A stretch of DNA of 61,318 bases from positions 1 to 61,318 of the forward strand of contig JAMOBD010000010.1 of the NCBI GenBank assembly GCA_039908345.1, given 5' to 3'. Positions 1-61,318 of this stretch are shown piece by piece (the first letter of the stretch is position 1; each line of letters begins with the position of its first letter). Position numbers and translations under genes: made by a program. Source of the stretch: Magnetospirillum sp. WYHS-4. Lineage in GTDB: Bacteria > Pseudomonadota > Alphaproteobacteria > Rhodospirillales > GLO-3. A model generated the notes under the pieces. The model searched no databases, had not been told where the DNA came from, and saw only the letters and a program-made list of their open reading frames with translations.

Positions 1-1
1 C

Positions 2-220
2 GCCGACCGCGACCGCCTGGCGATCCGCATCGGCGGCGTCCAGGTGGCGGCCGACGGCTGCCGCGTGCCCGGCTACGACGAGGCGCCGGTGGCCGCCCAC
101 ATGAAGGGCCAGGAAATCGCCATCGAGGTGGACGTGGGGGTCGGCGGCGGTCGCGCCACCGTCTGGACCTGCGACCTGACCCATGAATATATCGCCATCA
201 ACGCCGACTACCGGTCATGA
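2..220 (+). CDS. argJ: ArgJ C-terminal fragment (glutamate N-acetyltransferase), cut by window edge
   Basis: The window opens inside a reading frame whose last 72 residues end in [17 protein letters not shown], the typical C-terminus of the bifunctional ornithine acetyltransferase/N-acetylglutamate synthase of arginine biosynthesis. The start and the autoproteolytic site lie outside the window. Its TGA stop overlaps the ATG of the following mutT by four bases, so the two are probably translationally coupled. Identification rests on the conserved tail only. Confidence 0.85.
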
Positions 221-672
221 CCGGGGGCTGCTACGACGCCCCCGTGCGCCGGCCGTCGCGTCCCTTGCCGATGCTGCTGGTGACGGCGGTGGCGATGGTG
301 GACGCGGACGGCCGCGTCCTGCTTGCCCGCCGCCCGGCCGGCAAGGCCATGGCGGGGCTCTGGGAGTTCCCCGGCGGCAAGGTCCACGAGGGCGAGACCC
401 CCGAGGCGGCGCTGGTGCGCGAACTGAAGGAGGAACTGGCGGTCGACATCACGGAAAGCTGCCTCGCACCTTTCGCCTTCGCCTCACACCCTTACGAGGA
501 CCTCGGCTTCCACCTGTTGATGCCCCTTTACGTCTGCCGGACCTGGAAGGGCACCGTGACGCCCCTGGAAGGCCAGGAACTGCGCTGGGTGGCGCCCGCC
601 CGCTTAGCCGACCTGCCCATGCCCCCCGCCGACATCCCTTTGGTGCCGCTGCTTAGGGATTTCCTGGCGTAA
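217..672 (+). CDS. mutT: 8-oxo-dGTP diphosphatase MutT (Nudix hydrolase)
   Basis: A 151-residue Nudix hydrolase. The Nudix box is complete: [13 protein letters not shown] followed by RELKEEL, matching GX5EX7REUXEEXGU, with the metal-binding glutamates present. The family hydrolyses 8-oxo-dGTP to the monophosphate and so prevents A:T to C:G transversions. The length is only slightly above E. coli MutT. The ATG overlaps the argJ stop by four bases and the frame has no other good start. The NPGGK-type MutT signature is here FPGGK, which is common. Substrate preference is inferred from family and size. Confidence 0.9.
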
Positions 673-690
673 TGGTGTAGACTGGTCCGC

Positions 691-1449
691 ATGAGCGAGC
701 CACGGACCTACACCGCCTGCGTCATCGTGATCGGCAACGAGGTACTCTCGGGCCGCACCCGCGACGCCAACATCCAGTTCCTGGGCGCCCGCCTGAACGA
801 CCTGGGCATCCGCCTGGTCGAGGCGCGGGTGCTGCGCGACGACGAGGCGGCCATCGTGGCCGCGGTCGACGAATGCCGGGCCCGTTACGACTACGTCTTC
901 ACCACCGGCGGCATCGGGCCGACCCACGACGACATCACCGCCGCCTGCATCGCCAAGGCCTTCGGCCGGCCTTTGGTGCGCGATCCGCAGGCCGAGGCGC
1001 TGTTGCTCAGCCATTACCGGCCCGACGACGTCAACCCGGCCCGCCTGCGCATGGCCGACGTCCCCGCAGGCTCGATCCTGATCGACAACCCGGTGAGCCG
1101 GGCCCCCGGCTTCCAGGTGGAAAACGTCTTCGTGCTGGCCGGGGTGCCGATGATCGCCCAGGCCATGTTCGAAGGTCTCAAGGACCGGCTGGCCGGCGGC
1201 GTCCCGCAACGGGCGCGCACCGTCTCCGGCTTCACGCCGGAAGGGGGTCTGGCCGGCGACCTGGCGGCGGTCCAGAACCGCCATCCGGCGGTCGAGATCG
1301 GCAGCTATCCCTTCATCCGCCAGGGCCGGCTGGGGGTCAGCCTGGTGGCGCGGAGCACCGACGACGACGCCCTGGAAGCGGCGGTGGCCGACCTGAAGGC
1401 GCTGATCGCCGCCCGCGGGACCGATCCCCTGGAGGAGACGCCGCCATGA
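691..1449 (+). CDS. CinA/MoaB-type molybdopterin-binding domain protein
   Basis: A 252-residue protein with an N-terminal MoCF_biosynth fold (residues about 8-170): IGNEVLSGRTRDAN near the start and TTGGIGPTHDD in the centre are the family's ligand-binding loops. It matches stand-alone competence/damage-inducible protein A homologues that lack the C-terminal nicotinamide-nucleotide amidase domain of full CinA. The precise reaction is unknown for this short form; a role in nucleotide or cofactor clean-up is only a family guess. It lies 18 bp after mutT, and its stop overlaps the next gene's ATG by four bases, suggesting one operon. Confidence 0.85.
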   Translation: MSEPRTYTACVIVIGNEVLSGRTRDANIQFLGARLNDLGIRLVEARVLRDDEAAIVAAVDECRARYDYVFTTGGIGPTHDDITAACIAKAFGRPLVRDPQAEALLLSHYRPDDVNPARLRMADVPAGSILIDNPVSRAPGFQVENVFVLAGVPMIAQAMFEGLKDRLAGGVPQRARTVSGFTPEGGLAGDLAAVQNRHPAVEIGSYPFIRQGRLGVSLVARSTDDDALEAAVADLKALIAARGTDPLEETPP

Positions 1450-1697
1450 CCTCCCTGCTGCCCCACCAGAAGGACGTGCTGGGCTTCCTGCTCAGGCATC
1501 TGGTGGCGGGGGTTCTGGGCGGCTTCTTGTTCGGCGGCCTGCTGCTTTACGTGGATGCCGGCGGCATGCGCAGCATGATCGTGGCCTCGCGGGACGGCTG
1601 GATCTACCTGTTCCTGCTGTTCTTCGGCCTGTTCGTCACCTTCGGCGGCGCCGGCATGGCCATCGGCATCATGAGCCTGGGCGAGGAACGGGACTGA
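1446..1697 (+). CDS. Small two-helix inner-membrane protein of unknown function
   Basis: An 83-residue protein with two hydrophobic segments (about residues 18-35 and 52-75) separated by a short polar loop containing a DGW triplet, ending in a charged GEERD tail. No family is recognised. The ATG overlaps the stop of the CinA-type gene (ATGA), which fixes the start and suggests co-translation. It is the last gene of the argJ-mutT-cinA run and converges with msrAB nine bases downstream. A short GAGCGG/CCGCTC hairpin at 1696-1715 spans the two stops and could be a weak bidirectional terminator. Confidence 0.7.
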   Translation: MTSLLPHQKDVLGFLLRHLVAGVLGGFLFGGLLLYVDAGGMRSMIVASRDGWIYLFLLFFGLFVTFGGAGMAIGIMSLGEERD

Positions 1698-1706
1698 GCG
1701 GAAATC

Positions 1707-2804
1707 TCACCGCTCCCCGAACAGGGACAGGAAGTCGCCGTAGCCTTCCTCCGCCAGCTTTTCCTTGGGGATGAAGCGCAAGGCCGCCGAATTCATGCAA
1801 TAGCGCAGCCCCGTCGGTGCCGGGCCATCGTCGAAGACATGGCCAAGGTGGGAATTTCCGGCCTTGCTGCGCACTTCGGTGCGGACGGAGAACAGCTTGC
1901 GGTCGCTACGGGTGGTCACGCGGTCCGGCGCCAGGGGCTTGGTGAAGCTGGGCCAGCCGGTGCCGGAATCGAACTTGTCGCGAGACGAGAACAAGGGCTC
2001 GCCGCTGACGAGATCGACGTAAAGCCCGTCCCGCTTCTCGTCCCAGTACTCGTTGGAAAAAGCCCTCTCGGTCCCCTCCTCCTGGGTGACCTTCCATTGC
2101 AGCGGGGTCAGGCGTTGGCGCAACTCCGCCTCGGGCGGGCGGGCGTAGCGCCGCTCCGGCTTGCCGATCCGGGTCACGTCGACCGCCAGATCGGCACCCC
2201 AGGCGGCGCGGACGAAGGACAGACGTCCCGATCCCACCGCATAGGCCTGATATTGCAGGGCGTTCTTGCGATGGTAGTCCTGGTGGTGGTCTTCCGCGGC
2301 ATGGAATCCGGTAAAAGGCAGGATCGCCACCGCGATGGGGCGGTCGAACCTGCCGGAAGCCGCCAAGGCGGAACGGGAACGCTCCGCCGCCTCCCGTTGC
2401 GCCTCGTCGTGGTAGAAGATCGCCGGCCGGTACTGGGGGCCGCGGTCGTGAAACTGTCCATGCCCATCGGTGGGATCGAACATCCGCCAGAAGGCTTCCA
2501 GCAGGCCGGCGTAGGACACCACCCGTGGATCGTATTCGACCTGGACCGATTCCAGATGGCCGGTGGCGCCCCGGCAGACCTGTTCGTAGGTAGGGTTGGC
2601 CTCCTTGCCGCCGGCATAGCCGGAGACGGCACGATGGACCCCCGGCAGCTTGGCGAAGCCCGATTCCACGCACCAGAAGCAGCCGCCGGCGAAGGTGGCG
2701 ACGGCCAGATCGAGCGGTTCGGTCCGGGCCAAGGGAACGGGTTCGGACGGCGCCATGGCGAAGCCTCCCAGGAATGCGAAAAGGGCGAGAAGGTGGCGTT
2801 TCAT
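1707..2804 (-). CDS. msrAB: Exported MsrA/MsrB fusion methionine sulfoxide reductase
   Basis: A 365-residue fusion. Residues about 1-22 form a hydrophobic export signal. The MsrA domain follows, with the catalytic GCFWC loop (Cys42). The MsrB domain fills the last 130 residues, with GTGWPSF and the catalytic RYCMN (Cys336). MsrA reduces the S and MsrB the R epimer of methionine sulfoxide. The two CXXC zinc motifs of many MsrB proteins are absent (LVSGEP and KAGNSH stand in their places), as in other fused forms. Export implies repair of periplasmic proteins; the electron donor is not encoded nearby. Start chosen at the ATG directly before the [10 protein letters not shown] signal; in-frame starts exist at 2807 and 2840. 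Confidence 0.9.
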
Positions 2805-2938
2805 CATCACGGCTAGAAGGTTTGCATTCCACCCGGCCATGTCAAGACGCCCCGGCAGCCATACCGATTCCGTTCTTGTCGCCGTCCTGCTCCGGTACGA
2901 GAATTTCTCCTTGGAATTTCAATCCGGCGGGGAAGGCC

Positions 2939-4639
2939 ATGCCGGACACGATCAGCCAGCCACCTCCAGCCCTGAAATCGGAGCGGGATCGCTTCGTCGC
3001 CCTGGCATTCTGCTGGGCCGATATGATTCTTGAGCTGGATGAGGCCGGCGTCGTCCAGTTCTCCGGCGGCGTGGTCGATGCCGTTCTCGGCCGCCAGCCG
3101 GACGACCTGAAGGGCCTGGGCTTCGGGGATCTGGTTCTGCCCGCCGACCGACCGCTGGTGGCCGAACTTCTCGACGCGGCCCGCCATCGCGGCCGCATCG
3201 AGAATGTCTCCATCCGCCTCCAGGGAATACGCGGGCCGACGGCCCCCCTGCAATTCGCCGGCTATTTCCTGCCCGACCTGAATCGCCACTTCTTCCTGTC
3301 CTTCCGGGTTGGGCCGCCGGCTGCGCTCCGCCATCCGGAACGGGAACTGCACCGGGATACCACCTCGGGGCTCTATCGCAGCGACACCTTCTCCGAAATC
3401 GCCTGCGAGGCCCTGGGCGCTACCCCAGTCACCCGCACCCCGGAAGCCAAAGATGCCCCGCGGGCCCTCACCCTGATCCAGTTGGACGGCTTTTCGGACC
3501 TGCAGGCCCGCCTGCAGCCCGATGCCCACCGGCAACTGGAGAGAACCATCGGCGCCTGCCTGAAGGCCCATGCGGTGGACGGGGATGCCGCCGGCGTGGT
3601 GGCGCCGGGGCGCTACAGCTTGGTCCACACGGCCGAGGTGGACGTGGGCGACCTGGAAGACAAGATCGCCAATTACGCCCGCGCCGCCGACCCGGAGGAA
3701 AGAGGGGTCGATGTCGGTTCGGCTACCATCGCGGTCGATACCCATCTGGTCAGCGAACAGGATTTGGCGACCGGCCTATTGCACGTCATCAACCGTTTCC
3801 GCAAGAACGAGGGCCCGGCCTTCACCCTGAAGAAACTGTCGAACAACCTGTCGTCGCTGGTCGGCGAGGCGGTGCGGGCGGTGGACCTGTTCAAGAACCT
3901 GGTTCTGGCTGGCGAGTTCGGCATGCGCTTCCAGCCCATCAATCATGTGGAAACCGGCCGGGCGCACCATTTCGAGGTCCTGGCAAGTTTTCCCACCGCC
4001 ATCGGCCAGGGCTCGCCCTACCGCTACATCACCTTCGCCGAGGAAACCGGCCTGATCTGCGACTTCGACATGGCGATGGTGCTCAAGGCCCTGGACTGGC
4101 TGGCCCGCGAAAACCGCCTGGGCCGGTACCGCATTGCCGTCAACTTGTCGGGCCATTCCATCGGAGTGCTGTCCTTCGTTGACGAACTGCACCGGCAGTT
4201 GGCCCAGAATACCTGGGCCCAGCGGTCCCTGATCTTCGAAATCACCGAGTCCGCCCGCATCCACGACCTGGATGCGGCTAACCGCTTCATCCAGAGCCTG
4301 CGCAAGCGCGGGCACGAGGTTTGCCTCGACGATTTCGGCGCCGGCGCCGCCAACTTCCAGTACCTCTCGGCCCTTGAGGTCGACGTCGTGAAACTGGACG
4401 GGGAAGCTCTGAAGCAAGCCATCGCCGGCCCGCGCGGCCGGGCCTTCCTCAAGGCATTGGCGACGCTTTGCACCGAACTGGGCGTCGACATCATCGCGGA
4501 GATGGTCGACGACCTCGCGATGTTCAAGTTCGTCAAGGACTGCGGTATCCGCTATGTCCAGGGCTACCTGTTCGGCAAGCCGTCCGAAGATATCTCGGTC
4601 TTCGGCCGGGGACGGCGCCTGGATTGGATGAATTCTTGA
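2939..4639 (+). CDS. EAL-domain c-di-GMP phosphodiesterase with PAS-like N-terminus
   Basis: A 566-residue cytoplasmic protein. Residues about 15-110 resemble a PAS domain, about 130-290 a GGDEF-like region without the GGDEF signature, and about 315-560 an EAL domain. EAL residues visible are EVL (metal Glu), NLS, FEITES, DDFGAG, VKLD and the late QGYLFGKP, so the metal-binding and catalytic set looks largely intact, although the usual AEGVET loop reads AEMVDD. Such proteins hydrolyse c-di-GMP to pGpG. Start: the ATG at 2939 follows GGGGAAGG; the open frame further upstream has no comparable ribosome site. A PAS-GGDEF protein follows within 75 bp, suggesting an opposed c-di-GMP pair. Confidence 0.85.
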   Translation: MPDTISQPPPALKSERDRFVALAFCWADMILELDEAGVVQFSGGVVDAVLGRQPDDLKGLGFGDLVLPADRPLVAELLDAARHRGRIENVSIRLQGIRGPTAPLQFAGYFLPDLNRHFFLSFRVGPPAALRHPERELHRDTTSGLYRSDTFSEIACEALGATPVTRTPEAKDAPRALTLIQLDGFSDLQARLQPDAHRQLERTIGACLKAHAVDGDAAGVVAPGRYSLVHTAEVDVGDLEDKIANYARAADPEERGVDVGSATIAVDTHLVSEQDLATGLLHVINRFRKNEGPAFTLKKLSNNLSSLVGEAVRAVDLFKNLVLAGEFGMRFQPINHVETGRAHHFEVLASFPTAIGQGSPYRYITFAEETGLICDFDMAMVLKALDWLARENRLGRYRIAVNLSGHSIGVLSFVDELHRQLAQNTWAQRSLIFEITESARIHDLDAANRFIQSLRKRGHEVCLDDFGAGAANFQYLSALEVDVVKLDGEALKQAIAGPRGRAFLKALATLCTELGVDIIAEMVDDLAMFKFVKDCGIRYVQGYLFGKPSEDISVFGRGRRLDWMNS

Positions 4640-4711
4640 AATGCTGGCCTTCCAACCGATGTAGAGGGTAAAGTCCAGGAGGTTGGACCGGCCTGGGCAT
4701 TGGGGGAAGAC

Positions 4712-6382
4712 GTGGACGACCTGCGGAACGAGCGGACGGGCGAAAGCGAAGGCCTGCTGGCCGGGTTTCCCGGCGCGGCCCTGCTGGTCCGCGGCAACGG
4801 CCAAGTCGCCGCCGCCAACGCCAAGGGCGCCGGGGTCGAGGCGCTGCTCCGCCACAACGCCATCCCCGAGGTCCTCGGACTGATCGAGAAGGCCGCCCTC
4901 GATTCGACTCTCGCGGTCGGCACCGTCTCGCTGGCCGGAACCCGGGGCGAAGTCTTGCTGGAGGTAACCGTCGTGCCGCGGGAGCGGGACAACCTGTTCC
5001 TGGTGCTGGCCCGCGATCTGACCATGGAACGCAACCTGCGCTCCGCCCTCGTCGAATCCCGCCAGCGTTACAAGGACTTGGTGGAGGTATCATCCGATTT
5101 CGCCTGGGAGGTGGGGCCGGAAGGCCAGTTCGTCTTCGTTTCCTCGCGTGGCGCCCTGGGCTATGCGGCGAACGAGTTGGTGGGCCGCCGTCCCGAGCAA
5201 TTCGTCCGCAACGCCGACGAATACGATCCTCTCCCCTTCGTCAGCGACCGCCCCTTGAGCGACGTGGAACTCTGGATGAACCGGGCCGAAGGCGAAGTGG
5301 CCTGCGTTCTGGCATCCTGCGTCCCCCTGCTCAGCGAGAAGGGAGAATGGCGCGGCACGCGCGGCGTCTGCCGCGACGTCACCGTGGAACGGGAACAGGA
5401 GGCGGCGCTCGCCCGCGCCCGCCACCGCGAACAGCTGCTCAACTACATCGTCAGCACGGTTCGCGACGAGGTCGAACCGCTCAACATGCTGACCGCCGCC
5501 GCCGCCGCCACCGGGCGGGCCCTGGCCGCCGCCGGTTGCCGCATCTTCCGCCAGCAGGATCAAGGATATTTCGCGGTCGCGGCCGAACATGGAACGGTGG
5601 TGGGGCTGGAAAAGCTGGCAGACCGCCTGACGGCCCTGGAAAGCGACGGCGGCGTCCTGGAACTGGAAATCGGCCATTGGGTGGTGCTGCTTACCGCTAC
5701 CCAGTATCGTCAGGCGGTGAACGGGGCAGTCGCACTGTGGCGCGATGGCGCGGCGGGAGCCTGGGACGACGACGCCCGCATCCTCGTGGGCGACGTGGCC
5801 AACCAGTTGGGCATCGCCAACGAGCAGATCGCCAACCACGAGCACATCGTCAAGATGTCGCGCACGGACCCGATGACCGGCATGCTCAACCGGCGCGCCT
5901 TCTTCGAGGAGGAACTGCCGCGCCGCATCGCCCGCCTGGTCCGCGCCAACGCCACCGCCGCCCTGTTCTATGTGGATATGGACAACTTCAAGCGCGTCAA
6001 CGACGTGCACGGCCACCATGTGGGCGACGAGGCCATCCTGGCCTTGCGTGACATGCTGCTGGAACACTCGCGCCCCGGCGATCAACTGGCCCGCCTGGGC
6101 GGCGACGAATTCGCCATGTGGCTGGACGGCATCCCACCCGAGACCACCATCAAGCGCGCCACGGTCTTGATCGAAGACAGCAAATCGCTGCAGCGTTATT
6201 CGGGGGACGCGGCCCATCCCCTCGGTATTTCGCTGGGCATCGCCCTGTTCGACCCTGCCACCGGGGAAAGCCTCGACGATCTCCTTGCCCGCGCCGATGC
6301 CGCCATGTATGCCATCAAACGGGCAGGCAAGGGTGGATACCGGTTGGCCGAACCGCCCGGCACGGCGGTCAAGGCAAGCTGA
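4712..6382 (+). CDS. PAS-GGDEF diguanylate cyclase
   Basis: A 556-residue soluble protein with two PAS-like regions (about 10-110 and 115-225), a less conserved GAF-sized segment (about 230-380) and a C-terminal GGDEF domain. The active site reads RLGGDEF (GGDEF about 463-467) and is preceded by the RPGD inhibitory I-site, so product feedback by c-di-GMP is likely. It would make c-di-GMP from two GTP. Start choice is uncertain: GTG at 4712 follows GGGGGAAG; a TTG at 4700 lies in the same frame. It sits between an EAL gene and two DUF2336 genes, the first of which starts five bases after its stop. Confidence 0.85.
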   Translation: MDDLRNERTGESEGLLAGFPGAALLVRGNGQVAAANAKGAGVEALLRHNAIPEVLGLIEKAALDSTLAVGTVSLAGTRGEVLLEVTVVPRERDNLFLVLARDLTMERNLRSALVESRQRYKDLVEVSSDFAWEVGPEGQFVFVSSRGALGYAANELVGRRPEQFVRNADEYDPLPFVSDRPLSDVELWMNRAEGEVACVLASCVPLLSEKGEWRGTRGVCRDVTVEREQEAALARARHREQLLNYIVSTVRDEVEPLNMLTAAAAATGRALAAAGCRIFRQQDQGYFAVAAEHGTVVGLEKLADRLTALESDGGVLELEIGHWVVLLTATQYRQAVNGAVALWRDGAAGAWDDDARILVGDVANQLGIANEQIANHEHIVKMSRTDPMTGMLNRRAFFEEELPRRIARLVRANATAALFYVDMDNFKRVNDVHGHHVGDEAILALRDMLLEHSRPGDQLARLGGDEFAMWLDGIPPETTIKRATVLIEDSKSLQRYSGDAAHPLGISLGIALFDPATGESLDDLLARADAAMYAIKRAGKGGYRLAEPPGTAVKAS

Positions 6383-6386
6383 GGGG

Positions 6387-7664
6387 GTGAGCTTGGCGGA
6401 AACCCTGAATTACGAACAAGCCAAGGAAATGGCGCGGAACCACGATCCGGCGGCACGGGTCCGCTTGGCCGGACGGACCGACTTGCCGCCCGAGATCCTC
6501 TTTTTCCTGGCCAACGATCCGGCGCCCGAAGTGCGCCGGGCGGTGGCGGAGAACCAAGCCCTTCCCCATCAGGCCGATCTGCTGCTGGCCCGCGACTCCG
6601 ACCAGTCGGTACGCGAGGGTTTGGCCAGCAAGATCGCCAAGCTCGCCCCCGGACTGTCGACCGACGACCAGGATCGGCTGCGTCGCCAGACCTACGAAGC
6701 CCTGGAGACCCTGGCCCGCGACCAGATGACGCGGGTGCGCCAGATCCTGTCCGAGGCCCTGAAGGACGTAGCCGACGCGCCCACCGACGTCATCCGGATG
6801 CTCGCGCGGGATGCCGAGATCGTGGTGTCGGGCCCGGTGCTGGAATATTCGCCCGTACTCTCGGACGCCGACCTGCTGGAGATCATCGAATCCGGCCCGG
6901 CCGCGGGCGGCCTGGGCGCCATCGCCCGGCGCGCCAACGTCAGCGAGGGCGTGTCCGATGCGGTGGCGGCAACCGACGACGTGGAAGCCATCGCCGACCT
7001 GCTCGGCAACACCAGCGCCCAGATCCGCGAGGAAACCCTGGACGCCCTGATCGAACGCGCCCCCTCGGTCGATCTTTGGCATGCGCCCCTGGTGGGGCGC
7101 CCTCATCTGCCCCAGGGGACCGCTGCCCGCCTGGCCCTGTTCGTCGCCGACAACCTGATCGGTGTCCTGGAAAAGCGTACCGATCTGGATGGTGCCACCC
7201 TGGAGGCGGTCCGTTCGGTGGTGCAGCGCCGTCTGGCCGACGCCCGCGGGGACGCAATTTCCCGCGGGCCCGATCCCACCTCCAGCCAGGACTTCCTGAA
7301 GATCGCCCCACCGATCACCGTTGCCAAGCGCCTGCACGGCGCGGGCCGATTGGACAACAACGTGGTCGCCAAGGCCATGCACGCGTCCGACCATGCCTTC
7401 GTCCTGGCCGCTCTGATCGTGCGTAGCGACTTGCCGACAAAGGTGGTCGAGAAAGTCTTCGCCGAACGCAGTGCCAAGGGTATTCTTGCCATCTGCCATC
7501 GTGCGGAGCTGCCAGCCAAGCTCTCCGTACCCATCCAGCAGCGCATGGGTCGCATTCCGCCCGCCGATGTCCTGCAGCCCCGGGGGACCGCCTATCCCTT
7601 GGGCGAGGACGAGATGGCCTGGCAATTGGAATTCTTCGCCGACCTCGTGGGTAAGGAGAAATAG
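6387..7664 (+). CDS. DUF2336 protein, tandem copy 1
   Basis: A 425-residue all-helical protein of the alphaproteobacterial DUF2336 family. It has HEAT-like repeats: repeated units of the type LxxxRxDLPPEILFFLANDPAPEVRRAVAEN occur through the N-terminal half, with QADLLLARDSDQSVREGLA after them. The molecular function is not established. Start GTG at 6387, with an alternative TTG at 6393 better spaced from GAGGGG. It follows the PAS-GGDEF gene by four bases and precedes a clear paralogue, so the three are likely one transcript. A scaffold or partner-binding role in c-di-GMP signalling is inference from context. Confidence 0.8.
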   Translation: MSLAETLNYEQAKEMARNHDPAARVRLAGRTDLPPEILFFLANDPAPEVRRAVAENQALPHQADLLLARDSDQSVREGLASKIAKLAPGLSTDDQDRLRRQTYEALETLARDQMTRVRQILSEALKDVADAPTDVIRMLARDAEIVVSGPVLEYSPVLSDADLLEIIESGPAAGGLGAIARRANVSEGVSDAVAATDDVEAIADLLGNTSAQIREETLDALIERAPSVDLWHAPLVGRPHLPQGTAARLALFVADNLIGVLEKRTDLDGATLEAVRSVVQRRLADARGDAISRGPDPTSSQDFLKIAPPITVAKRLHGAGRLDNNVVAKAMHASDHAFVLAALIVRSDLPTKVVEKVFAERSAKGILAICHRAELPAKLSVPIQQRMGRIPPADVLQPRGTAYPLGEDEMAWQLEFFADLVGKEK

Positions 7665-7666
7665 CG

Positions 7667-8953
7667 GTGCGCGCGGACGATCTGGTCGGACGGAAGATGA
7701 GCTACGAGGAAGCCAAGGAGCTGGCCCGTACCGGTGACGCCAGCCAGCGCCGCAGCTTGGCGGCCCGTCCCGACCTCAAGCCGGAACTCCTCTACTTCCT
7801 GGCCGAGGATTCCGAGCCGGTGGTGCGCCGCGCCGCTGCCGCCAACAGGGCCTTGCCCCGTCAGGCCGACCTGATGCTGGCCGGCGACGCCGATCAGGAG
7901 GTCCGCGAGGGCTTGGCCGACAAGATCGCCAAGCTGGCGCCCGGCCTCACGGCCAACGAACAGGACAAGCTGCAGCGCCAAACCTACGAAGTCTTGGAGA
8001 CCCTGGCCCGCGACCAGGCCACCCGCGTACGTCAGATCCTGTCCGAAGCGCTCAAGGATATCGCCGATGCCCCGCCCGAGGTGATCCGCCGGCTGGCCCG
8101 CGATGCGGAACTGGTGGTCTCGGGTCCGGTGTTGGAGTTTTCCCCGGTCCTTTCCGACGAGGATCTGGTCGAGATCATCGTCACCAATCCGGTGAAAGGC
8201 GCGCTGGGCGCCATCTCGCGCCGCGCCTTCGTCAGCGAGCGGGTGTCGGAAGCCGTGGTCGCCAGCGACGACGTGGACGCCATCGCCGAACTGCTGGGCA
8301 ATCGTAGCGCCCAGATCCGCGAGGAAACTCTGGACCGGGTGATCGACCGCGCCGTCGACATCGAACGCTGGCACATGCCCCTCGTGCAAAGGCCGACGCT
8401 GTCCACCCGCTGCGCTCAGAAGGTTGCACGATACGTTGCCAGCAACCTTCTGGATATATTGGACAAACGCCACGACCTCGATCCGGACGCCCTGGCGGCG
8501 GTTCGCGCGGTGGTCGAGAAACGCTTGGCCGAGGCCGACGACCTGGGTTCCGACGCAATGCCCCGCAAGACCAAGGAAGGGCCGGGCGTGTTCGATATCG
8601 AAGACGTGGAGTCCAAGGTCGCCACCCTGATGCAGGAGGGCAAGCTGGACCATTCCATGGTTTCCGATGCCCTCAAGCGCAATGATCGCCACTTCGTCCG
8701 GGCGGCCCTGACCGAATTGTCCGGGGTGGCGCGGGGGGTGGTGGAAAAAGCCTTTCTCACCCATAGCGCCAAGGGCATCGTCGCCGTTTGCTGGAAGGCG
8801 GGACTCGATCCGGATACCGCGCTCGTCGTCCAGCAGCGCCTGGGTGGCCTGGCACCGCGCGATATCCTGGAACCGGAAGAAGCCGGCACTTGGCCCCTGT
8901 CGCCCGCCGACATGGAATGGCAACTCGAATTCCTCAACGACTTGGCAAGGTAG
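7667..8953 (+). CDS. DUF2336 protein, tandem copy 2
   Basis: A 428-residue HEAT-like repeat protein strongly similar to the preceding gene along its length: both share EAKE(L/M)AR near the start, KIAKLAPGL, TYE(A/V)LETLARDQ, RVRQILSEALKD and a W(Q)LEF close to the C-terminus. It is therefore a tandem duplicate that has diverged. Start GTG at 7667 lies ten bases after AAGGAG; ATG at 7697 is an alternative. The stop is two bases before the TAXI gene's ATG. No catalytic motif is visible. The duplication suggests heteromeric or partner-specific use, which is inference. Confidence 0.8.
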   Translation: MRADDLVGRKMSYEEAKELARTGDASQRRSLAARPDLKPELLYFLAEDSEPVVRRAAAANRALPRQADLMLAGDADQEVREGLADKIAKLAPGLTANEQDKLQRQTYEVLETLARDQATRVRQILSEALKDIADAPPEVIRRLARDAELVVSGPVLEFSPVLSDEDLVEIIVTNPVKGALGAISRRAFVSERVSEAVVASDDVDAIAELLGNRSAQIREETLDRVIDRAVDIERWHMPLVQRPTLSTRCAQKVARYVASNLLDILDKRHDLDPDALAAVRAVVEKRLAEADDLGSDAMPRKTKEGPGVFDIEDVESKVATLMQEGKLDHSMVSDALKRNDRHFVRAALTELSGVARGVVEKAFLTHSAKGIVAVCWKAGLDPDTALVVQQRLGGLAPRDILEPEEAGTWPLSPADMEWQLEFLNDLAR

Positions 8954-8955
8954 CC

Positions 8956-10254
8956 ATGCGGGGCCAGAACGAACGCATCCGTACCTTCGGATTGGGCTTC
9001 CTGATTACGGTACTGGGCTTCCTGGTCGCATACCAGTTCGTCGAACCCGCCCCGCCCAGCACCATCCGCTTGGCGACCGGATCGGCGCTGGGAGCCTATC
9101 AGTTGTTCGGCGAGAGCTATCGCAAGATACTGGCTCGCCAGGGGGTGACTCTCGAGCTGGTGCCCTCGGAAGGATCGGTGGCCAACCTGCGTTCCCTCAA
9201 GGACGAAGCCACCGGCATCCAGGTGGCCTTCGTCCAGGGCGGCACGGCACCGGCGGTAGACCCGTCGGGCCTTACGGCCCTGGGCAGCCTGTTCCTGGAA
9301 CCGCTCTGGGTCTTCATGCGCGAAGGAGAACAGGTGGACCGCCTGAGCCGCCTGAAGGGACGGCGGCTTGCCGTGGGGGCGGAGGGCAGCGGCACCCGAA
9401 TCGTCGCTTTCCGCCTGCTCGACGAGAATGGCATCGGCGCCGACGAGGCGGAAATGCTGCCCCTGGCCGGGCCGGAAGCCCACGTGGCCCTGCAATCGGG
9501 CGAAATCGACGCAGCCCTGGTGGTGGCCTCGCCGCGCGCTCCGCTCATCGAAGCCATGCTGAAGGACGAAAGCCTGCGCCTGATGACTTTCGAGCAGGCC
9601 GAGGCCTACGCGCTACGCACCCGTTACCTTAGCCCCGTGCGCCTGCCGCGCGGCGTGGTCGATCTAGGCGCCGACCTGCCGCCCGCCGACGTGACCCTGG
9701 TGGCACCGGCCGCCATGATGGTGGCGCGCGACGATCTCCATCCGGCGCTGGTGTCTCTGCTACTTCAGACGGCTCGCCAAGTCCACGGCCCCGGCGATCT
9801 GTTCGAGACGCCCGGCACCTTCCCGTCCGCACGATTCGCCGAGTTCCCCCTGAGCGACGAGGCGGAGCGATTCCTCCGTTCCGGCCCGCCGCTGCTGCAA
9901 CAATATCTGCCCTTCTGGGCCGCCAATCTGGTGGATCGCCTCAAGGTGATGCTGATTCCGGTGGTCACCCTGTTGATCCCGTTGTCCAAGATCCTGCCGC
10001 CGGTCTACCGCTGGCGCGTGACATCGCGCATCTCCCGCTGGTACCGCGACCTGCTGGCCATCGAGACCCAGGCGGCCGAGGCCACCGATCCCCAGGCGCT
10101 GAAGGACATGCTGACCCGCCTGAAAGCCATCGACGACGAGGTCAAGCGCCTGCCCGTCCCCCTGTCCTACGCCGACGCGGCCTACTCCTTGCGCATGCAC
10201 ATCCGCTTGGTGCGCGACATCGTCGACCGGCAGGGGAAAGGGGAAGGCGAGTGA
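8956..10254 (+). CDS. Membrane-anchored TAXI-family solute-binding protein
   Basis: A 432-residue protein. Residues about 8-27 form an N-terminal membrane anchor. Residues about 35-310 match the TAXI (TRAP-associated extracytoplasmic immunogenic) periplasmic binding fold: RLATGSALGAYQLFG, then QGGTAPAV and GAEGSGTR. A second hydrophobic segment near residues 330-350 is followed by a charged, probably cytoplasmic helical tail of about 75 residues. No DctQ/DctM membrane subunits are encoded in the window, so it may work as a sensor or adaptor and not as a transporter part. Starts two bases after the second DUF2336 gene. Confidence 0.8.
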   Translation: MRGQNERIRTFGLGFLITVLGFLVAYQFVEPAPPSTIRLATGSALGAYQLFGESYRKILARQGVTLELVPSEGSVANLRSLKDEATGIQVAFVQGGTAPAVDPSGLTALGSLFLEPLWVFMREGEQVDRLSRLKGRRLAVGAEGSGTRIVAFRLLDENGIGADEAEMLPLAGPEAHVALQSGEIDAALVVASPRAPLIEAMLKDESLRLMTFEQAEAYALRTRYLSPVRLPRGVVDLGADLPPADVTLVAPAAMMVARDDLHPALVSLLLQTARQVHGPGDLFETPGTFPSARFAEFPLSDEAERFLRSGPPLLQQYLPFWAANLVDRLKVMLIPVVTLLIPLSKILPPVYRWRVTSRISRWYRDLLAIETQAAEATDPQALKDMLTRLKAIDDEVKRLPVPLSYADAAYSLRMHIRLVRDIVDRQGKGEGE

Positions 10255-10323
10255 CGGCCCCCGGTTGACAGGCCGGGCACGGCGCGGGATCATCGGCGCA
10301 AGACCAATCAAGGGAGGCTCCCC

Positions 10324-10590
10324 ATGGACCGCGTGCTTGAAGGCCTGGACACCATCCGCCAGGAAATCGCCACCCTGCGCGCCGAGCACGACCGCTACAG
10401 CTCGCTGCAGGACGAAAACCGCCGCTTGGCGGCGGACAACGCCGAACTGCGCGAAGAGCTCCTGGAACTGGTGAACGACTACGCGGCGCTGGTCGACCGC
10501 GATTACGGCACCCGCCGCGAACCCCAACCCAGTCTCAACAATTCCGCCATTCAGCGCGCCCGCACCACGCTCGCCAAGAAGGGCGGCTGA
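10324..10590 (+). CDS. Small coiled-coil protein of unknown function
   Basis: An 88-residue hydrophilic protein. Residues about 5-60 show continuous heptad-like leucines, as in LQDENRRLAADNAELREELL, which predicts a coiled coil; the tail is basic and ends AKKGG. No family is recognised. ATG follows GGGAGG by six bases. It is 69 bp after the TAXI gene and may be the last gene of that operon. The FlxA/TolA-like composition does not allow a function. Confidence 0.7.
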   Translation: MDRVLEGLDTIRQEIATLRAEHDRYSSLQDENRRLAADNAELREELLELVNDYAALVDRDYGTRREPQPSLNNSAIQRARTTLAKKGG

Positions 10591-10672
10591 GGCAAGGGGG
10601 CTTTCAGGGGAGAATTCCTTTGAAACCCTGTGACGATGCAGAAACCCTGCGGCGCGGTTTGTCGGGTAAACA

Positions 10673-12535
10673 TCAGTAACTTGTATTGTCGGTCCACATG
10701 GAAGGCTCGAAACGGACGACTTGGTTGCGCCCCTTTTCCTTGGCTTGGTAGAGCGCCACGTCGGCGAACTTGAGTGCCTGCCAGAAGGTTCCGCTGTCTT
10801 CCGGAAATCCGGCCACGCCGATGGAAATGGTCTTCTTCAGTTTGGCGGTCGGGGTAATGACTTCCATGGCCTCGACCGTGGTCCGAATCTTCTCGGCGAC
10901 GGGGATGGCGGCCTCGACCCTTGTATCGACGAGGACGATGAGGAATTCTTCTCCACCGAAACGGATGACCAAGTCGTTGGCCCGCACCGACTGGCGCAGC
11001 GCCTTGGCCAGTTCCTTGATCACGACGTCCCCGGCATCGTGGCCGTAGGTGTCGTTGACCATCTTAAAGTGGTCGAGATCGAGCATCATGATCGTCAAGC
11101 CCGCCTTGTGGCGCTCGGCGTTGGCGACCAGGGTGTCCATGTACTCTTCGAGGAAACGGCGGTTGTTGAGGCCGGTCATGGGGTCGCGCAGGCTCGATTC
11201 CTTGAGGGTCGCCATCAGGCGCTTGCTCTCCAGCACCGGGGCCGTCTCGCGAAGGTAGACGTTGATCAGGGGGAGTTTTTCGATGATATCGGCCTCGTTG
11301 CCCCCATGGGTCACCAGTTGCAGGACATTGCCGACCCCGCCCGACTGGATGACCGGGATGCATACGTGTCGGCGGCTGCCCGGCCCGTCCTTGGGCCTGA
11401 AGGAATAGCAGATGTCTGGATTCTCGATGCCGTTGACCGTATGGCCGGTGCGCCGCGCCCGGCAAGCCTCGGCGCGCACGGTGATCTGCATGTCGCACCA
11501 GCGGCAGGCGGCATCCTTCTCGCCATCGACGATGAGCGGAAGAATCTGCGTCTTGTTGGAATGCATCTCATAGATGGAATATTCGTGGATATCGAGCTCG
11601 TTGCCAAGCACCCGGGACAGACGCTCGTATATCTCTTCCTTGGTTTCATCCTCCTCGATGGCCTGCTTGAAATGAGCCGCCCTGGTCAGACCGCTGACCA
11701 TGTCGATGGTGGCATCGAGCAGGTTCTCGCCGGCCTTGGGAGACCGCTTGGTCAGACGGGCGACGTTGTCGCCGATCTGGTGGAGGCCATTATCGAGAAA
11801 TGTCAGCAGCCCGTTGAGGTCGGTGGCGATCTTGCCAAGTTCATCGTTGCTCGACTGCGTGACGCGGGCTTTGAAGTCCCCTGCAAGGGCCTTCTGGACG
11901 ACATGTTCGACATCGACGGCGGTCTGCGTGATGGGCTTAATCACCCGGCGCACGAGAACGAGCGAGATCGCGGCGAACACCGCCACCGTTCCGACGATGC
12001 CGGCAATGATCATCAAGGCCTTGTACTTGAGGTTGCCAATGGACATCGAGAGGGTCACCGCGCCCAATACTGTCCCTTCGGGAACCTGGTGGCACTCAAG
12101 GCAATTGGGGGAACCCTTTGCGGTGGCAGTGAAGGGGATTGTGCCCCTGAAGATCGTATCCCCATCAACCTCGACGACTTCGTAGGCCGTCCTCCCCTCG
12201 TCGATGACCCGGCGCTCAAGCTCATCGACAGGCGCCTCCTGGGTGAGGCCCTCGCCGAACTGGTTGATAACCTTGGGCGAGCGGACCACACGAGCCGAGG
12301 AAAGACCTTGGACGTCCATCAGGCGGCGCAGAAAGTTCTCCCGCTTGTCGATGACCCCGTTGATCATCGATTCGGTCAGATGGACCCGCACGATCTCGGC
12401 GGCCGTCCGGATATGTTCAGACGACGAAGCGATGGAAAACGACCGGAATGCATAAAGGTTTATCGCAACAAGCATGGCAATGAGGCCGATGGCGATGATT
12501 GTAAACGCCAACATGACCTTGGAATTCAGACGCAC
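10673..12535 (-). CDS. Diguanylate cyclase with periplasmic c-type haem motif (HAMP-GGDEF)
   Basis: A 620-residue membrane sensor. Segments at about 8-30 and 172-195 flank a periplasmic domain of about 140 residues that ends in a CXXCH site (SPNCLECH, Cys145/Cys148/His149), as in haem-binding or Tll0287-like (DUF3365) sensors. A HAMP region follows at about 200-250, then a cysteine-containing GAF-like segment (about 310-450) and a GGEEF domain (about 527-531) preceded by the RAND I-site. It probably makes c-di-GMP in response to redox or gas binding at haem. Start: GTG at 12535 behind GAGGGAGAAACT; an in-frame start at 12592 has no good ribosome site. Stop lies in a gap convergent with the coiled-coil gene. 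Confidence 0.85.
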   Translation of the reverse strand: MRLNSKVMLAFTIIAIGLIAMLVAINLYAFRSFSIASSSEHIRTAAEIVRVHLTESMINGVIDKRENFLRRLMDVQGLSSARVVRSPKVINQFGEGLTQEAPVDELERRVIDEGRTAYEVVEVDGDTIFRGTIPFTATAKGSPNCLECHQVPEGTVLGAVTLSMSIGNLKYKALMIIAGIVGTVAVFAAISLVLVRRVIKPITQTAVDVEHVVQKALAGDFKARVTQSSNDELGKIATDLNGLLTFLDNGLHQIGDNVARLTKRSPKAGENLLDATIDMVSGLTRAAHFKQAIEEDETKEEIYERLSRVLGNELDIHEYSIYEMHSNKTQILPLIVDGEKDAACRWCDMQITVRAEACRARRTGHTVNGIENPDICYSFRPKDGPGSRRHVCIPVIQSGGVGNVLQLVTHGGNEADIIEKLPLINVYLRETAPVLESKRLMATLKESSLRDPMTGLNNRRFLEEYMDTLVANAERHKAGLTIMMLDLDHFKMVNDTYGHDAGDVVIKELAKALRQSVRANDLVIRFGGEEFLIVLVDTRVEAAIPVAEKIRTTVEAMEVITPTAKLKKTISIGVAGFPEDSGTFWQALKFADVALYQAKEKGRNQVVRFEPSMWTDNTSY

Positions 12536-12849
12536 AGTTTCTCCCTCGCCCGGCGAAACAACCCTAGAAACATGTGGGATTTTCCAAGCCATCTCCCCCC
12601 CCCTACCCCAAAGTCGGCTTAACTTAGCTTTTAGAAAGATTAAAAGCTAGAATTAAAATATATTATTTCCGCCCATGTGCTTCTCATGGGGAAAAAAATA
12701 CTACCGTGAACATGAATAACGCGAATTAGCCCCCACCCTTATCCACATATTGGAGGCTGATTACCTGCAACCAAGGCCGTTACACACCATGTGGCCAGGA
12801 CAGCCACCTTGAAGCACGCGGAACGACCGGTTCGGTGGGGAACGGGAGT
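12536..12849. other. AT-rich intergenic region between diguanylate cyclase and tRNA-Gln
   Basis: This 314-base stretch holds no convincing gene. Its central part (about 12620-12720) is far richer in A and T than the rest of the window and contains a perfect inverted repeat described separately. A weak GTGGC/GCCAC hairpin near 12790-12806 lies downstream of the tRNA but lacks a T run. The leftward promoter of the cyclase gene must lie here; no single pair of hexamers stands out. Confidence 0.5.
12625..12649. repeat. Perfect 9-bp inverted repeat with 7-bp spacer
   Basis: TAGCTTTTA, spacer GAAAGAT, then TAAAAGCTA. The arms are fully complementary. It lies 90 bp upstream of the haem diguanylate cyclase start, in AT-rich DNA. 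It could be an operator for a dimeric regulator or part of a transcript end; nothing in the sequence decides between these. Confidence 0.6.
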
Positions 12850-12924
12850 TGGCTGGGGCGCCAGGATTCGAACCTGGGAATGGCGGTACCAAAAACCGCT
12901 GCCTTACCGCTTGGCTACGCCCCA
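12850..12924 (-). tRNA. tRNA-Gln (anticodon TTG)
   Basis: Read on the minus strand the gene begins TGGGGCGTAGCCAAGCGG and folds into a full cloverleaf: acceptor TGGGGCG/CGCCCCA, D arm with AAGCGGTAAGGC, anticodon stem GCGGT/ACCGC around loop TTTTGGT (anticodon TTG, reading CAA), T arm CCAGGTTCGAATCCTGG, discriminator G and an encoded CCA. It serves glutamine codons. A TTGCAG-N17-TATGGT promoter lies just upstream. Confidence 0.95.
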
Positions 12925-12938
12925 ACCGGAAGCGGCGC

Positions 12939-12967
12939 ACCATAAGGCCAATCGCGCCGCCCTGCAA
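12939..12967 (-). promoter_or_regulatory. Sigma70-type promoter of tRNA-Gln
   Basis: On the minus strand TTGCAG (12967-12962), a 17-base spacer and TATGGT (12944-12939) end 14 bases before the mature tRNA 5' end. A perfect TTGACA at 12991-12986 has a poor partner (GTTGCA), so this pair is preferred. Prediction from hexamers and spacing only. Confidence 0.5.
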
Positions 12968-13035
12968 CACCCGACCTGGGACCTTTGTCAAACGCGCGCC
13001 GGCCCCAGTGACAAAATCAGCTCGCGACACTCATC

Positions 13036-13064
13036 TTGAAGATCGAGGACAGGTAGGCTATACT
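13036..13064 (+). promoter_or_regulatory. Sigma70-type promoter for the three-gene small-protein cluster
   Basis: TTGAAG, a 17-base spacer and TATACT match the housekeeping consensus well. It lies 43 bp upstream of the first small gene, which has its own strong AAAGGAGG ribosome site. Prediction from sequence only. Confidence 0.55.
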
Positions 13065-13106
13065 TTCGCCTCGTAGAAGCGTCTCGTCTCCAGAAAGGAG
13101 GATGAA

Positions 13107-13340
13107 ATGGCCATGGAACCTTTAGGCTCCGTTTTTTCGAGTGCCTACCAGTCGGCGGTCCGTCAGGCCCCGCAGGAAGTGCAGGTAGCTACCGCGGCGG
13201 TGACTACCGTCGGGCAGGTCGATGCGGTCCAGGTTGGCGTTTCCAACCAAGGGACGGTCGGCGACGAGGCCAAGAACAACACTCCGAAGGCCCCCCCGGT
13301 CGCCCCCCACCTCGGTCGTCTTGTCGACGAAGAGGCTTAA
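13107..13340 (+). CDS. Small hypothetical protein (77 aa)
   Basis: A short acidic protein rich in Ala, Val and Gln, with no cysteine, membrane segment or known motif; the C-terminal third is Pro-rich and probably disordered. It has a near-consensus ribosome site (AAGGAGGATGAA before ATG) and a good sigma70 promoter, so it is probably well expressed. It starts a run of three small genes. Function unknown. Confidence 0.65.
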   Translation: MAMEPLGSVFSSAYQSAVRQAPQEVQVATAAVTTVGQVDAVQVGVSNQGTVGDEAKNNTPKAPPVAPHLGRLVDEEA

Positions 13341-13379
13341 GCTCCTGCCCTTTAATCTTCGAGACTTGGAGGTTCTGTC

Positions 13380-13691
13380 ATGGCAACGGAAATCAATGGG
13401 GTCCCACCGGTCGGTTCGGAACGCCTGATCGTTCAGCCGGCTTTGGCGTTTTCCAGGGAAGCGACCCAGAGTCAACGGGAATACGCCGAACAGGCGCGCC
13501 AGGAAGCCCTGGAAGCCCAGAAGGAGGAGCGGGCCAAGGCCGCCGCAGCCGCGGAACAGGCCGACAAGTCCGCCCAGCACGACGCTCCGGAACAACAGCC
13601 GGGCAGCGGCGGCGGCGAGAAGGAAGCCGGCCAGGGGGACGACAAGTCGCCGGCGCCTCAGACCAAGGCGCATGTGAGCATCGTCGCTTGA
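13380..13691 (+). CDS. Small charged, probably disordered protein (103 aa)
   Basis: Residues about 25-65 form a long charged helix (SREYAEQARQEALEAQKEE region) rich in Ala, Glu, Gln and Lys, predicted to be a coiled coil. The tail is Gly/Pro/Gln-rich and likely disordered. GGAGG precedes the ATG by nine bases. The stop overlaps the TTG start of the next gene. No family is recognised. Confidence 0.65.
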   Translation: MATEINGVPPVGSERLIVQPALAFSREATQSQREYAEQARQEALEAQKEERAKAAAAAEQADKSAQHDAPEQQPGSGGGEKEAGQGDDKSPAPQTKAHVSIVA

Positions 13692-14026
13692 TCGGCGTTG
13701 GCGACCGCGTCCGGGCTCGTCGTCTTTGGCTTTCGTCTTTGGGATTGGCCTTATGGATGGCAGTGGGGTCGGTGGCCTTCGCGCAGGGAGGCCCGACGCC
13801 GCGCCGGGATTCACCGGGCGCCATGGTCGATGAGACCCTGAGCCGCCTGCTCGGCCTCATCGAGACCTTCCTGCAAGCAGTCCCCAGTTATGAGACACCG
13901 GAAATCCAGGATAACGGTGACATCGTCATCCGCCGCAAGAAGCCGCCGACGGAGTCGCCCACGCCGCCCAAGTCCGGCCCCATGCCTCCGAAGAAAACTC
14001 CCGGCCCGGACACGACGCGCACCTGA
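13688..14026 (+). CDS. Small secreted hypothetical protein (112 aa)
   Basis: The N-terminus has basic residues, then a hydrophobic stretch (about residues 13-31) ending VAFAQ, consistent with a Sec signal peptide. The mature part has an amphipathic helix (ETLSRLLGLIETFLQAV) and a Pro/Lys-rich tail containing repeated PP(K) units. Start TTG at 13688 overlaps the upstream stop by four bases. Probably periplasmic; function unknown. Third of three genes on one likely transcript. Confidence 0.6.
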   Translation: MIGVGDRVRARRLWLSSLGLALWMAVGSVAFAQGGPTPRRDSPGAMVDETLSRLLGLIETFLQAVPSYETPEIQDNGDIVIRRKKPPTESPTPPKSGPMPPKKTPGPDTTRT

Positions 14027-14173
14027 TCCGGTATCCCTCGCAATCCCATATGTTGTGTGACGTCTGAGAGACATCCACAAAAAGGGCTGGGATTAGCTTC
14101 GACTTTTGCATAGACTCTTTCCGTGGATTCGTTCCGGGAGGGTCGTTTTCCCAGTGGCCGCCAGCAGGCAGAC

Positions 14174-14274
14174 AGGACCAAGGTCCCCCTCGCCCGTCGC
14201 CCGTCCAGACAACGGGCGAGCCGTCGCCTCTTCCCTTTCCCCACCGTCGCCGACGCCTCCTTTGTGGAGGCGTC
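14174..14274 (+). promoter_or_regulatory. Hairpin-rich leader upstream of phoH, ending in a terminator-like stem
   Basis: Three elements occur in order: the self-complementary GGACCAAGGTCC; two tandem copies of TCGCCCGT (14190-14197 and 14197-14204) that can each pair with ACGGGCGA at 14212-14219; and a perfect stem GACGCCTCC-TTTGT-GGAGGCGTC at 14252-14274 followed by TTTCG. The last stem sits 41 bases before the phoH ATG. Competing pairing before a terminator-like stem is how attenuators look, but no known riboswitch class was recognised. Confidence 0.4.
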
Positions 14275-14315
14275 TTTCGTTTCGGGCCATCCCCTGCCAG
14301 AGGAGACCTTGAACC

Positions 14316-15044
14316 ATGACCAAGCGTGCCGCCCGCCAAGCCAAGACATCCGCCACCGTCCGCGCCCTGGTGCCCGTGCGCGCCGGCTGGGACCCGCTGG
14401 AGGAAGGCCACCGCGACATGAGCTACCGCCGCCACGTGCGGCCGCGCAGCGCCAACCAGGAAGCCCTGATGGCGGCCATCGCCGAGAGGGGCGTGGTGCT
14501 CGCCCTGGGCCCGGCCGGCACGGGCAAGACCTACCTGGCCATCGCCAAGGCGGTGGAAGCCCTGGAAGACCGGCAGGTCGAACGCATCGTGCTCACCCGC
14601 CCCGCCGTGGAAGCCGGCGAAAGCCTGGGCTTTCTGCCCGGCGACATGCAGGAAAAGCTGGCGCCCTACCTGCGCCCGCTCTACGACGCGCTGACCGACC
14701 GCCTGGGCGGCAAGCGGCTGAAGGCCCTGCTGGCCGACGGCAGCATCGAGATCGCTCCCGTGGCCTTCATGCGCGGCCGGACCTTGAACAACGCCTTCGT
14801 GGTCATCGACGAGGCCCAGAACTGCACCTATGGCCAGCTCAAGATGCTGCTGACCCGGCTGGGGTGGCATTCCACCATGGTGATGACCGGCGATCCCGAC
14901 CAGACCGACCTGCTGCCCGGCCTGTCCGGTCTGTCCGACATCGCCGCCCGCCTGGACCGTCTGCCGGACGTGGCGGTGGTCCGCCTGACCGACGTCGACA
15001 TCGTCCGCCATCCCTTGGTCGCCAGCATGCTGACGGTTATTTGA
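14316..15044 (+). CDS. phoH: PhoH-family ATPase
   Basis: A 242-residue PhoH-like P-loop protein. Walker A is GPAGTGKTYLA (about residue 65), Walker B FVVIDEAQN, and GDPDQTD is the family's sensor motif. PhoH proteins are ATPases linked to RNA metabolism and phosphate starvation in some bacteria; the exact role is unsettled. It lacks the N-terminal extension of full-length alphaproteobacterial PhoH near ybeY, so it resembles a shorter stand-alone form. A hairpin-rich leader precedes it. ATG is preceded by AGAGGAGACC. Confidence 0.85.
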   Translation: MTKRAARQAKTSATVRALVPVRAGWDPLEEGHRDMSYRRHVRPRSANQEALMAAIAERGVVLALGPAGTGKTYLAIAKAVEALEDRQVERIVLTRPAVEAGESLGFLPGDMQEKLAPYLRPLYDALTDRLGGKRLKALLADGSIEIAPVAFMRGRTLNNAFVVIDEAQNCTYGQLKMLLTRLGWHSTMVMTGDPDQTDLLPGLSGLSDIAARLDRLPDVAVVRLTDVDIVRHPLVASMLTVI

Positions 15045-15134
15045 CGCCGGCCTATTCTCCCCCTTTCCCCCCCAACCCATATTTCGGCTATGGTGGGGAA
15101 AGGCGTTCCAGAATGGAAACGGGAGTCCCCGGTC

Positions 15135-16226
15135 ATGGCCGACGACTACAGGATCGACAGCCACAAGCTGATCTACCACCCCGAACGGGTCGCCCAATTG
15201 CTGGCGGCGCGGGACGACTGGGAAAAGGCCAAATCGGTCTATCCCATCTACATGGAGGTCTCGCCGATCGGAGCCTGCAACCATCGTTGCGTCTTCTGCG
15301 GCGTCGACTACATCGGCTATAAGCCCGACATGCTGGACCTGGAGGTCATGCGCCTCCGCCTTCCCGAAATGGGACGCCTGGGCGTGCGCAGCATCATGTA
15401 CGCCGGCGAGGGCGAGCCCATGCTGCACAAGAAGATCGTCGATCTGGTCGAGATCGCCAAGGCGTCCGGCATCGACGTCTCGTTCACCACCAACGGCACC
15501 ATCCTGCCCAAGGGATTCATCGAGCGCGCCTTGCCGCTGACCTCATGGATCAAGGTGTCGATCAACGCCGGAACGGCGGAAACCTATGCCCAGCTCCACC
15601 GCACCAAGCCGGAGGACTTCGGCCAGGCGGTCGCCAACCTGAAGGCCCTGGCCCAGGCGCGCGGGCCGGGCGGTTGCACCATCGGCGCCCAGATCCTGCT
15701 GCTGCCCGAGAACGCCCGCGAGATCGAGACCCTGGCGCTGCTCTGCCGCGACGAGATCGGGCTCGACTACCTGGTGGTCAAGCCCTACTCCCAGCACGTC
15801 TTCAGCAAGACGCGGAAGTACGAAGGCCTGGACTACAATTCCCTGATCGCCGTCGGCGAAGGCCTGGAACGCTTCGACACGGACAAGTTCAAGGTGGTGT
15901 TCCGCGGCCATACCATGCGCAAGTACAGCCGGTCGGACCGCTATCCGCGCTGCTATTCGGTGCCCTTCCTCTGGGCCTACATCATGGCCAACGGAACGGT
16001 TTCGGGCTGCAGCGCCTACCTGTTGGACAAGCGCTTCGAGTTCGGCAACGTCAACGAGGCCGGCTTCCAGGAAATCTGGGAAGGCGAACGGCGCAAGGCC
16101 AACTACCATTTCATCATGAACGAACTCGACATCGAGCACTGCCGGCGCAACTGCCGCATGGACGAGGTCAACCGGTATCTCTACCAACTGGTCGACAATC
16201 CGCCGCCTCATGTGAATTTCATTTAG
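15135..16226 (+). CDS. Radical SAM protein with SPASM-like C-terminal cysteines
   Basis: A 363-residue radical SAM enzyme. The iron-sulfur motif CNHRCVFC (about residues 41-48) binds the SAM-cleaving [4Fe-4S] cluster; YAGEGEP is the glycine-rich SAM loop. Cysteines after residue 270 (RCYS, SGCSAY, EHCRRNC) resemble a SPASM or twitch region carrying an auxiliary cluster. The substrate cannot be told from sequence. The gene is 49 bp before a ThDP enzyme and may be co-transcribed with it. Start ATG at 15135 behind GGGAGT; an upstream ATG at 15090 is in frame. Confidence 0.8.
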   Translation: MADDYRIDSHKLIYHPERVAQLLAARDDWEKAKSVYPIYMEVSPIGACNHRCVFCGVDYIGYKPDMLDLEVMRLRLPEMGRLGVRSIMYAGEGEPMLHKKIVDLVEIAKASGIDVSFTTNGTILPKGFIERALPLTSWIKVSINAGTAETYAQLHRTKPEDFGQAVANLKALAQARGPGGCTIGAQILLLPENAREIETLALLCRDEIGLDYLVVKPYSQHVFSKTRKYEGLDYNSLIAVGEGLERFDTDKFKVVFRGHTMRKYSRSDRYPRCYSVPFLWAYIMANGTVSGCSAYLLDKRFEFGNVNEAGFQEIWEGERRKANYHFIMNELDIEHCRRNCRMDEVNRYLYQLVDNPPPHVNFI

Positions 16227-16275
16227 GCGAGCTCCTGGATCGACCGGGCGCCCGGCGGAGGGGGAGAATAGGACG

Positions 16276-17955
16276 ATGACGAACGACAACCAGCCAGGTG
16301 CCCGCCTGATCGCCGAGGCTCTGCTGGCCCAGGGCGTGGAACGCGTTTACCTCGTCCCCGGCGAGAGTTTCCTGCCCTTGCTGGATGCCCTCTACGACCT
16401 TCAGGGCCGCATTCGGGTGATTACCTGCCGCCACGAGCATGGCGCCATTTGCATGGCGGAGGCCGAAGCCAAGCTTACGGGCCGTCCCGGCGTCTGCCTG
16501 GTGACGCGGGGTCCCGGAGCCTGCAATGCCTCCATCGGCGTCCATATCGCCTTCCAGGATTCGACGCCCCTGATCCTTCTGGTCGGCCAGGTGCCAAGGT
16601 CCCACCTGGGCCGCGAGGCTTTCCAGGAAGTGGACTTCCGCCGCTTCTTCGGTCCGCTGGCCAAAAGCGCCGAACAGGCGGAACGCGCCGACCGGCTGCC
16701 CGAGGCCATGGCGCGCGCCTTCCGCCTGGCGCTGTCGGGCCGCCAGGGACCGGCCGTGCTCGCCTTGCCCGAGGACATGCTGCGCGAACCGGCGCCCCCG
16801 GAGGTCGCCCCGCGCATCGACCCCGATGGCCCCTATCCCGGTCCCGAGGCCATGGAACGCCTGCGTGCCCTGCTGGCGAAGGCGGAACGGCCTGTGATGC
16901 TGATCGGTGGCGGCGGCTGGACGGACGCAGCCCGCGCCAACCTCCTGGCCTTCGCCGCCCAGGCCAACCTGCCCACCGCTTGTGGCTTCCGGCGCAACGA
17001 CATCCTGGACAACTTCCATCCCTGCTACATCGGAGAACTGGGCTACGACGCCGACCCGGAACTGGTGGCGCGGGTACGCTCCGCCGACGTGATCCTGGCC
17101 GTCGGTACCCGGATGGGCCAAGTGATTTCCCAGGGCTATACGTTGATCGATCCCGCCCGCCACACGCTGGTGCAGGTGCATCCGGAGGCCGCCGAATTCG
17201 GCAAGGTCTTCCCGCCCCATCTCGCCATCCAGGCGGGTATGGCGGAATTCGCCCAAGCGGCCGCCCGCCTGCCCGGCCTCGACGGCCGCCGCTGGGAATC
17301 CTGGGCCGCCGAGGGCCGCCGAAGCCACGACCGGCACCGCAGTCCACCCCAGCCGGCCCGCCAGCCTCTCGACATGGCCCAGGTCATGGCTTGGCTGGAC
17401 GAACGCCTGCCGAAGGACGCCATCGTCACGGTGGATGCCGGCAACTTCACCTTCTGGCCGCAGCGCTTCATCCGCTTCGGCGGCGGGCGGCGGCTGCTGG
17501 GTCCGGTCAACGGTGCCATGGGCTACGGAGTGCCGGCGGCCATCGCGGCCAAGCTGGCGGCACCCGAACGTTTGGTGGTCGGCGTCTGCGGCGACGGCGG
17601 CTTCGGCATGACCGGCATCGAACTGGCCACCGCCATGCAATCGGGCGCAGCCATGGTGGTGCTGGTGATGGACAACGGCATGTACGGCACGGTGCGCATG
17701 CACCAGGAGCGCGGCTACCCCGGGCGCAGCATCGGTACGGACCTGACCAGCCCCGACTTCGCCGCCCTAGCCCGTGCCCACGGCGCCCATGCGGAAACGG
17801 TCGCCGTTACCGCCGACTTCGCCCCCGCCTTCGAGCGCTGCGTCGACTCCGGACGTCCTGCCCTCATCCACCTGAAGACCGACCCCGAGGCCATCACGCC
17901 GCGCACCACCCTGACGGCGGTCCGCGACGCGGGACGCCTAGGAACAGCCCAGTAG
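16276..17955 (+). CDS. Thiamine-diphosphate enzyme of the acetolactate synthase-like family
   Basis: A 559-residue ThDP-dependent enzyme. The PYR domain has the catalytic glutamate in CRHEHGAICMAEAEAK, a central domain follows, and the PP domain carries the metal/diphosphate motif GDGGFGMTG through DNGMYG. Overall it resembles the large subunit of acetolactate synthase, benzoylformate decarboxylase and related decarboxylases, but no small regulatory subunit gene follows, so biosynthetic IlvB is unlikely. Ribosome site GGAGGGGGAGAA lies before the ATG. The stop overlaps by 18 bp the end of the convergent TPR-sulfotransferase gene. Confidence 0.85.
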   Translation: MTNDNQPGARLIAEALLAQGVERVYLVPGESFLPLLDALYDLQGRIRVITCRHEHGAICMAEAEAKLTGRPGVCLVTRGPGACNASIGVHIAFQDSTPLILLVGQVPRSHLGREAFQEVDFRRFFGPLAKSAEQAERADRLPEAMARAFRLALSGRQGPAVLALPEDMLREPAPPEVAPRIDPDGPYPGPEAMERLRALLAKAERPVMLIGGGGWTDAARANLLAFAAQANLPTACGFRRNDILDNFHPCYIGELGYDADPELVARVRSADVILAVGTRMGQVISQGYTLIDPARHTLVQVHPEAAEFGKVFPPHLAIQAGMAEFAQAAARLPGLDGRRWESWAAEGRRSHDRHRSPPQPARQPLDMAQVMAWLDERLPKDAIVTVDAGNFTFWPQRFIRFGGGRRLLGPVNGAMGYGVPAAIAAKLAAPERLVVGVCGDGGFGMTGIELATAMQSGAAMVVLVMDNGMYGTVRMHQERGYPGRSIGTDLTSPDFAALARAHGAHAETVAVTADFAPAFERCVDSGRPALIHLKTDPEAITPRTTLTAVRDAGRLGTAQ

Positions 17956-19821
17956 ATCCGCGTAGACCTTCCAGCGCCCGACCGAAGACGCATAGACCGG
18001 CCGGCGTACCTGGGCGGCCGACGCCGTGAGCACCGGACGCTTGGTTTCGAAGAAGCGCAGGCACGCCTCATGCCAGGACAGGCCGAGAAAGTCGATCAGG
18101 CGACGGCTCCAGGCTTCGGGGTCGGCGACCAAAGCCTCGTAGGACACCTCCAGCAAAGGCAAGGGCAACGCCCGCCGCCAATGGTGCATCAGACGGTCAT
18201 GGGCGGCCTGGTAGCGGGCGATCCCTTCCAGACTGGTGGTCCAGGCATGGCCAACGGCGAAGTTCTGCTGATAGCAGGACAGCAGGACGTCGCGCGGGTC
18301 GCGAAGGCAATGAATGACACGGGCGCCGGGAAACATGCGGGCGATGGCTCCCAAGTGCAGAAAGTTGGCGGGCGTCTTGTCCACCACCCGCGCCGCCCAA
18401 GGCGCCATGGCTTGCAGACGCCTTAGATAAGCCGCCGCGTCGCCTGGCTCCAGGCTTCCGATGGCGTCCAACTCTCCGGCCCCGAAGATCTCCGGATGGC
18501 TGGCGAGAATCTGTTCCACCAGACTGGTACCCGAACGAGGCATACCCACCACGAAGACCGGCCGTTCGGAATCCCCCTCCCCCTTCTTCCAGGCGGCGAA
18601 GGAAGCGGCGGGAAAGGCGGCCATGATGGCCTCGATCCTGGCGTCGAAATCGTCGGCATCGAAGTCGCGGCGGCGCAAGTCGTTACCTGACCGCCAATGG
18701 GCGAAGGCCTCGCCCGGCTTGCCTTCGCGGTCCCGCAGGTCGCCAAGGGCGAAATGCAGGGCGGCGCGGCCGGCTGGCGCCAGGTCCGCTTTGCCCAGCA
18801 GCGCCGCCATGGCGCCGGCGTCCGCCTCGGTGAGGGGCTCTCCGGCCGAGGCCAGATTGTACCACGTGCCGGCTAGATTGGGATCGAGGTCGAGGGCCTC
18901 GCGAAAGGCATACCGCGCCTCGGCCAACCGGCCGGCCGCCAGGAGGGCCACGCCCATCCCGTCGCTCGCCCGGGCCGCGGCCGCCGAAATGGCGCCGGCT
19001 TCCCGATAGGCGGCGATGGCCTCGTCGACGCGCCCCAGGCGGTAGAGCGCGGCGGCCAGGTCGAGCCGTGCCTCGGCATGGCCTGGATTGAGGTGTACCG
19101 CCTGCTGGAAGACGGCCAAGGCCTCATCCCCGTCGCCCTTGGCCAGAAGCACGGTGCCCAGAACCACGAGGGCTTCGGCGGCATGGGGGGCCAGTTCGAC
19201 GGCGCGGCGGCAGGCGGACTCGGCTTCCTCCAACCGGCCCAGTTCGCGGAGCGCCGCCCCCAGGCTACCCAGGGCCAAGGCATCGCCGGGCCGCAGATGG
19301 ACCGCTTCCTCGTAGGCAGCGACGGCTTCCTCCCGCCGGCCCTGGCGGCGGTACAGGTTACCGAGGGATATCCGCGCCGGAGCGAAGTCGGGGCGGGATT
19401 CGATGGCTTCGGCGCAGACGTCCTCCGCCTCGTCCAGGCGGCCCTGCTCGGTCAGCGCGATGGCCAAGTTGTTCAGTCCGTCCGGATAGCCGGGCGCCAA
19501 GTCGACGGCCTTGCGACAGGCGGACTCCGCTTGGTCCCAGAGTCCCATCTCGTTGAGCACCGCGCCGTAATTGCCCAGGAAAGCCGGATTGTCCGGCTGC
19601 AGGGCGACGGCGCGGCCGATCAGGCGGGCCGATTCGTCCACCTCACCGCGCCGGAAGGCGATGAAACCCATGACATGCAAGCTGTCCGCATGGTCCGGGT
19701 TCAGTTCCAAGACCTGGGCCAGGACCGGTTCCGCATAGTCGACCTTGCCCTTGTGCAGGGCGATGACGGCCTTGGCGAACAAGGCCTCGACATCGGGCTT
19801 CGCGGTCTTTTTCCTCGCCAT
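17938..19821 (-). CDS. TPR-repeat sulfotransferase
   Basis: A 627-residue protein. The first 370 residues are about ten consecutive tetratricopeptide repeats (units such as NPDHADSLHVMGFIAFRRGE). The C-terminal 260 residues are a sulfotransferase domain: the 5' PAPS loop reads VGMPRSGTSLVEQIL, and the later IHCLRDPRDVLLS matches the 3'-phosphate-binding region. It would transfer sulfate from PAPS to a carbohydrate or protein acceptor chosen through the TPR region; the acceptor is unknown. Start: ATG at 19821 is six bases after GGGGG; ATG at 19827 and GTG at 19851 are in frame. Transcribed towards the ThDP gene. Confidence 0.85.
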   Translation of the reverse strand: MARKKTAKPDVEALFAKAVIALHKGKVDYAEPVLAQVLELNPDHADSLHVMGFIAFRRGEVDESARLIGRAVALQPDNPAFLGNYGAVLNEMGLWDQAESACRKAVDLAPGYPDGLNNLAIALTEQGRLDEAEDVCAEAIESRPDFAPARISLGNLYRRQGRREEAVAAYEEAVHLRPGDALALGSLGAALRELGRLEEAESACRRAVELAPHAAEALVVLGTVLLAKGDGDEALAVFQQAVHLNPGHAEARLDLAAALYRLGRVDEAIAAYREAGAISAAAARASDGMGVALLAAGRLAEARYAFREALDLDPNLAGTWYNLASAGEPLTEADAGAMAALLGKADLAPAGRAALHFALGDLRDREGKPGEAFAHWRSGNDLRRRDFDADDFDARIEAIMAAFPAASFAAWKKGEGDSERPVFVVGMPRSGTSLVEQILASHPEIFGAGELDAIGSLEPGDAAAYLRRLQAMAPWAARVVDKTPANFLHLGAIARMFPGARVIHCLRDPRDVLLSCYQQNFAVGHAWTTSLEGIARYQAAHDRLMHHWRRALPLPLLEVSYEALVADPEAWSRRLIDFLGLSWHEACLRFFETKRPVLTASAAQVRRPVYASSVGRWKVYADLLGCS

Positions 19822-19912
19822 CGGCATCCCCCTTCCCGGCCAACTTGTCACGGCCTCCGGAAAGCCGTAAACAGGCGGAGGCGATCATACCCCTACAGGC
19901 TCCGGAAAAGCG

Positions 19913-20602
19913 ATGCCCAGTACCAAATCCGTCTTCGTCCCCACGACCTTCGGCCGCGATGCCGCGAAGATCCTGCTCGATATCGGGGCGGTGAACTTCC
20001 GCCCCCAGGAACCCTACATCCTGACATCGGGCTGGGCCAGCCCCACCTATATCGACTGCCGCAAGCTGATTTCCTTCACCGAGGAGCGGCGGCGCGTCAT
20101 CGGCATGGCCGTGGCCGCTCTCGGCAAGGCCTGCGGCCTGCGTACCTTCGACATGGTGGCGGGCGGCGAAACGGCGGGCATTCCCTATGCCGCCTGGGTG
20201 TCCGATCTGATGTCTCTGCCCATGCTCTACGTGCGCAAGAAGCCCAAGGGCTTCGGCCGCAACGCCCGCATCGAGGGCGAGGTACGCGAAGGGGCCAATG
20301 TCTTGCTGGTCGAGGACCTGACCACCGATGGCGGAAGCAAGGTGGGATTCGTTCAGGCATTGCGCGAGGCGGGTGCCACGGTGACCGACGTGCTGGTGGT
20401 CTTCTACTACGGGGCCTTCCCGGGTGCGGAGCAGGTGCTGGGCGACTTGGGAGTGCGGCTGCACTACTTGGCGACTTGGCAGGACGTCCTGGAGGTGGCC
20501 GCCGAGGGGCGGTACTTCCCCGAGGACTCCATTGCTGGTGTAAGGGAGTTCCTCGCCGACCCGGTGGGCTGGTCGGCCGCCCATGGCGGGAAGGCGGCCT
20601 GA
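19913..20602 (+). CDS. pyrE: Orotate phosphoribosyltransferase
   Basis: A 229-residue type I phosphoribosyltransferase. LTSGWASPTYIDCRKLIS near residue 40 is the PyrE signature, and the PRPP loop is VLLVEDLTTDGGSK. It makes orotidine 5'-phosphate from orotate and PRPP in pyrimidine synthesis. Length and motifs are normal. It is divergent from the TPR-sulfotransferase gene and followed by a DUF2336 gene 69 bp downstream. Confidence 0.93.
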   Translation: MPSTKSVFVPTTFGRDAAKILLDIGAVNFRPQEPYILTSGWASPTYIDCRKLISFTEERRRVIGMAVAALGKACGLRTFDMVAGGETAGIPYAAWVSDLMSLPMLYVRKKPKGFGRNARIEGEVREGANVLLVEDLTTDGGSKVGFVQALREAGATVTDVLVVFYYGAFPGAEQVLGDLGVRLHYLATWQDVLEVAAEGRYFPEDSIAGVREFLADPVGWSAAHGGKAA

Positions 20603-20671
20603 CAAGAACTCGGGCCAGGGGCTTGCCTTCCTCGCTGCCGCGCAGTTAACTGGCGCTAGGCGGAGATGGAA

Positions 20672-21805
20672 ATGGCGAACGACAGACGCCACCTGCAACA
20701 TCTGGTGGACTTGGCCAAGGAACCTTCCGAGGAGCGGCGGCGCCAGCTTCTCAAGGAGGTCACCGATCTGTTCATGAATAGCTCCGACGGCCTCTCGGAG
20801 ACGGAGCGTGGTCATTTCGGCGACATCATGGGCCGCGTGGCCGCCGAGATGGAAAGCAAGGTCCGCCAAGTCCTCTCCGAGCGCTTGGCCCGGCATGCCG
20901 GCGCCCCCCACGACCTGATCGCCCAACTGGCCAACGACAGCATCGAGGTGGCGCGGCCGGTCCTGGAGCACAGCCCGGTGCTGGACGAGACAGACCTGGT
21001 GGCCATCGCCAGCCACCAGAGCCAGGATCACTTGGCCGCCGTCGCGGTCCGCCCCTCGGTCAGCGAGACCGTTTCCGATCATTTGGTGGCGCGTGGCGAT
21101 GACCGGGTCCTGCTGTCGCTGGTCAGCAACCGGGGGGCACGCTTCTCGCGGGCCGGCATGGCGGCGGTGGTGGACCGTGCGGAGGCGAACGCCCAACTGC
21201 ACAAACCCCTGATCAATCGCGGCGACGTGCCTCCCGATATGTTGCACCGCATGTTCTGGACGGTCTCGGCGCCGTTGCGCCAGAAGATACTGGAAGCCAC
21301 CGCCAACATTCCCGGTGACGAGGTCGACCGGCTGCTGGCCGACGCCGAGACGGAAATCATGGCCGGGCTGTCCACCTTGGCGACGGGACATACGGTCAAG
21401 GGACCGGCATTCGATCCTTCCACCATCGACATGGCCGAGAAGTTCGCCCACAACAAGGAAGCCGCCGGCCAATTGACGCCCGACCTCCTGGTTCAGCTCC
21501 TGCGCCAGGGCCAGGTGGCCTATTTCGTCACCGGCTTCGCGCGGCTGGTGGGTGTCGACACCCAAACGGCCCGGCGCATTCTCTACGATCCCAGCGGCGA
21601 GGCGGTCGCCATCGCCTGCAAGGCAGTGGCGTTCGATCGGGTCTATTTCTCGAACTTGTTGCTGATGACCGATCAGTCGGGCAGCCGACGGCCGGAGGAA
21701 ATCCAGAAGCTGGCCGAAATCTACGACCAGATCGCCCCCGAAACCGCCCAGCGCGCCATGCGATTCTGGAAGCTGCGGGCCAAGACGCTGGGCAAGATCG
21801 GCTGA
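20672..21805 (+). CDS. DUF2336 protein, third copy
   Basis: A 377-residue helical protein of the DUF2336 family, more distant from the tandem pair at 6.4-9.0 kb. It shares the arrangement (V)RQ(V/I)LSE.L, ALAxDxIEVARPVLEHSPVLDETDLV and later repeated helices. The pair's N-terminal HEAT-like block is replaced by a short helical segment (DRRHLQHLVDLAKEPSEERR). No catalytic motif is seen and the function is unknown. ATG at 20672 is six bases after GGAG; ATG at 20666 is in frame. It converges with the next gene. Confidence 0.8.
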   Translation: MANDRRHLQHLVDLAKEPSEERRRQLLKEVTDLFMNSSDGLSETERGHFGDIMGRVAAEMESKVRQVLSERLARHAGAPHDLIAQLANDSIEVARPVLEHSPVLDETDLVAIASHQSQDHLAAVAVRPSVSETVSDHLVARGDDRVLLSLVSNRGARFSRAGMAAVVDRAEANAQLHKPLINRGDVPPDMLHRMFWTVSAPLRQKILEATANIPGDEVDRLLADAETEIMAGLSTLATGHTVKGPAFDPSTIDMAEKFAHNKEAAGQLTPDLLVQLLRQGQVAYFVTGFARLVGVDTQTARRILYDPSGEAVAIACKAVAFDRVYFSNLLLMTDQSGSRRPEEIQKLAEIYDQIAPETAQRAMRFWKLRAKTLGKIG

Positions 21806-21811
21806 AGCCGG

Positions 21812-22648
21812 CTACTTGTCCTTGTCGTCCTTGTCGGTCGCCTTGGGCAGCCACGTGATGGTGGCCGTAGGTCCGTCGGTACGCGTGCAAAGTTCCTTTA
21901 TCACCGCCGGCCCGATACGGTGCGATGTCATGCCGTTGACGATGATGATTCCCCGGTTGAGCAGCACCCAGGCGACACTCATGCAGGCGTCGACGGGCAG
22001 GCCGTCGGCGGTCACGGCGGTACGGCCCGACTGTTGCTCCACCTTCAGGGTCCCGCCGAAGGGATTGGTGCCGGAAGCATGGCCCTGCTGGGCGGCGGCC
22101 TTCATCTGCTCGACCAACTGCATGTTGGGACCGATCCTATCCTGGAGGCTCGGCGCGGCGATCACGAAATAGGCGACGATGGCCACCAGCAAAACTCCCA
22201 CCGCCGCGCCGCCGACGATCACCATGCGGCGGCGATCCGGCTTCGTCTTCTTCGGGGCCCGGCGGTCCTTGGCCGGCTCGGGCTTCTTCTTGCCCTCGGC
22301 CTCCAAGGCTTTCTCGCGCTCGAACTCGGCAGCCTTGCGGATACGTTCTTCCTTTACCTGCCGGAGAATCGCCGTCACGCCTTGCACCAGACGCGGGAGG
22401 CTCTCCACCGGCAAATCGTCGCGGATCAATGACGTTACCTCGCCCACGAAGCGCGCCACCTCGGGCGGATCGTCCTTGCGGGTATAGAGCTTCTGAATGA
22501 CCAGTATCGTGCTCTGACGCAAAGCCTGAGCCGTGCGAGCCTTGGATATCAGGGGAATGAGGCCGTCCCGCGGGTCCTCGAAGACCTTCTCCCAGTCGAC
22601 GGTGCCTCCGGCCTTCTTCGGCCAGGAAGCCCTTTCCGAACCCGACAT
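21812..22648 (-). CDS. Single-pass membrane protein of unknown function
   Basis: A 278-residue protein. The cytoplasmic N-terminal half (about 1-140) is helical, with a highly charged Lys/Glu/Pro stretch around residues 108-140. One transmembrane segment lies at about 143-163 (VIVGGAAVGVLLVAIVAYFV). The rest is probably periplasmic and contains two cysteines (ACMSVAW, KELCTR) that could form a disulfide, before an acidic Asp/Lys tail. No family is recognised. It is divergently placed from the sensor kinase at 22.8 kb and ends six bases from the DUF2336 stop. Confidence 0.65.
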   Translation of the reverse strand: MSGSERASWPKKAGGTVDWEKVFEDPRDGLIPLISKARTAQALRQSTILVIQKLYTRKDDPPEVARFVGEVTSLIRDDLPVESLPRLVQGVTAILRQVKEERIRKAAEFEREKALEAEGKKKPEPAKDRRAPKKTKPDRRRMVIVGGAAVGVLLVAIVAYFVIAAPSLQDRIGPNMQLVEQMKAAAQQGHASGTNPFGGTLKVEQQSGRTAVTADGLPVDACMSVAWVLLNRGIIIVNGMTSHRIGPAVIKELCTRTDGPTATITWLPKATDKDDKDK

Positions 22649-22848
22649 ACCTCAATCCTCGCCCGTTTCGCCGATGACGATGACCAACCACCATCGCACC
22701 GGATCTTCGCCAGAATGCGCCGCGATTGGTTAAAGAACAAGCAAGACGAAAGCGATAGCCAATCTCGTCGCCGGGAACGACGGTGATCGACCAAGCCTTT
22801 CGTAGATTGCCCTTGCTGCATTCTGCAATGGAATGTCACTCTGGAGCC

Positions 22849-24453
22849 ATGGTGGATGCAGCTTCGTCCAAAGACTATCGCAGGCTGATGGTAGCGGGCG
22901 CCTATCTCGCCGCCTATGGCCTGTTCGACTTGACCGCCCGCGACCATGCCCTGTTCGGCCTGGCCGACGGCCCCTGGCATCCCGGGGTGGCCTTTGGATT
23001 CGTCCTGGTGGCTCGGTTCGGGTTCGGCTGGGCGCCCCTGACCTTCGTCGCCCCGCTGCTCTGCCACCCGATGGTGGGCGCCCCGTTGGCGGCGGTTGCG
23101 GAAGCCCTGGCGGAAGGCCTGATCTGTTCCATCGCCGCCCTCGAGTTCAGCAAGGGCGATGTCCGATTGCCGGGCCTCGATCGGCTTCCCGGCCTTCTGC
23201 GGTTCTTCGTGGTCATCCTGCTGGCGGCCTGCGTCGCCGCCGCCGTCCGGGCAATGACCGCACCGCTACACGGCCCCATCGACATCGCGGCCTTCGCCCC
23301 GATCGGGTTGCGTACCGGCTTGTCCTTCCTGGTGGCGATGGCCCTGGTGGTCCCCGCCCTGCTGATCCACCGGCCCTGGCGCTGGCAGCCGTCGCGAAGG
23401 CTGCTTTCCGTCGAGACCGCCCTCCAGGTGGTCGCCCTGGGGGTGATCGCCTGGGAGGTCCTGGGTCGCTTCGCCAACGAGGAGATTCACTTCTTCTATC
23501 TGCTGTTTCTACCCGTCGCCTGGATCGCCACCCGTCACGGGCAGAAGGGAGCAAGCCTGGCCCTGATCGCGATCTTCGCCGCCGCCCTGCTGTCCGACCG
23601 CCTGGTCCAGCACCATGACCGAGCGATCATCGAATTGCAGATCCGCCTGCTGGCCTTGGCGGCGACCGGCCTGCTGCTGGGCGCCACGGTCAGCGAGCGC
23701 CAAGCGGCAGAACTGCGCATGCAGGCCCGCCAGACCGAACTGGCCCGCCTGCAGCGCCTCAACGTGGGGCGGGAAATGGCCTCGGCGCTGGCCCACGAAC
23801 TGAACCAGCCGCTCACCGCCGCCATGAACTACACCCAGGCCGCCCAGCGCCTGCTGCGCACGCCTTCCTCCGAGCGGGAACGGATCGCCGAGATCGTCGG
23901 CAAGGCCATCGACCGCATCGAACGGGTCGGCCATATCATCTCGGGCCTACGCGATTTCATGCGGAAGGGCGAAATGCGGTTGGCGCAAGCCTCGGTACGG
24001 GACCTGATCGAGGATGCCCTGCAACTGGTGTCGGCGGAGGCGAGCGCGGCCGGAATCGTCGTCGACACGCCGCCGCACCCGGCCCTGCCTCCTGTCCTGG
24101 TGGACAAGACCCAGATCGTCCAGGTACTTGTCAATCTGTTGCGCAACGCGGTCCAAGCCGTCGCGGCGGCTGGCGAGGGGGAAGCGATGGTCCAGGTGTC
24201 GGCGTACCCGGACGAAGGCTCGGTCCGCATCGCCGTGACGGACAACGGGCCGGGAATACCGGGGGAAGTGCTGGCACGGCTGTTCGAGCCCTTCGTCACC
24301 ACCAAGGAGGCGGGCATGGGCCTGGGGCTGTCGATCAGCAAGTCGATCCTGGAGTCCCACGGCGGACGGCTGTGGGGCGAGAACGGCCCGACCGGCGGAG
24401 CGGTATTCAATCTTTCCTTGCCGGTCGCCTTGGAGGAGAAGCGGTATGACTGA
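22849..24453 (+). CDS. MASE1-like membrane histidine kinase
   Basis: A 534-residue sensor kinase. Residues about 10-270 hold seven to eight hydrophobic segments resembling a MASE1 sensor region, followed by a short coiled coil. The kinase core has the H-box AHELNQPLTAAMNY (His316), N-box NLLRNAVQAV, DNGPGIPG and GMGLGLSIS; this is the FixL/DctB-like class. It would phosphorylate the FixJ-type regulator whose gene overlaps its 3' end by eight bases. Signal unknown. Start uncertain: ATG at 22849, with in-frame starts at 22783 and 22828. Confidence 0.85.
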   Translation: MVDAASSKDYRRLMVAGAYLAAYGLFDLTARDHALFGLADGPWHPGVAFGFVLVARFGFGWAPLTFVAPLLCHPMVGAPLAAVAEALAEGLICSIAALEFSKGDVRLPGLDRLPGLLRFFVVILLAACVAAAVRAMTAPLHGPIDIAAFAPIGLRTGLSFLVAMALVVPALLIHRPWRWQPSRRLLSVETALQVVALGVIAWEVLGRFANEEIHFFYLLFLPVAWIATRHGQKGASLALIAIFAAALLSDRLVQHHDRAIIELQIRLLALAATGLLLGATVSERQAAELRMQARQTELARLQRLNVGREMASALAHELNQPLTAAMNYTQAAQRLLRTPSSERERIAEIVGKAIDRIERVGHIISGLRDFMRKGEMRLAQASVRDLIEDALQLVSAEASAAGIVVDTPPHPALPPVLVDKTQIVQVLVNLLRNAVQAVAAAGEGEAMVQVSAYPDEGSVRIAVTDNGPGIPGEVLARLFEPFVTTKEAGMGLGLSISKSILESHGGRLWGENGPTGGAVFNLSLPVALEEKRYD

Positions 24454-25069
24454 ACCGCAACAGGTCTTCGTGGTCGACGATGCGGAGGATGTGCGCGACT
24501 CCCTGGCCATCCTGCTGGAAACCGTGGGCTACCGGGTCCGCACCTTCGCCTCGGCCCTGGAGTTCCTCGGCAGTGTCCCGCTTGGCTGGCGAGGCTGCGT
24601 GGTGGCGGACGTGCGCATGCCGGGCATGAGCGGCATCGAGATGCAAAGGGAACTCGCCTTACGCGGCTACGGCCTGCCGGTAGTCATCATTACCGCCCAT
24701 GCCGACGTGCCGATGGCGGTTGCGGCGCTCAAGGCCGGCGCCGTCGACTTCATCGAAAAGCCTTTCCGCGACGAAGTCCTGCTCTCCAGCATCCGCTCGG
24801 CGCTCGCCATGCCACAAGACGAGATCGGCCGACCGGGCGGACCGGGAATCGCTGCCCGCCTGTCGTCTCTCAGCCAGCGGGAGCGGGAGGTGATGCTCCT
24901 TCTGGTCGCCGGCCACCCCAACAAGGTGGTCGCCGAGCGCCTGGGGATCAGCCCCCGCACCGTGGAAGTGCACCGCGCCCACATCATGGAAAAGACCGGC
25001 GCCCGCAGCTTGGCCGACCTGGTCCGCATGGCCTGCCTTTCCGACGAGGGTGTCGGGGAACAAAGGTAG
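24446..25069 (+). CDS. FixJ/NarL-type response regulator
   Basis: A 207-residue regulator. The N-terminal receiver has the acidic pair Asp11/Asp12, phospho-acceptor Asp55 in VVADVRMPG, and Lys in IEKPF. The C-terminal LuxR-type helix-turn-helix contains LSQREREVMLLLVAGHPNK and ISPRTVEVHRAHIMEKTG. It acts as a transcription activator when phosphorylated, most likely by the upstream kinase. The likely targets are the permease/stress operon that follows 140 bp downstream on the same strand, inferred from position. Confidence 0.9.
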   Translation: MTEPQQVFVVDDAEDVRDSLAILLETVGYRVRTFASALEFLGSVPLGWRGCVVADVRMPGMSGIEMQRELALRGYGLPVVIITAHADVPMAVAALKAGAVDFIEKPFRDEVLLSSIRSALAMPQDEIGRPGGPGIAARLSSLSQREREVMLLLVAGHPNKVVAERLGISPRTVEVHRAHIMEKTGARSLADLVRMACLSDEGVGEQR

Positions 25070-25210
25070 CCTTATCTCCTAAGTACATTAACGAATTTCC
25101 GGCGGGCCTCGACTCTCCCAACATGTGCCGAGGCATTCCATACCCATGGCAGTCGATCGCCGGGCGTGGCTTCGCTCCCTTTCCTCAGCGAACCGCAGAA
25201 AACGAAGAAG

Positions 25211-25450
25211 ATGAAAAACATGTCCGAGAAAATTTCCGGCCGGGCCGTATTCAAGGCCCTGGCGACCGGAGCGGCATCCCTTGCCCTCTATCTCTTCCTG
25301 TTCGGCTACGAGACGATGTTGCTGGACTTGGCCAAACAGGCCCGTTGGATGTTCATCGTCCCAGTCGGCATCGCCTTCCTGTTCTCCTACGTCCACGGCA
25401 CCTTCACCGGCGCCTTCTGGGACGCGCTGGGCATCAAGGCGAGGAAATAG
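25211..25450 (+). CDS. Small membrane protein upstream of TauE permease
   Basis: A 79-residue protein with two hydrophobic segments (about residues 12-35 and 44-65) and a short basic C-terminus (KARK). No family name is certain. It ends four bases before the TauE/SafE gene and is probably a partner of the permease. Start ATG at 25211; ATG at 25220 is better spaced from GAAGAAG. A longer open frame reaches 25166 without a ribosome site. Confidence 0.7.
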   Translation: MKNMSEKISGRAVFKALATGAASLALYLFLFGYETMLLDLAKQARWMFIVPVGIAFLFSYVHGTFTGAFWDALGIKARK

Positions 25451-25454
25451 GGCC

Positions 25455-26525
25455 ATGGACAGCATCAATTTCATCGAACTGGACGCCCTCAAGTTGATCT
25501 ACCTGTTCGTCGTCGGCTTCGTCGGCGGCATGGTGAGCGGCTTCATCGGCTCCGGCGGCGCCTTCGTGCTGACGCCCGCCATGATGAGCATGGGTGTGCC
25601 CGGCATCGTCGCGGTGGCGAGCAACATCTGCCACAAGTTCCCCAAGGCCCTGGTGGGCGCCATCAAGCGCGCCAAGTACGGCCACGTGGACGTCAAGCTG
25701 GGCCTGATCATGGGCGTCTCGGCCGAAGCCGGGGTGCTGGTCGGAGCCGGCGTGCAAGAGAATATCCGCACCGCCTTCGGGGATGCTGGCTCCAATCTCT
25801 ACGTCAGCGTCGCCTTCGTCATCGTGTTGGGCATCGTCGGCGGCTACGTGCTGAAGGACGCCTGGAAGATCTACCGTACCGGCGCCCAGGACGCCGAGGA
25901 AACAGCCGGTCCGCTCGCCCGCTGGATCCAGTCGATCCACATCCCCGGCACCATGATGTACTTCGAAAGCATGAAGGCCCGGGTCTCGGTGCTGGTCACC
26001 ATCCCGCTGGGCTTCGCCACCGGGATGCTGGCGGCGACCATCGCGGTCGGCGGCTTCGTCGGCGTGCCGTCGATGATCTACGCGCTGGGCGTCCCCAGCA
26101 TGATGGCCTCGGCCACCGAACTGGTGATCGCCTTCGTCATGGGCGTCGGCGGCACCATCAAGTTCGCCTGGGGCGGCTTCGTCGACATTCGCCTGGCGAT
26201 GATCATCCTGGCGGGCTCGCTGTTCGGCATCCAGCTGGGGGCCATCGGCACCACCTATGTCAAGCCCTACATGATCAAGGTCGTGATGGGCACCATCATG
26301 GTAATCGTGCTGTTCAGCCGCGCCCTGGTGGTTCCGGTCTACCTGGCCCAATTGGAGGTGATCGGCCCGATGGAACCGACCACGGCCACCCTGCTGAAGA
26401 ACGTCAGCTTCGGCTTGATGCTGATGGGTCTGGTGGTCGGGGCCGGTATAGTCCTGACAGCCATCTTCAAGGGCATGCGCCAAGCGGCGGCGGAAACCCG
26501 GGCCGCCACGGTGGCGTCGTCATGA
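25455..26525 (+). CDS. TauE/SafE-family permease
   Basis: A 356-residue integral membrane protein with about eight hydrophobic helices in two repeats. The motif GGMVSGFIGSGGAFVLTPAM in the first helix and GMLAATIAVGGFVGVPSM in the second half are the family's paired signature. Members export sulfite, sulfoacetate or related organosulfur anions; substrate here unknown. It lies between a small membrane protein (four bases upstream) and a double universal-stress protein whose ATG overlaps its stop by four bases, so these are one operon. Confidence 0.88.
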   Translation: MDSINFIELDALKLIYLFVVGFVGGMVSGFIGSGGAFVLTPAMMSMGVPGIVAVASNICHKFPKALVGAIKRAKYGHVDVKLGLIMGVSAEAGVLVGAGVQENIRTAFGDAGSNLYVSVAFVIVLGIVGGYVLKDAWKIYRTGAQDAEETAGPLARWIQSIHIPGTMMYFESMKARVSVLVTIPLGFATGMLAATIAVGGFVGVPSMIYALGVPSMMASATELVIAFVMGVGGTIKFAWGGFVDIRLAMIILAGSLFGIQLGAIGTTYVKPYMIKVVMGTIMVIVLFSRALVVPVYLAQLEVIGPMEPTTATLLKNVSFGLMLMGLVVGAGIVLTAIFKGMRQAAAETRAATVASS

Positions 26526-27370
26526 TCGTCCCGGCGGAAAAGCCCCTGTTCCGCAAGATCGTGCTGGCGGCCTGCGGCACGGAAAGCTGCGAGGGCGCGC
26601 TCCGCGAGTCCATCCGCCTCGCCAAGTGGTCGGGGGCCGGACTGATCGGAGTCTCGGTGGTGCTGGGCGGCGGCGACATGGACGACCTGAGGGTCGACGG
26701 CGGGGCGGGCGGTGAAGCCCAGTCCGAAGCCGCGGTGCGCGGCGTTTGCACCAAGGCCTTGGCGGAAGGCGTCTCCTGCAAGGGCATGGTGCGCCACGAC
26801 CAGGATGCATCGGCGGCCATCGCCGATGTCGCCGGCGAGGAAAACGCCGACCTGATCGTGCTCGGTCGACGGGACCGCTCGGTAGTCGAACGCTTCCTGT
26901 TTGGCAGCGTTTCCGGCGACCTGGCCACGCGCCCGGAGACTTGCGTCATGGTGGTACCGCGCACCGCCCGGTTCGAAGGCCGCCAAGTCCTGCTCGCCAC
27001 GGACGGCGAGGAGCACAGCATCATGGCGACCGTCTACGCCCATTACTTGGCCAAACTGGCCGGCGCCAAGCTCACCGCCCTGGTGGTGGGCAACGAGGAG
27101 AGTCAGACCCTCCCGGCTTGGCGCCAGGAAGCTGACGCAGTGCTGGCCCGCATCCATGGCTGGTCCCGGCGTGAAGGTATCGCGGGCAATGGACTGATCC
27201 GCTTTGGCCACCCCCACCAAGCTATTCTCGACGCGGCATCCGAGATCGGCGCCGACCTGGTGGTCATGGGCAGCCATGGCCGGGCGGGCTTGAGTCGTAT
27301 CCTGCAGGGCAGCGTGTCCGACAAGGTCGTGGCCGGAGCCGCTTGTCCGGTGATGATCGTGCGGGGGTGA
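26522..27370 (+). CDS. Universal stress protein, tandem Usp domains
   Basis: A 282-residue protein with two Usp folds (about 5-140 and 145-282). The second keeps the ATP-binding signature GSHGRAGLSR through GSVSDKV and ends CPVMIVR. The first has the corresponding LGRRDRSVVERFLFGSVSGDL. Usp proteins bind ATP or other nucleotides and support survival under energy or oxidative stress. Start overlaps the permease stop (ATGA). Another Usp gene follows after one base. Confidence 0.88.
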   Translation: MIVPAEKPLFRKIVLAACGTESCEGALRESIRLAKWSGAGLIGVSVVLGGGDMDDLRVDGGAGGEAQSEAAVRGVCTKALAEGVSCKGMVRHDQDASAAIADVAGEENADLIVLGRRDRSVVERFLFGSVSGDLATRPETCVMVVPRTARFEGRQVLLATDGEEHSIMATVYAHYLAKLAGAKLTALVVGNEESQTLPAWRQEADAVLARIHGWSRREGIAGNGLIRFGHPHQAILDAASEIGADLVVMGSHGRAGLSRILQGSVSDKVVAGAACPVMIVRG

Positions 27371-27371
27371 C

Positions 27372-27845
27372 ATGATCGCGCCCAAGGCCCGCCTGACCCT
27401 GGTGGCGGGGGACTCCCCGCTCCCCCCCACCGAACCGGCGCCCTTCCATGGCCGTCGCATCCTGGCTGTGGTCGATGGGCGGGATGGCGATCCGGACGTG
27501 CTGTGCCAAGCCCGGCATCTGGCGAAACTGGCCACCGCCGACCTGACAGTTCTGGTCCTCGCCGGGCGTCGCCTGGTCGGGACTCGGGAATGGCAGGACA
27601 AGGTCCGTTCCATCATCGACCCCCTCCGCGCCTGGGGAAAGCGAGAAGGATTGGAGCTCCTGGGCATGACATTGCCTGGCGATCCCTGCCGGGCCATTCT
27701 GGATTGCGCCCGGGAACAGAGTGCCGACCTGATCGTCCTTGCGGCTCCTGGCCCCCGGAGATTCTCGAACGTCTTCAAGGCAAGCTTGCCGGACCGGTTG
27801 CTCCGCCGGGCCCCCTGCCCCATCTTGGTGATGAACCGGCAATAG
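27372..27845 (+). CDS. Single-domain universal stress protein
   Basis: A 157-residue Usp. The N-terminal 25 residues are variable; then RRILAVVDGRDGD begins the fold and the end reads PCPILVMN, matching the preceding protein's CPVMIV. The ATP-loop region is altered (LAAPGPRRFSNVFKASL in place of GxxGxxxxxxxxxGS), so nucleotide binding is doubtful. It is one base after the double Usp gene and is the last gene of this operon. It converges with the small gene at 27849. Confidence 0.8.
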   Translation: MIAPKARLTLVAGDSPLPPTEPAPFHGRRILAVVDGRDGDPDVLCQARHLAKLATADLTVLVLAGRRLVGTREWQDKVRSIIDPLRAWGKREGLELLGMTLPGDPCRAILDCAREQSADLIVLAAPGPRRFSNVFKASLPDRLLRRAPCPILVMNRQ

Positions 27846-27848
27846 GGC

Positions 27849-28112
27849 CTACCGCAGGAGGTCCAGGAAGGTAGACCCCTGTTCGAATTGAAGATCGGCC
27901 TCCTCCTTGAGGCGGATGTCCTCGACCGCCTCCCAATCGGCTTCCGGCCTGGGGGCGGCGGCGTCCTCGGCTTCCTGCCGGCGTTGCTGGGCAAGCCATG
28001 CCTCCCGCGCTGCCCGGTCGGGCATGATGTCGACCAAGGGCCTGCGATGGTAGGCGATGCCATCGATCACGCCGGTAACCAGGACATCGGTAGGGTCGTT
28101 GGTCGGGGCCAT
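27849..28112 (-). CDS. Small hypothetical protein (87 aa)
   Basis: A hydrophilic, acidic protein. The first 30 residues are probably strand-forming (TDVLVTGVIDGIAYHRRPLV) and the rest is charged helix with many Glu, Ala and Arg. No known family. Start ATG at 28112 follows AAGGAA by nine bases; ATG at 28121 and a TTG at 28154 are in frame. It is 77 bp downstream of the REC-REC kinase stop, in the same direction, so it could be the last gene of the chemosensory operon. Confidence 0.55.
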   Translation of the reverse strand: MAPTNDPTDVLVTGVIDGIAYHRRPLVDIMPDRAAREAWLAQQRRQEAEDAAAPRPEADWEAVEDIRLKEEADLQFEQGSTFLDLLR

Positions 28113-28189
28113 CGCTGCCATTTCCTTGCAAGAAGGAATCCTAACGCCGACCAAGCCCGTCAGGCAATGGCAGAGAAAAGAATCGCGCG

Positions 28190-29881
28190 CTACGCCGCCA
28201 TCTGGGTGCGTTCCTGGGGAAAGCTCAGGGTGACGGTCGTCCCCTGCCCTAGCGCGCTTTCCAGGGTCAAGCTTCCGCCGTGCAGTTCCATGAAGGTCTT
28301 GGCGAGCGGCAAGCCCAGGCCGGTACCCTCGTGACGACGCGACAGGCTGCTATCCACCTGTCCGAACGGAAGCATGACCTTGCCATGGTCCTCGGGCGCG
28401 ATGCCGATGCCCGTGTCCATGACTGCAACCTCCAACACCCCGCCTTGCCGCAGGCGGATCGTCGCCGTGACGGTCCCGCCCTCGGGAGTGAATTTCACGG
28501 CGTTGGACATCAGGTTGAGGATCGTCTGCTTGAGGATGCGTTCGTCCCCCAGCAGGGCAGGCAAGGAATCGGGAAGCTCCGTCCGCAGACGAACCTTGTT
28601 CTTGTCGGCCTGGGATCGGATCAACCTTTCGGTCGCCTTCACCACCTCGCGCAGGTCGAGGTATTCCTCGTTCAGCTTCACCTTGCCCACTTCGATGCGC
28701 GACACATCGAGGATGTCGTTGATGATCTTCAGAAGATGCACGCCGGAATCGTGAATGTTGTCTATATATTCCAGGTATTTCTGTCCGACCGTGCAATCGG
28801 CGAACTTGCCGAAGACCTGATTGCGGATCATATCCGAAAAGCCGATGATCGCGTTCAGCGGCGTGCGCAGCTCGTGGCTCATATTAGCCAGGAACTCAGT
28901 CTTGGCGCGGCTGGCGGCTTCGGCGATTTCCTTGGCCTTGCGCAGTTCCTCCTCGGCACGCCGCCGTTCGGCGATTTCGCCTTTCAACTCGCGGGTCCGT
29001 TCCTCGACAGCCCGTTCCAAGTCGTCTTCCTGTCGCTTGAACTCGTCGATGATACGCTTGTGCTGCTCGTGCAGGTACTTGTGGCGCAGCATCGCGCGCA
29101 GGCGGCCCTTCAGCACTGAGATGTCACTCGATTTTCCAACGAAGTCGTCCGCGCCAGATTCCAGGGCGCGCATGGCGTTCTCCTTGGTTTCCTGCGCGCT
29201 GACCATGAGGATGACCACGGGCGAATCCTCGACCGCCTGGCGGGAGACGATCTCGCGGATGACCTCGAGGCCGTCCATGCCCGGCATGACCAGGTCCACC
29301 AGGACGCAGTCGAAGCTTTCGGCATCCAGATGGCCTAGACCCTCCAGGCCCGAGGCCGCCGTTTCGACCGTATAGCCCTCTTCAGACAGTTCGGCGCGCA
29401 GCAGTTCCAGGTAGGTGGGGCTATCGTCGATAGCCAGGACACGCGCCTTGCGGAAGAACGACTCGTCGGGCATCAGCAGGTTGACCTGGGTGCTCGACTT
29501 GCGCAGCAAGGCCCGGATGCGCAGCATCAGGACGTCCGGATCCTCGGCCTTGCCGACGTAGTCGTCGGCGCCGCTTTCCAGGCCGCGCACCTCGGCCGCC
29601 GCCGATTGCTCGGCGGTCAGCATCAGGATGGGGATGCCCTGGGTGTTGATGTTCATGCGCACGCGCCGACACAACTCGTCGCCCTGGATGCCGGGCAGAT
29701 GGTAGTCGACCAGCATCAGGTCGGGACGCACTTGGCCGAGGGACTCCAGGGCCGCCTCGGCAGTGGGTGCGACGATAGCCTCGAAGCCCTCCTGTTCCAG
29801 GCGCAACTGCATGAGCATGGCCTGGGTCGGCGAATCCTCGACCACCAGAATGCGGCGACGGTCCATGGGCGCCGGGTTCAT
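28190..29881 (-). CDS. REC-REC-histidine kinase, output protein of the chemosensory operon
   Basis: A 563-residue soluble protein. Receiver 1 (about 8-130) has Asp59 in MLVDYHLPG; receiver 2 (about 150-265) has the acceptor in CVLVDLVMPG; a charged coiled coil follows (about 270-325), then HisKA with SHELRTPLNAII (His336) and HATPase with SNAVKFTPEGG, DTGIGI and GTGLGLPLA. No membrane segment. In Wsp-type operons this position holds a REC-GGDEF diguanylate cyclase; here the predicted target of CheA phosphate would control a second kinase. The ATG overlaps the cheB stop by four bases, fixing the start; the longer upstream frame is a shadow of cheB. Confidence 0.88.
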   Translation of the reverse strand: MNPAPMDRRRILVVEDSPTQAMLMQLRLEQEGFEAIVAPTAEAALESLGQVRPDLMLVDYHLPGIQGDELCRRVRMNINTQGIPILMLTAEQSAAAEVRGLESGADDYVGKAEDPDVLMLRIRALLRKSSTQVNLLMPDESFFRKARVLAIDDSPTYLELLRAELSEEGYTVETAASGLEGLGHLDAESFDCVLVDLVMPGMDGLEVIREIVSRQAVEDSPVVILMVSAQETKENAMRALESGADDFVGKSSDISVLKGRLRAMLRHKYLHEQHKRIIDEFKRQEDDLERAVEERTRELKGEIAERRRAEEELRKAKEIAEAASRAKTEFLANMSHELRTPLNAIIGFSDMIRNQVFGKFADCTVGQKYLEYIDNIHDSGVHLLKIINDILDVSRIEVGKVKLNEEYLDLREVVKATERLIRSQADKNKVRLRTELPDSLPALLGDERILKQTILNLMSNAVKFTPEGGTVTATIRLRQGGVLEVAVMDTGIGIAPEDHGKVMLPFGQVDSSLSRRHEGTGLGLPLAKTFMELHGGSLTLESALGQGTTVTLSFPQERTQMAA

Positions 29882-30936
29882 GACAGGACTCCGACCAGTT
29901 GACGCAGCCTGAGCGCGATGGCGTCCAGGGGCAGGCTTTCTCGGACCGCGCCCATGCGCACCGCCTCGCCCGGCATGCCGTAGATGACGGTCGTCGATTC
30001 GTCTTCGGCCAGGGTATAGGCGCCGCTCCTCCTCATCTCGAGCATGCCCTCCGCGCCATCGGCACCCATGCCGGTCAGCAGCACGCCAATGCCCGCCTCC
30101 TTCAAATCGCGGGCCATGGACTTGAACAGAACGGTTCCCGAGGGCCGCTGGGCGACCACCGGCGGCGCGGTATTCAGATAAAGCCGCCCGCCCTTGATCT
30201 CCAAATGGTGGTCGGCCGGCGGCAGGTAGAGGGAGGCCGGCCTGGGCAGCATGCCGTCGCCGGCCATATGGGCTGGAAAGGGCGTGACCTGGGACAGCCA
30301 TTGCACGAAGCCATCGACGAAGCCTGCCGTCATGTGCTGGACGATCAGGATCGGCAACGGAAAGTCCCTGGGCAGCCCGTTAAGCACCCGGCTGAGCGCG
30401 TTCGGCCCTCCGGTCGAGGCCACCAGCCCCAGCATCTTGGGGCGCACCGTTTCCCAAGAAGGCGCGGGCATGGCCTCCATCCGCTCCGCCGAACCGAAGT
30501 TCAGGTTGCGGCGCCGGGCCTGCTTGACCACCCGCACCTGGCTCATGATGGCCAACTGGTTGCAGAGTTGGTCGGCCAAGGCCCGATAAGCGTCGCTGGT
30601 CACCCCGACCGGTTTCTCGACCACGGTCAGGGCACCGGCACGGAGCGCGTTCATGGCGATATTGAGTTCGTCGTCCTGGACGCTGGCCGATACCACCACG
30701 ATAGGCATGGGATGGGTCGCCATGATCTCCAGGGTGGCGTCCAGGCCGTTCATGCCGGGCAAGCGGATGTCCAGCGAGATGACGTCGGGGGCGAACCTAT
30801 CCAGTCCTTGCAAGGCCTCCTCGGCGCTGCCCACCGCCGCCACCACCTCGAACCGGGCATCGCTGCCGATGATGTACAGCAGCAGTTCCCGGACGACGGG
30901 CGAATCTTCGACGATGAGAACCCGGATTTTCTTCAT
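29878..30936 (-). CDS. cheB: CheB-type chemoreceptor methylesterase
   Basis: A 352-residue protein with an N-terminal receiver (Asp56 in ISLDIRLPG) and a C-terminal methylesterase domain. The catalytic triad is visible as Ser in ASTGGP, His in VQHMTAG and Asp in GMGADGAEG. It removes methyl groups from receptor glutamates, or deamidates glutamines, when phosphorylated by CheA, and so provides adaptation. It sits four bases after cheA and overlaps the REC-REC kinase gene. Corresponds to WspF by order in Wsp-like operons. Confidence 0.92.
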   Translation of the reverse strand: MKKIRVLIVEDSPVVRELLLYIIGSDARFEVVAAVGSAEEALQGLDRFAPDVISLDIRLPGMNGLDATLEIMATHPMPIVVVSASVQDDELNIAMNALRAGALTVVEKPVGVTSDAYRALADQLCNQLAIMSQVRVVKQARRRNLNFGSAERMEAMPAPSWETVRPKMLGLVASTGGPNALSRVLNGLPRDFPLPILIVQHMTAGFVDGFVQWLSQVTPFPAHMAGDGMLPRPASLYLPPADHHLEIKGGRLYLNTAPPVVAQRPSGTVLFKSMARDLKEAGIGVLLTGMGADGAEGMLEMRRSGAYTLAEDESTTVIYGMPGEAVRMGAVRESLPLDAIALRLRQLVGVLS

Positions 30937-30940
30937 GGCT

Positions 30941-33178
30941 TCACAGTATCTGCTCGATGGTTTCCAGCAGTTCGCGATGATCGAATTTCTGTTTGACGAG
31001 ATAGGCTTCGGCGCCCAGGGAATAGCCCCGTTCCAGATCCTCGTCGCGCCGGAGCGAGGTGCAGAGGATGACCGGAATGTGGGCCAGGTTGCGATCCTTT
31101 TTCAACTCTTTCAGCAGGGAAAATCCGTCGATGCGCGGCATTTCGACGTCGGACACCACCAAGTCCGCCGCTTCGCCACGCAACTGCATCAGGGCATCCA
31201 TGCCGTCCACGGCCAAGCGCACCTTGTAGCCGTGGGCCTCCAGGATACTCTTTTCCAGGGTCCGGGTGGTGATCGAATCGTCGACCACCAGAATGGTCGG
31301 GACGCGCGGCGCGGCCTTGCGCTCCGCGGTCACCAGCCCAAGGGACCCGCCCTGCTGGCGGAAAGCCTCGGCCATTTCCAGAGGCGAAAGGACCACGGCA
31401 ACCGTGCCGTCCTCCATCAGAATGCCCCCCACGGCCTTGCTGCCCGAGAAGCGCGGCAGCCCCAGGTCCTTGATGACCGCGTCGCGGATGACCACGAAGG
31501 AATCCACGGCGACGGCGGCACGCAGGTCGCCGGAGCGCAGCACCAGGATGGACATCACGCCGTCCTGGGTCCGGACCTCGGCCCCCGGCAGGCCAAGCAG
31601 TTCGCCCAGACCCCGCAGGGGAATCTGGTGGCCTTCGACCATCAGCGTGGGGCGACCTTCGACGGTTTGCGCATCGCTGGCACGGGCGCGCATGACCCGT
31701 TCGATGCCCTGGGTCGGGATGCCGTAGATGCGGTCCTCGCAGGTGACCAGGAGCAGGCGGTGCGACGAAACCGACAGCGGCACTTCGATGCGGAAACAGG
31801 TGCCCGGCCCATCCTTTTCGACCACTTCCAGGCTGCCCGACAACTGGCCCACGGCCTCGTAGACCACCGACATGCCCATGCCTCGCCCGGCTAAATCGGT
31901 GACGCCGTCGGCGGTCGAGAATCCCGCCCGGAAGATATGGCGCACCAAGTCCCGTGCATTGGCCATCGCGGCATCGTCCTCCGACAGCACGCCGTCCTCG
32001 ACGCCGCGCCGGGCGATCTTGGCGATGTCGATCCCGCGACCATCGTCGTCGACCAGCAACACCAGACGGCTGCCGTGGACCTCGAACCGCAACCCGATGC
32101 GCCCGCGCACCTCCTTGCCCTTCGCCGCGCGCTCCTCCGGCGACTCGATGCCATGGAACACGGCGTTGCGCAGCATGTGCATCACCGGGTCCTTGAGAGC
32201 CTGGAAGACCAGCCGGTCCGCCTCGACCGACAGGCCGTTCAGCCGGAAATCGATATCCTTGCCCTCGTCACGGGCCATGTCTCGCATCATCTTGCGGAAA
32301 TCGCCGAACAGGTCCTCGGCCGGGGTCATGCGCACCAGGCGGATGCCTTCCTGCAGTTCGGAACCGAGTTGGCGGAAATTCCAGGCCGCCTTCTGCTGCA
32401 TCAGGCGGATGGCGCGGGCCTCGCGGCCCAGGGCGCGGATATGCTGTTCCATGATGGAGATGCGGCGGTCGGCAGCCGCATCGGCCTTGGGGTCGCCGGA
32501 CTGAATGGCCGACGCCCCAAGATCGAGATGGCGCAGCACCTGCCAGCCTCGCTCAAGGCTGGCGATATCCTGCTCGATGGCCCGCAGGCGCTGGGTTACC
32601 GCCGCCTGGCCGAGGTTCTCGGTGAGGATCTGGCCGGCGGAACGCAGCAGCCGGTCCAGGCTGGCGGTCCGCACCCGCACGGCGTCTTCCGCCCTCACCA
32701 CGACGGGCGGCGGCGCCTCGGGTGTCGCCCCCGGACCGGGCGCGGGGGACGGAGGCGGCGTCGATGGAGGGGAAGGAGGCGGCGGCGTAGGCTCGACCGC
32801 CAGATAGGCGTCGAGAGCGGCGATGGCCTCGGTGGGATCGGGCGGGGCGTGCCCCTTGGTGAAGGCGGCGACCCAGTCCTCGATGGCGTCGCCGGTCTGG
32901 CGGACGACCGTCAGGGCTCCGGCATCGAGAGTAGCCTTGTTGGTGCGCAGGCGGCCGAACAGGGTCTCCAGGCGATGGGCCAGGGTTTCGACCGGCTTGA
33001 GGTCGGTGGCCCGTGCCGCTCCCTTCAAGCTATGGGCACGGCGGAACACTTCGTCCAGAGGCAGGGCGCCGGCCGGCGCCTCTCCGGATTCCACCTTTCC
33101 CATGGCCTGGCGGATGAATTCCAGGTGGTCTTTGTATTCGACCTGGAAGGCCGCCAGAAGCTTGGCGCGGATGTCCAT
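30941..33178 (-). CDS. cheA: CheA-type hybrid kinase with C-terminal receiver
   Basis: A 745-residue hybrid. Hpt domain: RRAHSLKGAAR with His49. A Pro-rich linker (about 130-160) follows, then dimerisation and HATPase regions, a CheW-like domain (about 485-615) and a receiver (about 625-745) with the acceptor in VVSDVEMPRIDG. There is no obvious CheY-binding P2 domain. The layout equals WspE/FrzE-type kinases. It autophosphorylates under receptor control and passes phosphate to its own receiver, CheB and probably the REC-REC kinase. ATG at 33178 overlaps the mcp stop (TGATG). Confidence 0.92.
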   Translation of the reverse strand: MDIRAKLLAAFQVEYKDHLEFIRQAMGKVESGEAPAGALPLDEVFRRAHSLKGAARATDLKPVETLAHRLETLFGRLRTNKATLDAGALTVVRQTGDAIEDWVAAFTKGHAPPDPTEAIAALDAYLAVEPTPPPPSPPSTPPPSPAPGPGATPEAPPPVVVRAEDAVRVRTASLDRLLRSAGQILTENLGQAAVTQRLRAIEQDIASLERGWQVLRHLDLGASAIQSGDPKADAAADRRISIMEQHIRALGREARAIRLMQQKAAWNFRQLGSELQEGIRLVRMTPAEDLFGDFRKMMRDMARDEGKDIDFRLNGLSVEADRLVFQALKDPVMHMLRNAVFHGIESPEERAAKGKEVRGRIGLRFEVHGSRLVLLVDDDGRGIDIAKIARRGVEDGVLSEDDAAMANARDLVRHIFRAGFSTADGVTDLAGRGMGMSVVYEAVGQLSGSLEVVEKDGPGTCFRIEVPLSVSSHRLLLVTCEDRIYGIPTQGIERVMRARASDAQTVEGRPTLMVEGHQIPLRGLGELLGLPGAEVRTQDGVMSILVLRSGDLRAAVAVDSFVVIRDAVIKDLGLPRFSGSKAVGGILMEDGTVAVVLSPLEMAEAFRQQGGSLGLVTAERKAAPRVPTILVVDDSITTRTLEKSILEAHGYKVRLAVDGMDALMQLRGEAADLVVSDVEMPRIDGFSLLKELKKDRNLAHIPVILCTSLRRDEDLERGYSLGAEAYLVKQKFDHRELLETIEQIL

Positions 33179-34797
33179 CAAATCCGGTACTTCTCCACAA
33201 GCTTCCTGAGCTGCAGGCCCAGGGTGTTGAGGTTGGCGACCGCATCGCCCAACTGGCCGGTGCTGGTCGCGGTCTGCTGGCTCGCCAGACGGATCTCGTG
33301 CAGCGCCTGGGTAACCTGTTCGAGGCCGATGGTCTGCTGGTTGGTGGCGCCGACGATCTGCTGGAAAGCCCCGGCGCTCTCGCGGATGCTGTCGCCCATC
33401 TTGCGCATGGTCTGCTGGGCGACCTCGACCTTCTCGCGGCCGAACTCGACGCGCTTGACCGCTTCCTCCGTGACCATGACCGAGGAATTGATGCCGCGCT
33501 GGATCTCTTCGAGGATGCTGCGCACCTGGCGGGTCGCGTCCTTGGCCTGGTCGGCCAGGTTCTTGATCTCGTTGGCGACCACCGAGAAGCGGCGCCCGTC
33601 CTCGCGGGCATCGGCGGCCTCGATGGCGGCGTTCAGCGCCACCAGATTGGACTGTTCGGCGATGTCGTTGACCGTGGCGATGATCTCGCCGATAGCCTGC
33701 GTCTTCTCGGACAGCATGACCACGTTCTCGGCCACCGTGGCCGCCTGCTGACGGATTCCTTCCATGGCGCGACTGATGGTTTCCACGGCCTGCATGCCCT
33801 GGGCGCTGGAGGCGATGGTGGTGTCGGCCGCCGTCGCCACCTGGCGGGCCCGGTCGGAGACCTGCAGGCCCGATTGGTTGATCTCCTCGACGGTGGAGGT
33901 GATTTCCTGCACCGCGGCCGCCTGCTCCTTGGTGGCGGATGTCTGTTCGTGGCTGGTGGCATGGATTTCCGCGCCGGCGGCGTTCAGGTTCTCGGTGACG
34001 TTGCGGATCTCGCCCGTGACCTCGCGCAGGGACTGGAGCATGGCGTTGAAGCTCGCGGCCAGACGGCCGATCTCGTCGCTGCTGCGCACCGGCAGCGGCT
34101 CGATCGCCAGGTTGCCCTCGGCGATTTCCTGGGCCCGTTCGACGCAGGCCGCCAGGGGCTTGCCGATGGCGCGGCCGACCGTCCAGGCGGTGGCGAGCCC
34201 CAGCAGGGCGGCAAGCAGGCTTATCAGGACCTCCCAGCGCAACATGGCTTCGATCTTGGACTCGGCCTGGGCGGTGAAACGCTTGGTGAGTTCGTTGGAT
34301 TCGGTGAGCAGGCGCGAATTGACGTCCAGCAGTTCGCGCGCGATGCGATCCCGTTCCGCGTCGCCGGGCTTGAGGGACAGGAGACGCGCCGTCAGTTCCT
34401 TCTGGCGCTTGGAAAGGTTCCGCTGGCTTTCCAGGACGACGTCGACGCCGGGCAAGGTGGCCCGCGGCAGGACGGCACGTTCCCCGGTCGCCACGTTCTC
34501 GATGGCCGAACCGCCGGCAATCAACGCTTCCAGGGTCTCGTCGAAGATCCGGGCTGTAGCGTCGTGATTGGTTTCGACTCCGTGGGCGGCCAGCAGGACT
34601 TCCTTCATGTAGCGCTGGCTCAGCATGCGCTGACGGCCGGCCAGATCGATCACCACCCCGTCGGACTTCTGGTTGGAGATGGTGGCCAGCGTGTAGAGCA
34701 TGATGCCCGCGATCGCCGCGATGAAGCCGGAACTGATGACCAGCAGTTTCTTGCGGACGCTGAGGCTGCCCAGGAAGATGGGCGTGGACGTGGCCAT
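33178..34797 (-). CDS. Methyl-accepting chemotaxis protein with PilJ/NarX-type sensor domain
   Basis: A 539-residue receptor. Transmembrane segments near 18-38 and 185-210 flank a periplasmic four-helix domain containing DLAGRQRMLSQRYMKEVL, the type IV pili/NarX-like sensor signature. A HAMP follows, then the coiled-coil signalling domain with the hairpin tip NLVALNAAIEAADARE, where the usual E-A-G-R reads E-D-G-R. It forms arrays with CheA and CheW. No C-terminal pentapeptide tether is present. Start ATG at 34797 lies six bases after AAGAGG; ATG at 34821 would overlap cheW. Confidence 0.9.
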   Translation of the reverse strand: MATSTPIFLGSLSVRKKLLVISSGFIAAIAGIMLYTLATISNQKSDGVVIDLAGRQRMLSQRYMKEVLLAAHGVETNHDATARIFDETLEALIAGGSAIENVATGERAVLPRATLPGVDVVLESQRNLSKRQKELTARLLSLKPGDAERDRIARELLDVNSRLLTESNELTKRFTAQAESKIEAMLRWEVLISLLAALLGLATAWTVGRAIGKPLAACVERAQEIAEGNLAIEPLPVRSSDEIGRLAASFNAMLQSLREVTGEIRNVTENLNAAGAEIHATSHEQTSATKEQAAAVQEITSTVEEINQSGLQVSDRARQVATAADTTIASSAQGMQAVETISRAMEGIRQQAATVAENVVMLSEKTQAIGEIIATVNDIAEQSNLVALNAAIEAADAREDGRRFSVVANEIKNLADQAKDATRQVRSILEEIQRGINSSVMVTEEAVKRVEFGREKVEVAQQTMRKMGDSIRESAGAFQQIVGATNQQTIGLEQVTQALHEIRLASQQTATSTGQLGDAVANLNTLGLQLRKLVEKYRI

Positions 34798-34817
34798 GTG
34801 CGAACCTCTTTCCCCTG

Positions 34818-35456
34818 TCATGACGTTTCCTCGCCGGAGGCGCGGTTCCCGGTCCCCACGATGGGAAGGGCCAGGATCGCCCGCGCGTCCAGCACGATGA
34901 GCATCTCCCGCGTCACCCCCTTGACGAAGGGGCTGGCGGTGGCGGCGCCGGAAGCGGCGGCCGCGAGATCGTCGGCGCGCACCATGCGCACTCGGTCGAG
35001 GGCATCCACCTTCAGGCCGACTTCGGCCCCTTGGCGGCGCAAAAAGACGACGACCGCCGCATCCGGGGCACGGTCATCCTCGATGGGCGGCGCCACACCG
35101 GCGGCATTCAGAAGGGTGGCGGCATCGAGGACCGGACGGATTTCGCCGCGCAGGTTGGTGACCCCGACCAGTTCCGGCGACGCGCCGGGAATCGGGGTGC
35201 AGCGGAGCGCCGATGCCGTCTCCACCAAGTCGTTCAATTCGAAGGCATAGGTTTCGCCCCGCACCCGGAAGGACAGCATGGCCATCTGCCGCGCCCCGGC
35301 GCCGCGGTCGCGGCCCCGGTTGGCCAGCCATTCGGCACGCATGCGCAGGGTCGCCCGGTTGCGTGCCGGGTTGGCGGCCAAGCTGCCGGCCAGCGCCTGA
35401 CGGCTGCGCTCCAGCCTTTCCTTCAAGGTGTCCCAGTCGAAATTGTTGCCGCTCAT
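34818..35456 (-). CDS. cheW: CheW-type coupling protein 1
   Basis: A 212-residue CheW with an N-terminal helical extension of about 55 residues. The SH3-like fold starts MLSFRVRGETYAFEL and includes GVTNLRGEIRPVLD and LIVLDARAIL near the end. It couples the receptor to CheA. Its ATG overlaps the stop of the TPR-CheR gene by four bases. Corresponds by position to WspB. Confidence 0.9.
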   Translation of the reverse strand: MSGNNFDWDTLKERLERSRQALAGSLAANPARNRATLRMRAEWLANRGRDRGAGARQMAMLSFRVRGETYAFELNDLVETASALRCTPIPGASPELVGVTNLRGEIRPVLDAATLLNAAGVAPPIEDDRAPDAAVVVFLRRQGAEVGLKVDALDRVRMVRADDLAAAASGAATASPFVKGVTREMLIVLDARAILALPIVGTGNRASGEETS

Positions 35457-36862
35457 GACTCCCCGATGACCTCCAGATGCATGCCGGCCAGATCGCGAAG
35501 CTGGCCGGCCGTCACGCCGTCGGCCTCGTCGACCACACGGCCGCCCGGTTCATCGGCAAGCAGACGCTCGACCGTATGGAAAGACTTGGCGGCGCCGGCC
35601 AGATCGCCACGCGATTGCAGGAACAGCCCCAGGTGGTAATGGGCCAGGACGAAGCCCCGATCAAGGAAAATGGCTCGCCGCATGGCCTGTTCGGCCGCCG
35701 AACGCTTGCCCATCTGCTCCAGGACCAACGCGTAGTAGAGATGCACCAGGGGATCGTTGCCGCCCGCGTCCAACATGGCCTCGCAACGGCCGACCGCCTC
35801 CCACCACTGGCCAAGATCGGCCATGCGGCGGATGCGCTGCAATTCGTTGCCGTCGTCGTTGGGGCCGGGCGGCGGCGGTGGCGGCGGCGCCACGACCGGC
35901 GGCGGCGCCACGACGGGGGCCGGTTCGCTGAGCGGCGGCGGCTCCGCCTCGTCGAGCGGCGGCACGGGAAGCGGCGGCGGGATGTAGGCCGCGTCGGGTT
36001 CGGCCTTCTGATAGACGACGGCTCCGGGCACGCTCACCGTGCGGAAGCGGCGAAAGGTCTCCATGTCGCTTTCGGAATGGCCGGCCACCAACCAACCGCC
36101 GTCGACCAAGGTCTCGCGGAACTGGTCGACGATGCGCCGCACCGTCTCGCGGTCGAAGTAGATCGTCACGTTGCGGCAGAGGATGACGTCGAAGGCATAG
36201 AGGTTGTCGAGGGTCGAGGGAAACGGATTCTCCACCAGATTATGGTATTGGAATGTCACGTCCTCGCGATACTCGGGCCGCAGTTCCCATTCCCTTTCAT
36301 GGCGGACGAAGCAGGCCTGGCGGACGACGTCGGGCGTCGCCCGCAACGCCCAGTCCATGAAGCGTCCCCGCCGCGCGAAGGCCAGGAACCGCTTGTTGAT
36401 GTCGGTGGCCATGATATCGACGGTCCAGCCGGCCAGGCGCCGGCCCAATTCGCGCTTGAGCATGATGGCGACGGTATAGGGCTCGGCCCCGGTGGAGCAG
36501 CCGGCGCTCCAGATACGCAGGTGGCGGGTTTGCTCGTTGCGCTTGATGGCATCGGGCAGGACCACGTCGCGGAGCGCGTCGAACTGTTCCTTATGGCGGA
36601 AGAAATAGGTTTCGCCGATGGTCAGTTCGGCGACCAGTTCGTCCAGTTCTTTGCGGCCATCCTTGGGATCGCCTAGAATTTCCATGTAGCGGCTGCAGGA
36701 AGCGACATCGCGCGCCCGGAACCGGAGATCCAGGATGCGGGCCAGATCCTCGTCCTTGTCGGCATAGAAGACCATGCCGGTGGCGCCGATCAAAAAGGTC
36801 TTGAGGCGCGGATAGAACGGGTCCGCCTTGATGTCCACGACGGCCCGGCGCGCCATCATCAT
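35453..36862 (-). CDS. cheR: CheR-type receptor methyltransferase with Pro-rich linker and TPR tail
   Basis: A 469-residue fusion. The CheR domain (about 15-290) has TYFFRH, the SAM site IWSAGCSTGAEPY and VILCRNVTIYF. A linker of about 50 residues is almost pure Pro/Ala/Glu, then a TPR region (about 350-440) follows. It methylates receptor glutamates; the TPR part, as in WspC and FrzF, probably recruits it to the receptor that lacks a pentapeptide. Start: three consecutive ATGs (36862, 36859, 36856) overlap the stop of the upstream cheW. The open frame above this is a shadow. Confidence 0.9.
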   Translation of the reverse strand: MMMARRAVVDIKADPFYPRLKTFLIGATGMVFYADKDEDLARILDLRFRARDVASCSRYMEILGDPKDGRKELDELVAELTIGETYFFRHKEQFDALRDVVLPDAIKRNEQTRHLRIWSAGCSTGAEPYTVAIMLKRELGRRLAGWTVDIMATDINKRFLAFARRGRFMDWALRATPDVVRQACFVRHEREWELRPEYREDVTFQYHNLVENPFPSTLDNLYAFDVILCRNVTIYFDRETVRRIVDQFRETLVDGGWLVAGHSESDMETFRRFRTVSVPGAVVYQKAEPDAAYIPPPLPVPPLDEAEPPPLSEPAPVVAPPPVVAPPPPPPPGPNDDGNELQRIRRMADLGQWWEAVGRCEAMLDAGGNDPLVHLYYALVLEQMGKRSAAEQAMRRAIFLDRGFVLAHYHLGLFLQSRGDLAGAAKSFHTVERLLADEPGGRVVDEADGVTAGQLRDLAGMHLEVIGES

Positions 36863-37401
36863 GACGACGAGGCTCCCCAGCCCGCCAAGCGTTCCTGTTC
36901 GCGAGCCTGGAACGCCGTCAGGCGAGCCTGCTCGCCCTCCAGGAGGAGACGCTGGGGATCGAGAAGATGAATGGCGTGCTCGCCTTCGCCGATCAACGCC
37001 ACGGTGCAGTCGGCCAGAACCGCCCCCGGCACGACGGAAGCCACCGCCCTCGCCCCTTCCAGGCGACGAACCTCCCGCACCTCGTCGACCAGCAGCGCGG
37101 TACGCGGCACCAGTCCGCGCAGCAGAATCAGCGGCGAGTAAAGGCCGGGTGTTCCTTCCGGGAGGCCGAACAACCGGTCGAGGCGCAGGACCGGAACGGC
37201 GAGCCCTTCCAGATTCATCACTCCCTCGAAAACGGAGGGCATGCCGGGGGGGCAGGCCAACTCCGGCAGGAGCAGCACTTCCTCCACCGCCTCCGCGGGC
37301 AAGGCGCAACGACACCCGCCGACCGCGAAGACCGCGACCGACCGACCCGCCGCCGCCCCCGTCGCGGCACCGTCCATCCCCTTGTCGTCGTATTCAGCCA
37401 C
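36859..37401 (-). CDS. cheW: CheW-type coupling protein 2
   Basis: A 180-residue CheW-like protein. The fold begins SVAVFAVGGCRCALPAEAVEEV and contains GVMNLEGLAVPVLRLDRL. Unlike coupling protein 1 it has a cysteine-bearing first strand and a longer Arg/Glu-rich tail. It is the first gene of the chemosensory operon and matches WspD by type. Start: GTG at 37401 behind AAGAGGAACGTC; the frame continues open to 37548 without a ribosome site. Confidence 0.88.
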   Translation of the reverse strand: MAEYDDKGMDGAATGAAAGRSVAVFAVGGCRCALPAEAVEEVLLLPELACPPGMPSVFEGVMNLEGLAVPVLRLDRLFGLPEGTPGLYSPLILLRGLVPRTALLVDEVREVRRLEGARAVASVVPGAVLADCTVALIGEGEHAIHLLDPQRLLLEGEQARLTAFQAREQERLAGWGASSS

Positions 37402-37686
37402 GACGTTCCTCTTTGCTTTTTTGGGCCGGCGCCCATCCCCGAGCGTCCCCCGCAGCAGGGGTACTATAGCGCCTCCCGCCGCCGGGAACCACAGGGGACC
37501 GGCCCCGCCCCGGAAAATTTCCGATCTTCGTTCGTGAACCTCGTACAAAATCTCACAAAAGCATTTGGTTACAATTATAGAATATACTTTGTTTGTGTGG
37601 ATTACCGTTCCATTCTAGCATCTTCTCATCCCGGGTTTTCGGCGGGTGACCGGATTTTCCGAACAACATGAGCATGGAGTTCATCC
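37402..37686. promoter_or_regulatory. Divergent intergenic region with candidate promoter of the chemosensory operon
   Basis: On the minus strand TATAGT (37468-37463) lies 62 bp upstream of the cheW GTG and could be a -10 element, but the matching -35 (TGGTTC) is poor. The right half (about 37545-37630) is AT-rich (TATAGAATATACTTTG) and probably carries the rightward promoter of the 77-residue gene; hexamers are ambiguous. No gene is visible in the gap. Confidence 0.35.
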
Positions 37687-37920
37687 ATGTCGGACGCAGT
37701 ACCCGGATGGGAAATGAAACTGGATATCCTCGACATGCTGACCCTGTCGGCGTCGCATTACATTCAACAGGCCGAACAGACCCCGGACCCTGTCTGGGCG
37801 GCGTCGCTGTACCGCTTGGCGGATTTGTATATCGCGGAGGTCTCGCACATCGGTCGCGGAGAACCCATATGCCTGGACAGGGATGTTTCGCGGGATGGCG
37901 AAGACGCGGAGCCTCGCTAG
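37687..37920 (+). CDS. Small hypothetical protein (77 aa) next to chemosensory operon
   Basis: A 77-residue acidic protein with an amphipathic helical core (LDILDMLTLSASHYIQQAEQ and YRLADLYIAEVSH) that looks like a helical hairpin. No cysteine pair or membrane segment. GGAG lies eight bases before the ATG. It is divergent from the chemosensory operon and about 100 bp before the PstS-like gene. Function unknown. Confidence 0.6.
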   Translation: MSDAVPGWEMKLDILDMLTLSASHYIQQAEQTPDPVWAASLYRLADLYIAEVSHIGRGEPICLDRDVSRDGEDAEPR

Positions 37921-38018
37921 CGCTTCCGGCGAAAGTCTCCCTTATTCATTCAGCCTCCGGGGCCATTGCCCAACCGATATCGGGTAGGCATGATCCCCGT
38001 GAAAAAGGAGGGAACGTC

Positions 38019-39038
38019 ATGACGCGATGCGGCGAATATTTCTGTGCGGCGGTTTTCGGACTGCTGACCCTCGCCTCGGCGGCGGCGTCCGCGGCTCCCG
38101 ATCCGGGCACCCTGGGCGGACGGCCGTTCACGGACCCCGCCAGCGTAACCCCCATGCCCGACGATTGGGTCAAGGCGCCGATCCGCCACCTCACGCCCAA
38201 ACCAGTCGCCCTCGCCCTGTCCCTGGATCAGCAGCTTTATCCGGCGCTGCTGCCGCTCGTGCAACGGTTCGCGCGCGAACGCAAGGTGGAAATCGCCATC
38301 GAGGAAGGCACCTGCGGCACGTCGACGGCCGCCACCTACGACCGCACCGCCGACATCATCGGCGCCTGCTGTCCGCCTGCCGAGACCGACCGCCTGCCGG
38401 GCATCAAGTTCCACACGGTGGGCATCGCCGCGGTGGCCCTTCTGGTCCACCCCGACAACCCGCTCGACGGCGTGACCGACGATGCCGCCCGCAAGCTGTT
38501 CGGCGGCCAGATCAAGAACTGGGGCGAGATGCCCATGAGCGCCGTCCGCCCGGGCCCGCGAAAGGAAGTCCAGGCGGTCACCCGGCTGCATTGCAAGACG
38601 CGGCCGGGCCATTGGCGGCTGATCCTCGACAACGAGGAGCTATTCACCCGCGATACCGAGGAGGTTTCGGCGATCGAGGACATGATCGTCCAGGTCTCGC
38701 GTAATCGCGGCGCCATCGGCTACGAGACCCTCTACCACGCCGCCCTGTTCGGCGAAACGCGCAAGGCCAAAGTCAGGGCGGTCAAGGTCAACGGCCATGA
38801 CCCTCGCGACGACCGCGCCCTGGCGGCCGGCAAGTATCCCTTCTATCGCGTGTTCAACATCACGACCTGGACCTTGGCACCGGCTTCCAAGCCGCTGGCC
38901 GACGAACTGGCCGCCTGGCTGATCGACCAGGCCAACGCCGGGGTCATGGACCCCCGCTACGGCATCGTCCCCGCCAAGGATCTTCGGGACAAGGGATGGA
39001 AATTCCTCGAAAACGAACTGATCGGGGAGCCGAATTGA
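38019..39038 (+). CDS. PstS-like periplasmic substrate-binding protein
   Basis: A 339-residue protein with an N-terminal signal peptide (ends ASAAASAAPD) and a PBP-like fold of the phosphate-binding class: the GTCGTSTAATYDRTADIIGA loop and KLFGGQIKNWGEM are typical. The mature part has four cysteines (TCGTS, GACCPP, LHCKT), more than usual. No ABC permease genes follow. The next gene is a sensor kinase with a large periplasmic domain, so it may present a ligand to that kinase. Start ATG behind AAAGGAGG. Confidence 0.8.
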   Translation: MTRCGEYFCAAVFGLLTLASAAASAAPDPGTLGGRPFTDPASVTPMPDDWVKAPIRHLTPKPVALALSLDQQLYPALLPLVQRFARERKVEIAIEEGTCGTSTAATYDRTADIIGACCPPAETDRLPGIKFHTVGIAAVALLVHPDNPLDGVTDDAARKLFGGQIKNWGEMPMSAVRPGPRKEVQAVTRLHCKTRPGHWRLILDNEELFTRDTEEVSAIEDMIVQVSRNRGAIGYETLYHAALFGETRKAKVRAVKVNGHDPRDDRALAAGKYPFYRVFNITTWTLAPASKPLADELAAWLIDQANAGVMDPRYGIVPAKDLRDKGWKFLENELIGEPN

Positions 39039-39079
39039 AATCTGGACGGCCGGTCGTCGGCCCGGGGGGATAGCGCGCG

Positions 39080-41677
39080 ATGGCCTTTGCCTTGGAAGGT
39101 AGCGCCCTGAGACGTCTGCGGCATCGCCTGCCCCTGGCTTGGCGGATGTTGGCGGGCGGCTTGGTACTGGGCGGTATCGTCTGGGCGGCGCTCGACGCCG
39201 TGCAAAGCCGGGCCCTTCACGCCATCTACGAAGACGAATTCCGTACCCGCCTGACGGAACAGTCGCGCCGGGACCGCTTGCGCTTCGATCAGGCCATCCG
39301 CAACCACAACCACCTGCTTCGCCTGATCGCCGGGCAGGCACAGGCCCGCGACCATCTGGCGAAGGAGCATGCCGCCAACGACGATTTCAACGGCGAAGGC
39401 CCGCCTCGCTTCGACGCGCAACTCCCGGCCTGGCTGCCGCAACGGTCGCTCACCCGGTCGTTCCCCGGCATGGACTTCCTGATGATCCTGGACCCCCGGG
39501 ACCGGGTGCGCCACGTCTTCTCCTCCGACGGCACGCCACCACCGCCCGAATTGACGCAGCCGCAACCGCGCTTCTTGCGGGCCAGCGAGAGGGAAAGCCT
39601 GGTGGTCCGGATTTCCGGCCGTCCCTACGTGCTTTCCTCCGCCAAGGTGGCCGACGGCGAGGGCCGCCTTCTGGGAGTGCTGACCGGCGTTTCGGAGATC
39701 ACGTCCCGCTTCCTGCTCAACGCCCAGGGCGCCTACAGCCGGACCGAAACCGTCATCGCCCTGTTCACCGATACCCCGCCGGAGGTGCTGGCGACCAGCG
39801 ACGGCGAGCGTCTGCCCGCGGGGACGCTCCTGGATAAGGCGATGGAAACCTTCCTGGTCACCGGCAAGACTTTCTTCGATTACGATTCGTCGGAAGTCCA
39901 CCTCACCTTCGCCACCCTGCTCCCCAAGAACCGTTTCGACGAACTGCTGGGTACCGTCCTGGCGCTCGAACGCCAGCAGCGGACCCTCCTGGCCTTCACC
40001 CTGATCTCCCTGTTCCTGATCCTGATCTGGCTGGTGATCCGGCGCGTGCGCCACCTCACTTCCCGTGTGGAGCAATTCACCGAGGTGGTCTTCGGCGCGC
40101 ATCTGAACGGCCATCCGGACCGGGACGAACTGTCGATGCTGGAGCGCCGATTCTCCCGCCTGACCGAGGAAGTCAGGACGTCCCGCGAGGCCCTGGAACG
40201 CGAAGCCATGGACAAGCTGCGCATCGCTTCCCGGCAGTTGGAGATGCAGGCAGAAAACGACCGCCTTCAACTCCTGAAATCGGTGACCGATTCGCTGGGC
40301 GTCGGCGTCATCAGATTCGCCGACGGCGTTCCCCTGCCGTTCACCCCTCAGATGGAGCGCTTCATCGCCGACTGCGGACCGGCGACGCGCTTCGTTCCCG
40401 AGAAGACGCAGGATGGCGACCTGAGTCTGCCGGATGCCGGAGGCGCGGTCCGTACCTTCCATGCGACGCATCTGCACACCGGGAGGGACGACCTGGTGCT
40501 GGTGCAGGACGTCACCCAGGCCCGCCGTACCGAACAGGAACTCTGGAACCTGGCCCTCTACCCCAGCCAGAACCCGCTGCCGGTTCTGCGCATCGGCGAG
40601 GCGGGCGTCATCCTGCACGCCAACCCGGCCTGCTCCTCCCTGCTGCGTTCCTGGAACACCCGGATCGGGGGACGTCTGCCCGAGCCGTGGGCGACGGAGT
40701 TCGACGCGGCCTACCACTCGATGGAACACCACGAATGGGAAGTCCCGCTGGGCGACCGCATCCTGTCCCTGTCCTTGATCCCCATCCCCCAGGCCGGCTA
40801 CGTCAACGCCTACGGCCAGGACATCACGGCCCGCAAGCAGGCCGAGGTCGCCCTGCAACGGACCAACGAGGATCTGGAACTCCGCGTGGCCGAACGCACC
40901 CGCGAACTGAGCGCCGAGATCGACGTGCGGCGGCGCGCCGAAATGGCCCTCGTCGCCGCCAAGGAGCAGGCCGAACTCGCCAACCGCGCCAAGACCGAGT
41001 TCCTGGCCAACATGAGCCACGAACTGCGCACGCCGCTCAACGCCATCATCGGTTTCTCGGAAATGATGCTGACCGAGGTCTTCGGTCCCCTCGGCCATGC
41101 CCAATACAGCGACTACGCGCTGGATGTCCACAATTCCGGGCGCCACCTGCTGGAGATCATCAACGACATCCTGGATGTATCGAAGATCGAAGTCGGACAG
41201 ATGGAATTGTACCTTGAATCGGTGCAGGCCGCCGCCCTGGCCGAAGCGTCCCTGCGCCTCGTGCGGGAACGCGCCCACCGCGGCGACGTGGCCCTGCGCA
41301 GTGAAATCGCTTCCGACCTTCCGGCCATCGCGGTGGACCAGCGCCGGATCAAGCAGGTTCTCCTGAACTTGCTGTCCAACGCGATCAAGTTCACCCCCCA
41401 GGGCGGCCAAGTCCGTCTCGAATCCTACCGCGACAAGGAATCCGTCGTGTTCGCGGTAGTCGATACCGGCATCGGCATGACCGAGTCCGAGGTCGCCGTC
41501 GCCTTGCGGCCCTTCGGCCAAGTGGACAGCCAACTGGCCCGCAAGTACGAAGGCACCGGACTGGGACTGCCCCTCGCCAAATCCCTGGTCGAATTGCACG
41601 GCGGCAGCCTGACGGTCATTAGCCGCAAGAACGTGGGCACCACGGTCACCGTCCGCCTGCCGGTCACTTCACCTTGA
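39080..41677 (+). CDS. Sensor histidine kinase with large periplasmic domain and PAS
   Basis: An 865-residue membrane kinase. Transmembrane segments at about 25-45 and 305-325 enclose a periplasmic sensor of about 260 residues. Cytoplasmic parts: a HAMP-like stretch, a short PAS-like domain (about 395-475), a clearer PAS (about 490-580), a coiled coil, HisKA with SHELRTPLNAII (His647) and HATPase with SNAIKFTPQGG, DTGIGM and GTGLGLPLA. It follows a binding-protein gene by 41 bp. The OmpR-type regulator gene converges and overlaps its 3' end by 14 bp, and could be its partner. Confidence 0.87.
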   Translation: MAFALEGSALRRLRHRLPLAWRMLAGGLVLGGIVWAALDAVQSRALHAIYEDEFRTRLTEQSRRDRLRFDQAIRNHNHLLRLIAGQAQARDHLAKEHAANDDFNGEGPPRFDAQLPAWLPQRSLTRSFPGMDFLMILDPRDRVRHVFSSDGTPPPPELTQPQPRFLRASERESLVVRISGRPYVLSSAKVADGEGRLLGVLTGVSEITSRFLLNAQGAYSRTETVIALFTDTPPEVLATSDGERLPAGTLLDKAMETFLVTGKTFFDYDSSEVHLTFATLLPKNRFDELLGTVLALERQQRTLLAFTLISLFLILIWLVIRRVRHLTSRVEQFTEVVFGAHLNGHPDRDELSMLERRFSRLTEEVRTSREALEREAMDKLRIASRQLEMQAENDRLQLLKSVTDSLGVGVIRFADGVPLPFTPQMERFIADCGPATRFVPEKTQDGDLSLPDAGGAVRTFHATHLHTGRDDLVLVQDVTQARRTEQELWNLALYPSQNPLPVLRIGEAGVILHANPACSSLLRSWNTRIGGRLPEPWATEFDAAYHSMEHHEWEVPLGDRILSLSLIPIPQAGYVNAYGQDITARKQAEVALQRTNEDLELRVAERTRELSAEIDVRRRAEMALVAAKEQAELANRAKTEFLANMSHELRTPLNAIIGFSEMMLTEVFGPLGHAQYSDYALDVHNSGRHLLEIINDILDVSKIEVGQMELYLESVQAAALAEASLRLVRERAHRGDVALRSEIASDLPAIAVDQRRIKQVLLNLLSNAIKFTPQGGQVRLESYRDKESVVFAVVDTGIGMTESEVAVALRPFGQVDSQLARKYEGTGLGLPLAKSLVELHGGSLTVISRKNVGTTVTVRLPVTSP

Positions 41678-42419
41678 CCCGCGCGGAAAAGAGATAGCCG
41701 TAAGCGTGTACCGTCTGCACGGGAAGCTCGACCCCCGCATCTTCCTCCGCCTTGCGGCGCAGACGGCGCACCATGGCATCGAGGGCGCGACTGCCGAAGG
41801 CGTCCTCGTGGTATCCCACGGCCGCCAGGACGGCGGCGCGCGCCACCACCTCGCCGGCGTGGGCAAGCAGGATCTCGACCAGACTCCGCTCCTTGGGGGT
41901 CAGACGGACCGACGTTCCGCGCGGGCTCCGGAGCGTCCAGTAGACCGGATCGTAAATCCACGTTCGGCCATCGGACGCCTCCGGCCCCGCCGGAGAGGCC
42001 GGCGCCTCGTCCACTCCGGCTTTCCGGCGCAGGATGGCGCGGACGGTGGCTTCGACGATGCTCAGGTCCACGGTCTTTATCAGGTAGGCATCGGCCCCCG
42101 CCCCCAAGCCGGCCAGATGGGTCCGGGTATCGCCGTGGCAAGTCAGCATCAGAATGCCCGTATCCCCGTCGCCGCGCAGGCGACGGGCGATCTCGATCCC
42201 GCTCTCGCCCGGAAGTTCGATATCCACGATGACCAGATCGGCCCCGGATTCCGCCAGTGCGGCGGCCAACTCCGGCCCCGAGGCGACGCCACGGGTGGCA
42301 AGCCCCCGGTCGTTCAGGAATTCGACCAGATCCTCGCGCAGCCCCGGATCATCCTCCACGACGACAATCCGAGGCCCCGGCAGGCCGACGGTGACGTCGC
42401 TTCTCCCAAGGAGCGACAT
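41664..42419 (-). CDS. OmpR/PhoB-type response regulator
   Basis: A 251-residue regulator: receiver (about 16-135) with acidic residues EDD, acceptor Asp66 in IVDIELPGESG and Lys in YLIKTVD, then a Pro/Ala linker and a winged-helix DNA-binding domain (about 155-248) with TPKERSLVEILLAHAGEVV and VHAYGYLF. The long upstream frame is a shadow. It converges with the sensor kinase gene. ATG at 42419 follows GGAGATC weakly. Cognate kinase not proven. Confidence 0.88.
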   Translation of the reverse strand: MSLLGRSDVTVGLPGPRIVVVEDDPGLREDLVEFLNDRGLATRGVASGPELAAALAESGADLVIVDIELPGESGIEIARRLRGDGDTGILMLTCHGDTRTHLAGLGAGADAYLIKTVDLSIVEATVRAILRRKAGVDEAPASPAGPEASDGRTWIYDPVYWTLRSPRGTSVRLTPKERSLVEILLAHAGEVVARAAVLAAVGYHEDAFGSRALDAMVRRLRRKAEEDAGVELPVQTVHAYGYLFSARVKVK

Positions 42420-42495
42420 GACGCGATCTCCATCCCCGAGCCAGGGTGTCCCTTGGCGGAACTCCCACCTTTCTCCTTCCAAGAAGAAGGATGAA

Positions 42496-42563
42496 GCGAC
42501 GATTTTCAACGAAAAAGTCGCGTCTTCCCGCATTCCACCCCCCATCGCAAACCAATGGTTTGC
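42496..42563. terminator. Two hairpins downstream of the FGE-like gene
   Basis: GCAAACC-AAT-GGTTTGC (42547-42563) is a perfect seven-base stem lying 29 bp past the stop of the minus-strand FGE-like gene. A longer imperfect stem, GCGAC-GA-TTTTC-AAC-GAAAA-A-GTCGC (42496-42521), follows. Neither is followed by a clear T run on the minus strand, so termination is only a suggestion. The region 42420-42591 holds no gene. Confidence 0.4.
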
Positions 42564-42591
42564 AAGGACGAATCGGGGGCATCCAAGAGAG

Positions 42592-43992
42592 CTACCGCCC
42601 CGCATCCCGGGCCAAACGGAAGCCGGTGTCGTCGCCATGGCGCTGAGGAAATTCGCGCCAGCGGTTGGCGGAGCGCAGTTCCTGCACGACGGTACTCCAG
42701 GCGCCGCCGCGGAAGACCCGCTTGTTGCATTCGCCCTTGTCCAGGGCGGCCCCGTCGGACGGCGCGTCGGCGAAGCTGTTGTTCCAGCAGTCCGCCACCC
42801 ACTCCCAGATATTCCCGGCCATGTCGTAAAGACCGTAGCCGTTGGGCGGAAAGCGCCCGCTACGCACCGGCCGTTCTCCGTCCCAGGGCGTTCCGCAGCC
42901 GCCGCAGAGCGCCATCCCAGGCCGCGGCGCATCGCCCCACCAGAAGCGGCTGGCGGTGCCGCCGCGCGCGGCGTATTCCCGTTCGGCGTCGGTGGGCAGA
43001 CGATAACGCCGGCCGGTCTGATCCGACAGCCAGCGGATGTAATCCATGGCCTCGTCCCACGAGACGTTGACCGCCGGCTGTGCCCCCCGCCCCCAGCCTC
43101 GGTCATCCGGCTTGGGCTTGGCGGCGGCCTCGCAGTAGCGGTCGTAGTCCTCGAAGCTCACCGGATGGGCGGCGATGGCGAAGGGCTTGAGGGTGATGGG
43201 GCGGGCCGGCTTCTCGTCGAAATCCCCGTCCCCCTGCAGGTCGCCGCGCATGTAGATCCCGCCGGGCAGAAACACCATCTCGGGCCCGAGCGAGCCATCG
43301 CGCAGGCGGTCCCGTTCCACCTGGGGCGGCGCCACCGGGCGGTGCAACCCCAAGGGCAATGGCCCGAGGTTGGGCGCCTCGGCGGGCAGACGGCCGAAGG
43401 CAAGGGCGGCGATCCCGGTCCAAGGCAAGTCGATCCCGATCCGCCAACGCAATTCGGCGCGCAGGCTCGGTTGGGCCAGGGCCATTTCCTCGAACCCCGC
43501 CGCCGAGTGGACGAAAGCCCTCGCCTTGCCCTCGACCTCGACATGAATCACTTGGGAAGGCGCCGCCAGAGCCGGAAGGCGGGCCCGGAACCGATCGCCG
43601 TTGCGCATCTCGACCAGATCGGGCGCCGGCCGGCCGGCCAATTCCTCCGGCCGGGCCATGAAGACGATCTCCGCCAGGTCGGCGGCGTGCAGGTCGAGGC
43701 GCGGCTGGCCCACCCGCAGGAACGGCAGCCGGTCATGCAGCAGCGTGCCGGAAAAGCGTTCGCCCTCGACGGTCTCGACGCGCGCCCCGCCCTTGACGGC
43801 CCGGAACGTCGCCAGGGAAGCCAGCGGCAGGGCCACCTCGCCGTAGGGTGTCTTGAGGCGCAGGGGATCGGCCCCCAGGCTGCCGTGATGGATGTCGCCG
43901 TTGACCATCGCCGCCACGTCCGGCCGCTGCGGAGGCTCGGCCGAGGCCGGCAGGGCGGCCAACCAGGCCAGGATGAAAAGAACCCCTCTCAT
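42592..43992 (-). CDS. FGE-sulfatase-like (SUMF1-fold) protein, exported, catalytic cysteines absent
   Basis: A 466-residue protein with a signal peptide (about 1-18, ends PASAEPP). Residues about 25-220 contain strand-rich units (DPLRLKTPYGEVALPLASL) of unknown type. The C-terminal 240 residues are a formylglycine-generating-enzyme-like domain: FLPGGIYMRGD, RLPTDAEREYAARGG, GLYDMAGNIWEWVADCW, RGGAW and DDTGFRLA. In true FGE a CXXXXC pair follows the RGGS motif; here that stretch has no cysteine, so it probably binds a partner and does not oxidise cysteine. Start ATG at 43992 directly before the signal peptide. Confidence 0.82.
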   Translation of the reverse strand: MRGVLFILAWLAALPASAEPPQRPDVAAMVNGDIHHGSLGADPLRLKTPYGEVALPLASLATFRAVKGGARVETVEGERFSGTLLHDRLPFLRVGQPRLDLHAADLAEIVFMARPEELAGRPAPDLVEMRNGDRFRARLPALAAPSQVIHVEVEGKARAFVHSAAGFEEMALAQPSLRAELRWRIGIDLPWTGIAALAFGRLPAEAPNLGPLPLGLHRPVAPPQVERDRLRDGSLGPEMVFLPGGIYMRGDLQGDGDFDEKPARPITLKPFAIAAHPVSFEDYDRYCEAAAKPKPDDRGWGRGAQPAVNVSWDEAMDYIRWLSDQTGRRYRLPTDAEREYAARGGTASRFWWGDAPRPGMALCGGCGTPWDGERPVRSGRFPPNGYGLYDMAGNIWEWVADCWNNSFADAPSDGAALDKGECNKRVFRGGAWSTVVQELRSANRWREFPQRHGDDTGFRLARDAGR

Positions 43993-44055
43993 GGTTCCAG
44001 AGTACTGGATTCGGCCAGGCCTTGTAATCACGATCCGGCGAGGCAGAATGGCGTC

Positions 44056-44508
44056 ATGACCCGTCTGGTGCACCGCGACCTGCCCGGCTACACGCCCGAA
44101 CGGATATTCGCCCTGGCGATCGACGTGGAGGCTTATCCCCGTTTTCTGTTCTGGTGCGAGTCCGCCGCCATCCGGCGGCGCGAGGGAAATCGTCTGGAGG
44201 TGGATAACGTTTTCGCCATCGGCCCCTTGCGGATGCGCTTTCGCACCGATGCCGTTCTGGACCCGCCCCGGTCCATCGAAGTCACCTCCACCGATCCCCC
44301 CTTCTCCCGGCTGCGTCTCGTCTGGACGTTCGAACCGCTGGGAGAAGGCGGCTGCCGGGTCAGCCTGAGCCTGGACCAGGCCTTCCGCTCACTCCTGTTC
44401 GAGGCCGCGGCCAGTCCCTTCACCGCCGGCCTGGAGGAAGCCGTCATCGATGCCTTCGTTCGGCGGGCGCGGGACCTCTACGGTCAGTCGTCCAGCGTCG
44501 AGAGGTAA
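44056..44508 (+). CDS. COQ10/RatA-type START-domain protein
   Basis: A 150-residue START/SRPBCC protein. YTPERIFALAIDVEAYPRFLFWC at the N-terminus and the hydrophobic beta-sheet with a C-terminal long helix (LEEAVIDAFVRRARDLYG) match the COQ10/RatA family, which binds ubiquinone or related lipids; some members are annotated as RatA toxins. The alphaproteobacterial form is more likely a quinone-binding protein needed for respiration. Its 3' end overlaps the end of the convergent cytochrome gene by 25 bp. Confidence 0.88.
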   Translation: MTRLVHRDLPGYTPERIFALAIDVEAYPRFLFWCESAAIRRREGNRLEVDNVFAIGPLRMRFRTDAVLDPPRSIEVTSTDPPFSRLRLVWTFEPLGEGGCRVSLSLDQAFRSLLFEAAASPFTAGLEEAVIDAFVRRARDLYGQSSSVER

Positions 44509-45140
44509 GCGAACAGATCGTCCAGCGCCTTGCCCTTGAGTCGCGGGAATATCTTCTGGGCGTCCTCGTGAGCGCGCTCGCCGGACTGGAAGCCCTCGAT
44601 CTGCTTCTTCAGGTAGGGCAGGTGCTGGCCGGCCAACAGCGGCGTCTTCCTGCGGCCGTAGCCGTCCTTGCCATGGCAATCGGCGCAGTCTTCCCGATAG
44701 GCCTTCCCGCCCGCTTCCGCGTCGCCGTCGGCCCGCGGAATCTGGAGCGTCAGCTTGGTCTGCTTCAAGCGCTCGTATCCGTCGATGGTCTGCCCCTCCT
44801 TCAGTTCGGGCAGCCGCGTCGCCAGTTTGATCTGCGCCAGGTAGCCGGCGATATGGACCAGATCCTCGTCGGGCAGTTCGCGGTCGTTGGCGTAGGGGGC
44901 CATGGGGATGTTGACCCGCTTGCGATCCTTGAACAGCTTGATCTGTTCGGCGATGTATTGCGCCGACATACCCGCCAGGCGCGGATAGGTGCCGGCGCCG
45001 CCGCCCTGGCCGTACTCGCCGTGACAGGGCGCGCAGGTGCGATTGATGTCCTCGCCGATCTGCGGGTCGATCTTGGGTTCCTGGGCGAAGGCGGGCAGCG
45101 CGGCCAGCAGAAGGGCTGGAAGGGCCAAGGCTTTGGTCAC
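44484..45140 (-). CDS. Dihaem c-type cytochrome, last gene of the nos cluster
   Basis: A 218-residue periplasmic cytochrome: signal peptide (about 1-19, AFAQ) and two CXXCH sites, CAPCH and CADCH, in tandem cytochrome c553/c4-like domains. Later methionines could be axial ligands. It probably shuttles electrons to or within the nitrous-oxide pathway or to an oxidase. Its GTG start overlaps the nosY stop (GTGA) behind GGGGAG, which indicates co-translation. Other clade II nos clusters often carry nosL or nosX-type genes near this point; a third cytochrome here is unusual. Confidence 0.85.
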   Translation of the reverse strand: MTKALALPALLLAALPAFAQEPKIDPQIGEDINRTCAPCHGEYGQGGGAGTYPRLAGMSAQYIAEQIKLFKDRKRVNIPMAPYANDRELPDEDLVHIAGYLAQIKLATRLPELKEGQTIDGYERLKQTKLTLQIPRADGDAEAGGKAYREDCADCHGKDGYGRRKTPLLAGQHLPYLKKQIEGFQSGERAHEDAQKIFPRLKGKALDDLFAYLSTLDD

Positions 45141-45964
45141 GGCAGGTCTCCCCGGCGGAATACCGCATAGCCAAGGGCCGCGCAGCCGCTGCCCAGGGCC
45201 ACGGGATAGAGCAACCCGTAGATCAGATAGCCCAGGTGCCCGAAGGCATCCAGGATCACCCAGGCCGAAGGCCCCATGAGCATGAGCTGGGGATCGAACA
45301 GCGCCATGGTAGCGGTGCGGAAGACCTGCATGGGGTTGACCAGGGCGATGGCCACCACGGTCTCGGGGGCGACATGCTCCTTTATCATGACGCCCAGGAG
45401 AATCAGGTCGAGGAACAGCAGAAGGGTCAGCCAGACGATGAAGGCCGCCCCCTGCGCCACGTCGGGCGAGCGGGCCAAGCTGGAAACCAGCATGCCGATG
45501 CCCAGGAAGCACCAAGCCAGCGAGATCATCAGGGCCGTATTGAGGAAGAACTGCGCCCAGGGAATGTCGAAGCCCCGTATCGCGCCCCAGATGGCCGCCA
45601 CCGCCATGGCAAGAAAGACGGGCAGGAAGATGACCAGGAAGCGGCCGACCATCTTGCCCCAGAACCAGGCAGCCAAAGGTACCGGCAGGGACAGCAGGTA
45701 CTCGAACACGCCGGCCTCGCGGTCACCGGCAACCGACCGCACGGTGGTAATCAGCACGAAGACCGGCAGGATGGCGACGCAGATCTGGATGTAGGTGAGC
45801 AGAAGGCGCGTCAGCCCGGTGAAGCCCATGATGCGGGATTCCGTCAGGCCGGTGAGCAACAGCGCCACCATCGCCCCGCCGAACACCAGGGCATAGACCA
45901 GGAACCAGCGGGCGCGCAGGGATTCGGACATGTCGAGCAGGGCGGTTCGCCAAAGGTGCTTCAT
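45137..45964 (-). CDS. nosY: NosY, ABC-type permease of copper-site maturation
   Basis: A 275-residue membrane protein with about six hydrophobic helices and the conserved segment TTVRSVAGDREAGVFEYLLS after the second helix, typical of NosY/ABC-2 permeases. With NosF and NosD it forms the complex that supplies sulfur or another component for assembly of the CuZ site in NosZ. ATG overlaps the nosF stop by four bases; the stop overlaps the cytochrome GTG. Two long terminal hydrophobic stretches are normal. Confidence 0.9.
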   Translation of the reverse strand: MKHLWRTALLDMSESLRARWFLVYALVFGGAMVALLLTGLTESRIMGFTGLTRLLLTYIQICVAILPVFVLITTVRSVAGDREAGVFEYLLSLPVPLAAWFWGKMVGRFLVIFLPVFLAMAVAAIWGAIRGFDIPWAQFFLNTALMISLAWCFLGIGMLVSSLARSPDVAQGAAFIVWLTLLLFLDLILLGVMIKEHVAPETVVAIALVNPMQVFRTATMALFDPQLMLMGPSAWVILDAFGHLGYLIYGLLYPVALGSGCAALGYAVFRRGDLP

Positions 45965-46818
45965 GGCCGGCCCTCCTCCTTCAGGTCGATGCCGGCGAAG
46001 GCCCCGGCGTAGCGCGCCAGCATGCCGAGGAAGCGCAGCCGGTCCGGCCCCGCCACCCGGCCCCGCCAGCGCAGCGCCCCATTGATCCGTTCGAACTTCC
46101 ACTCGCCCAGCGCCTTGGCGAAGGCCTCGTCGTCGCGCGCCAGATCGACGGTGCAGACCATGATGCTCGCCAAGTCGACCGTGTCCTCGACGTGGTCGTC
46201 CAGCACCACCCTACCCCCGTCCAGTTCGATCACCCGGTTGACCAGGGGCGCCACCTCGTCCAGGCGGTGGCTGGAGATCAGCATCACGTCCTCCTGGCGT
46301 TCGGCCAGCAGGCCGAAGAAGACCCGGCGCGAGTCCGGGTCCAGGTTGGCGGCCGGCTCGTCCAGGATCAGGATGCGACTGTCGCGCCCCAAGGCGATGC
46401 CGATCAGCAGCTTCTGCTTCTGGCCGCCCGACAGCTTGACGAAGGGCTGGCGACGCACGGCCCCCATGTCCAGCCCCAGCTTGCCCGCCACTTCCTCCAT
46501 GCGCTTCGGATCGCTGCCGCAGACCCCGGCGGCGAAAGCCACCAAGTCGCCCACCGGCATCTTCAAGGGCGGCGGCAGTTGCGGCACGAAGCCGATGCCT
46601 TTCAGAACCTCGTGGCGGTCGCGGCGAGCATCGAGTCCGCCGACTTCCACCGTCCCCTGGTAGACGTATTCGCCCAGCAGGCAGCGGATCATCGTCGTCT
46701 TGCCGGCCCCGTTGGAGCCCACCAGGGCGATACGGTCGCCGGCCGGCAGGTCGAGATCGACCCCGTCCAGCACCCGCCGCCCGCGGAATGTCTTGACCAG
46801 TTCCTGGATGCGGATCAT
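45961..46818 (-). CDS. nosF: NosF, ATP-binding subunit of the NosDFY ABC complex
   Basis: A 285-residue ABC ATPase. Walker A is GSNGAGKTT, the Q-loop lies in GFVPQLPPP, the signature is KLSGGQKQK, Walker B ILILDEPAANLD, and the switch His is in SSHRLDE. It drives the NosY permease in CuZ-site maturation. ATG at 46818 overlaps the nosH stop (ATGA); the C-terminal 60 residues are variable. Confidence 0.93.
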   Translation of the reverse strand: MIRIQELVKTFRGRRVLDGVDLDLPAGDRIALVGSNGAGKTTMIRCLLGEYVYQGTVEVGGLDARRDRHEVLKGIGFVPQLPPPLKMPVGDLVAFAAGVCGSDPKRMEEVAGKLGLDMGAVRRQPFVKLSGGQKQKLLIGIALGRDSRILILDEPAANLDPDSRRVFFGLLAERQEDVMLISSHRLDEVAPLVNRVIELDGGRVVLDDHVEDTVDLASIMVCTVDLARDDEAFAKALGEWKFERINGALRWRGRVAGPDRLRFLGMLARYAGAFAGIDLKEEGRP

Positions 46819-47840
46819 GGGCTGGCGGGCGCCTCCGGCTGGGGTTGCTGCTTGGGCGGATGGCTCAGCATCTTGCTGAGCCCCTTGATTTCGAACTTGA
46901 GCGACCCCGTCGGACAGACGTCGACGCAAAGCCCGCAACGGGTGCAGTCGGGCCCGATCTGGGTGGCGACGTCCTGGGCGTAGGCCTTCTTGGTCACTTC
47001 CAGCACGTGGGGCACCAGGCAGACCTTGCGGCAGTCGCCCTCGTGCAGGCACTTCTGGATGTCGTAGCGCACGTGCACCGGTGTCGCCGCCGTACCCACG
47101 AAGCCGTAGGTCAGGCCGATGGGGCAGATGTAGCGGCACCAGGCGCGCCGGGTGATGAAGATCTCGAACAGCAGCAGACCCGCCACCCACAATAGGGCCA
47201 ACGTCGGCCCGTAGATCAGGGCGCGGCTGAGAATGCCGGTGGGCGAGATGGCCTCGAAGACCGTATAGCCGGTCACGAAGGCCAAGCCGGCGAAGATCGC
47301 ATAAAGCACCGTCCTGGTACCCCGGTGCATGGTGAAATCGCGCACCAGGTTCTGTTCGGCCAGCTTCACGTGGATCTTTTCCGCCAGTTCGGCCAGCAGG
47401 TGGTAAGGGCAGACCCAGGAACAGAAGGTCCGCCCACCGAAGATCCACCAGAGGATCAATACCGTGATGGTGCCGATCACCAGGTTGATGAGGATCTTCT
47501 TGTGAGCCAGCATGACCTGGAGCGCCGAATTGAGGTCCGCGAAGTGAAAGCCGACCACCCGCGAGGCGGTCAGCGCCCCTTCCACCAGTTGCACGTCCCA
47601 CCAGTAGGAAACCACGAACAGCAGATTGACCACCAGCAGGGTCGCCCAGCGGCGGTTGCGCCATTTGTGGGACCGCGCCTTGTCGGCTTCGGCCCGGATG
47701 GCGGCGACCCGTTCCTTCTTGTCCTCGATGGCCCGCTTAGCCGCGTGGATGGCGCGGGCGGCCGGCGTATAGTCGGAATCGCGGGGCTTGGCGTCGGGCG
47801 CACGGCCCAGCATGACGGCTGTCTGGCGAAGCATGCTCAT
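46815..47840 (-). CDS. nosH: NosH, polyferredoxin-type membrane protein (NapH-like)
   Basis: A 341-residue membrane protein with four to five hydrophobic segments. Two CXXXCP motifs of NapH/NosR type are present, FCSWVCPYHL and WCRYICPIGL, and the C-terminus has two [4Fe-4S] motifs (CLHEGDCRKVC and CTRCGLCVDVCP). It probably passes quinol-derived electrons with NosG to the periplasmic cytochromes that feed NosZ. ATG at 47840 overlaps the nosG stop (TGATG). Identification as NosH comes from the NosG-NosH order. Confidence 0.88.
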   Translation of the reverse strand: MSMLRQTAVMLGRAPDAKPRDSDYTPAARAIHAAKRAIEDKKERVAAIRAEADKARSHKWRNRRWATLLVVNLLFVVSYWWDVQLVEGALTASRVVGFHFADLNSALQVMLAHKKILINLVIGTITVLILWWIFGGRTFCSWVCPYHLLAELAEKIHVKLAEQNLVRDFTMHRGTRTVLYAIFAGLAFVTGYTVFEAISPTGILSRALIYGPTLALLWVAGLLLFEIFITRRAWCRYICPIGLTYGFVGTAATPVHVRYDIQKCLHEGDCRKVCLVPHVLEVTKKAYAQDVATQIGPDCTRCGLCVDVCPTGSLKFEIKGLSKMLSHPPKQQPQPEAPASP

Positions 47841-48604
47841 CACACGTCTCCCCAGGTCTTGCGGATGTCGATCACGATGGCCGCCGGTTCCACCGGACAG
47901 ATCATCTCGCACATGCCGCAGCCGACGCATTTGTCGGTGATGACGGGCGAGCCGCGGAAATCGTCGTCGCCCGCCTGGATGCGATAGAGCGCGATGGCGC
48001 CTTCGATGGGGCATTCGCGGACGCAAAGATCGCAAAGCGCCAGGTCGTACTTGTACTGGCCCAGGGGAATGGGCTTCCAGCGGTCGATCTCGTTGTAGCG
48101 GTGCAAGCCCGGAAAACCGTCGCCCCGCGCGTAGCCCTGGAACCCCTTGCCCTGGCGCGCCAGGCAGGCGCCGGGACGGGCCAGGCGGGCCAGGCCCATG
48201 CGCACCTGTTCCTTCTTGTCGATCTTGTGGCTCAAGGCTTCCGTGGGGCAGGCCAGGATGCACTGGGTGGCATCGCAGGAAAAATCGCAGGCCTGGGTCC
48301 GGGCGTCGATGTAGGGCACGCCGACCCCGAAGCCTTCGTCCAGGTCGCCCAGCTTGATCGCCTCGACGGGGCAGACCTGCACACACTGGCCGCACTTGAT
48401 GCAGGCGGCGAGGAAGTCCTTTTCGGCGATGGCGCCGGGCGGGCGCAGGCGCTCGGTCCATTTCTTCAGCACCGGGAAGAAGCCCAGCAGGGCGGCGCCG
48501 ACCACCGTGGCGCCAGCCGCCGCCGAACGCAGGATGGCGCGCCGTTCCTTGCGTTGCTTCTTGGGATTCTTGACGATCTTGGGCGGGGGGGCTTCGGGTT
48601 TCAT
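47840..48604 (-). CDS. nosG: NosG, NapG-like periplasmic ferredoxin
   Basis: A 254-residue iron-sulfur protein. The N-terminus is strongly basic, then hydrophobic (about 28-48). Four cysteine clusters for [4Fe-4S] centres follow: CIKCGQCVQVCP, CDFSCDATQCILACP, CDLCVRECP and CVGCGMCEMICP. It lacks a clear twin-arginine pair, although RRAILRSAAAG is close to one. With NosH it forms a quinol dehydrogenase module that replaces NosR in clade II nos clusters. Confidence 0.9.
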   Translation of the reverse strand: MKPEAPPPKIVKNPKKQRKERRAILRSAAAGATVVGAALLGFFPVLKKWTERLRPPGAIAEKDFLAACIKCGQCVQVCPVEAIKLGDLDEGFGVGVPYIDARTQACDFSCDATQCILACPTEALSHKIDKKEQVRMGLARLARPGACLARQGKGFQGYARGDGFPGLHRYNEIDRWKPIPLGQYKYDLALCDLCVRECPIEGAIALYRIQAGDDDFRGSPVITDKCVGCGMCEMICPVEPAAIVIDIRKTWGDV

Positions 48605-48616
48605 GATCCTGTCTTT

Positions 48617-49933
48617 CTACTTGCCCAGGCGTTGCTTGAGGCCGAACGGGTCGAATTCCCCCCCGTCGTCTCCCCCCTTGGCAGCCGCCCGCGCCTGACG
48701 CCCGGCCACCGGCGGCATAATCAGCGGCTTGTCGTCGCGCATCAACAGGATCGGGTCGGTGAGCGGCGCCAGGCGTTCCAGGAAATCGACCAAGGTGAGC
48801 ACCGGCGCGCCGCGGAAGAACGCGGCATGCGGGACATCCATCCACAGGCGATCCGCATAGACCCGAAGTTCGTAAGGCGTATCGCCGATGCCGTCGCCGT
48901 CGCGGTCGAACCCCTGGTAGTCGTCCCAATAATTGCCGTCCCAGAGGTTCCGGGCCGCCGAGGCCCGGGCGTTCACCGACACCTGCACCAGATTGTGCTC
49001 GAAGCGGTTGGCCCTCAGTTCGTTGCCTTTCCAGTCATTATGGAACAGAACCCCGATCCCCGTAAAGGCGACGTGGTTGCGTTCGATGCGGTTGCCGGTG
49101 TCCGGCTGGAAGGGCGATAAGTCCAGGTAGATGCCGTTGGACACGTAGACGATCTCGTTGTCCTCGATGGTCGTGCTGCTGGTTTCCTTGAGGCCGATGC
49201 CGACGCCCGTGGCCCCGGTGCCATTGGTCACCCGGTTGCCCCGGATGACGATGCCGTCCGAATACATCAGGATGATGCCGACCGAATTGTCCCAGTAGGT
49301 GTTGTCCTCGACCAGATTATGCTGGGCGTACATGAAATGGAGGCCGTAGCGGCTGTCGCTGACCTTGTTGCCGCGGATCGTATTGTCCACCGAATGCCAG
49401 ACCACCACGTCGCGGGAACGGCTGATCTCGTTCTCCTCGATACGATTGGAACGGCTGAACCAGAGCCGGATCGCATCGCCCCGCATGCCCAGTTCCAGAT
49501 CCTTGGAATGGACGACATTGCGTCGCACGACGTTGCTGTCCGACTGGTGCAGGTCGATGCCGAACAGAGTGTCCTCGATGACGTTGTCCTTGATGACGTT
49601 GAAGCTGCCCTTGACCTGGATGCCGGCATCGACGTCGTTATGGGATTCCCCGGAATTGACCAGACGCAGGCCGCGCACCGTGGCGCCGTCGGTCTCGATG
49701 GCCAGCACCGTTCCCTTGCCGCCGCCGTCGATGGTGACCTTGCCGTCGCCGTCCAATACGATGGGTTTGGCAACGACTAGCGGCCCGGCATAGGTGCCGG
49801 GCGGCAGGATCACCACGTCCTTGTCCTGGGCGGCGTCGATGAACGGTTGGGCGGAGGGCAGGACGGCCGCCCAGGCGGCGGGCCCCATCAGCCCCGCCGC
49901 CACGACCGCCGCTGCCACCCTGATAATCGCCAT
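48617..49933 (-). CDS. nosD: NosD, periplasmic beta-helix protein of CuZ assembly
   Basis: A 438-residue protein with a Sec signal peptide (about 1-23, ends AWAAV) and a right-handed parallel beta-helix: turns such as NVIKDNVIEDTLFGIDLHQSD, NVVRRNVVHS, NRIEENEISRS and NTIRGNKVSDSRYG repeat through residues about 60-330. NosD works with NosF and NosY in maturation of NosZ copper sites. A Gln/Ala/Arg-rich C-terminal tail is variable. Spacing to nosB is 23 bases. Confidence 0.92.
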   Translation of the reverse strand: MAIIRVAAAVVAAGLMGPAAWAAVLPSAQPFIDAAQDKDVVILPPGTYAGPLVVAKPIVLDGDGKVTIDGGGKGTVLAIETDGATVRGLRLVNSGESHNDVDAGIQVKGSFNVIKDNVIEDTLFGIDLHQSDSNVVRRNVVHSKDLELGMRGDAIRLWFSRSNRIEENEISRSRDVVVWHSVDNTIRGNKVSDSRYGLHFMYAQHNLVEDNTYWDNSVGIILMYSDGIVIRGNRVTNGTGATGVGIGLKETSSTTIEDNEIVYVSNGIYLDLSPFQPDTGNRIERNHVAFTGIGVLFHNDWKGNELRANRFEHNLVQVSVNARASAARNLWDGNYWDDYQGFDRDGDGIGDTPYELRVYADRLWMDVPHAAFFRGAPVLTLVDFLERLAPLTDPILLMRDDKPLIMPPVAGRQARAAAKGGDDGGEFDPFGLKQRLGK

Positions 49934-49956
49934 GGCCCGTTGCCGGCGCCGCCCGT

Positions 49957-50943
49957 TCAGTGACCGGCCATCCGCGTGCGCTTCAGTTCCAGCAGGCCGG
50001 CCAGGGCCATGCTGACCCCGACCGCGGCGAACAGGGCGAAGCCGTAATGCGGATAGGAATGGGTGCTGAACTGGGCCACCTTGCCTTGCCCGAAGACGGT
50101 GGGCATGAAGGGCTTGATGGTGAAGGCCGCCATCTCGTGCAGGTTATGGCCGAACCACCAGAGCCAAGCCGAGTATTCGATGACGAAGAACACCGGCAAA
50201 AGGGCCGGCACGATGACCAGCACCCAGCGGGTGAAGCCCCACTTCCAGACGCCGAAGCTGAGCACCGCCAAGGCCGCCAGGATGCCCCAATAAGTCACCT
50301 TGGCCGCCGCGTTCATGATGCCGGACCGGTGCCCGATCTCTTGCATGTCGCGGAAATAGCGGCCCAGGGCCTCGCGATAGCTTTCGTCGATGACGACGAA
50401 TCCGGACCAGTCGGCGTAATCCTTGAGGTCCAGGTCCATGGTGCCGACGAAGTCGCCGATATAGTTGGGGCTCAGCATCAGAACCCCGCCCTTGGTGAAC
50501 ATGGCCATTGTCATCCAGACGGCAATGCCGAGGGAGCCCGCGGCCACGACGCCCACCTGCAAGCCCTTCTTCGGAATGGCGAAAGCCACGATCATCAATC
50601 CCAGCAGGGAGAACAGGAACGGCGAGAAGGCGCGCTCGACGGGACCGCCGGCAGCAATGGGATACATGCCGACGTAGTGGTTGATGGCGTCCATCTCGTG
50701 CTTGCAGTTCAGCCGCTCGGTCTGGGTCTTCTCGGCCGATTCGATGATCTGGCAGCCGTTTTCCACCTTGTCGACATGAAAGTGGATGCGGATGCCTTGC
50801 GGGAAGGCGACCTCGGGATACTGGGGCGCCTTCAGGGACACCCACCAGATGGGGGAGACGTAGGCCACCGCCAGACAGACCAGGGCGGCGACGATGAGGA
50901 GGCGGAAAAGAAGGGTTTGCTTGGCGTTCGCGTCGGCGTTCAT
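49957..50943 (-). CDS. nosB: NosB-type integral membrane protein
   Basis: A 328-residue membrane protein with about six hydrophobic segments (first at about 12-32). A large loop after the first (about 45-110) contains VENGCQIIES and LNCKHEMDAINHYVGMYPIAAGG. This matches the position and type of NosB, which follows nosZ in clade II (Wolinella-like) clusters and whose function is not settled. Identification is by context and topology, so the symbol is less certain than for nosZ, nosD and nosF. Confidence 0.75.
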   Translation of the reverse strand: MNADANAKQTLLFRLLIVAALVCLAVAYVSPIWWVSLKAPQYPEVAFPQGIRIHFHVDKVENGCQIIESAEKTQTERLNCKHEMDAINHYVGMYPIAAGGPVERAFSPFLFSLLGLMIVAFAIPKKGLQVGVVAAGSLGIAVWMTMAMFTKGGVLMLSPNYIGDFVGTMDLDLKDYADWSGFVVIDESYREALGRYFRDMQEIGHRSGIMNAAAKVTYWGILAALAVLSFGVWKWGFTRWVLVIVPALLPVFFVIEYSAWLWWFGHNLHEMAAFTIKPFMPTVFGQGKVAQFSTHSYPHYGFALFAAVGVSMALAGLLELKRTRMAGH

Positions 50944-51022
50944 GGGCTCTCGGTTCCTCGAAAAAAGGTATGCCGCCGCCGGCGCGTCCTCCCCCTTGCG
51001 TCCGGCTTCTCCCCCCCGGGTC

Positions 51023-51049
51023 TCCCCCGCCGCTCGCGGCGGCGGGGGA
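51023..51049 (-). terminator. Strong GC hairpin between the second cytochrome and nosB
   Basis: Arms TCCCCCGCCGC and GCGGCGGGGGA (11 bp) enclose a five-base loop, in the 123 bp gap between the cytochrome stop and the nosB ATG. No T run follows on the minus strand. It may be a partial terminator or an mRNA stabiliser that sets lower expression of downstream maturation genes. Confidence 0.5.
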
Positions 51050-51066
51050 TAGGCGCTCGGTCTCGC

Positions 51067-51855
51067 TTACTTGAAGTCCGGATTCAGCCAGCCGACGGGA
51101 GCGATCATCTCCTTGGGCGGCTTGATGCGCGAGGTGTAGTCGATCACCGCCTTCATGTCGCGATCGGTGAAGTTCTTGATCTGCTGCACCATGTCCGGAT
51201 TGGCGTTGCGGCGCTTCTTGTCGCGGATCCATTCGAACTGGCGCAGCATGTACTTGTAGTGCTGAGCCTGGATGCGCGGATAGTACTTCTCGACGTCGCC
51301 CTCGCCGTTCTCGCCGTGGCAGCGGACGCAGTTTTCCTTGTAGAGCTTCTTGCCGTGTTCCAGGTCCTTGCCGTCGCCCACACCGTTGTTGGGGTTCATG
51401 GGCAGCTTGGCGATGTATTCGGACACGTCCGCGATGGACTGCGGGCCGCCGATCTGGCTGGGCAGGGCGAACGGGTACATGGTCGGATTGTCGCGGTTCA
51501 GCGCGCGGATGTCAGCCAGCTGCTTGATGATGACCTTGCGGTGCTGACCGGCCAACTGCGGGAAGGTGCCATCGTCCAGGCCCCAGCCTTCCGGCATATG
51601 GCAGGCGGCGCAGACCTCGTAGACGTCGCGGCCGTTCTTCGTGTCGGGCTTGAGGTGCAGCGCCTCGTCCTTTTCGCCGCCCGGCGAGTTCCAGACGTCG
51701 ATATTAGTCTTCTCGCCGGCCGGGGGCTTCATGCCGCCGGTAGCCGCCGCGGGGGCGGCCCCGCCGGCCGCGAAGGCGGCGCCGGCCGCCGCCAGGGCGA
51801 GTCCGGCCACGAGGGCGAAGGCGGAAACCGCCTTGATCTTGTTGGTGAGGTTCAT
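51067..51855 (-). CDS. nosC: Dihaem c-type cytochrome (NosC type)
   Basis: A 262-residue cytochrome with a Sec signal peptide (about 1-29) and an Ala/Gly/Pro linker. The two haem sites are CAACH (about residue 82) and CVRCH (about residue 178), each in a class I-like domain with nearby FPQLAGQH and YPRIQAQHYKY segments. It is the second gene after nosZ, where clade II clusters carry cytochrome genes nosC1/nosC2, and probably delivers electrons to NosZ. Which of the two names applies cannot be decided. Confidence 0.83.
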   Translation of the reverse strand: MNLTNKIKAVSAFALVAGLALAAAGAAFAAGGAAPAAATGGMKPPAGEKTNIDVWNSPGGEKDEALHLKPDTKNGRDVYEVCAACHMPEGWGLDDGTFPQLAGQHRKVIIKQLADIRALNRDNPTMYPFALPSQIGGPQSIADVSEYIAKLPMNPNNGVGDGKDLEHGKKLYKENCVRCHGENGEGDVEKYYPRIQAQHYKYMLRQFEWIRDKKRRNANPDMVQQIKNFTDRDMKAVIDYTSRIKPPKEMIAPVGWLNPDFK

Positions 51856-51882
51856 TCCTGGTTCTCCGTCACGATGCTGGAT

Positions 51883-52605
51883 TTACTTCGCGGTCCTGTC
51901 GACCTGCGACAGATACTCGGCGACCAGTTCCATCTGCTGGTCCGTCATGTTCTTGACGTTGGGAAGCATCAACTTGCTTTTCCCATTGGTACGCTTTCCG
52001 TCGCGGATATCCTTGATTTGGATCAGGATGTACTCTTTCTTCTGTCCTGCGGTCTGCGGATAGCCCTTGACCGTCGGCTTCTTGCCGTCGACGCCGTGGC
52101 AGGTCTGGCACTTGTTGGCGACGTAGAGCTTCTTGCCTTCCTCGATCTTCTGCGCGTCCGGCGTACCGGCCGGCTTGATGGGGTCCATCTTGGCCAGCCA
52201 GGCGGAAATCTGCTGGATCTGGTCTTTGGAAATGCGGGGCTTGCCCTCGGTATCCAGCAGGGCGCCCTTCATGCCGTGAGAGCGCGGATTGCCGGTGGCG
52301 TCGTTGCTGCCGGTGCGCTTGCCCTCGATGATATCGTTGATCTGAGCCACCATGTAGGCCTCGTCCTGGCCGGCCAACACGGGATACTCGGGCAGCGTCG
52401 GCTTGTTGCCGGGCAGCATGCCCTTGCCTTCCTTGCCGTGGCAGGCGACGCAGGTCATCATCATGTAGATGCGATCCGGCGCCATGGCCGGCGCGGCCTG
52501 GGCAAGTTGGACGGTCTCGGCGGCGCCAGCCTGGACGGGTCCGGCGGCCAACATCAGGGCGACGGCGCCACCCATCGCGAAAAGTCCTGCATTACGGATC
52601 ATCAT
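51883..52605 (-). CDS. nosC: Dihaem c-type cytochrome directly downstream of nosZ (NosC type)
   Basis: A 240-residue cytochrome: signal peptide (about 1-26, PVQAGA), then haem sites CVACH and CQTCH in two related halves that share YPVLAGQDEAYMVAQI and YPQTAGQKKEYILIQI, so the halves are an internal duplication. The same (A/T)GQxxxY pattern occurs in the next cytochrome. Start ATG at 52605 behind GGGAG; the frame continues to 52680 through the terminator stem without a ribosome site. Likely electron donor to NosZ. Confidence 0.85.
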   Translation of the reverse strand: MMIRNAGLFAMGGAVALMLAAGPVQAGAAETVQLAQAAPAMAPDRIYMMMTCVACHGKEGKGMLPGNKPTLPEYPVLAGQDEAYMVAQINDIIEGKRTGSNDATGNPRSHGMKGALLDTEGKPRISKDQIQQISAWLAKMDPIKPAGTPDAQKIEEGKKLYVANKCQTCHGVDGKKPTVKGYPQTAGQKKEYILIQIKDIRDGKRTNGKSKLMLPNVKNMTDQQMELVAEYLSQVDRTAK

Positions 52606-52641
52606 TTGGTCTCCCGGGCTCTGGTGTCTAGCAAGAGAGAA

Positions 52642-52667
52642 GGGGGACGGCGACGACGCCGTCCCCC
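52642..52667 (-). terminator. Strong hairpin between nosZ and the first cytochrome gene
   Basis: Read on the minus strand, GGGGGACGGCG-TCGT-CGCCGTCCCCC forms an 11-bp perfect stem followed by TTCTCTCTT. It lies about 25 bp after the nosZ stop. Such a stem is likely to end most transcripts after nosZ or protect the nosZ message, giving more NosZ than accessory proteins. Confidence 0.65.
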
Positions 52668-52689
52668 CCCTTTTGGCCAAGTCGGGGTC

Positions 52690-55014
52690 TTACTTCTTGG
52701 CGGGAGCGGCCGGTTCAGCGGCCTTCACGCGCTTGGCCCCGTTCTGCTCGAGGTAGGTCTTGGCGCGCAGACCGATGTCGGCGGCCTTGACCTGGTACTG
52801 GAACCACTGCTGGGCATTCAGGGTGGCGGCCTGCCAATCCTGCTTGCCAGCACCTTCTTCGGACTTCTTCTTCCACTCGTCAGCGAACTTGAGCTGCTCG
52901 GTGGCGTCCTCGACCATCGCGACGACGGGCTTGAAGTCCTGGAAGTTATGCTCGGTGATGAACTTCACCACGCTGTCGATCACACCTTGGGTGGCCACGT
53001 TCTGCTCGACCTGTTTCTTGTAGTCGGCATCGGTATAGGCCTGGCCCTCGGAGATCTTCGCGGAGGCCTCCTGGTAGCCCTTCGGCTTGACCAGCAGGTA
53101 ACCCTGCATCTCCAGGTGCAGCGCGGAGCAGAACTCCGTGCAGTAGTACGGATAGACGCCCGCCTTGTCGGCGACGATGGTGGCCGAGGCGGTCTTGCCC
53201 GGCTCCAGCGACAGGTTGGCGTTGGTGCCGAAGATGGCGAAACCGTGGGTTTCGTCTTCCGCGCGCTCCAGGTTGGTGATGTGGATGCTCACCGTCTCGC
53301 CTTCCTCGACCTCGATGATTTCGGGGTTGAAGTGCGAGCGGATCGCCGTGGCGTAGACATGGACCACACCGTCCTTGCGCTCGATCTTCTCGCGGCCCGG
53401 CAGGGTGCGGAATTCGGAACGCTCGTTGGTGCGGCTGTTGGTGCCGCTCTTGTAGGCGATCTCGGGCTTCAGGCGATCGGCCTTGATGGCCACCGCGTAG
53501 TGCGGCTCGCCCAGCGGCAGCGGCATGTCGTACAGCAGCTCCATCTTGTCGCCGCTGATGTCGATCAGCTGGTGGTTCTGCGGATGCAGGGGACCGACCG
53601 GATTGAAGCGGTCGATGGCCAGCTTGTTCAGCGACACCAGGTACTTACCCTGCGGCGTCACGGAATCGCCTTCCATCGACATCAAGTGGCCGATGTTGTA
53701 GTGGACGGAAATCTTGTCCAGTACCTTGCCTTCGCAGTAGTTCCACTTGGTGACCTGGCTGTCCACGTAGATGGAGGTGTAGACCACGCAGGGCTTGGAA
53801 TCGTACTGGGTGTGCAGGGGGCCGAGGCCGACCTGCACCTGGGTGTGCAGCGACTTCTTGAGGTCCAGGATGGGGATGCCGTAGGCGTCCTTGCCTGCGA
53901 AGTCCTTGGCCTCGGTCAGGGCCTTGATCTTCTCGAAGCTGTAGACCGAAGCGTGGGTGTCCAGCTTGCCGGACACGATCACGAACTTGCCGTCCGGGCT
54001 CACGTCCGCGCCGTGCGGGGACTTGGGCTCGGGGATCAGGAACAGCACGCCTTCGGCGGCCGTCACGTCCATCGGCAGCACCTTCATGCCATTGATCTCT
54101 TTGGCCTTTCCGGCCTTGACGAGTTCTTCGGCCTTCTTCCAGTTCACGACGTGCAGGAAGTCGGTGTCCTTCTGGGAGCAGCCGGCTTCGAAGGGCGGGC
54201 GACCGCGCTCGATACCGCCGACATAACGCTCGGAGCAGAAGGAGTTGGTGAAGGACCAGCCGTCGGACGGACCCTTGCCGAAGTCGGACAGGTCCTGGCT
54301 GTACGGCGGCAGTTCGAGCGAGAAGGATTCCTCGGGAACGATCCGGCCCTTCTTGCGGTCGAACTTCCAGTAGGTGATGGCGCCGCGATACTTCTCGTTG
54401 AATTCCGAGAGCGGCACGAAGTCGTTGGTCAGCGGCGCGGCGTACTGCGTCGGCTCGAGCACGTAGTCGGTATTGGGCGACACGAAGGCGCCGCCGTGTT
54501 CGGACTTCATGATCGGGTTGACGACGATCTGCTTGGTCTCGAAGTCGTGCAGGTCGATGACCGCGATGCGGGGGTTGTTCTTGTCGTTGATGAACAGGAA
54601 CTGCCCGTCGTACTCGCCGTTGGTTTCCGAGATGGCGGGGTGATGGGTATCGCCGAAAAGGATGTCCTTCCCGTTGATCTTGCCCTGCGCCAGCACGGCC
54701 TTCGATTCGTCGTCGTAGCCGTAGCCCTGCCAGGGCTCCGGCGTGAAGACGCCGATGTACTTGAGGATGCGCATGGACGGAATGCCATACACGATCACCT
54801 GGCCGCTCTGGCCGCCCGAGCTGAACACGATGAATTCATCGCGCTTGCCGGTCGGCACGTAGGTCTTGGCCGCGGCCAGGACGTCCTTCTCCGTCAGCCC
54901 ACGACGCTTCATCACGTCGTTGAGCTTCTCGGCCGACCACGCATCGGCGCCCGCGGCAAGGCTGAAGCCCACCGCGGTCAGCGTGATCAACGCCTTCCTG
55001 TAAAAGGATTTCAT
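52690..55014 (-). CDS. nosZ: Nitrous-oxide reductase NosZ (clade II / atypical type)
   Basis: A 774-residue multicopper enzyme that reduces N2O to N2 in the periplasm. A plain Sec signal peptide (about 1-28, AWSAEK) without a twin arginine marks the clade II form. CuZ ligands lie in a seven-bladed propeller: DTHHPAISE, SEHGGAF, SPHGADVSPDG, LGPLHTQ, NIGHLMSMEGD and GEPHYAV. The CuA domain has His590, then YYCTEFCSALHLEM (Cys625, Cys629, His633, Met636). A helical, charged extension of about 130 residues follows (about 645-774) with no haem motif. Preceded by an FNR/Dnr-type palindrome; a strong hairpin follows the stop. Confidence 0.96.
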   Translation of the reverse strand: MKSFYRKALITLTAVGFSLAAGADAWSAEKLNDVMKRRGLTEKDVLAAAKTYVPTGKRDEFIVFSSGGQSGQVIVYGIPSMRILKYIGVFTPEPWQGYGYDDESKAVLAQGKINGKDILFGDTHHPAISETNGEYDGQFLFINDKNNPRIAVIDLHDFETKQIVVNPIMKSEHGGAFVSPNTDYVLEPTQYAAPLTNDFVPLSEFNEKYRGAITYWKFDRKKGRIVPEESFSLELPPYSQDLSDFGKGPSDGWSFTNSFCSERYVGGIERGRPPFEAGCSQKDTDFLHVVNWKKAEELVKAGKAKEINGMKVLPMDVTAAEGVLFLIPEPKSPHGADVSPDGKFVIVSGKLDTHASVYSFEKIKALTEAKDFAGKDAYGIPILDLKKSLHTQVQVGLGPLHTQYDSKPCVVYTSIYVDSQVTKWNYCEGKVLDKISVHYNIGHLMSMEGDSVTPQGKYLVSLNKLAIDRFNPVGPLHPQNHQLIDISGDKMELLYDMPLPLGEPHYAVAIKADRLKPEIAYKSGTNSRTNERSEFRTLPGREKIERKDGVVHVYATAIRSHFNPEIIEVEEGETVSIHITNLERAEDETHGFAIFGTNANLSLEPGKTASATIVADKAGVYPYYCTEFCSALHLEMQGYLLVKPKGYQEASAKISEGQAYTDADYKKQVEQNVATQGVIDSVVKFITEHNFQDFKPVVAMVEDATEQLKFADEWKKKSEEGAGKQDWQAATLNAQQWFQYQVKAADIGLRAKTYLEQNGAKRVKAAEPAAPAKK

Positions 55015-55137
55015 GGATAGGTACCTTCCTCGTTTGACTCGATTCTCGACAGCATCCGGCCAACGGTGGGCTCACCGAATGGCACTCCGCCGCTTCTTGA
55101 TCGGCAGCGGTTTATCGTGCAAAGCATGTATAACTCA

Positions 55138-55151
55138 TTGACGGCGGTCAA
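55138..55151. promoter_or_regulatory. FNR/Dnr-type palindrome between nosZ and sco
   Basis: TTGAC-GGCG-GTCAA is a perfect inverted repeat and fits TTGAY-N4-RTCAA used by FNR/Anr/Dnr regulators. For nosZ (minus), GATAAA lies 21 bases past the box, as in class II FNR promoters; for sco (plus), TAGAAC lies at a similar distance. It is 124 bp from the nosZ ATG and 73 bp from the sco ATG. The regulator is not encoded in the window. Confidence 0.65.
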
Positions 55152-55223
55152 CCCCTCCTAAAGTCTTACACTTAGAACAATGAAAGCCTTGCTTCCAATA
55201 CCTCTGACCTTCAGGAAATTGTC

Positions 55224-55808
55224 ATGTTGTTGCGACGAAACTTTCTTCACGCCTTGGCCTCGTTCGGAGCTTGGCTGGCCCTCTCGCCAGACTCCCTTTC
55301 CGCGGCCGAGCCTCAGATCGGGGGCCGATTCATCCTGAGCGATCATACGGGACGGATCGTCACCGACCAGGACTTCCATGGGAAGTTCATGCTGATCTTC
55401 TTTGGTTACACCTTCTGTCCGGACATCTGCCCGACCGCCTTGGGAACCGTCGCCGAGGCGTTGGCCCGGCTGGACGGGGCGGAGGCGGACCGGCTGACCC
55501 CTGTCTTCGTCACCGTCGACCCGGAACGGGACACCGCGGCCCGGCTGCGCGAGTTCGTCGGACATTTCCATCCGCGCTTGGTGGGCCTGACCGGCAATCC
55601 CGAAATGATCGAACGGATGACCCGTACCTACAAGGTGACCTACCGCAAGGTTCCCGGCGCCCAGGGCGCCGCCCCCGACGAATACCTGATCGACCATTCG
55701 GCCGGGCTTTACCTGATGGACCGCGAGGGCAGGTTCCGTGTCAAGTTCCTGCACGGCATGGGGCCGGAGGAACTGGCGCGCCGCCTCAGGGAAGAACTGT
55801 CGCGTTGA
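55224..55808 (+). CDS. Sco/SenC copper-binding protein
   Basis: A 194-residue thioredoxin-like protein: N-terminal signal or anchor (about 5-27), then the copper-binding FCPDIC (Cys65, Cys69) and the distal His158 in IDHSAG. Sco proteins load copper into CuA sites, usually of cytochrome oxidase. NosZ also has a CuA site and this gene is divergent from nosZ across an FNR-type box, so a role in NosZ maturation is plausible, especially as no nosL is present. Its 3' end overlaps the convergent kinase gene by 23 bp. Confidence 0.9.
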   Translation: MLLRRNFLHALASFGAWLALSPDSLSAAEPQIGGRFILSDHTGRIVTDQDFHGKFMLIFFGYTFCPDICPTALGTVAEALARLDGAEADRLTPVFVTVDPERDTAARLREFVGHFHPRLVGLTGNPEMIERMTRTYKVTYRKVPGAQGAAPDEYLIDHSAGLYLMDREGRFRVKFLHGMGPEELARRLREELSR

Positions 55809-57966
55809 CGCCGAAGATCCGGGTCCGTTCGGGCGGGAAGGTGACCACCGCCGTGGTCCCCTTTCCCACTTGGCTGCGCAGTTCCAGGGTGGCGCCGTGC
55901 AATTCCGCCAACCGCGTGGCGAGCGGCAGGCCAAGTCCGGCCCCCTCGTAGCGCCGGGCCAGGGAACCATCGGCCTGGCCGAACGGCAGCATCACTTTTT
56001 CCATATCCGATTCGTCGATGCCGATTCCCGTATCGGCGACCGAAAAGACGAACCGGCCCCGGTCGTCGAGACGGGCATCGATGGCGACTTGACCACCGTC
56101 GGGCGTGAACTTGACGGCGTTGGACAGCAGGTTGAGCAGGATCTGCTTGACCCGCGTTTCATCCGCCACCAGCGCCGCCTGGACTTTCTGCACCGTCACC
56201 GGCACGGCCAAGCTGTGAGTGCCGGCCCGTTCGGCGACCAGTCGGCGGCATGCATCGACCATCCGTTCCACATCGATGGGCGCTTCGTGCAGTTCCAGCT
56301 TGCCCACCTCGATGCGCGACACGTCCAGAATATCGTTGATCAGGTTCAGGAGATGGCGCCCGGAATCGTTGATGTCCTTGGCGTACTCCGCATATTGCGG
56401 CGCGCCGATCTTGCCGAAGATCTCGGCCACCAGGAGATCGGAGAAGCCGATGATGGAATTCAGCGGCGTGCGCAGTTCGTGGCTCATGTTGGCCAGGAAT
56501 TCGGTCTTGCTGCGGTTGGCGAACTCGGCCAGTTCCTTGGCCCGTTCCAGGTCGGCCTCGACACGCTTGCGTTCGATGATGCCGGCCAAGGTGTTGGCAA
56601 CGGTGCGCAGGAAGCGGTCCTCCCGCTCGTCCCAGGGATGCCCTTCGCGAACATAGATGTTCAGAACCCCCTTCACCTCCCGATCGGTCATGATGGGCAC
56701 GCAATAGTGGCCGTGCGGCTTCATGCCCTCGAAGACGGCATCGTGGGTATGGTCGATGGCGTTGCAGAACACCACGTCGCCCTTTTCGGCGGCACGGCCG
56801 CAGACGCAATAGCCGAAGGACACGCCCTTGCAGACCCGGCAGACGTCGTCGCTGAGCCCGTGCTGCACCCGCATGACCAGGGTATTGGGCGCATCGCCCA
56901 GCGTGAAGATGCAGCCCTTGGCGTCCAGGGCCAGGAAGGGCACCTGAGTCAGTTGCAGCAGGGCTTCCTCCAGGATGCGTTCCAGGGAGGCACCGGACAG
57001 GGATAGGCGCTGGATGGCGTTGACCACCTGCTGGAAGACCAAGTCTTGCTGGATCTGCGCCTCGGCCCGCTCGCGGACCACGATCTCCTTGCGCAGTTCG
57101 GCGGTCCGGGCCTCGACACGACTTTCCAGGTCTTCGTTGGCCTCCTGAAGCGCCTTCTGGGCCTCCTTCAACTCGGTGACGTCGGTACAGATGCCTACCA
57201 CGCCGCCCTGGACCGTCAATCTTTCCCGCCCTTGGATCCAACGCCCGTCAGGCAGGCGGAGCAGGAAACCCTGGGGGCTTGGGTTGCGGTGCTGGGCGAG
57301 GCGCAGGCGTCGCCAAGCGGGGGCTTCGTAGGGCCCGCCTGGAAAATGGCCGGCGGCAATGGCTTCGTCGACGATTTCCGCGAAGGGAGTACCGGGCACC
57401 AGCTTGCCGGCCAGATGGGGAAAGAGGGTCCGGTAGCGGTCGTTGCACACCACCAGACGGTCGTCCGCGTCGTAGAGCACGAAGCCCTCGGAAACGCTGG
57501 AGATGGCCTCGCCCATCTGGCGTTCCATCTGGCGCACCCGTGCTTCTGAAAGGCGCAAGGCTTCCTCGGTCCGCGCCTCCTCGACCACGCGATCGACTAC
57601 GGCGGAAAGCAGGTCCACCCAGCGCTGGTCCGGATCTTTGGCGATGTAGTCGCGAGCCCCCCGCTTCATGGCCTCGACGGCCACCGCCTCGCCGCCGGCG
57701 CTGGTCACCATGACCGCCGGAACGGAAATTCCCGCATAGGCCATGTCGGCCAGAATTTCCAGGCCGTCCTTACCCGGCAGATGGTAGTCGACGATCACCG
57801 CGTCGAAAGGCGCCGCCGCCAAACGGCGAATACCTTCCTCGCCGTTTTCGACGACCTCCAGATCGTAATGGCCCGCCGCAAGCCGCTCGCGCGCCCGGCG
57901 CGCCAAGGCGGCATCGTCCTCGATGTAAAGCAGCCTGACTCGTTCCGCGCCATTCCTGGGCACCAT
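55786..57966 (-). CDS. REC-PAS-GAF hybrid histidine kinase with cysteine-rich GAF
   Basis: A 726-residue soluble kinase. Receiver (about 10-130) with the acceptor in VIVDYHLPGKDG; PAS (about 145-265); coiled coil; GAF-like domain (about 310-470); HisKA with SHELRTPLNSII (His496); HATPase with SNAVKFTPDGG, DTGIGI and GAGLGLPLA. The GAF part has an unusual cluster of cysteines, DVCRVC, GYCVCGRAAEKG, VVFC and HYCVPI, that could bind a metal or iron-sulfur centre. It follows hypC by 16 bp and probably shares its transcript. No membrane segment. Start ATG at 57966 lacks a strong ribosome site. Confidence 0.87.
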   Translation of the reverse strand: MVPRNGAERVRLLYIEDDAALARRARERLAAGHYDLEVVENGEEGIRRLAAAPFDAVIVDYHLPGKDGLEILADMAYAGISVPAVMVTSAGGEAVAVEAMKRGARDYIAKDPDQRWVDLLSAVVDRVVEEARTEEALRLSEARVRQMERQMGEAISSVSEGFVLYDADDRLVVCNDRYRTLFPHLAGKLVPGTPFAEIVDEAIAAGHFPGGPYEAPAWRRLRLAQHRNPSPQGFLLRLPDGRWIQGRERLTVQGGVVGICTDVTELKEAQKALQEANEDLESRVEARTAELRKEIVVRERAEAQIQQDLVFQQVVNAIQRLSLSGASLERILEEALLQLTQVPFLALDAKGCIFTLGDAPNTLVMRVQHGLSDDVCRVCKGVSFGYCVCGRAAEKGDVVFCNAIDHTHDAVFEGMKPHGHYCVPIMTDREVKGVLNIYVREGHPWDEREDRFLRTVANTLAGIIERKRVEADLERAKELAEFANRSKTEFLANMSHELRTPLNSIIGFSDLLVAEIFGKIGAPQYAEYAKDINDSGRHLLNLINDILDVSRIEVGKLELHEAPIDVERMVDACRRLVAERAGTHSLAVPVTVQKVQAALVADETRVKQILLNLLSNAVKFTPDGGQVAIDARLDDRGRFVFSVADTGIGIDESDMEKVMLPFGQADGSLARRYEGAGLGLPLATRLAELHGATLELRSQVGKGTTAVVTFPPERTRIFGVNATVLP

Positions 57967-57982
57967 GAACCCCGCGCCCCGG

Positions 57983-58219
57983 TCAGAGAGTGATTTCTTC
58001 GCCGGCCAGAAGCTGATCGTACAGCTTCCAGGTCTCCTCGGCTTCGTCGGCCGGAATCCGCCGCACGGCCAACCCCAGGTTGATCAGGACGTACTCCCCC
58101 GGAGAGGGCAGATCGTCCATCATGAAGGCGAGACTGGCCGTCCGCTCGACGCCCTTGGCGCTGCAGCGGGCCACCAGCCCGGTCACTTCCTCGACCCGCA
58201 TGGGAATGGTCAGGCACAT
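57983..58219 (-). CDS. hypC: HypC/HupF-type hydrogenase maturation chaperone, no hydrogenase nearby
   Basis: A 78-residue HypC: the start MCLTIPMRV carries the essential Cys2, exposed after Met removal, and GEYVLINLGLAVRRI matches the OB-fold core. HypC carries the Fe(CN)2CO unit with HypD into the [NiFe] hydrogenase large subunit. ATG at 58219 is required for Cys2; an in-frame GTG nine bases upstream would bury it. No hydrogenase or other hyp genes are in the window; the downstream neighbour is the Cys-rich GAF kinase, which makes a signalling link conceivable. Confidence 0.85.
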   Translation of the reverse strand: MCLTIPMRVEEVTGLVARCSAKGVERTASLAFMMDDLPSPGEYVLINLGLAVRRIPADEAEETWKLYDQLLAGEEITL

Positions 58220-58408
58220 TTCGGTCACCTACTCCGGAAAGACTCTATCATGGCCCCGACCTGCTGCCCAGCTTAGTGCAATGGAATCATCACGGTAAAG
58301 TCAAAATTTGTCGCATTTTATCATAATGTCCCTTATTCCCGCGGCCAGGACCGCCTTGCTTGGCCACCTTCCCGCGACTACCATCGTCCGGGGAAATAGG
58401 GGACGGGG

Positions 58409-60325
58409 ATGGCGGATCATTTTTGGCGGTGGCTCAGCCAGGGGGTGGCAATAGGCATCGGATTTTCCCCCGCCTGCCTTACAACTATCGCACAGCCAGC
58501 CTCGGCGGCCGATTCCTTCATCGACACCCGTGGACAGGTTCACCACTTCGGCAACGAACTGCCGCCGATCCCCTCCTATGCGGACATTGCGATCGCCCCC
58601 AGCGTCTTTTCCTACCGCCGCGATTCCGTGCCCGCCTACGACCCCTGGTCCGCCGCCGTCGGCCGCCCCGTCAACGGAGTGGCGACTCTGGGTGGCTTCG
58701 AGAGCCAGGCCAACATCCTGACCGTCGGCCTGCGCGCCGATGCCACCCGGGGAGCGTCGCGCGTCGGGGCAGCGGCCAGGGGCGAGAAGGCCCATGCCTA
58801 TGAGGACGGCGCCGGCCGCCGCACTCCCCACAACTACCGCCGCAACACAGAATATCTGGACCTGGGCCATGGCGAGGCCAAGGATGGCGCCCTGTCCCTC
58901 CATGCCTTTCGCGACCGCATGGACGACTTCCGCATTCCCAGCTACGGCGTGGACGGGGACATCATCGAGCGGGACTACGGCCGCCTGAGCTTCGACAAGA
59001 CCGGGCTGTCGGGCCCCCTGGCGACCGTGACGGCCGGCATGTCCTTCACCAACGTGCATGTCGTGGCCGACAATTTCCGCCTGCGCACGCCGGGGTCGCT
59101 CCAGCTCGAATACGTCCTGGACTACCAGGAAGCCAAGTTCGACGTCCTGGCCACCCGGCCCGACTTCGGCGGCACCACCAGCCTGGGCTACGACCTGAGC
59201 TGGGGCCGCCACGTCTACATGATGTACAACCGGGAAATGGGGCCCAGCGTGGTCACTTCTTATCGCATCCCGGACGTGGAGACGCTGCGCACCGGCCTGT
59301 CGCTCGGCCACCGCCGCGACCTGGCCGGCACCGACGTGCAGGGGGCCTTGCGCTACGACGTGGTGGCCAAGGACCCGCAGGACGTCCACAACCGGCCGCG
59401 GGCCACCGGTTCGCAAGATCTTTACAACCTCTCGGCCCAGGAACTCTACGACCGCTACTACGGCCCCGGCCAGGACACCTACCGCATCGAGCACGACCTG
59501 AGCGCCCGCTTGCGGGCCGAACGCCCCGTCGGGCCGACGCAATCCTTCGTCGACATCAAGCGTTTCGTGCGGATGGCCGGCGACGGCGAACGCTACCTCG
59601 GCAACTCGGGCGGCGTGGCGACGCTGCAGGTGGGCAACCCAGGCCTCGATTCCGAAAAGCACTACACGGCCGAACTGGGCACGGCCGCCACCGGCGGCGG
59701 CTACAAGGGCTACGGCCTGGCCTCGCCCGTCGGGGCCTGGCGCGTCGCGGGCAGCGCCAGCCACGACCACGTGGAAGACTTCATCACCGCCGACCGCGCC
59801 CGCGGCCAAAGCGGCATTCGGCTGGCGGACAACGCCATCGTCTATCGCAACGTCACCGCCGAAATCGGCCGTCTGGAAGCCGATCTCCAGGCGATGGTCG
59901 CCGAAGGCTGGGGCGTCCGGCTCAACCTGGCGGGCAGCCGGGGCCGCAACACCTCGGACGAGCGGCCGCTCTACGGCGTACCGCCCCTGGAGGCCAACCT
60001 GTTCCTCGATACCTTCGGCGGTAGCCCGGAGGAAGGCTGGAACCTGGGCACGCGCCTGCGTGCCGTGCTGCCGCGCGGCGGAGTCGACGATTCCACCGCC
60101 ACCGGCGCCGGCATCGACCGGGCCGGCAAGGGCGACGGCTTCGCCACCCTCGACGTCTACGGCGGCTGGCGCCCCTTGCCCGGCCTGGCGTTGCGGGCCG
60201 GCATCGACAACCTGCTGGACCGGACCTACCACGAACACATCCAGCCCGCGCCCCAGACCCCCACCAGCCAATGGGCCTACGCCCCCGGCCGTTCCTGGTT
60301 CCTGCGCCTGGTCGCCAGCTTCTGA
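58409..60325 (+). CDS. TonB-dependent-receptor-like outer-membrane barrel without a clear plug
   Basis: A 638-residue outer-membrane protein. Residues about 1-34 form a signal peptide (ends PASAADS). The rest is strand-rich with many Tyr/Asp/Arg-alternating segments, contains NPGLDSEKHYTAELG, ends in DNLLDRTYHEHI and finishes with SWFLRLVASF, the aromatic C-terminus needed for barrel insertion. This resembles the NosA/OprC copper-receptor group. The usual N-terminal plug (about 130 residues with a VEVLRGP-type motif) is not recognisable; only about 65 residues precede the first barrel-like strand. Copper or metal uptake for NosZ is inference from context. Confidence 0.75.
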   Translation: MADHFWRWLSQGVAIGIGFSPACLTTIAQPASAADSFIDTRGQVHHFGNELPPIPSYADIAIAPSVFSYRRDSVPAYDPWSAAVGRPVNGVATLGGFESQANILTVGLRADATRGASRVGAAARGEKAHAYEDGAGRRTPHNYRRNTEYLDLGHGEAKDGALSLHAFRDRMDDFRIPSYGVDGDIIERDYGRLSFDKTGLSGPLATVTAGMSFTNVHVVADNFRLRTPGSLQLEYVLDYQEAKFDVLATRPDFGGTTSLGYDLSWGRHVYMMYNREMGPSVVTSYRIPDVETLRTGLSLGHRRDLAGTDVQGALRYDVVAKDPQDVHNRPRATGSQDLYNLSAQELYDRYYGPGQDTYRIEHDLSARLRAERPVGPTQSFVDIKRFVRMAGDGERYLGNSGGVATLQVGNPGLDSEKHYTAELGTAATGGGYKGYGLASPVGAWRVAGSASHDHVEDFITADRARGQSGIRLADNAIVYRNVTAEIGRLEADLQAMVAEGWGVRLNLAGSRGRNTSDERPLYGVPPLEANLFLDTFGGSPEEGWNLGTRLRAVLPRGGVDDSTATGAGIDRAGKGDGFATLDVYGGWRPLPGLALRAGIDNLLDRTYHEHIQPAPQTPTSQWAYAPGRSWFLRLVASF

Positions 60326-61318
60326 CCTGGCTGAAAATTCCGGCTCTCCTCCCCCCCACGTTCCGCAAGGTTTCGTCGAAGTACCAGCGGGCGATATCGG
60401 CCCGCTGTTCCATGGTGATGTCCCGGGGTTCGCCGACGCCTTCCAGGCCCGGCACCTTGCCGCTTTTCTTCGCCGCCTCCAGGGTGCCCTTCAGGATGCC
60501 GCTGGAAGCCGAGCTTTCCTTGTCCTTGCGCACCCCGCCCTCGATGCCGAAAATCTCGCGCTGCAGGAAGATTTCCGTATCCGTGGCGTCGGTCTTGTCC
60601 TTCCAGACCTGCCCGTGGACATCCCAGATGCCGGGTTGCTTCTTGAACACCTCCTTCTTGATGGCCGGCGGTTCCTCCTGCGGGTCCTTGGCCTTCGCCC
60701 AATCGGGGACGGTTCCCGATACCCATTTGCCGGTGCCCAGCCGGGCGGCGGAATCGAAGGTGCCCAGCCGGCTGAGGTTGGGATAGTCCTTGATGTCCGG
60801 CTGCGCGCCGGCTTCCTGGGCCTTGCGGAAGGCCTGGAACTCGCGGCCGAGCGCCTCCAGGTCCGGAGAAGGAGCGGCATCGGCAGGCCGGTCGTCCCCG
60901 GCCCCGCCGGCCAAGGTGTGGCGGTCTTCTTCCTCGGGATCGTCGACGCGGGCGGGACCGAGGGGCCGGGCGTCGTTGCCGCACTTCTCCGGCGTGCATT
61001 CCATGGTGTCGGAGGAGCGACGCCTTTCCCATTCGTCCTTCAGCACGCCCACCGGAATCCGTTCCGGTTCCGCGTCGCCGATCAGGGCTTGGCGGGCGCC
61101 GTCCGGCAGGTCGTGGCCGAACAGGCGGCGGAGGTAGGTATCGGCCAGATCGGGCGCCCTTTCCTGCAGGCCCTGGATCGTCGCCCGCGTGCGCGCCAGG
61201 GCCGTCGGGCCTTCCATGCGAATCTCGCGGGCCGTCCACCGCGGATGATCCCCAGGATCGGAATAGCCGGCCAGGGTGTCCACCGCCTTGGCGATGTGAA
61301 TGTTGTCCTCGCCGGGCA
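59922..61318 (-). CDS. Hypothetical protein, 5' end outside window, 3' end probably frameshifted
   Basis: The frame is open at the right window edge, so this is the C-terminal part of a longer gene. The credible coding part (about 61318-60355) is hydrophilic and Asp/Glu/Arg-rich, with YLRRLFGHDLPDGARQALIG, TPEKCGNDA and REIFGIEGGVRKDKESS; no family is recognised. At a run of seven G (60351-60357 on the plus strand as C) the frame runs on into the antisense of the receptor gene and becomes Arg/Gly-rich, up to a stop at 59922. One extra G would give a stop at 60277, which looks more natural. Real 3' end uncertain. Confidence 0.45.
   Translation of the reverse strand, partial: PGEDNIHIAKAVDTLAGYSDPGDHPRWTAREIRMEGPTALARTRATIQGLQERAPDLADTYLRRLFGHDLPDGARQALIGDAEPERIPVGVLKDEWERRRSSDTMECTPEKCGNDARPLGPARVDDPEEEDRHTLAGGAGDDRPADAAPSPDLEALGREFQAFRKAQEAGAQPDIKDYPNLSRLGTFDSAARLGTGKWVSGTVPDWAKAKDPQEEPPAIKKEVFKKQPGIWDVHGQVWKDKTDATDTEIFLQREIFGIEGGVRKDKESSASSGILKGTLEAAKKSGKVPGLEGVGEPRDITMEQRADIARWYFDETLRNVGGRRAGIFSQVRSWRPGAGTRNGRGRRPIGWWGSGARAGCVRGRSGPAGCRCRPATPGRARGASRRRRRGWRSRRPCRPGRCRRRWRWNRRLRRAAARHAGACPGSSLPPGYRRRYRGTGWPPGAVRRRAAARPRCCGPGCPPG

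Follow-up and report, generated by a model that had tools for sequence, protein, structure and literature searches.

A predicted diguanylate cyclase with a divergent periplasmic haem-Cache domain and a cytoplasmic four-cysteine GAF fold in Magnetospirillum sp. WYHS-4

The window, a stretch of 61,318 nucleotides from Magnetospirillum sp. WYHS-4, contains at 10673..12535, on the minus strand, a diguanylate cyclase gene of haem-Cache/HAMP/GAF/GGDEF architecture. Its product carries, in order, a first membrane segment (TM1), a periplasmic domain with a CLECH motif, a second membrane segment (TM2), a HAMP-like segment, a GAF fold and an intact GGDEF domain. The best explanation of the whole, which the sequence makes moderately probable, is an inner-membrane diguanylate cyclase with a divergent periplasmic sCache_heme domain as its input. 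An earlier note had proposed a cyclase gene with a periplasmic CXXCH at this position, and the open reading frame, motifs, domains and hydropathy all agree with it, the coding strand being minus. All features of the gene given below lie on that strand.

The first ATG of the frame gives 10673-12592, adding 19 residues. The GTG at 12535, the codon of residue 20, is the better candidate than the ATG at 12592, since GAGGGAG lies 5' of it and an ATG, GTG or TTG occupies the aligned position in 69 of 80 orthologs. TM1 (residues about 24-46; 12455..12523) corresponds to a hydropathy peak of 2.9 at residues 26-44 and to a long helix in the structural model, and TM2 (residues about 192-214; 11951..12019) to a peak of 2.6 at residues 195-213. 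The HAMP-like segment (residues 213-263; 11804..11956) matches Pfam PF00672 with an E-value of 1.9e-4, its 22.1 bits on the whole protein falling under the model's own cut-off of 25; 50 of 52 family members match HAMP at E up to 1 (best 9.2e-9). An antisense frame overlying the cyclase (10721-12622) and a long frame without a Pfam match at 13122-13814 are both probably spurious in this 66% GC DNA.

The orthologs are the best 80 loci kept from 579 candidate relatives of any kind found in a scan of public genomes. They share 52-68% identity with the window's cyclase over most of the protein, and their titles include Magnetospirillum, Phaeospirillum, Azonexus, Dechloromonas, Rhodoferax, Zoogloeaceae and Gallionella, among others. 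Counts out of 81 refer to these orthologs plus the window. Alignments of the membrane-plus-periplasmic part (A1) and of the GAF region (A2) each comprise 51 of the 80 orthologs and the window, and an alignment of the periplasmic part (A4) comprises 31 of the 80.

The output domain (residues about 465-626; 10715..11200) is recognised by Pfam as GGDEF (E 8.9e-48) and by TIGR00254 (E 9.4e-56). The claim that its active site and inhibitory site are intact holds across the family: the residues of the GGEEF motif (residues 546-550; 10943..10957), together with R537 and D540 of the I-site RAND (residues 537-540; 10973..10984), are each identical in 81/81 sequences. The window's protein is therefore very likely, as far as motifs can predict, an active cyclase. 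Other c-di-GMP genes are present: an EAL-domain gene and, after it, a PAS-GGDEF gene occupy 2774-6382 of the plus strand at a distance of 4 to 8 kb from the cyclase, and 28 GGDEF-like or related matches are listed for the genome, the weakest of them outside the GGDEF region.

The putative haem c attachment site, CLECH (residues 164-168; 12089..12103), in which His168 would be the proximal ligand, lies between both hydrophobic peaks, and about 24 residues that include one predicted strand separate it from TM2, in line with its placement near the end of the periplasmic domain. CXXCH is found in the periplasmic part of 80/80 orthologs and, given the identity at which it is kept, is not there by chance. 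Among the periplasmic Cys, His, Met, Tyr, Trp and Lys residues, only M76, C164, C167 and H168 are conserved at 95% or more in the 81 sequences; H60 is found in 73.

Several comparisons place the domain around this motif (residues about 47-190; 12023..12454) in the Cache fold. The Pfam model for Tll0287-like domains (PF11845/DUF3365) misses it, at 13.3 bits against a curated score of 24.1, which is a detection threshold and not the definition of sCache_heme used in PMC12889525; at E up to 1 the model matches 17 of 52 family members (best E 0.015). The AlphaFold2 (AF2) model of the periplasmic part has a mean pLDDT of 82.2, falling to about 66-75 in the blocks that surround M76 and the CXXCH motif. 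In the model's numbering, strands at 76-83, 115-121 and 124-134 are followed by CXXCH at 143-147 and a strand at 154-163, so that the motif sits between the third and fourth sheet strands of the predicted Cache fold, as in sCache_heme. Among the Foldseek matches listed for solved structures, two integrative models come first, followed by the best crystal structure, that of Geobacter GSU0935 (PDB 3b42; E 2.5e-5, TM 0.54 by target, rmsd 14 over 139 columns); according to PMC8396549, the GSU0935 crystal is a swapped dimer. VIA-align is led by WalK and CitA-type Cache domains (Z 10 to 12.6), and many non-haem Cache domains rank above Tll0287 (PDB 5b82; Z 8.8, rmsd 3.6, 116 aligned); 3b42 falls outside the best 50 VIA-align matches, which excludes nothing. 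Sequence searches of the PDB with profiles A1 and A4 turned up no haem sensor, and did not have GSU0935, GSU0582 or Tll0287 among the matches listed.

Profiles were compared with an alignment (A3) of 27 of 30 Tll0287-like loci, L109, L111 and L114 being omitted for closeness to others. Here hhalign reported a probability of 95.7 and, over 65 columns in which the two CXXCH motifs are aligned with each other, a score of 55.1; none of 200 column shuffles that kept CXXCH reached this score (maximum 42.3). Masking CXXCH in both profiles left the register the same and gave a score of 27.6 with a probability of only 29%, and again 0/200 shuffles reached that score (maximum 18.6). Since the masked score beats all the shuffles, the homology extends beyond the motif, though it is remote. 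By sequence, the periplasmic domain is a divergent relative of sCache_heme and not a Pfam member, a wording we adopt because the PF11845 cut-off is missed.

With this homology and the conservation of CXXCH, covalent attachment of a c-type haem is predicted with high confidence. The haem site proposed earlier is thus strongly supported by conservation and homology, the genome has a CcmF-type gene for haem attachment, and the bound haem itself is what we infer from them. CXXCH alone is a short motif, and it might hold a disulfide or another metal; this reading is very improbable, as the His is always present, CXXCH occurs in 81/81 sequences, the likeness to haem-Cache domains goes beyond the motif and the genome has a Ccm gene.

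More distant relatives were drawn from the 89 matches of the family GAF profile, which fall in 69 of 299 genomes of the phylum. Besides the window, 48 were examined. Score decided the choice of 29 loci (L121-L149); the other 19 (L150-L169, with L159 dropped because it duplicates L122) are distinct proteins selected for being divergent or of unusual length, so that counts in this wider set do not describe a random sample. CXXCH is present in 38/48 of these proteins, L133 being counted as lacking it only because a contig end cuts the locus.

Met76 (12365..12367), identical in 81/81 sequences, is the likely second, distal axial ligand of the haem. In the wider set, Met occupies this column in 35/37 ungapped proteins with CXXCH (the others have F and S) and in 0/5 ungapped proteins without it. 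As the whole stretch around M76 is conserved, its invariance need not imply ligation, and these counts support that role without proving it. In GSU0935 the haem is bound axially by His144 and Met60 (PMC8396549), and the spacing from Met to CXXCH is similar, 88 residues in the window's cyclase and 80 in the published numbering of GSU0935. The same source describes NO and CO replacing Met60 in reduced GSU0582 and GSU0935.

In the mechanism that we propose, one c-type haem would be held by the two cysteines Cys164 and Cys167; its proximal ligand would be His168 and its distal ligand, one that can be displaced, most likely Met76. Met76 would be removed by NO, or by a change in haem redox state, which also decides Met binding; its loss would change the Cache dimer, TM2 and the HAMP-like segment would relay this change to the GAF and GGDEF domains, and synthesis of c-di-GMP would be altered. 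The identity of the ligand, the preference for NO over redox as the signal and the direction of control are parts of this scheme that we infer. The four-cysteine GAF between HAMP and GGDEF probably acts as a gate on the output, by way of a bound metal, an Fe-S cluster or a thiol switch.

Control of the cyclase by NO or redox state would fit what has been measured for GSU0582, GSU0935 and the sCache_heme proteins, by analogy. We give NO about an even chance of being the main signal. In a 2026 preprint (Deshpande et al., PMC12889525), sCache_heme domains fused to signalling modules, including c-di-GMP enzymes, are described as NO sensors, and a HAMP-linked sCache_heme protein is reported to release NO with a koff of about 6e-4 per s and to form no stable oxy complex. 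Such NO-sensor kinetics weigh against a second reading, in which the haem follows the periplasmic redox potential, Met76 is bound in the reduced state and released in the oxidised one, and NO is incidental. For this reading speak the Met switch of GSU0582 and GSU0935, in which Met binds the reduced haem and leaves on oxidation (potentials of -156 and -251 mV; PMC8396549), the preference of that review for redox signalling, and the 2/12 ortholog-bearing genomes that have neither NosZ, NirS nor NirK. We regard haem redox state as a possible but rather doubtful main signal. Sequence cannot separate the two readings, because one physical protein could do both.

The cytoplasmic region at residues about 316-455 (11228..11647) is predicted to adopt a GAF fold. 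Its AF2 model (pLDDT 87.8, pTM 0.85) matches the GAF domain of Lcd1 in Foldseek (E 8.9e-7) and reaches Z up to 13.7 in VIA-align (rmsd 3.5, 154 aligned). Pfam fails to recognise the fold: on the window's protein no GAF model reaches its curated score, or even an E-value of 1, and GAF_2 matches 3/52 family members (best E 0.012). A PDB sequence search with the GAF profile A2 gave no convincing GAF match; the assignment is one of modelled structure.

Four cysteines mark this domain: Cys366 (11495..11497), Cys377 (11462..11464), Cys395 (11408..11410) and Cys411 (11360..11362). All are present in 81/81 close sequences; in the wider set, Cys377, Cys395 and Cys411 are found in 48/48 and Cys366 in 47/48. 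Cys363 (11504-11506) is likewise present in 81/81 but in only 30/48 wider homologs, and for this reason we count the conserved set as four. The 81/81 counts of Cys363 and Cys366 are partly biased, CRWCDMQI having been among the six patterns used to retrieve orthologs. The four-cysteine GAF fold, absent from the earlier note, may be a second sensor. At E-values no higher than 0.01, the cyclase is the one match of the family GAF profile in the window's genome. A response regulator-PAS-GAF-histidine kinase near nosZ (55786-57966, minus strand), possibly a regulator of the nos cluster, also has several cysteines in its GAF domain (CRVC, CVCG, HYCVP); as the profile finds the cyclase only, we did not join the two GAF domains as kin.

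The GAF-GGDEF unit appears with different inputs. Six proteins of the wider set (L154, L155, L157, L158, L162 and L166) have another periplasmic part, identified as sCache_2/dCache_2 by Pfam in the four that were scanned (L155, L158, L162 and L166) and similar by eye in L154 and L157. Three others (L150, L151 and L152) are four-cysteine GAF-GGDEF cyclases without a periplasmic domain, and each is followed on the same strand, 252, 373 and 92 bp downstream respectively, by a stand-alone Tll0287-like gene (Pfam E 1.3e-25 for that of L152). These arrangements (L150:1879-4266, L151:1936-4450 and L152:2539-4874) look like a split version of the window's protein; all three share the family label f52 and count as one lineage. 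A separate haem gene adjoining a haem-less cyclase is good evidence that haem-Cache and four-cysteine GAF-GGDEF unit work together.

The cysteines raise a further alternative, in which the GAF is the main sensor, of metal, Fe-S or thiol redox state, and the periplasmic haem only modulates it. Their near-invariance in the wider set, which includes the six proteins with a non-haem Cache-type part and the three without a periplasmic domain, argues for this view, and GAF domains with Fe or Fe-S exist in CSK/Hik2 (PMC6949291) and NorR (PMC4601167). It is nevertheless improbable, for the haem site is retained in 38/48 of the wider set and in the one lineage that was seen to combine a missing periplasmic domain with its own haem-Cache gene, that gene adjoins the cyclase. 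The window's GAF resembles those of CSK/Hik2 and NorR in its fold with conserved cysteine(s) but differs in their number and pattern, and whereas CSK/Hik2 and NorR hold Fe or Fe-S, the cofactor here is conjectural. A speculative combination, to which we give a minor share of our confidence, is a two-compartment sensor with a His/Met c-haem outside (NO or redox) and a metal or Fe-S GAF inside (redox, oxygen or NO), c-di-GMP being made only when both agree; on this view the GAF-GGDEF core would be a modular receiver that evolution has joined to a haem-Cache, an ordinary Cache or a separate periplasmic haem protein.

The general idea of sCache_heme domains fused to c-di-GMP enzymes is already in print (PMC12889525). 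The sCache_heme group described there (DUF3365/Tll0287-like, PF11845) shares with the window's protein an extracytoplasmic Cache domain with CXXCH before the last strand, transmembrane helices and HAMP, and has c-di-GMP enzymes among its outputs. The window's domain differs in falling below the Pfam cut-off, in its shorter CXXCH loop, in its invariant Met as candidate ligand and in the four-cysteine GAF fold that follows. GSU0935 and GSU0582 (PDB 3b42 and 3b47) have a chemotaxis output instead of c-di-GMP and are without a GAF domain. Tll0287, a stand-alone haem protein, shares the Cache fold with CXXCH, but its distal ligand is Cys rather than Met and it has no membrane or signalling part. 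In open-licence PMC literature, as far as titles and the first parts of abstracts reveal, no description of this architecture or of the four-cysteine GAF domain was recognised. Our findings add to the published picture the invariant Met76, the four-cysteine GAF fold with its modularity, and an FNR/Dnr/HcpR-type box in 20/80 orthologs.

The earlier note had also suggested that the cyclase fits a denitrifier, and the organism indeed looks like one. About 40 kb from the cyclase, at 52690..55014 on the minus strand, lies nosZ for a Sec-dependent (clade II) nitrous oxide reductase (TIGR04246, 897 bits against a cut-off of 625), and the genome encodes NirS with cytochrome c and d1 domains (PF02239, 489 bits) and CcmF (684 bits against a cut-off of 569). 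With NirS and CcmF, NO would be made in the periplasm and c-type haem could be attached there. The nos cluster (47840-55014, minus strand) comprises NosZ, two cytochromes c, a membrane protein, NosD and a ferredoxin-type protein, and an SCO1-like gene, identified by eye, lies at 55224-55808 between nosZ and the kinase gene mentioned above. Six further Tll0287-like matches occur in the genome, with four places listed: those on contigs C6, C8 and C69 (L117-L119) are kinase-like by eye and that on C29 (L120) is stand-alone.

Of 12 ortholog-bearing genomes in the order, 5 are without NirS and NirK, two of these also without NosZ, and denitrification is therefore not required for the cyclase. Across 120 genomes of the order, with relatedness uncorrected, NosZ is present in 10/12 ortholog genomes against 31/108 others (Fisher p 3.5e-4) and NirS in 7/12 against 28/108 (p 0.039); NirK is found in 0/12 against 14/108, and either nitrite reductase in 7/12 against 39/108 (p 0.21). 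We set the thresholds ourselves, at scores no lower than about 428 bits for NosZ (both types counted) and 485 bits for NirS. Several ortholog-less genomes of families f21 and f22 also have NosZ, and by our own reading the NosZ association is mostly common to these relatives. The co-occurrence of the cyclase with denitrification genes is thus suggestive, and given the uncorrected relatedness and these NosZ-bearing genomes we do not rely on it. In one genome (G082, L115:6910-14014), an ortholog and a NirS-like gene lie about 3.3 kb apart on the same contig, with a gene for a sensor-like protein of 1009 residues between them, in divergent orientation. When predicted genes at the 80 loci were clustered, no denitrification gene was recognised by eye among the 25 largest clusters; the largest besides the cyclase reaches 26/80 loci, many loci being cut at contig ends. 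Conserved neighbourhood was accordingly dropped as a functional clue.

A perfect TTGAY-N4-RTCAA box is found upstream in 20/80 orthologs, starting 122-127 bp before the codon aligned with residue 22, which is 116-121 bp before the usual start. Elsewhere in the 80 loci the pattern occurs 2 times in 798,088 bp, and 0.07 would be expected upstream. All 20 carriers (for instance L024, L031, L041 and L055) have Azonexus/Dechloromonas-like or unplaced betaproteobacterial titles, and these cases are consequently not independent. The box is kept while its flanks have diverged, and in 19/20 a CATAAT hexamer is located at 66-69 bp from its centre. This arrangement would place the box near -80, close to the position of class I activator sites. 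Its sequence is of the FNR/Dnr/HcpR type: PMC1274295 gives CTTGAT-N4-ATCAAG for Dnr and TTGAC-N4-GTCAA for HcpR, and boxes of this kind also for FNR. The box was not found in the 350 bp upstream of the window's gene, nor in the 17 alphaproteobacterial orthologs L003-L019.

Surface life of bacteria is controlled by NO and anoxia via c-di-GMP. Well-known NO sensors such as H-NOX and NosP are found in the cytoplasm, whereas the NO produced by NirS arises in the periplasm; this cyclase family would place a sensor there, linked directly to c-di-GMP. These findings bring to light a haem-Cache group that the standard Pfam model overlooks, in which haem would be paired with an uncharacterised four-cysteine GAF fold in a single enzyme.
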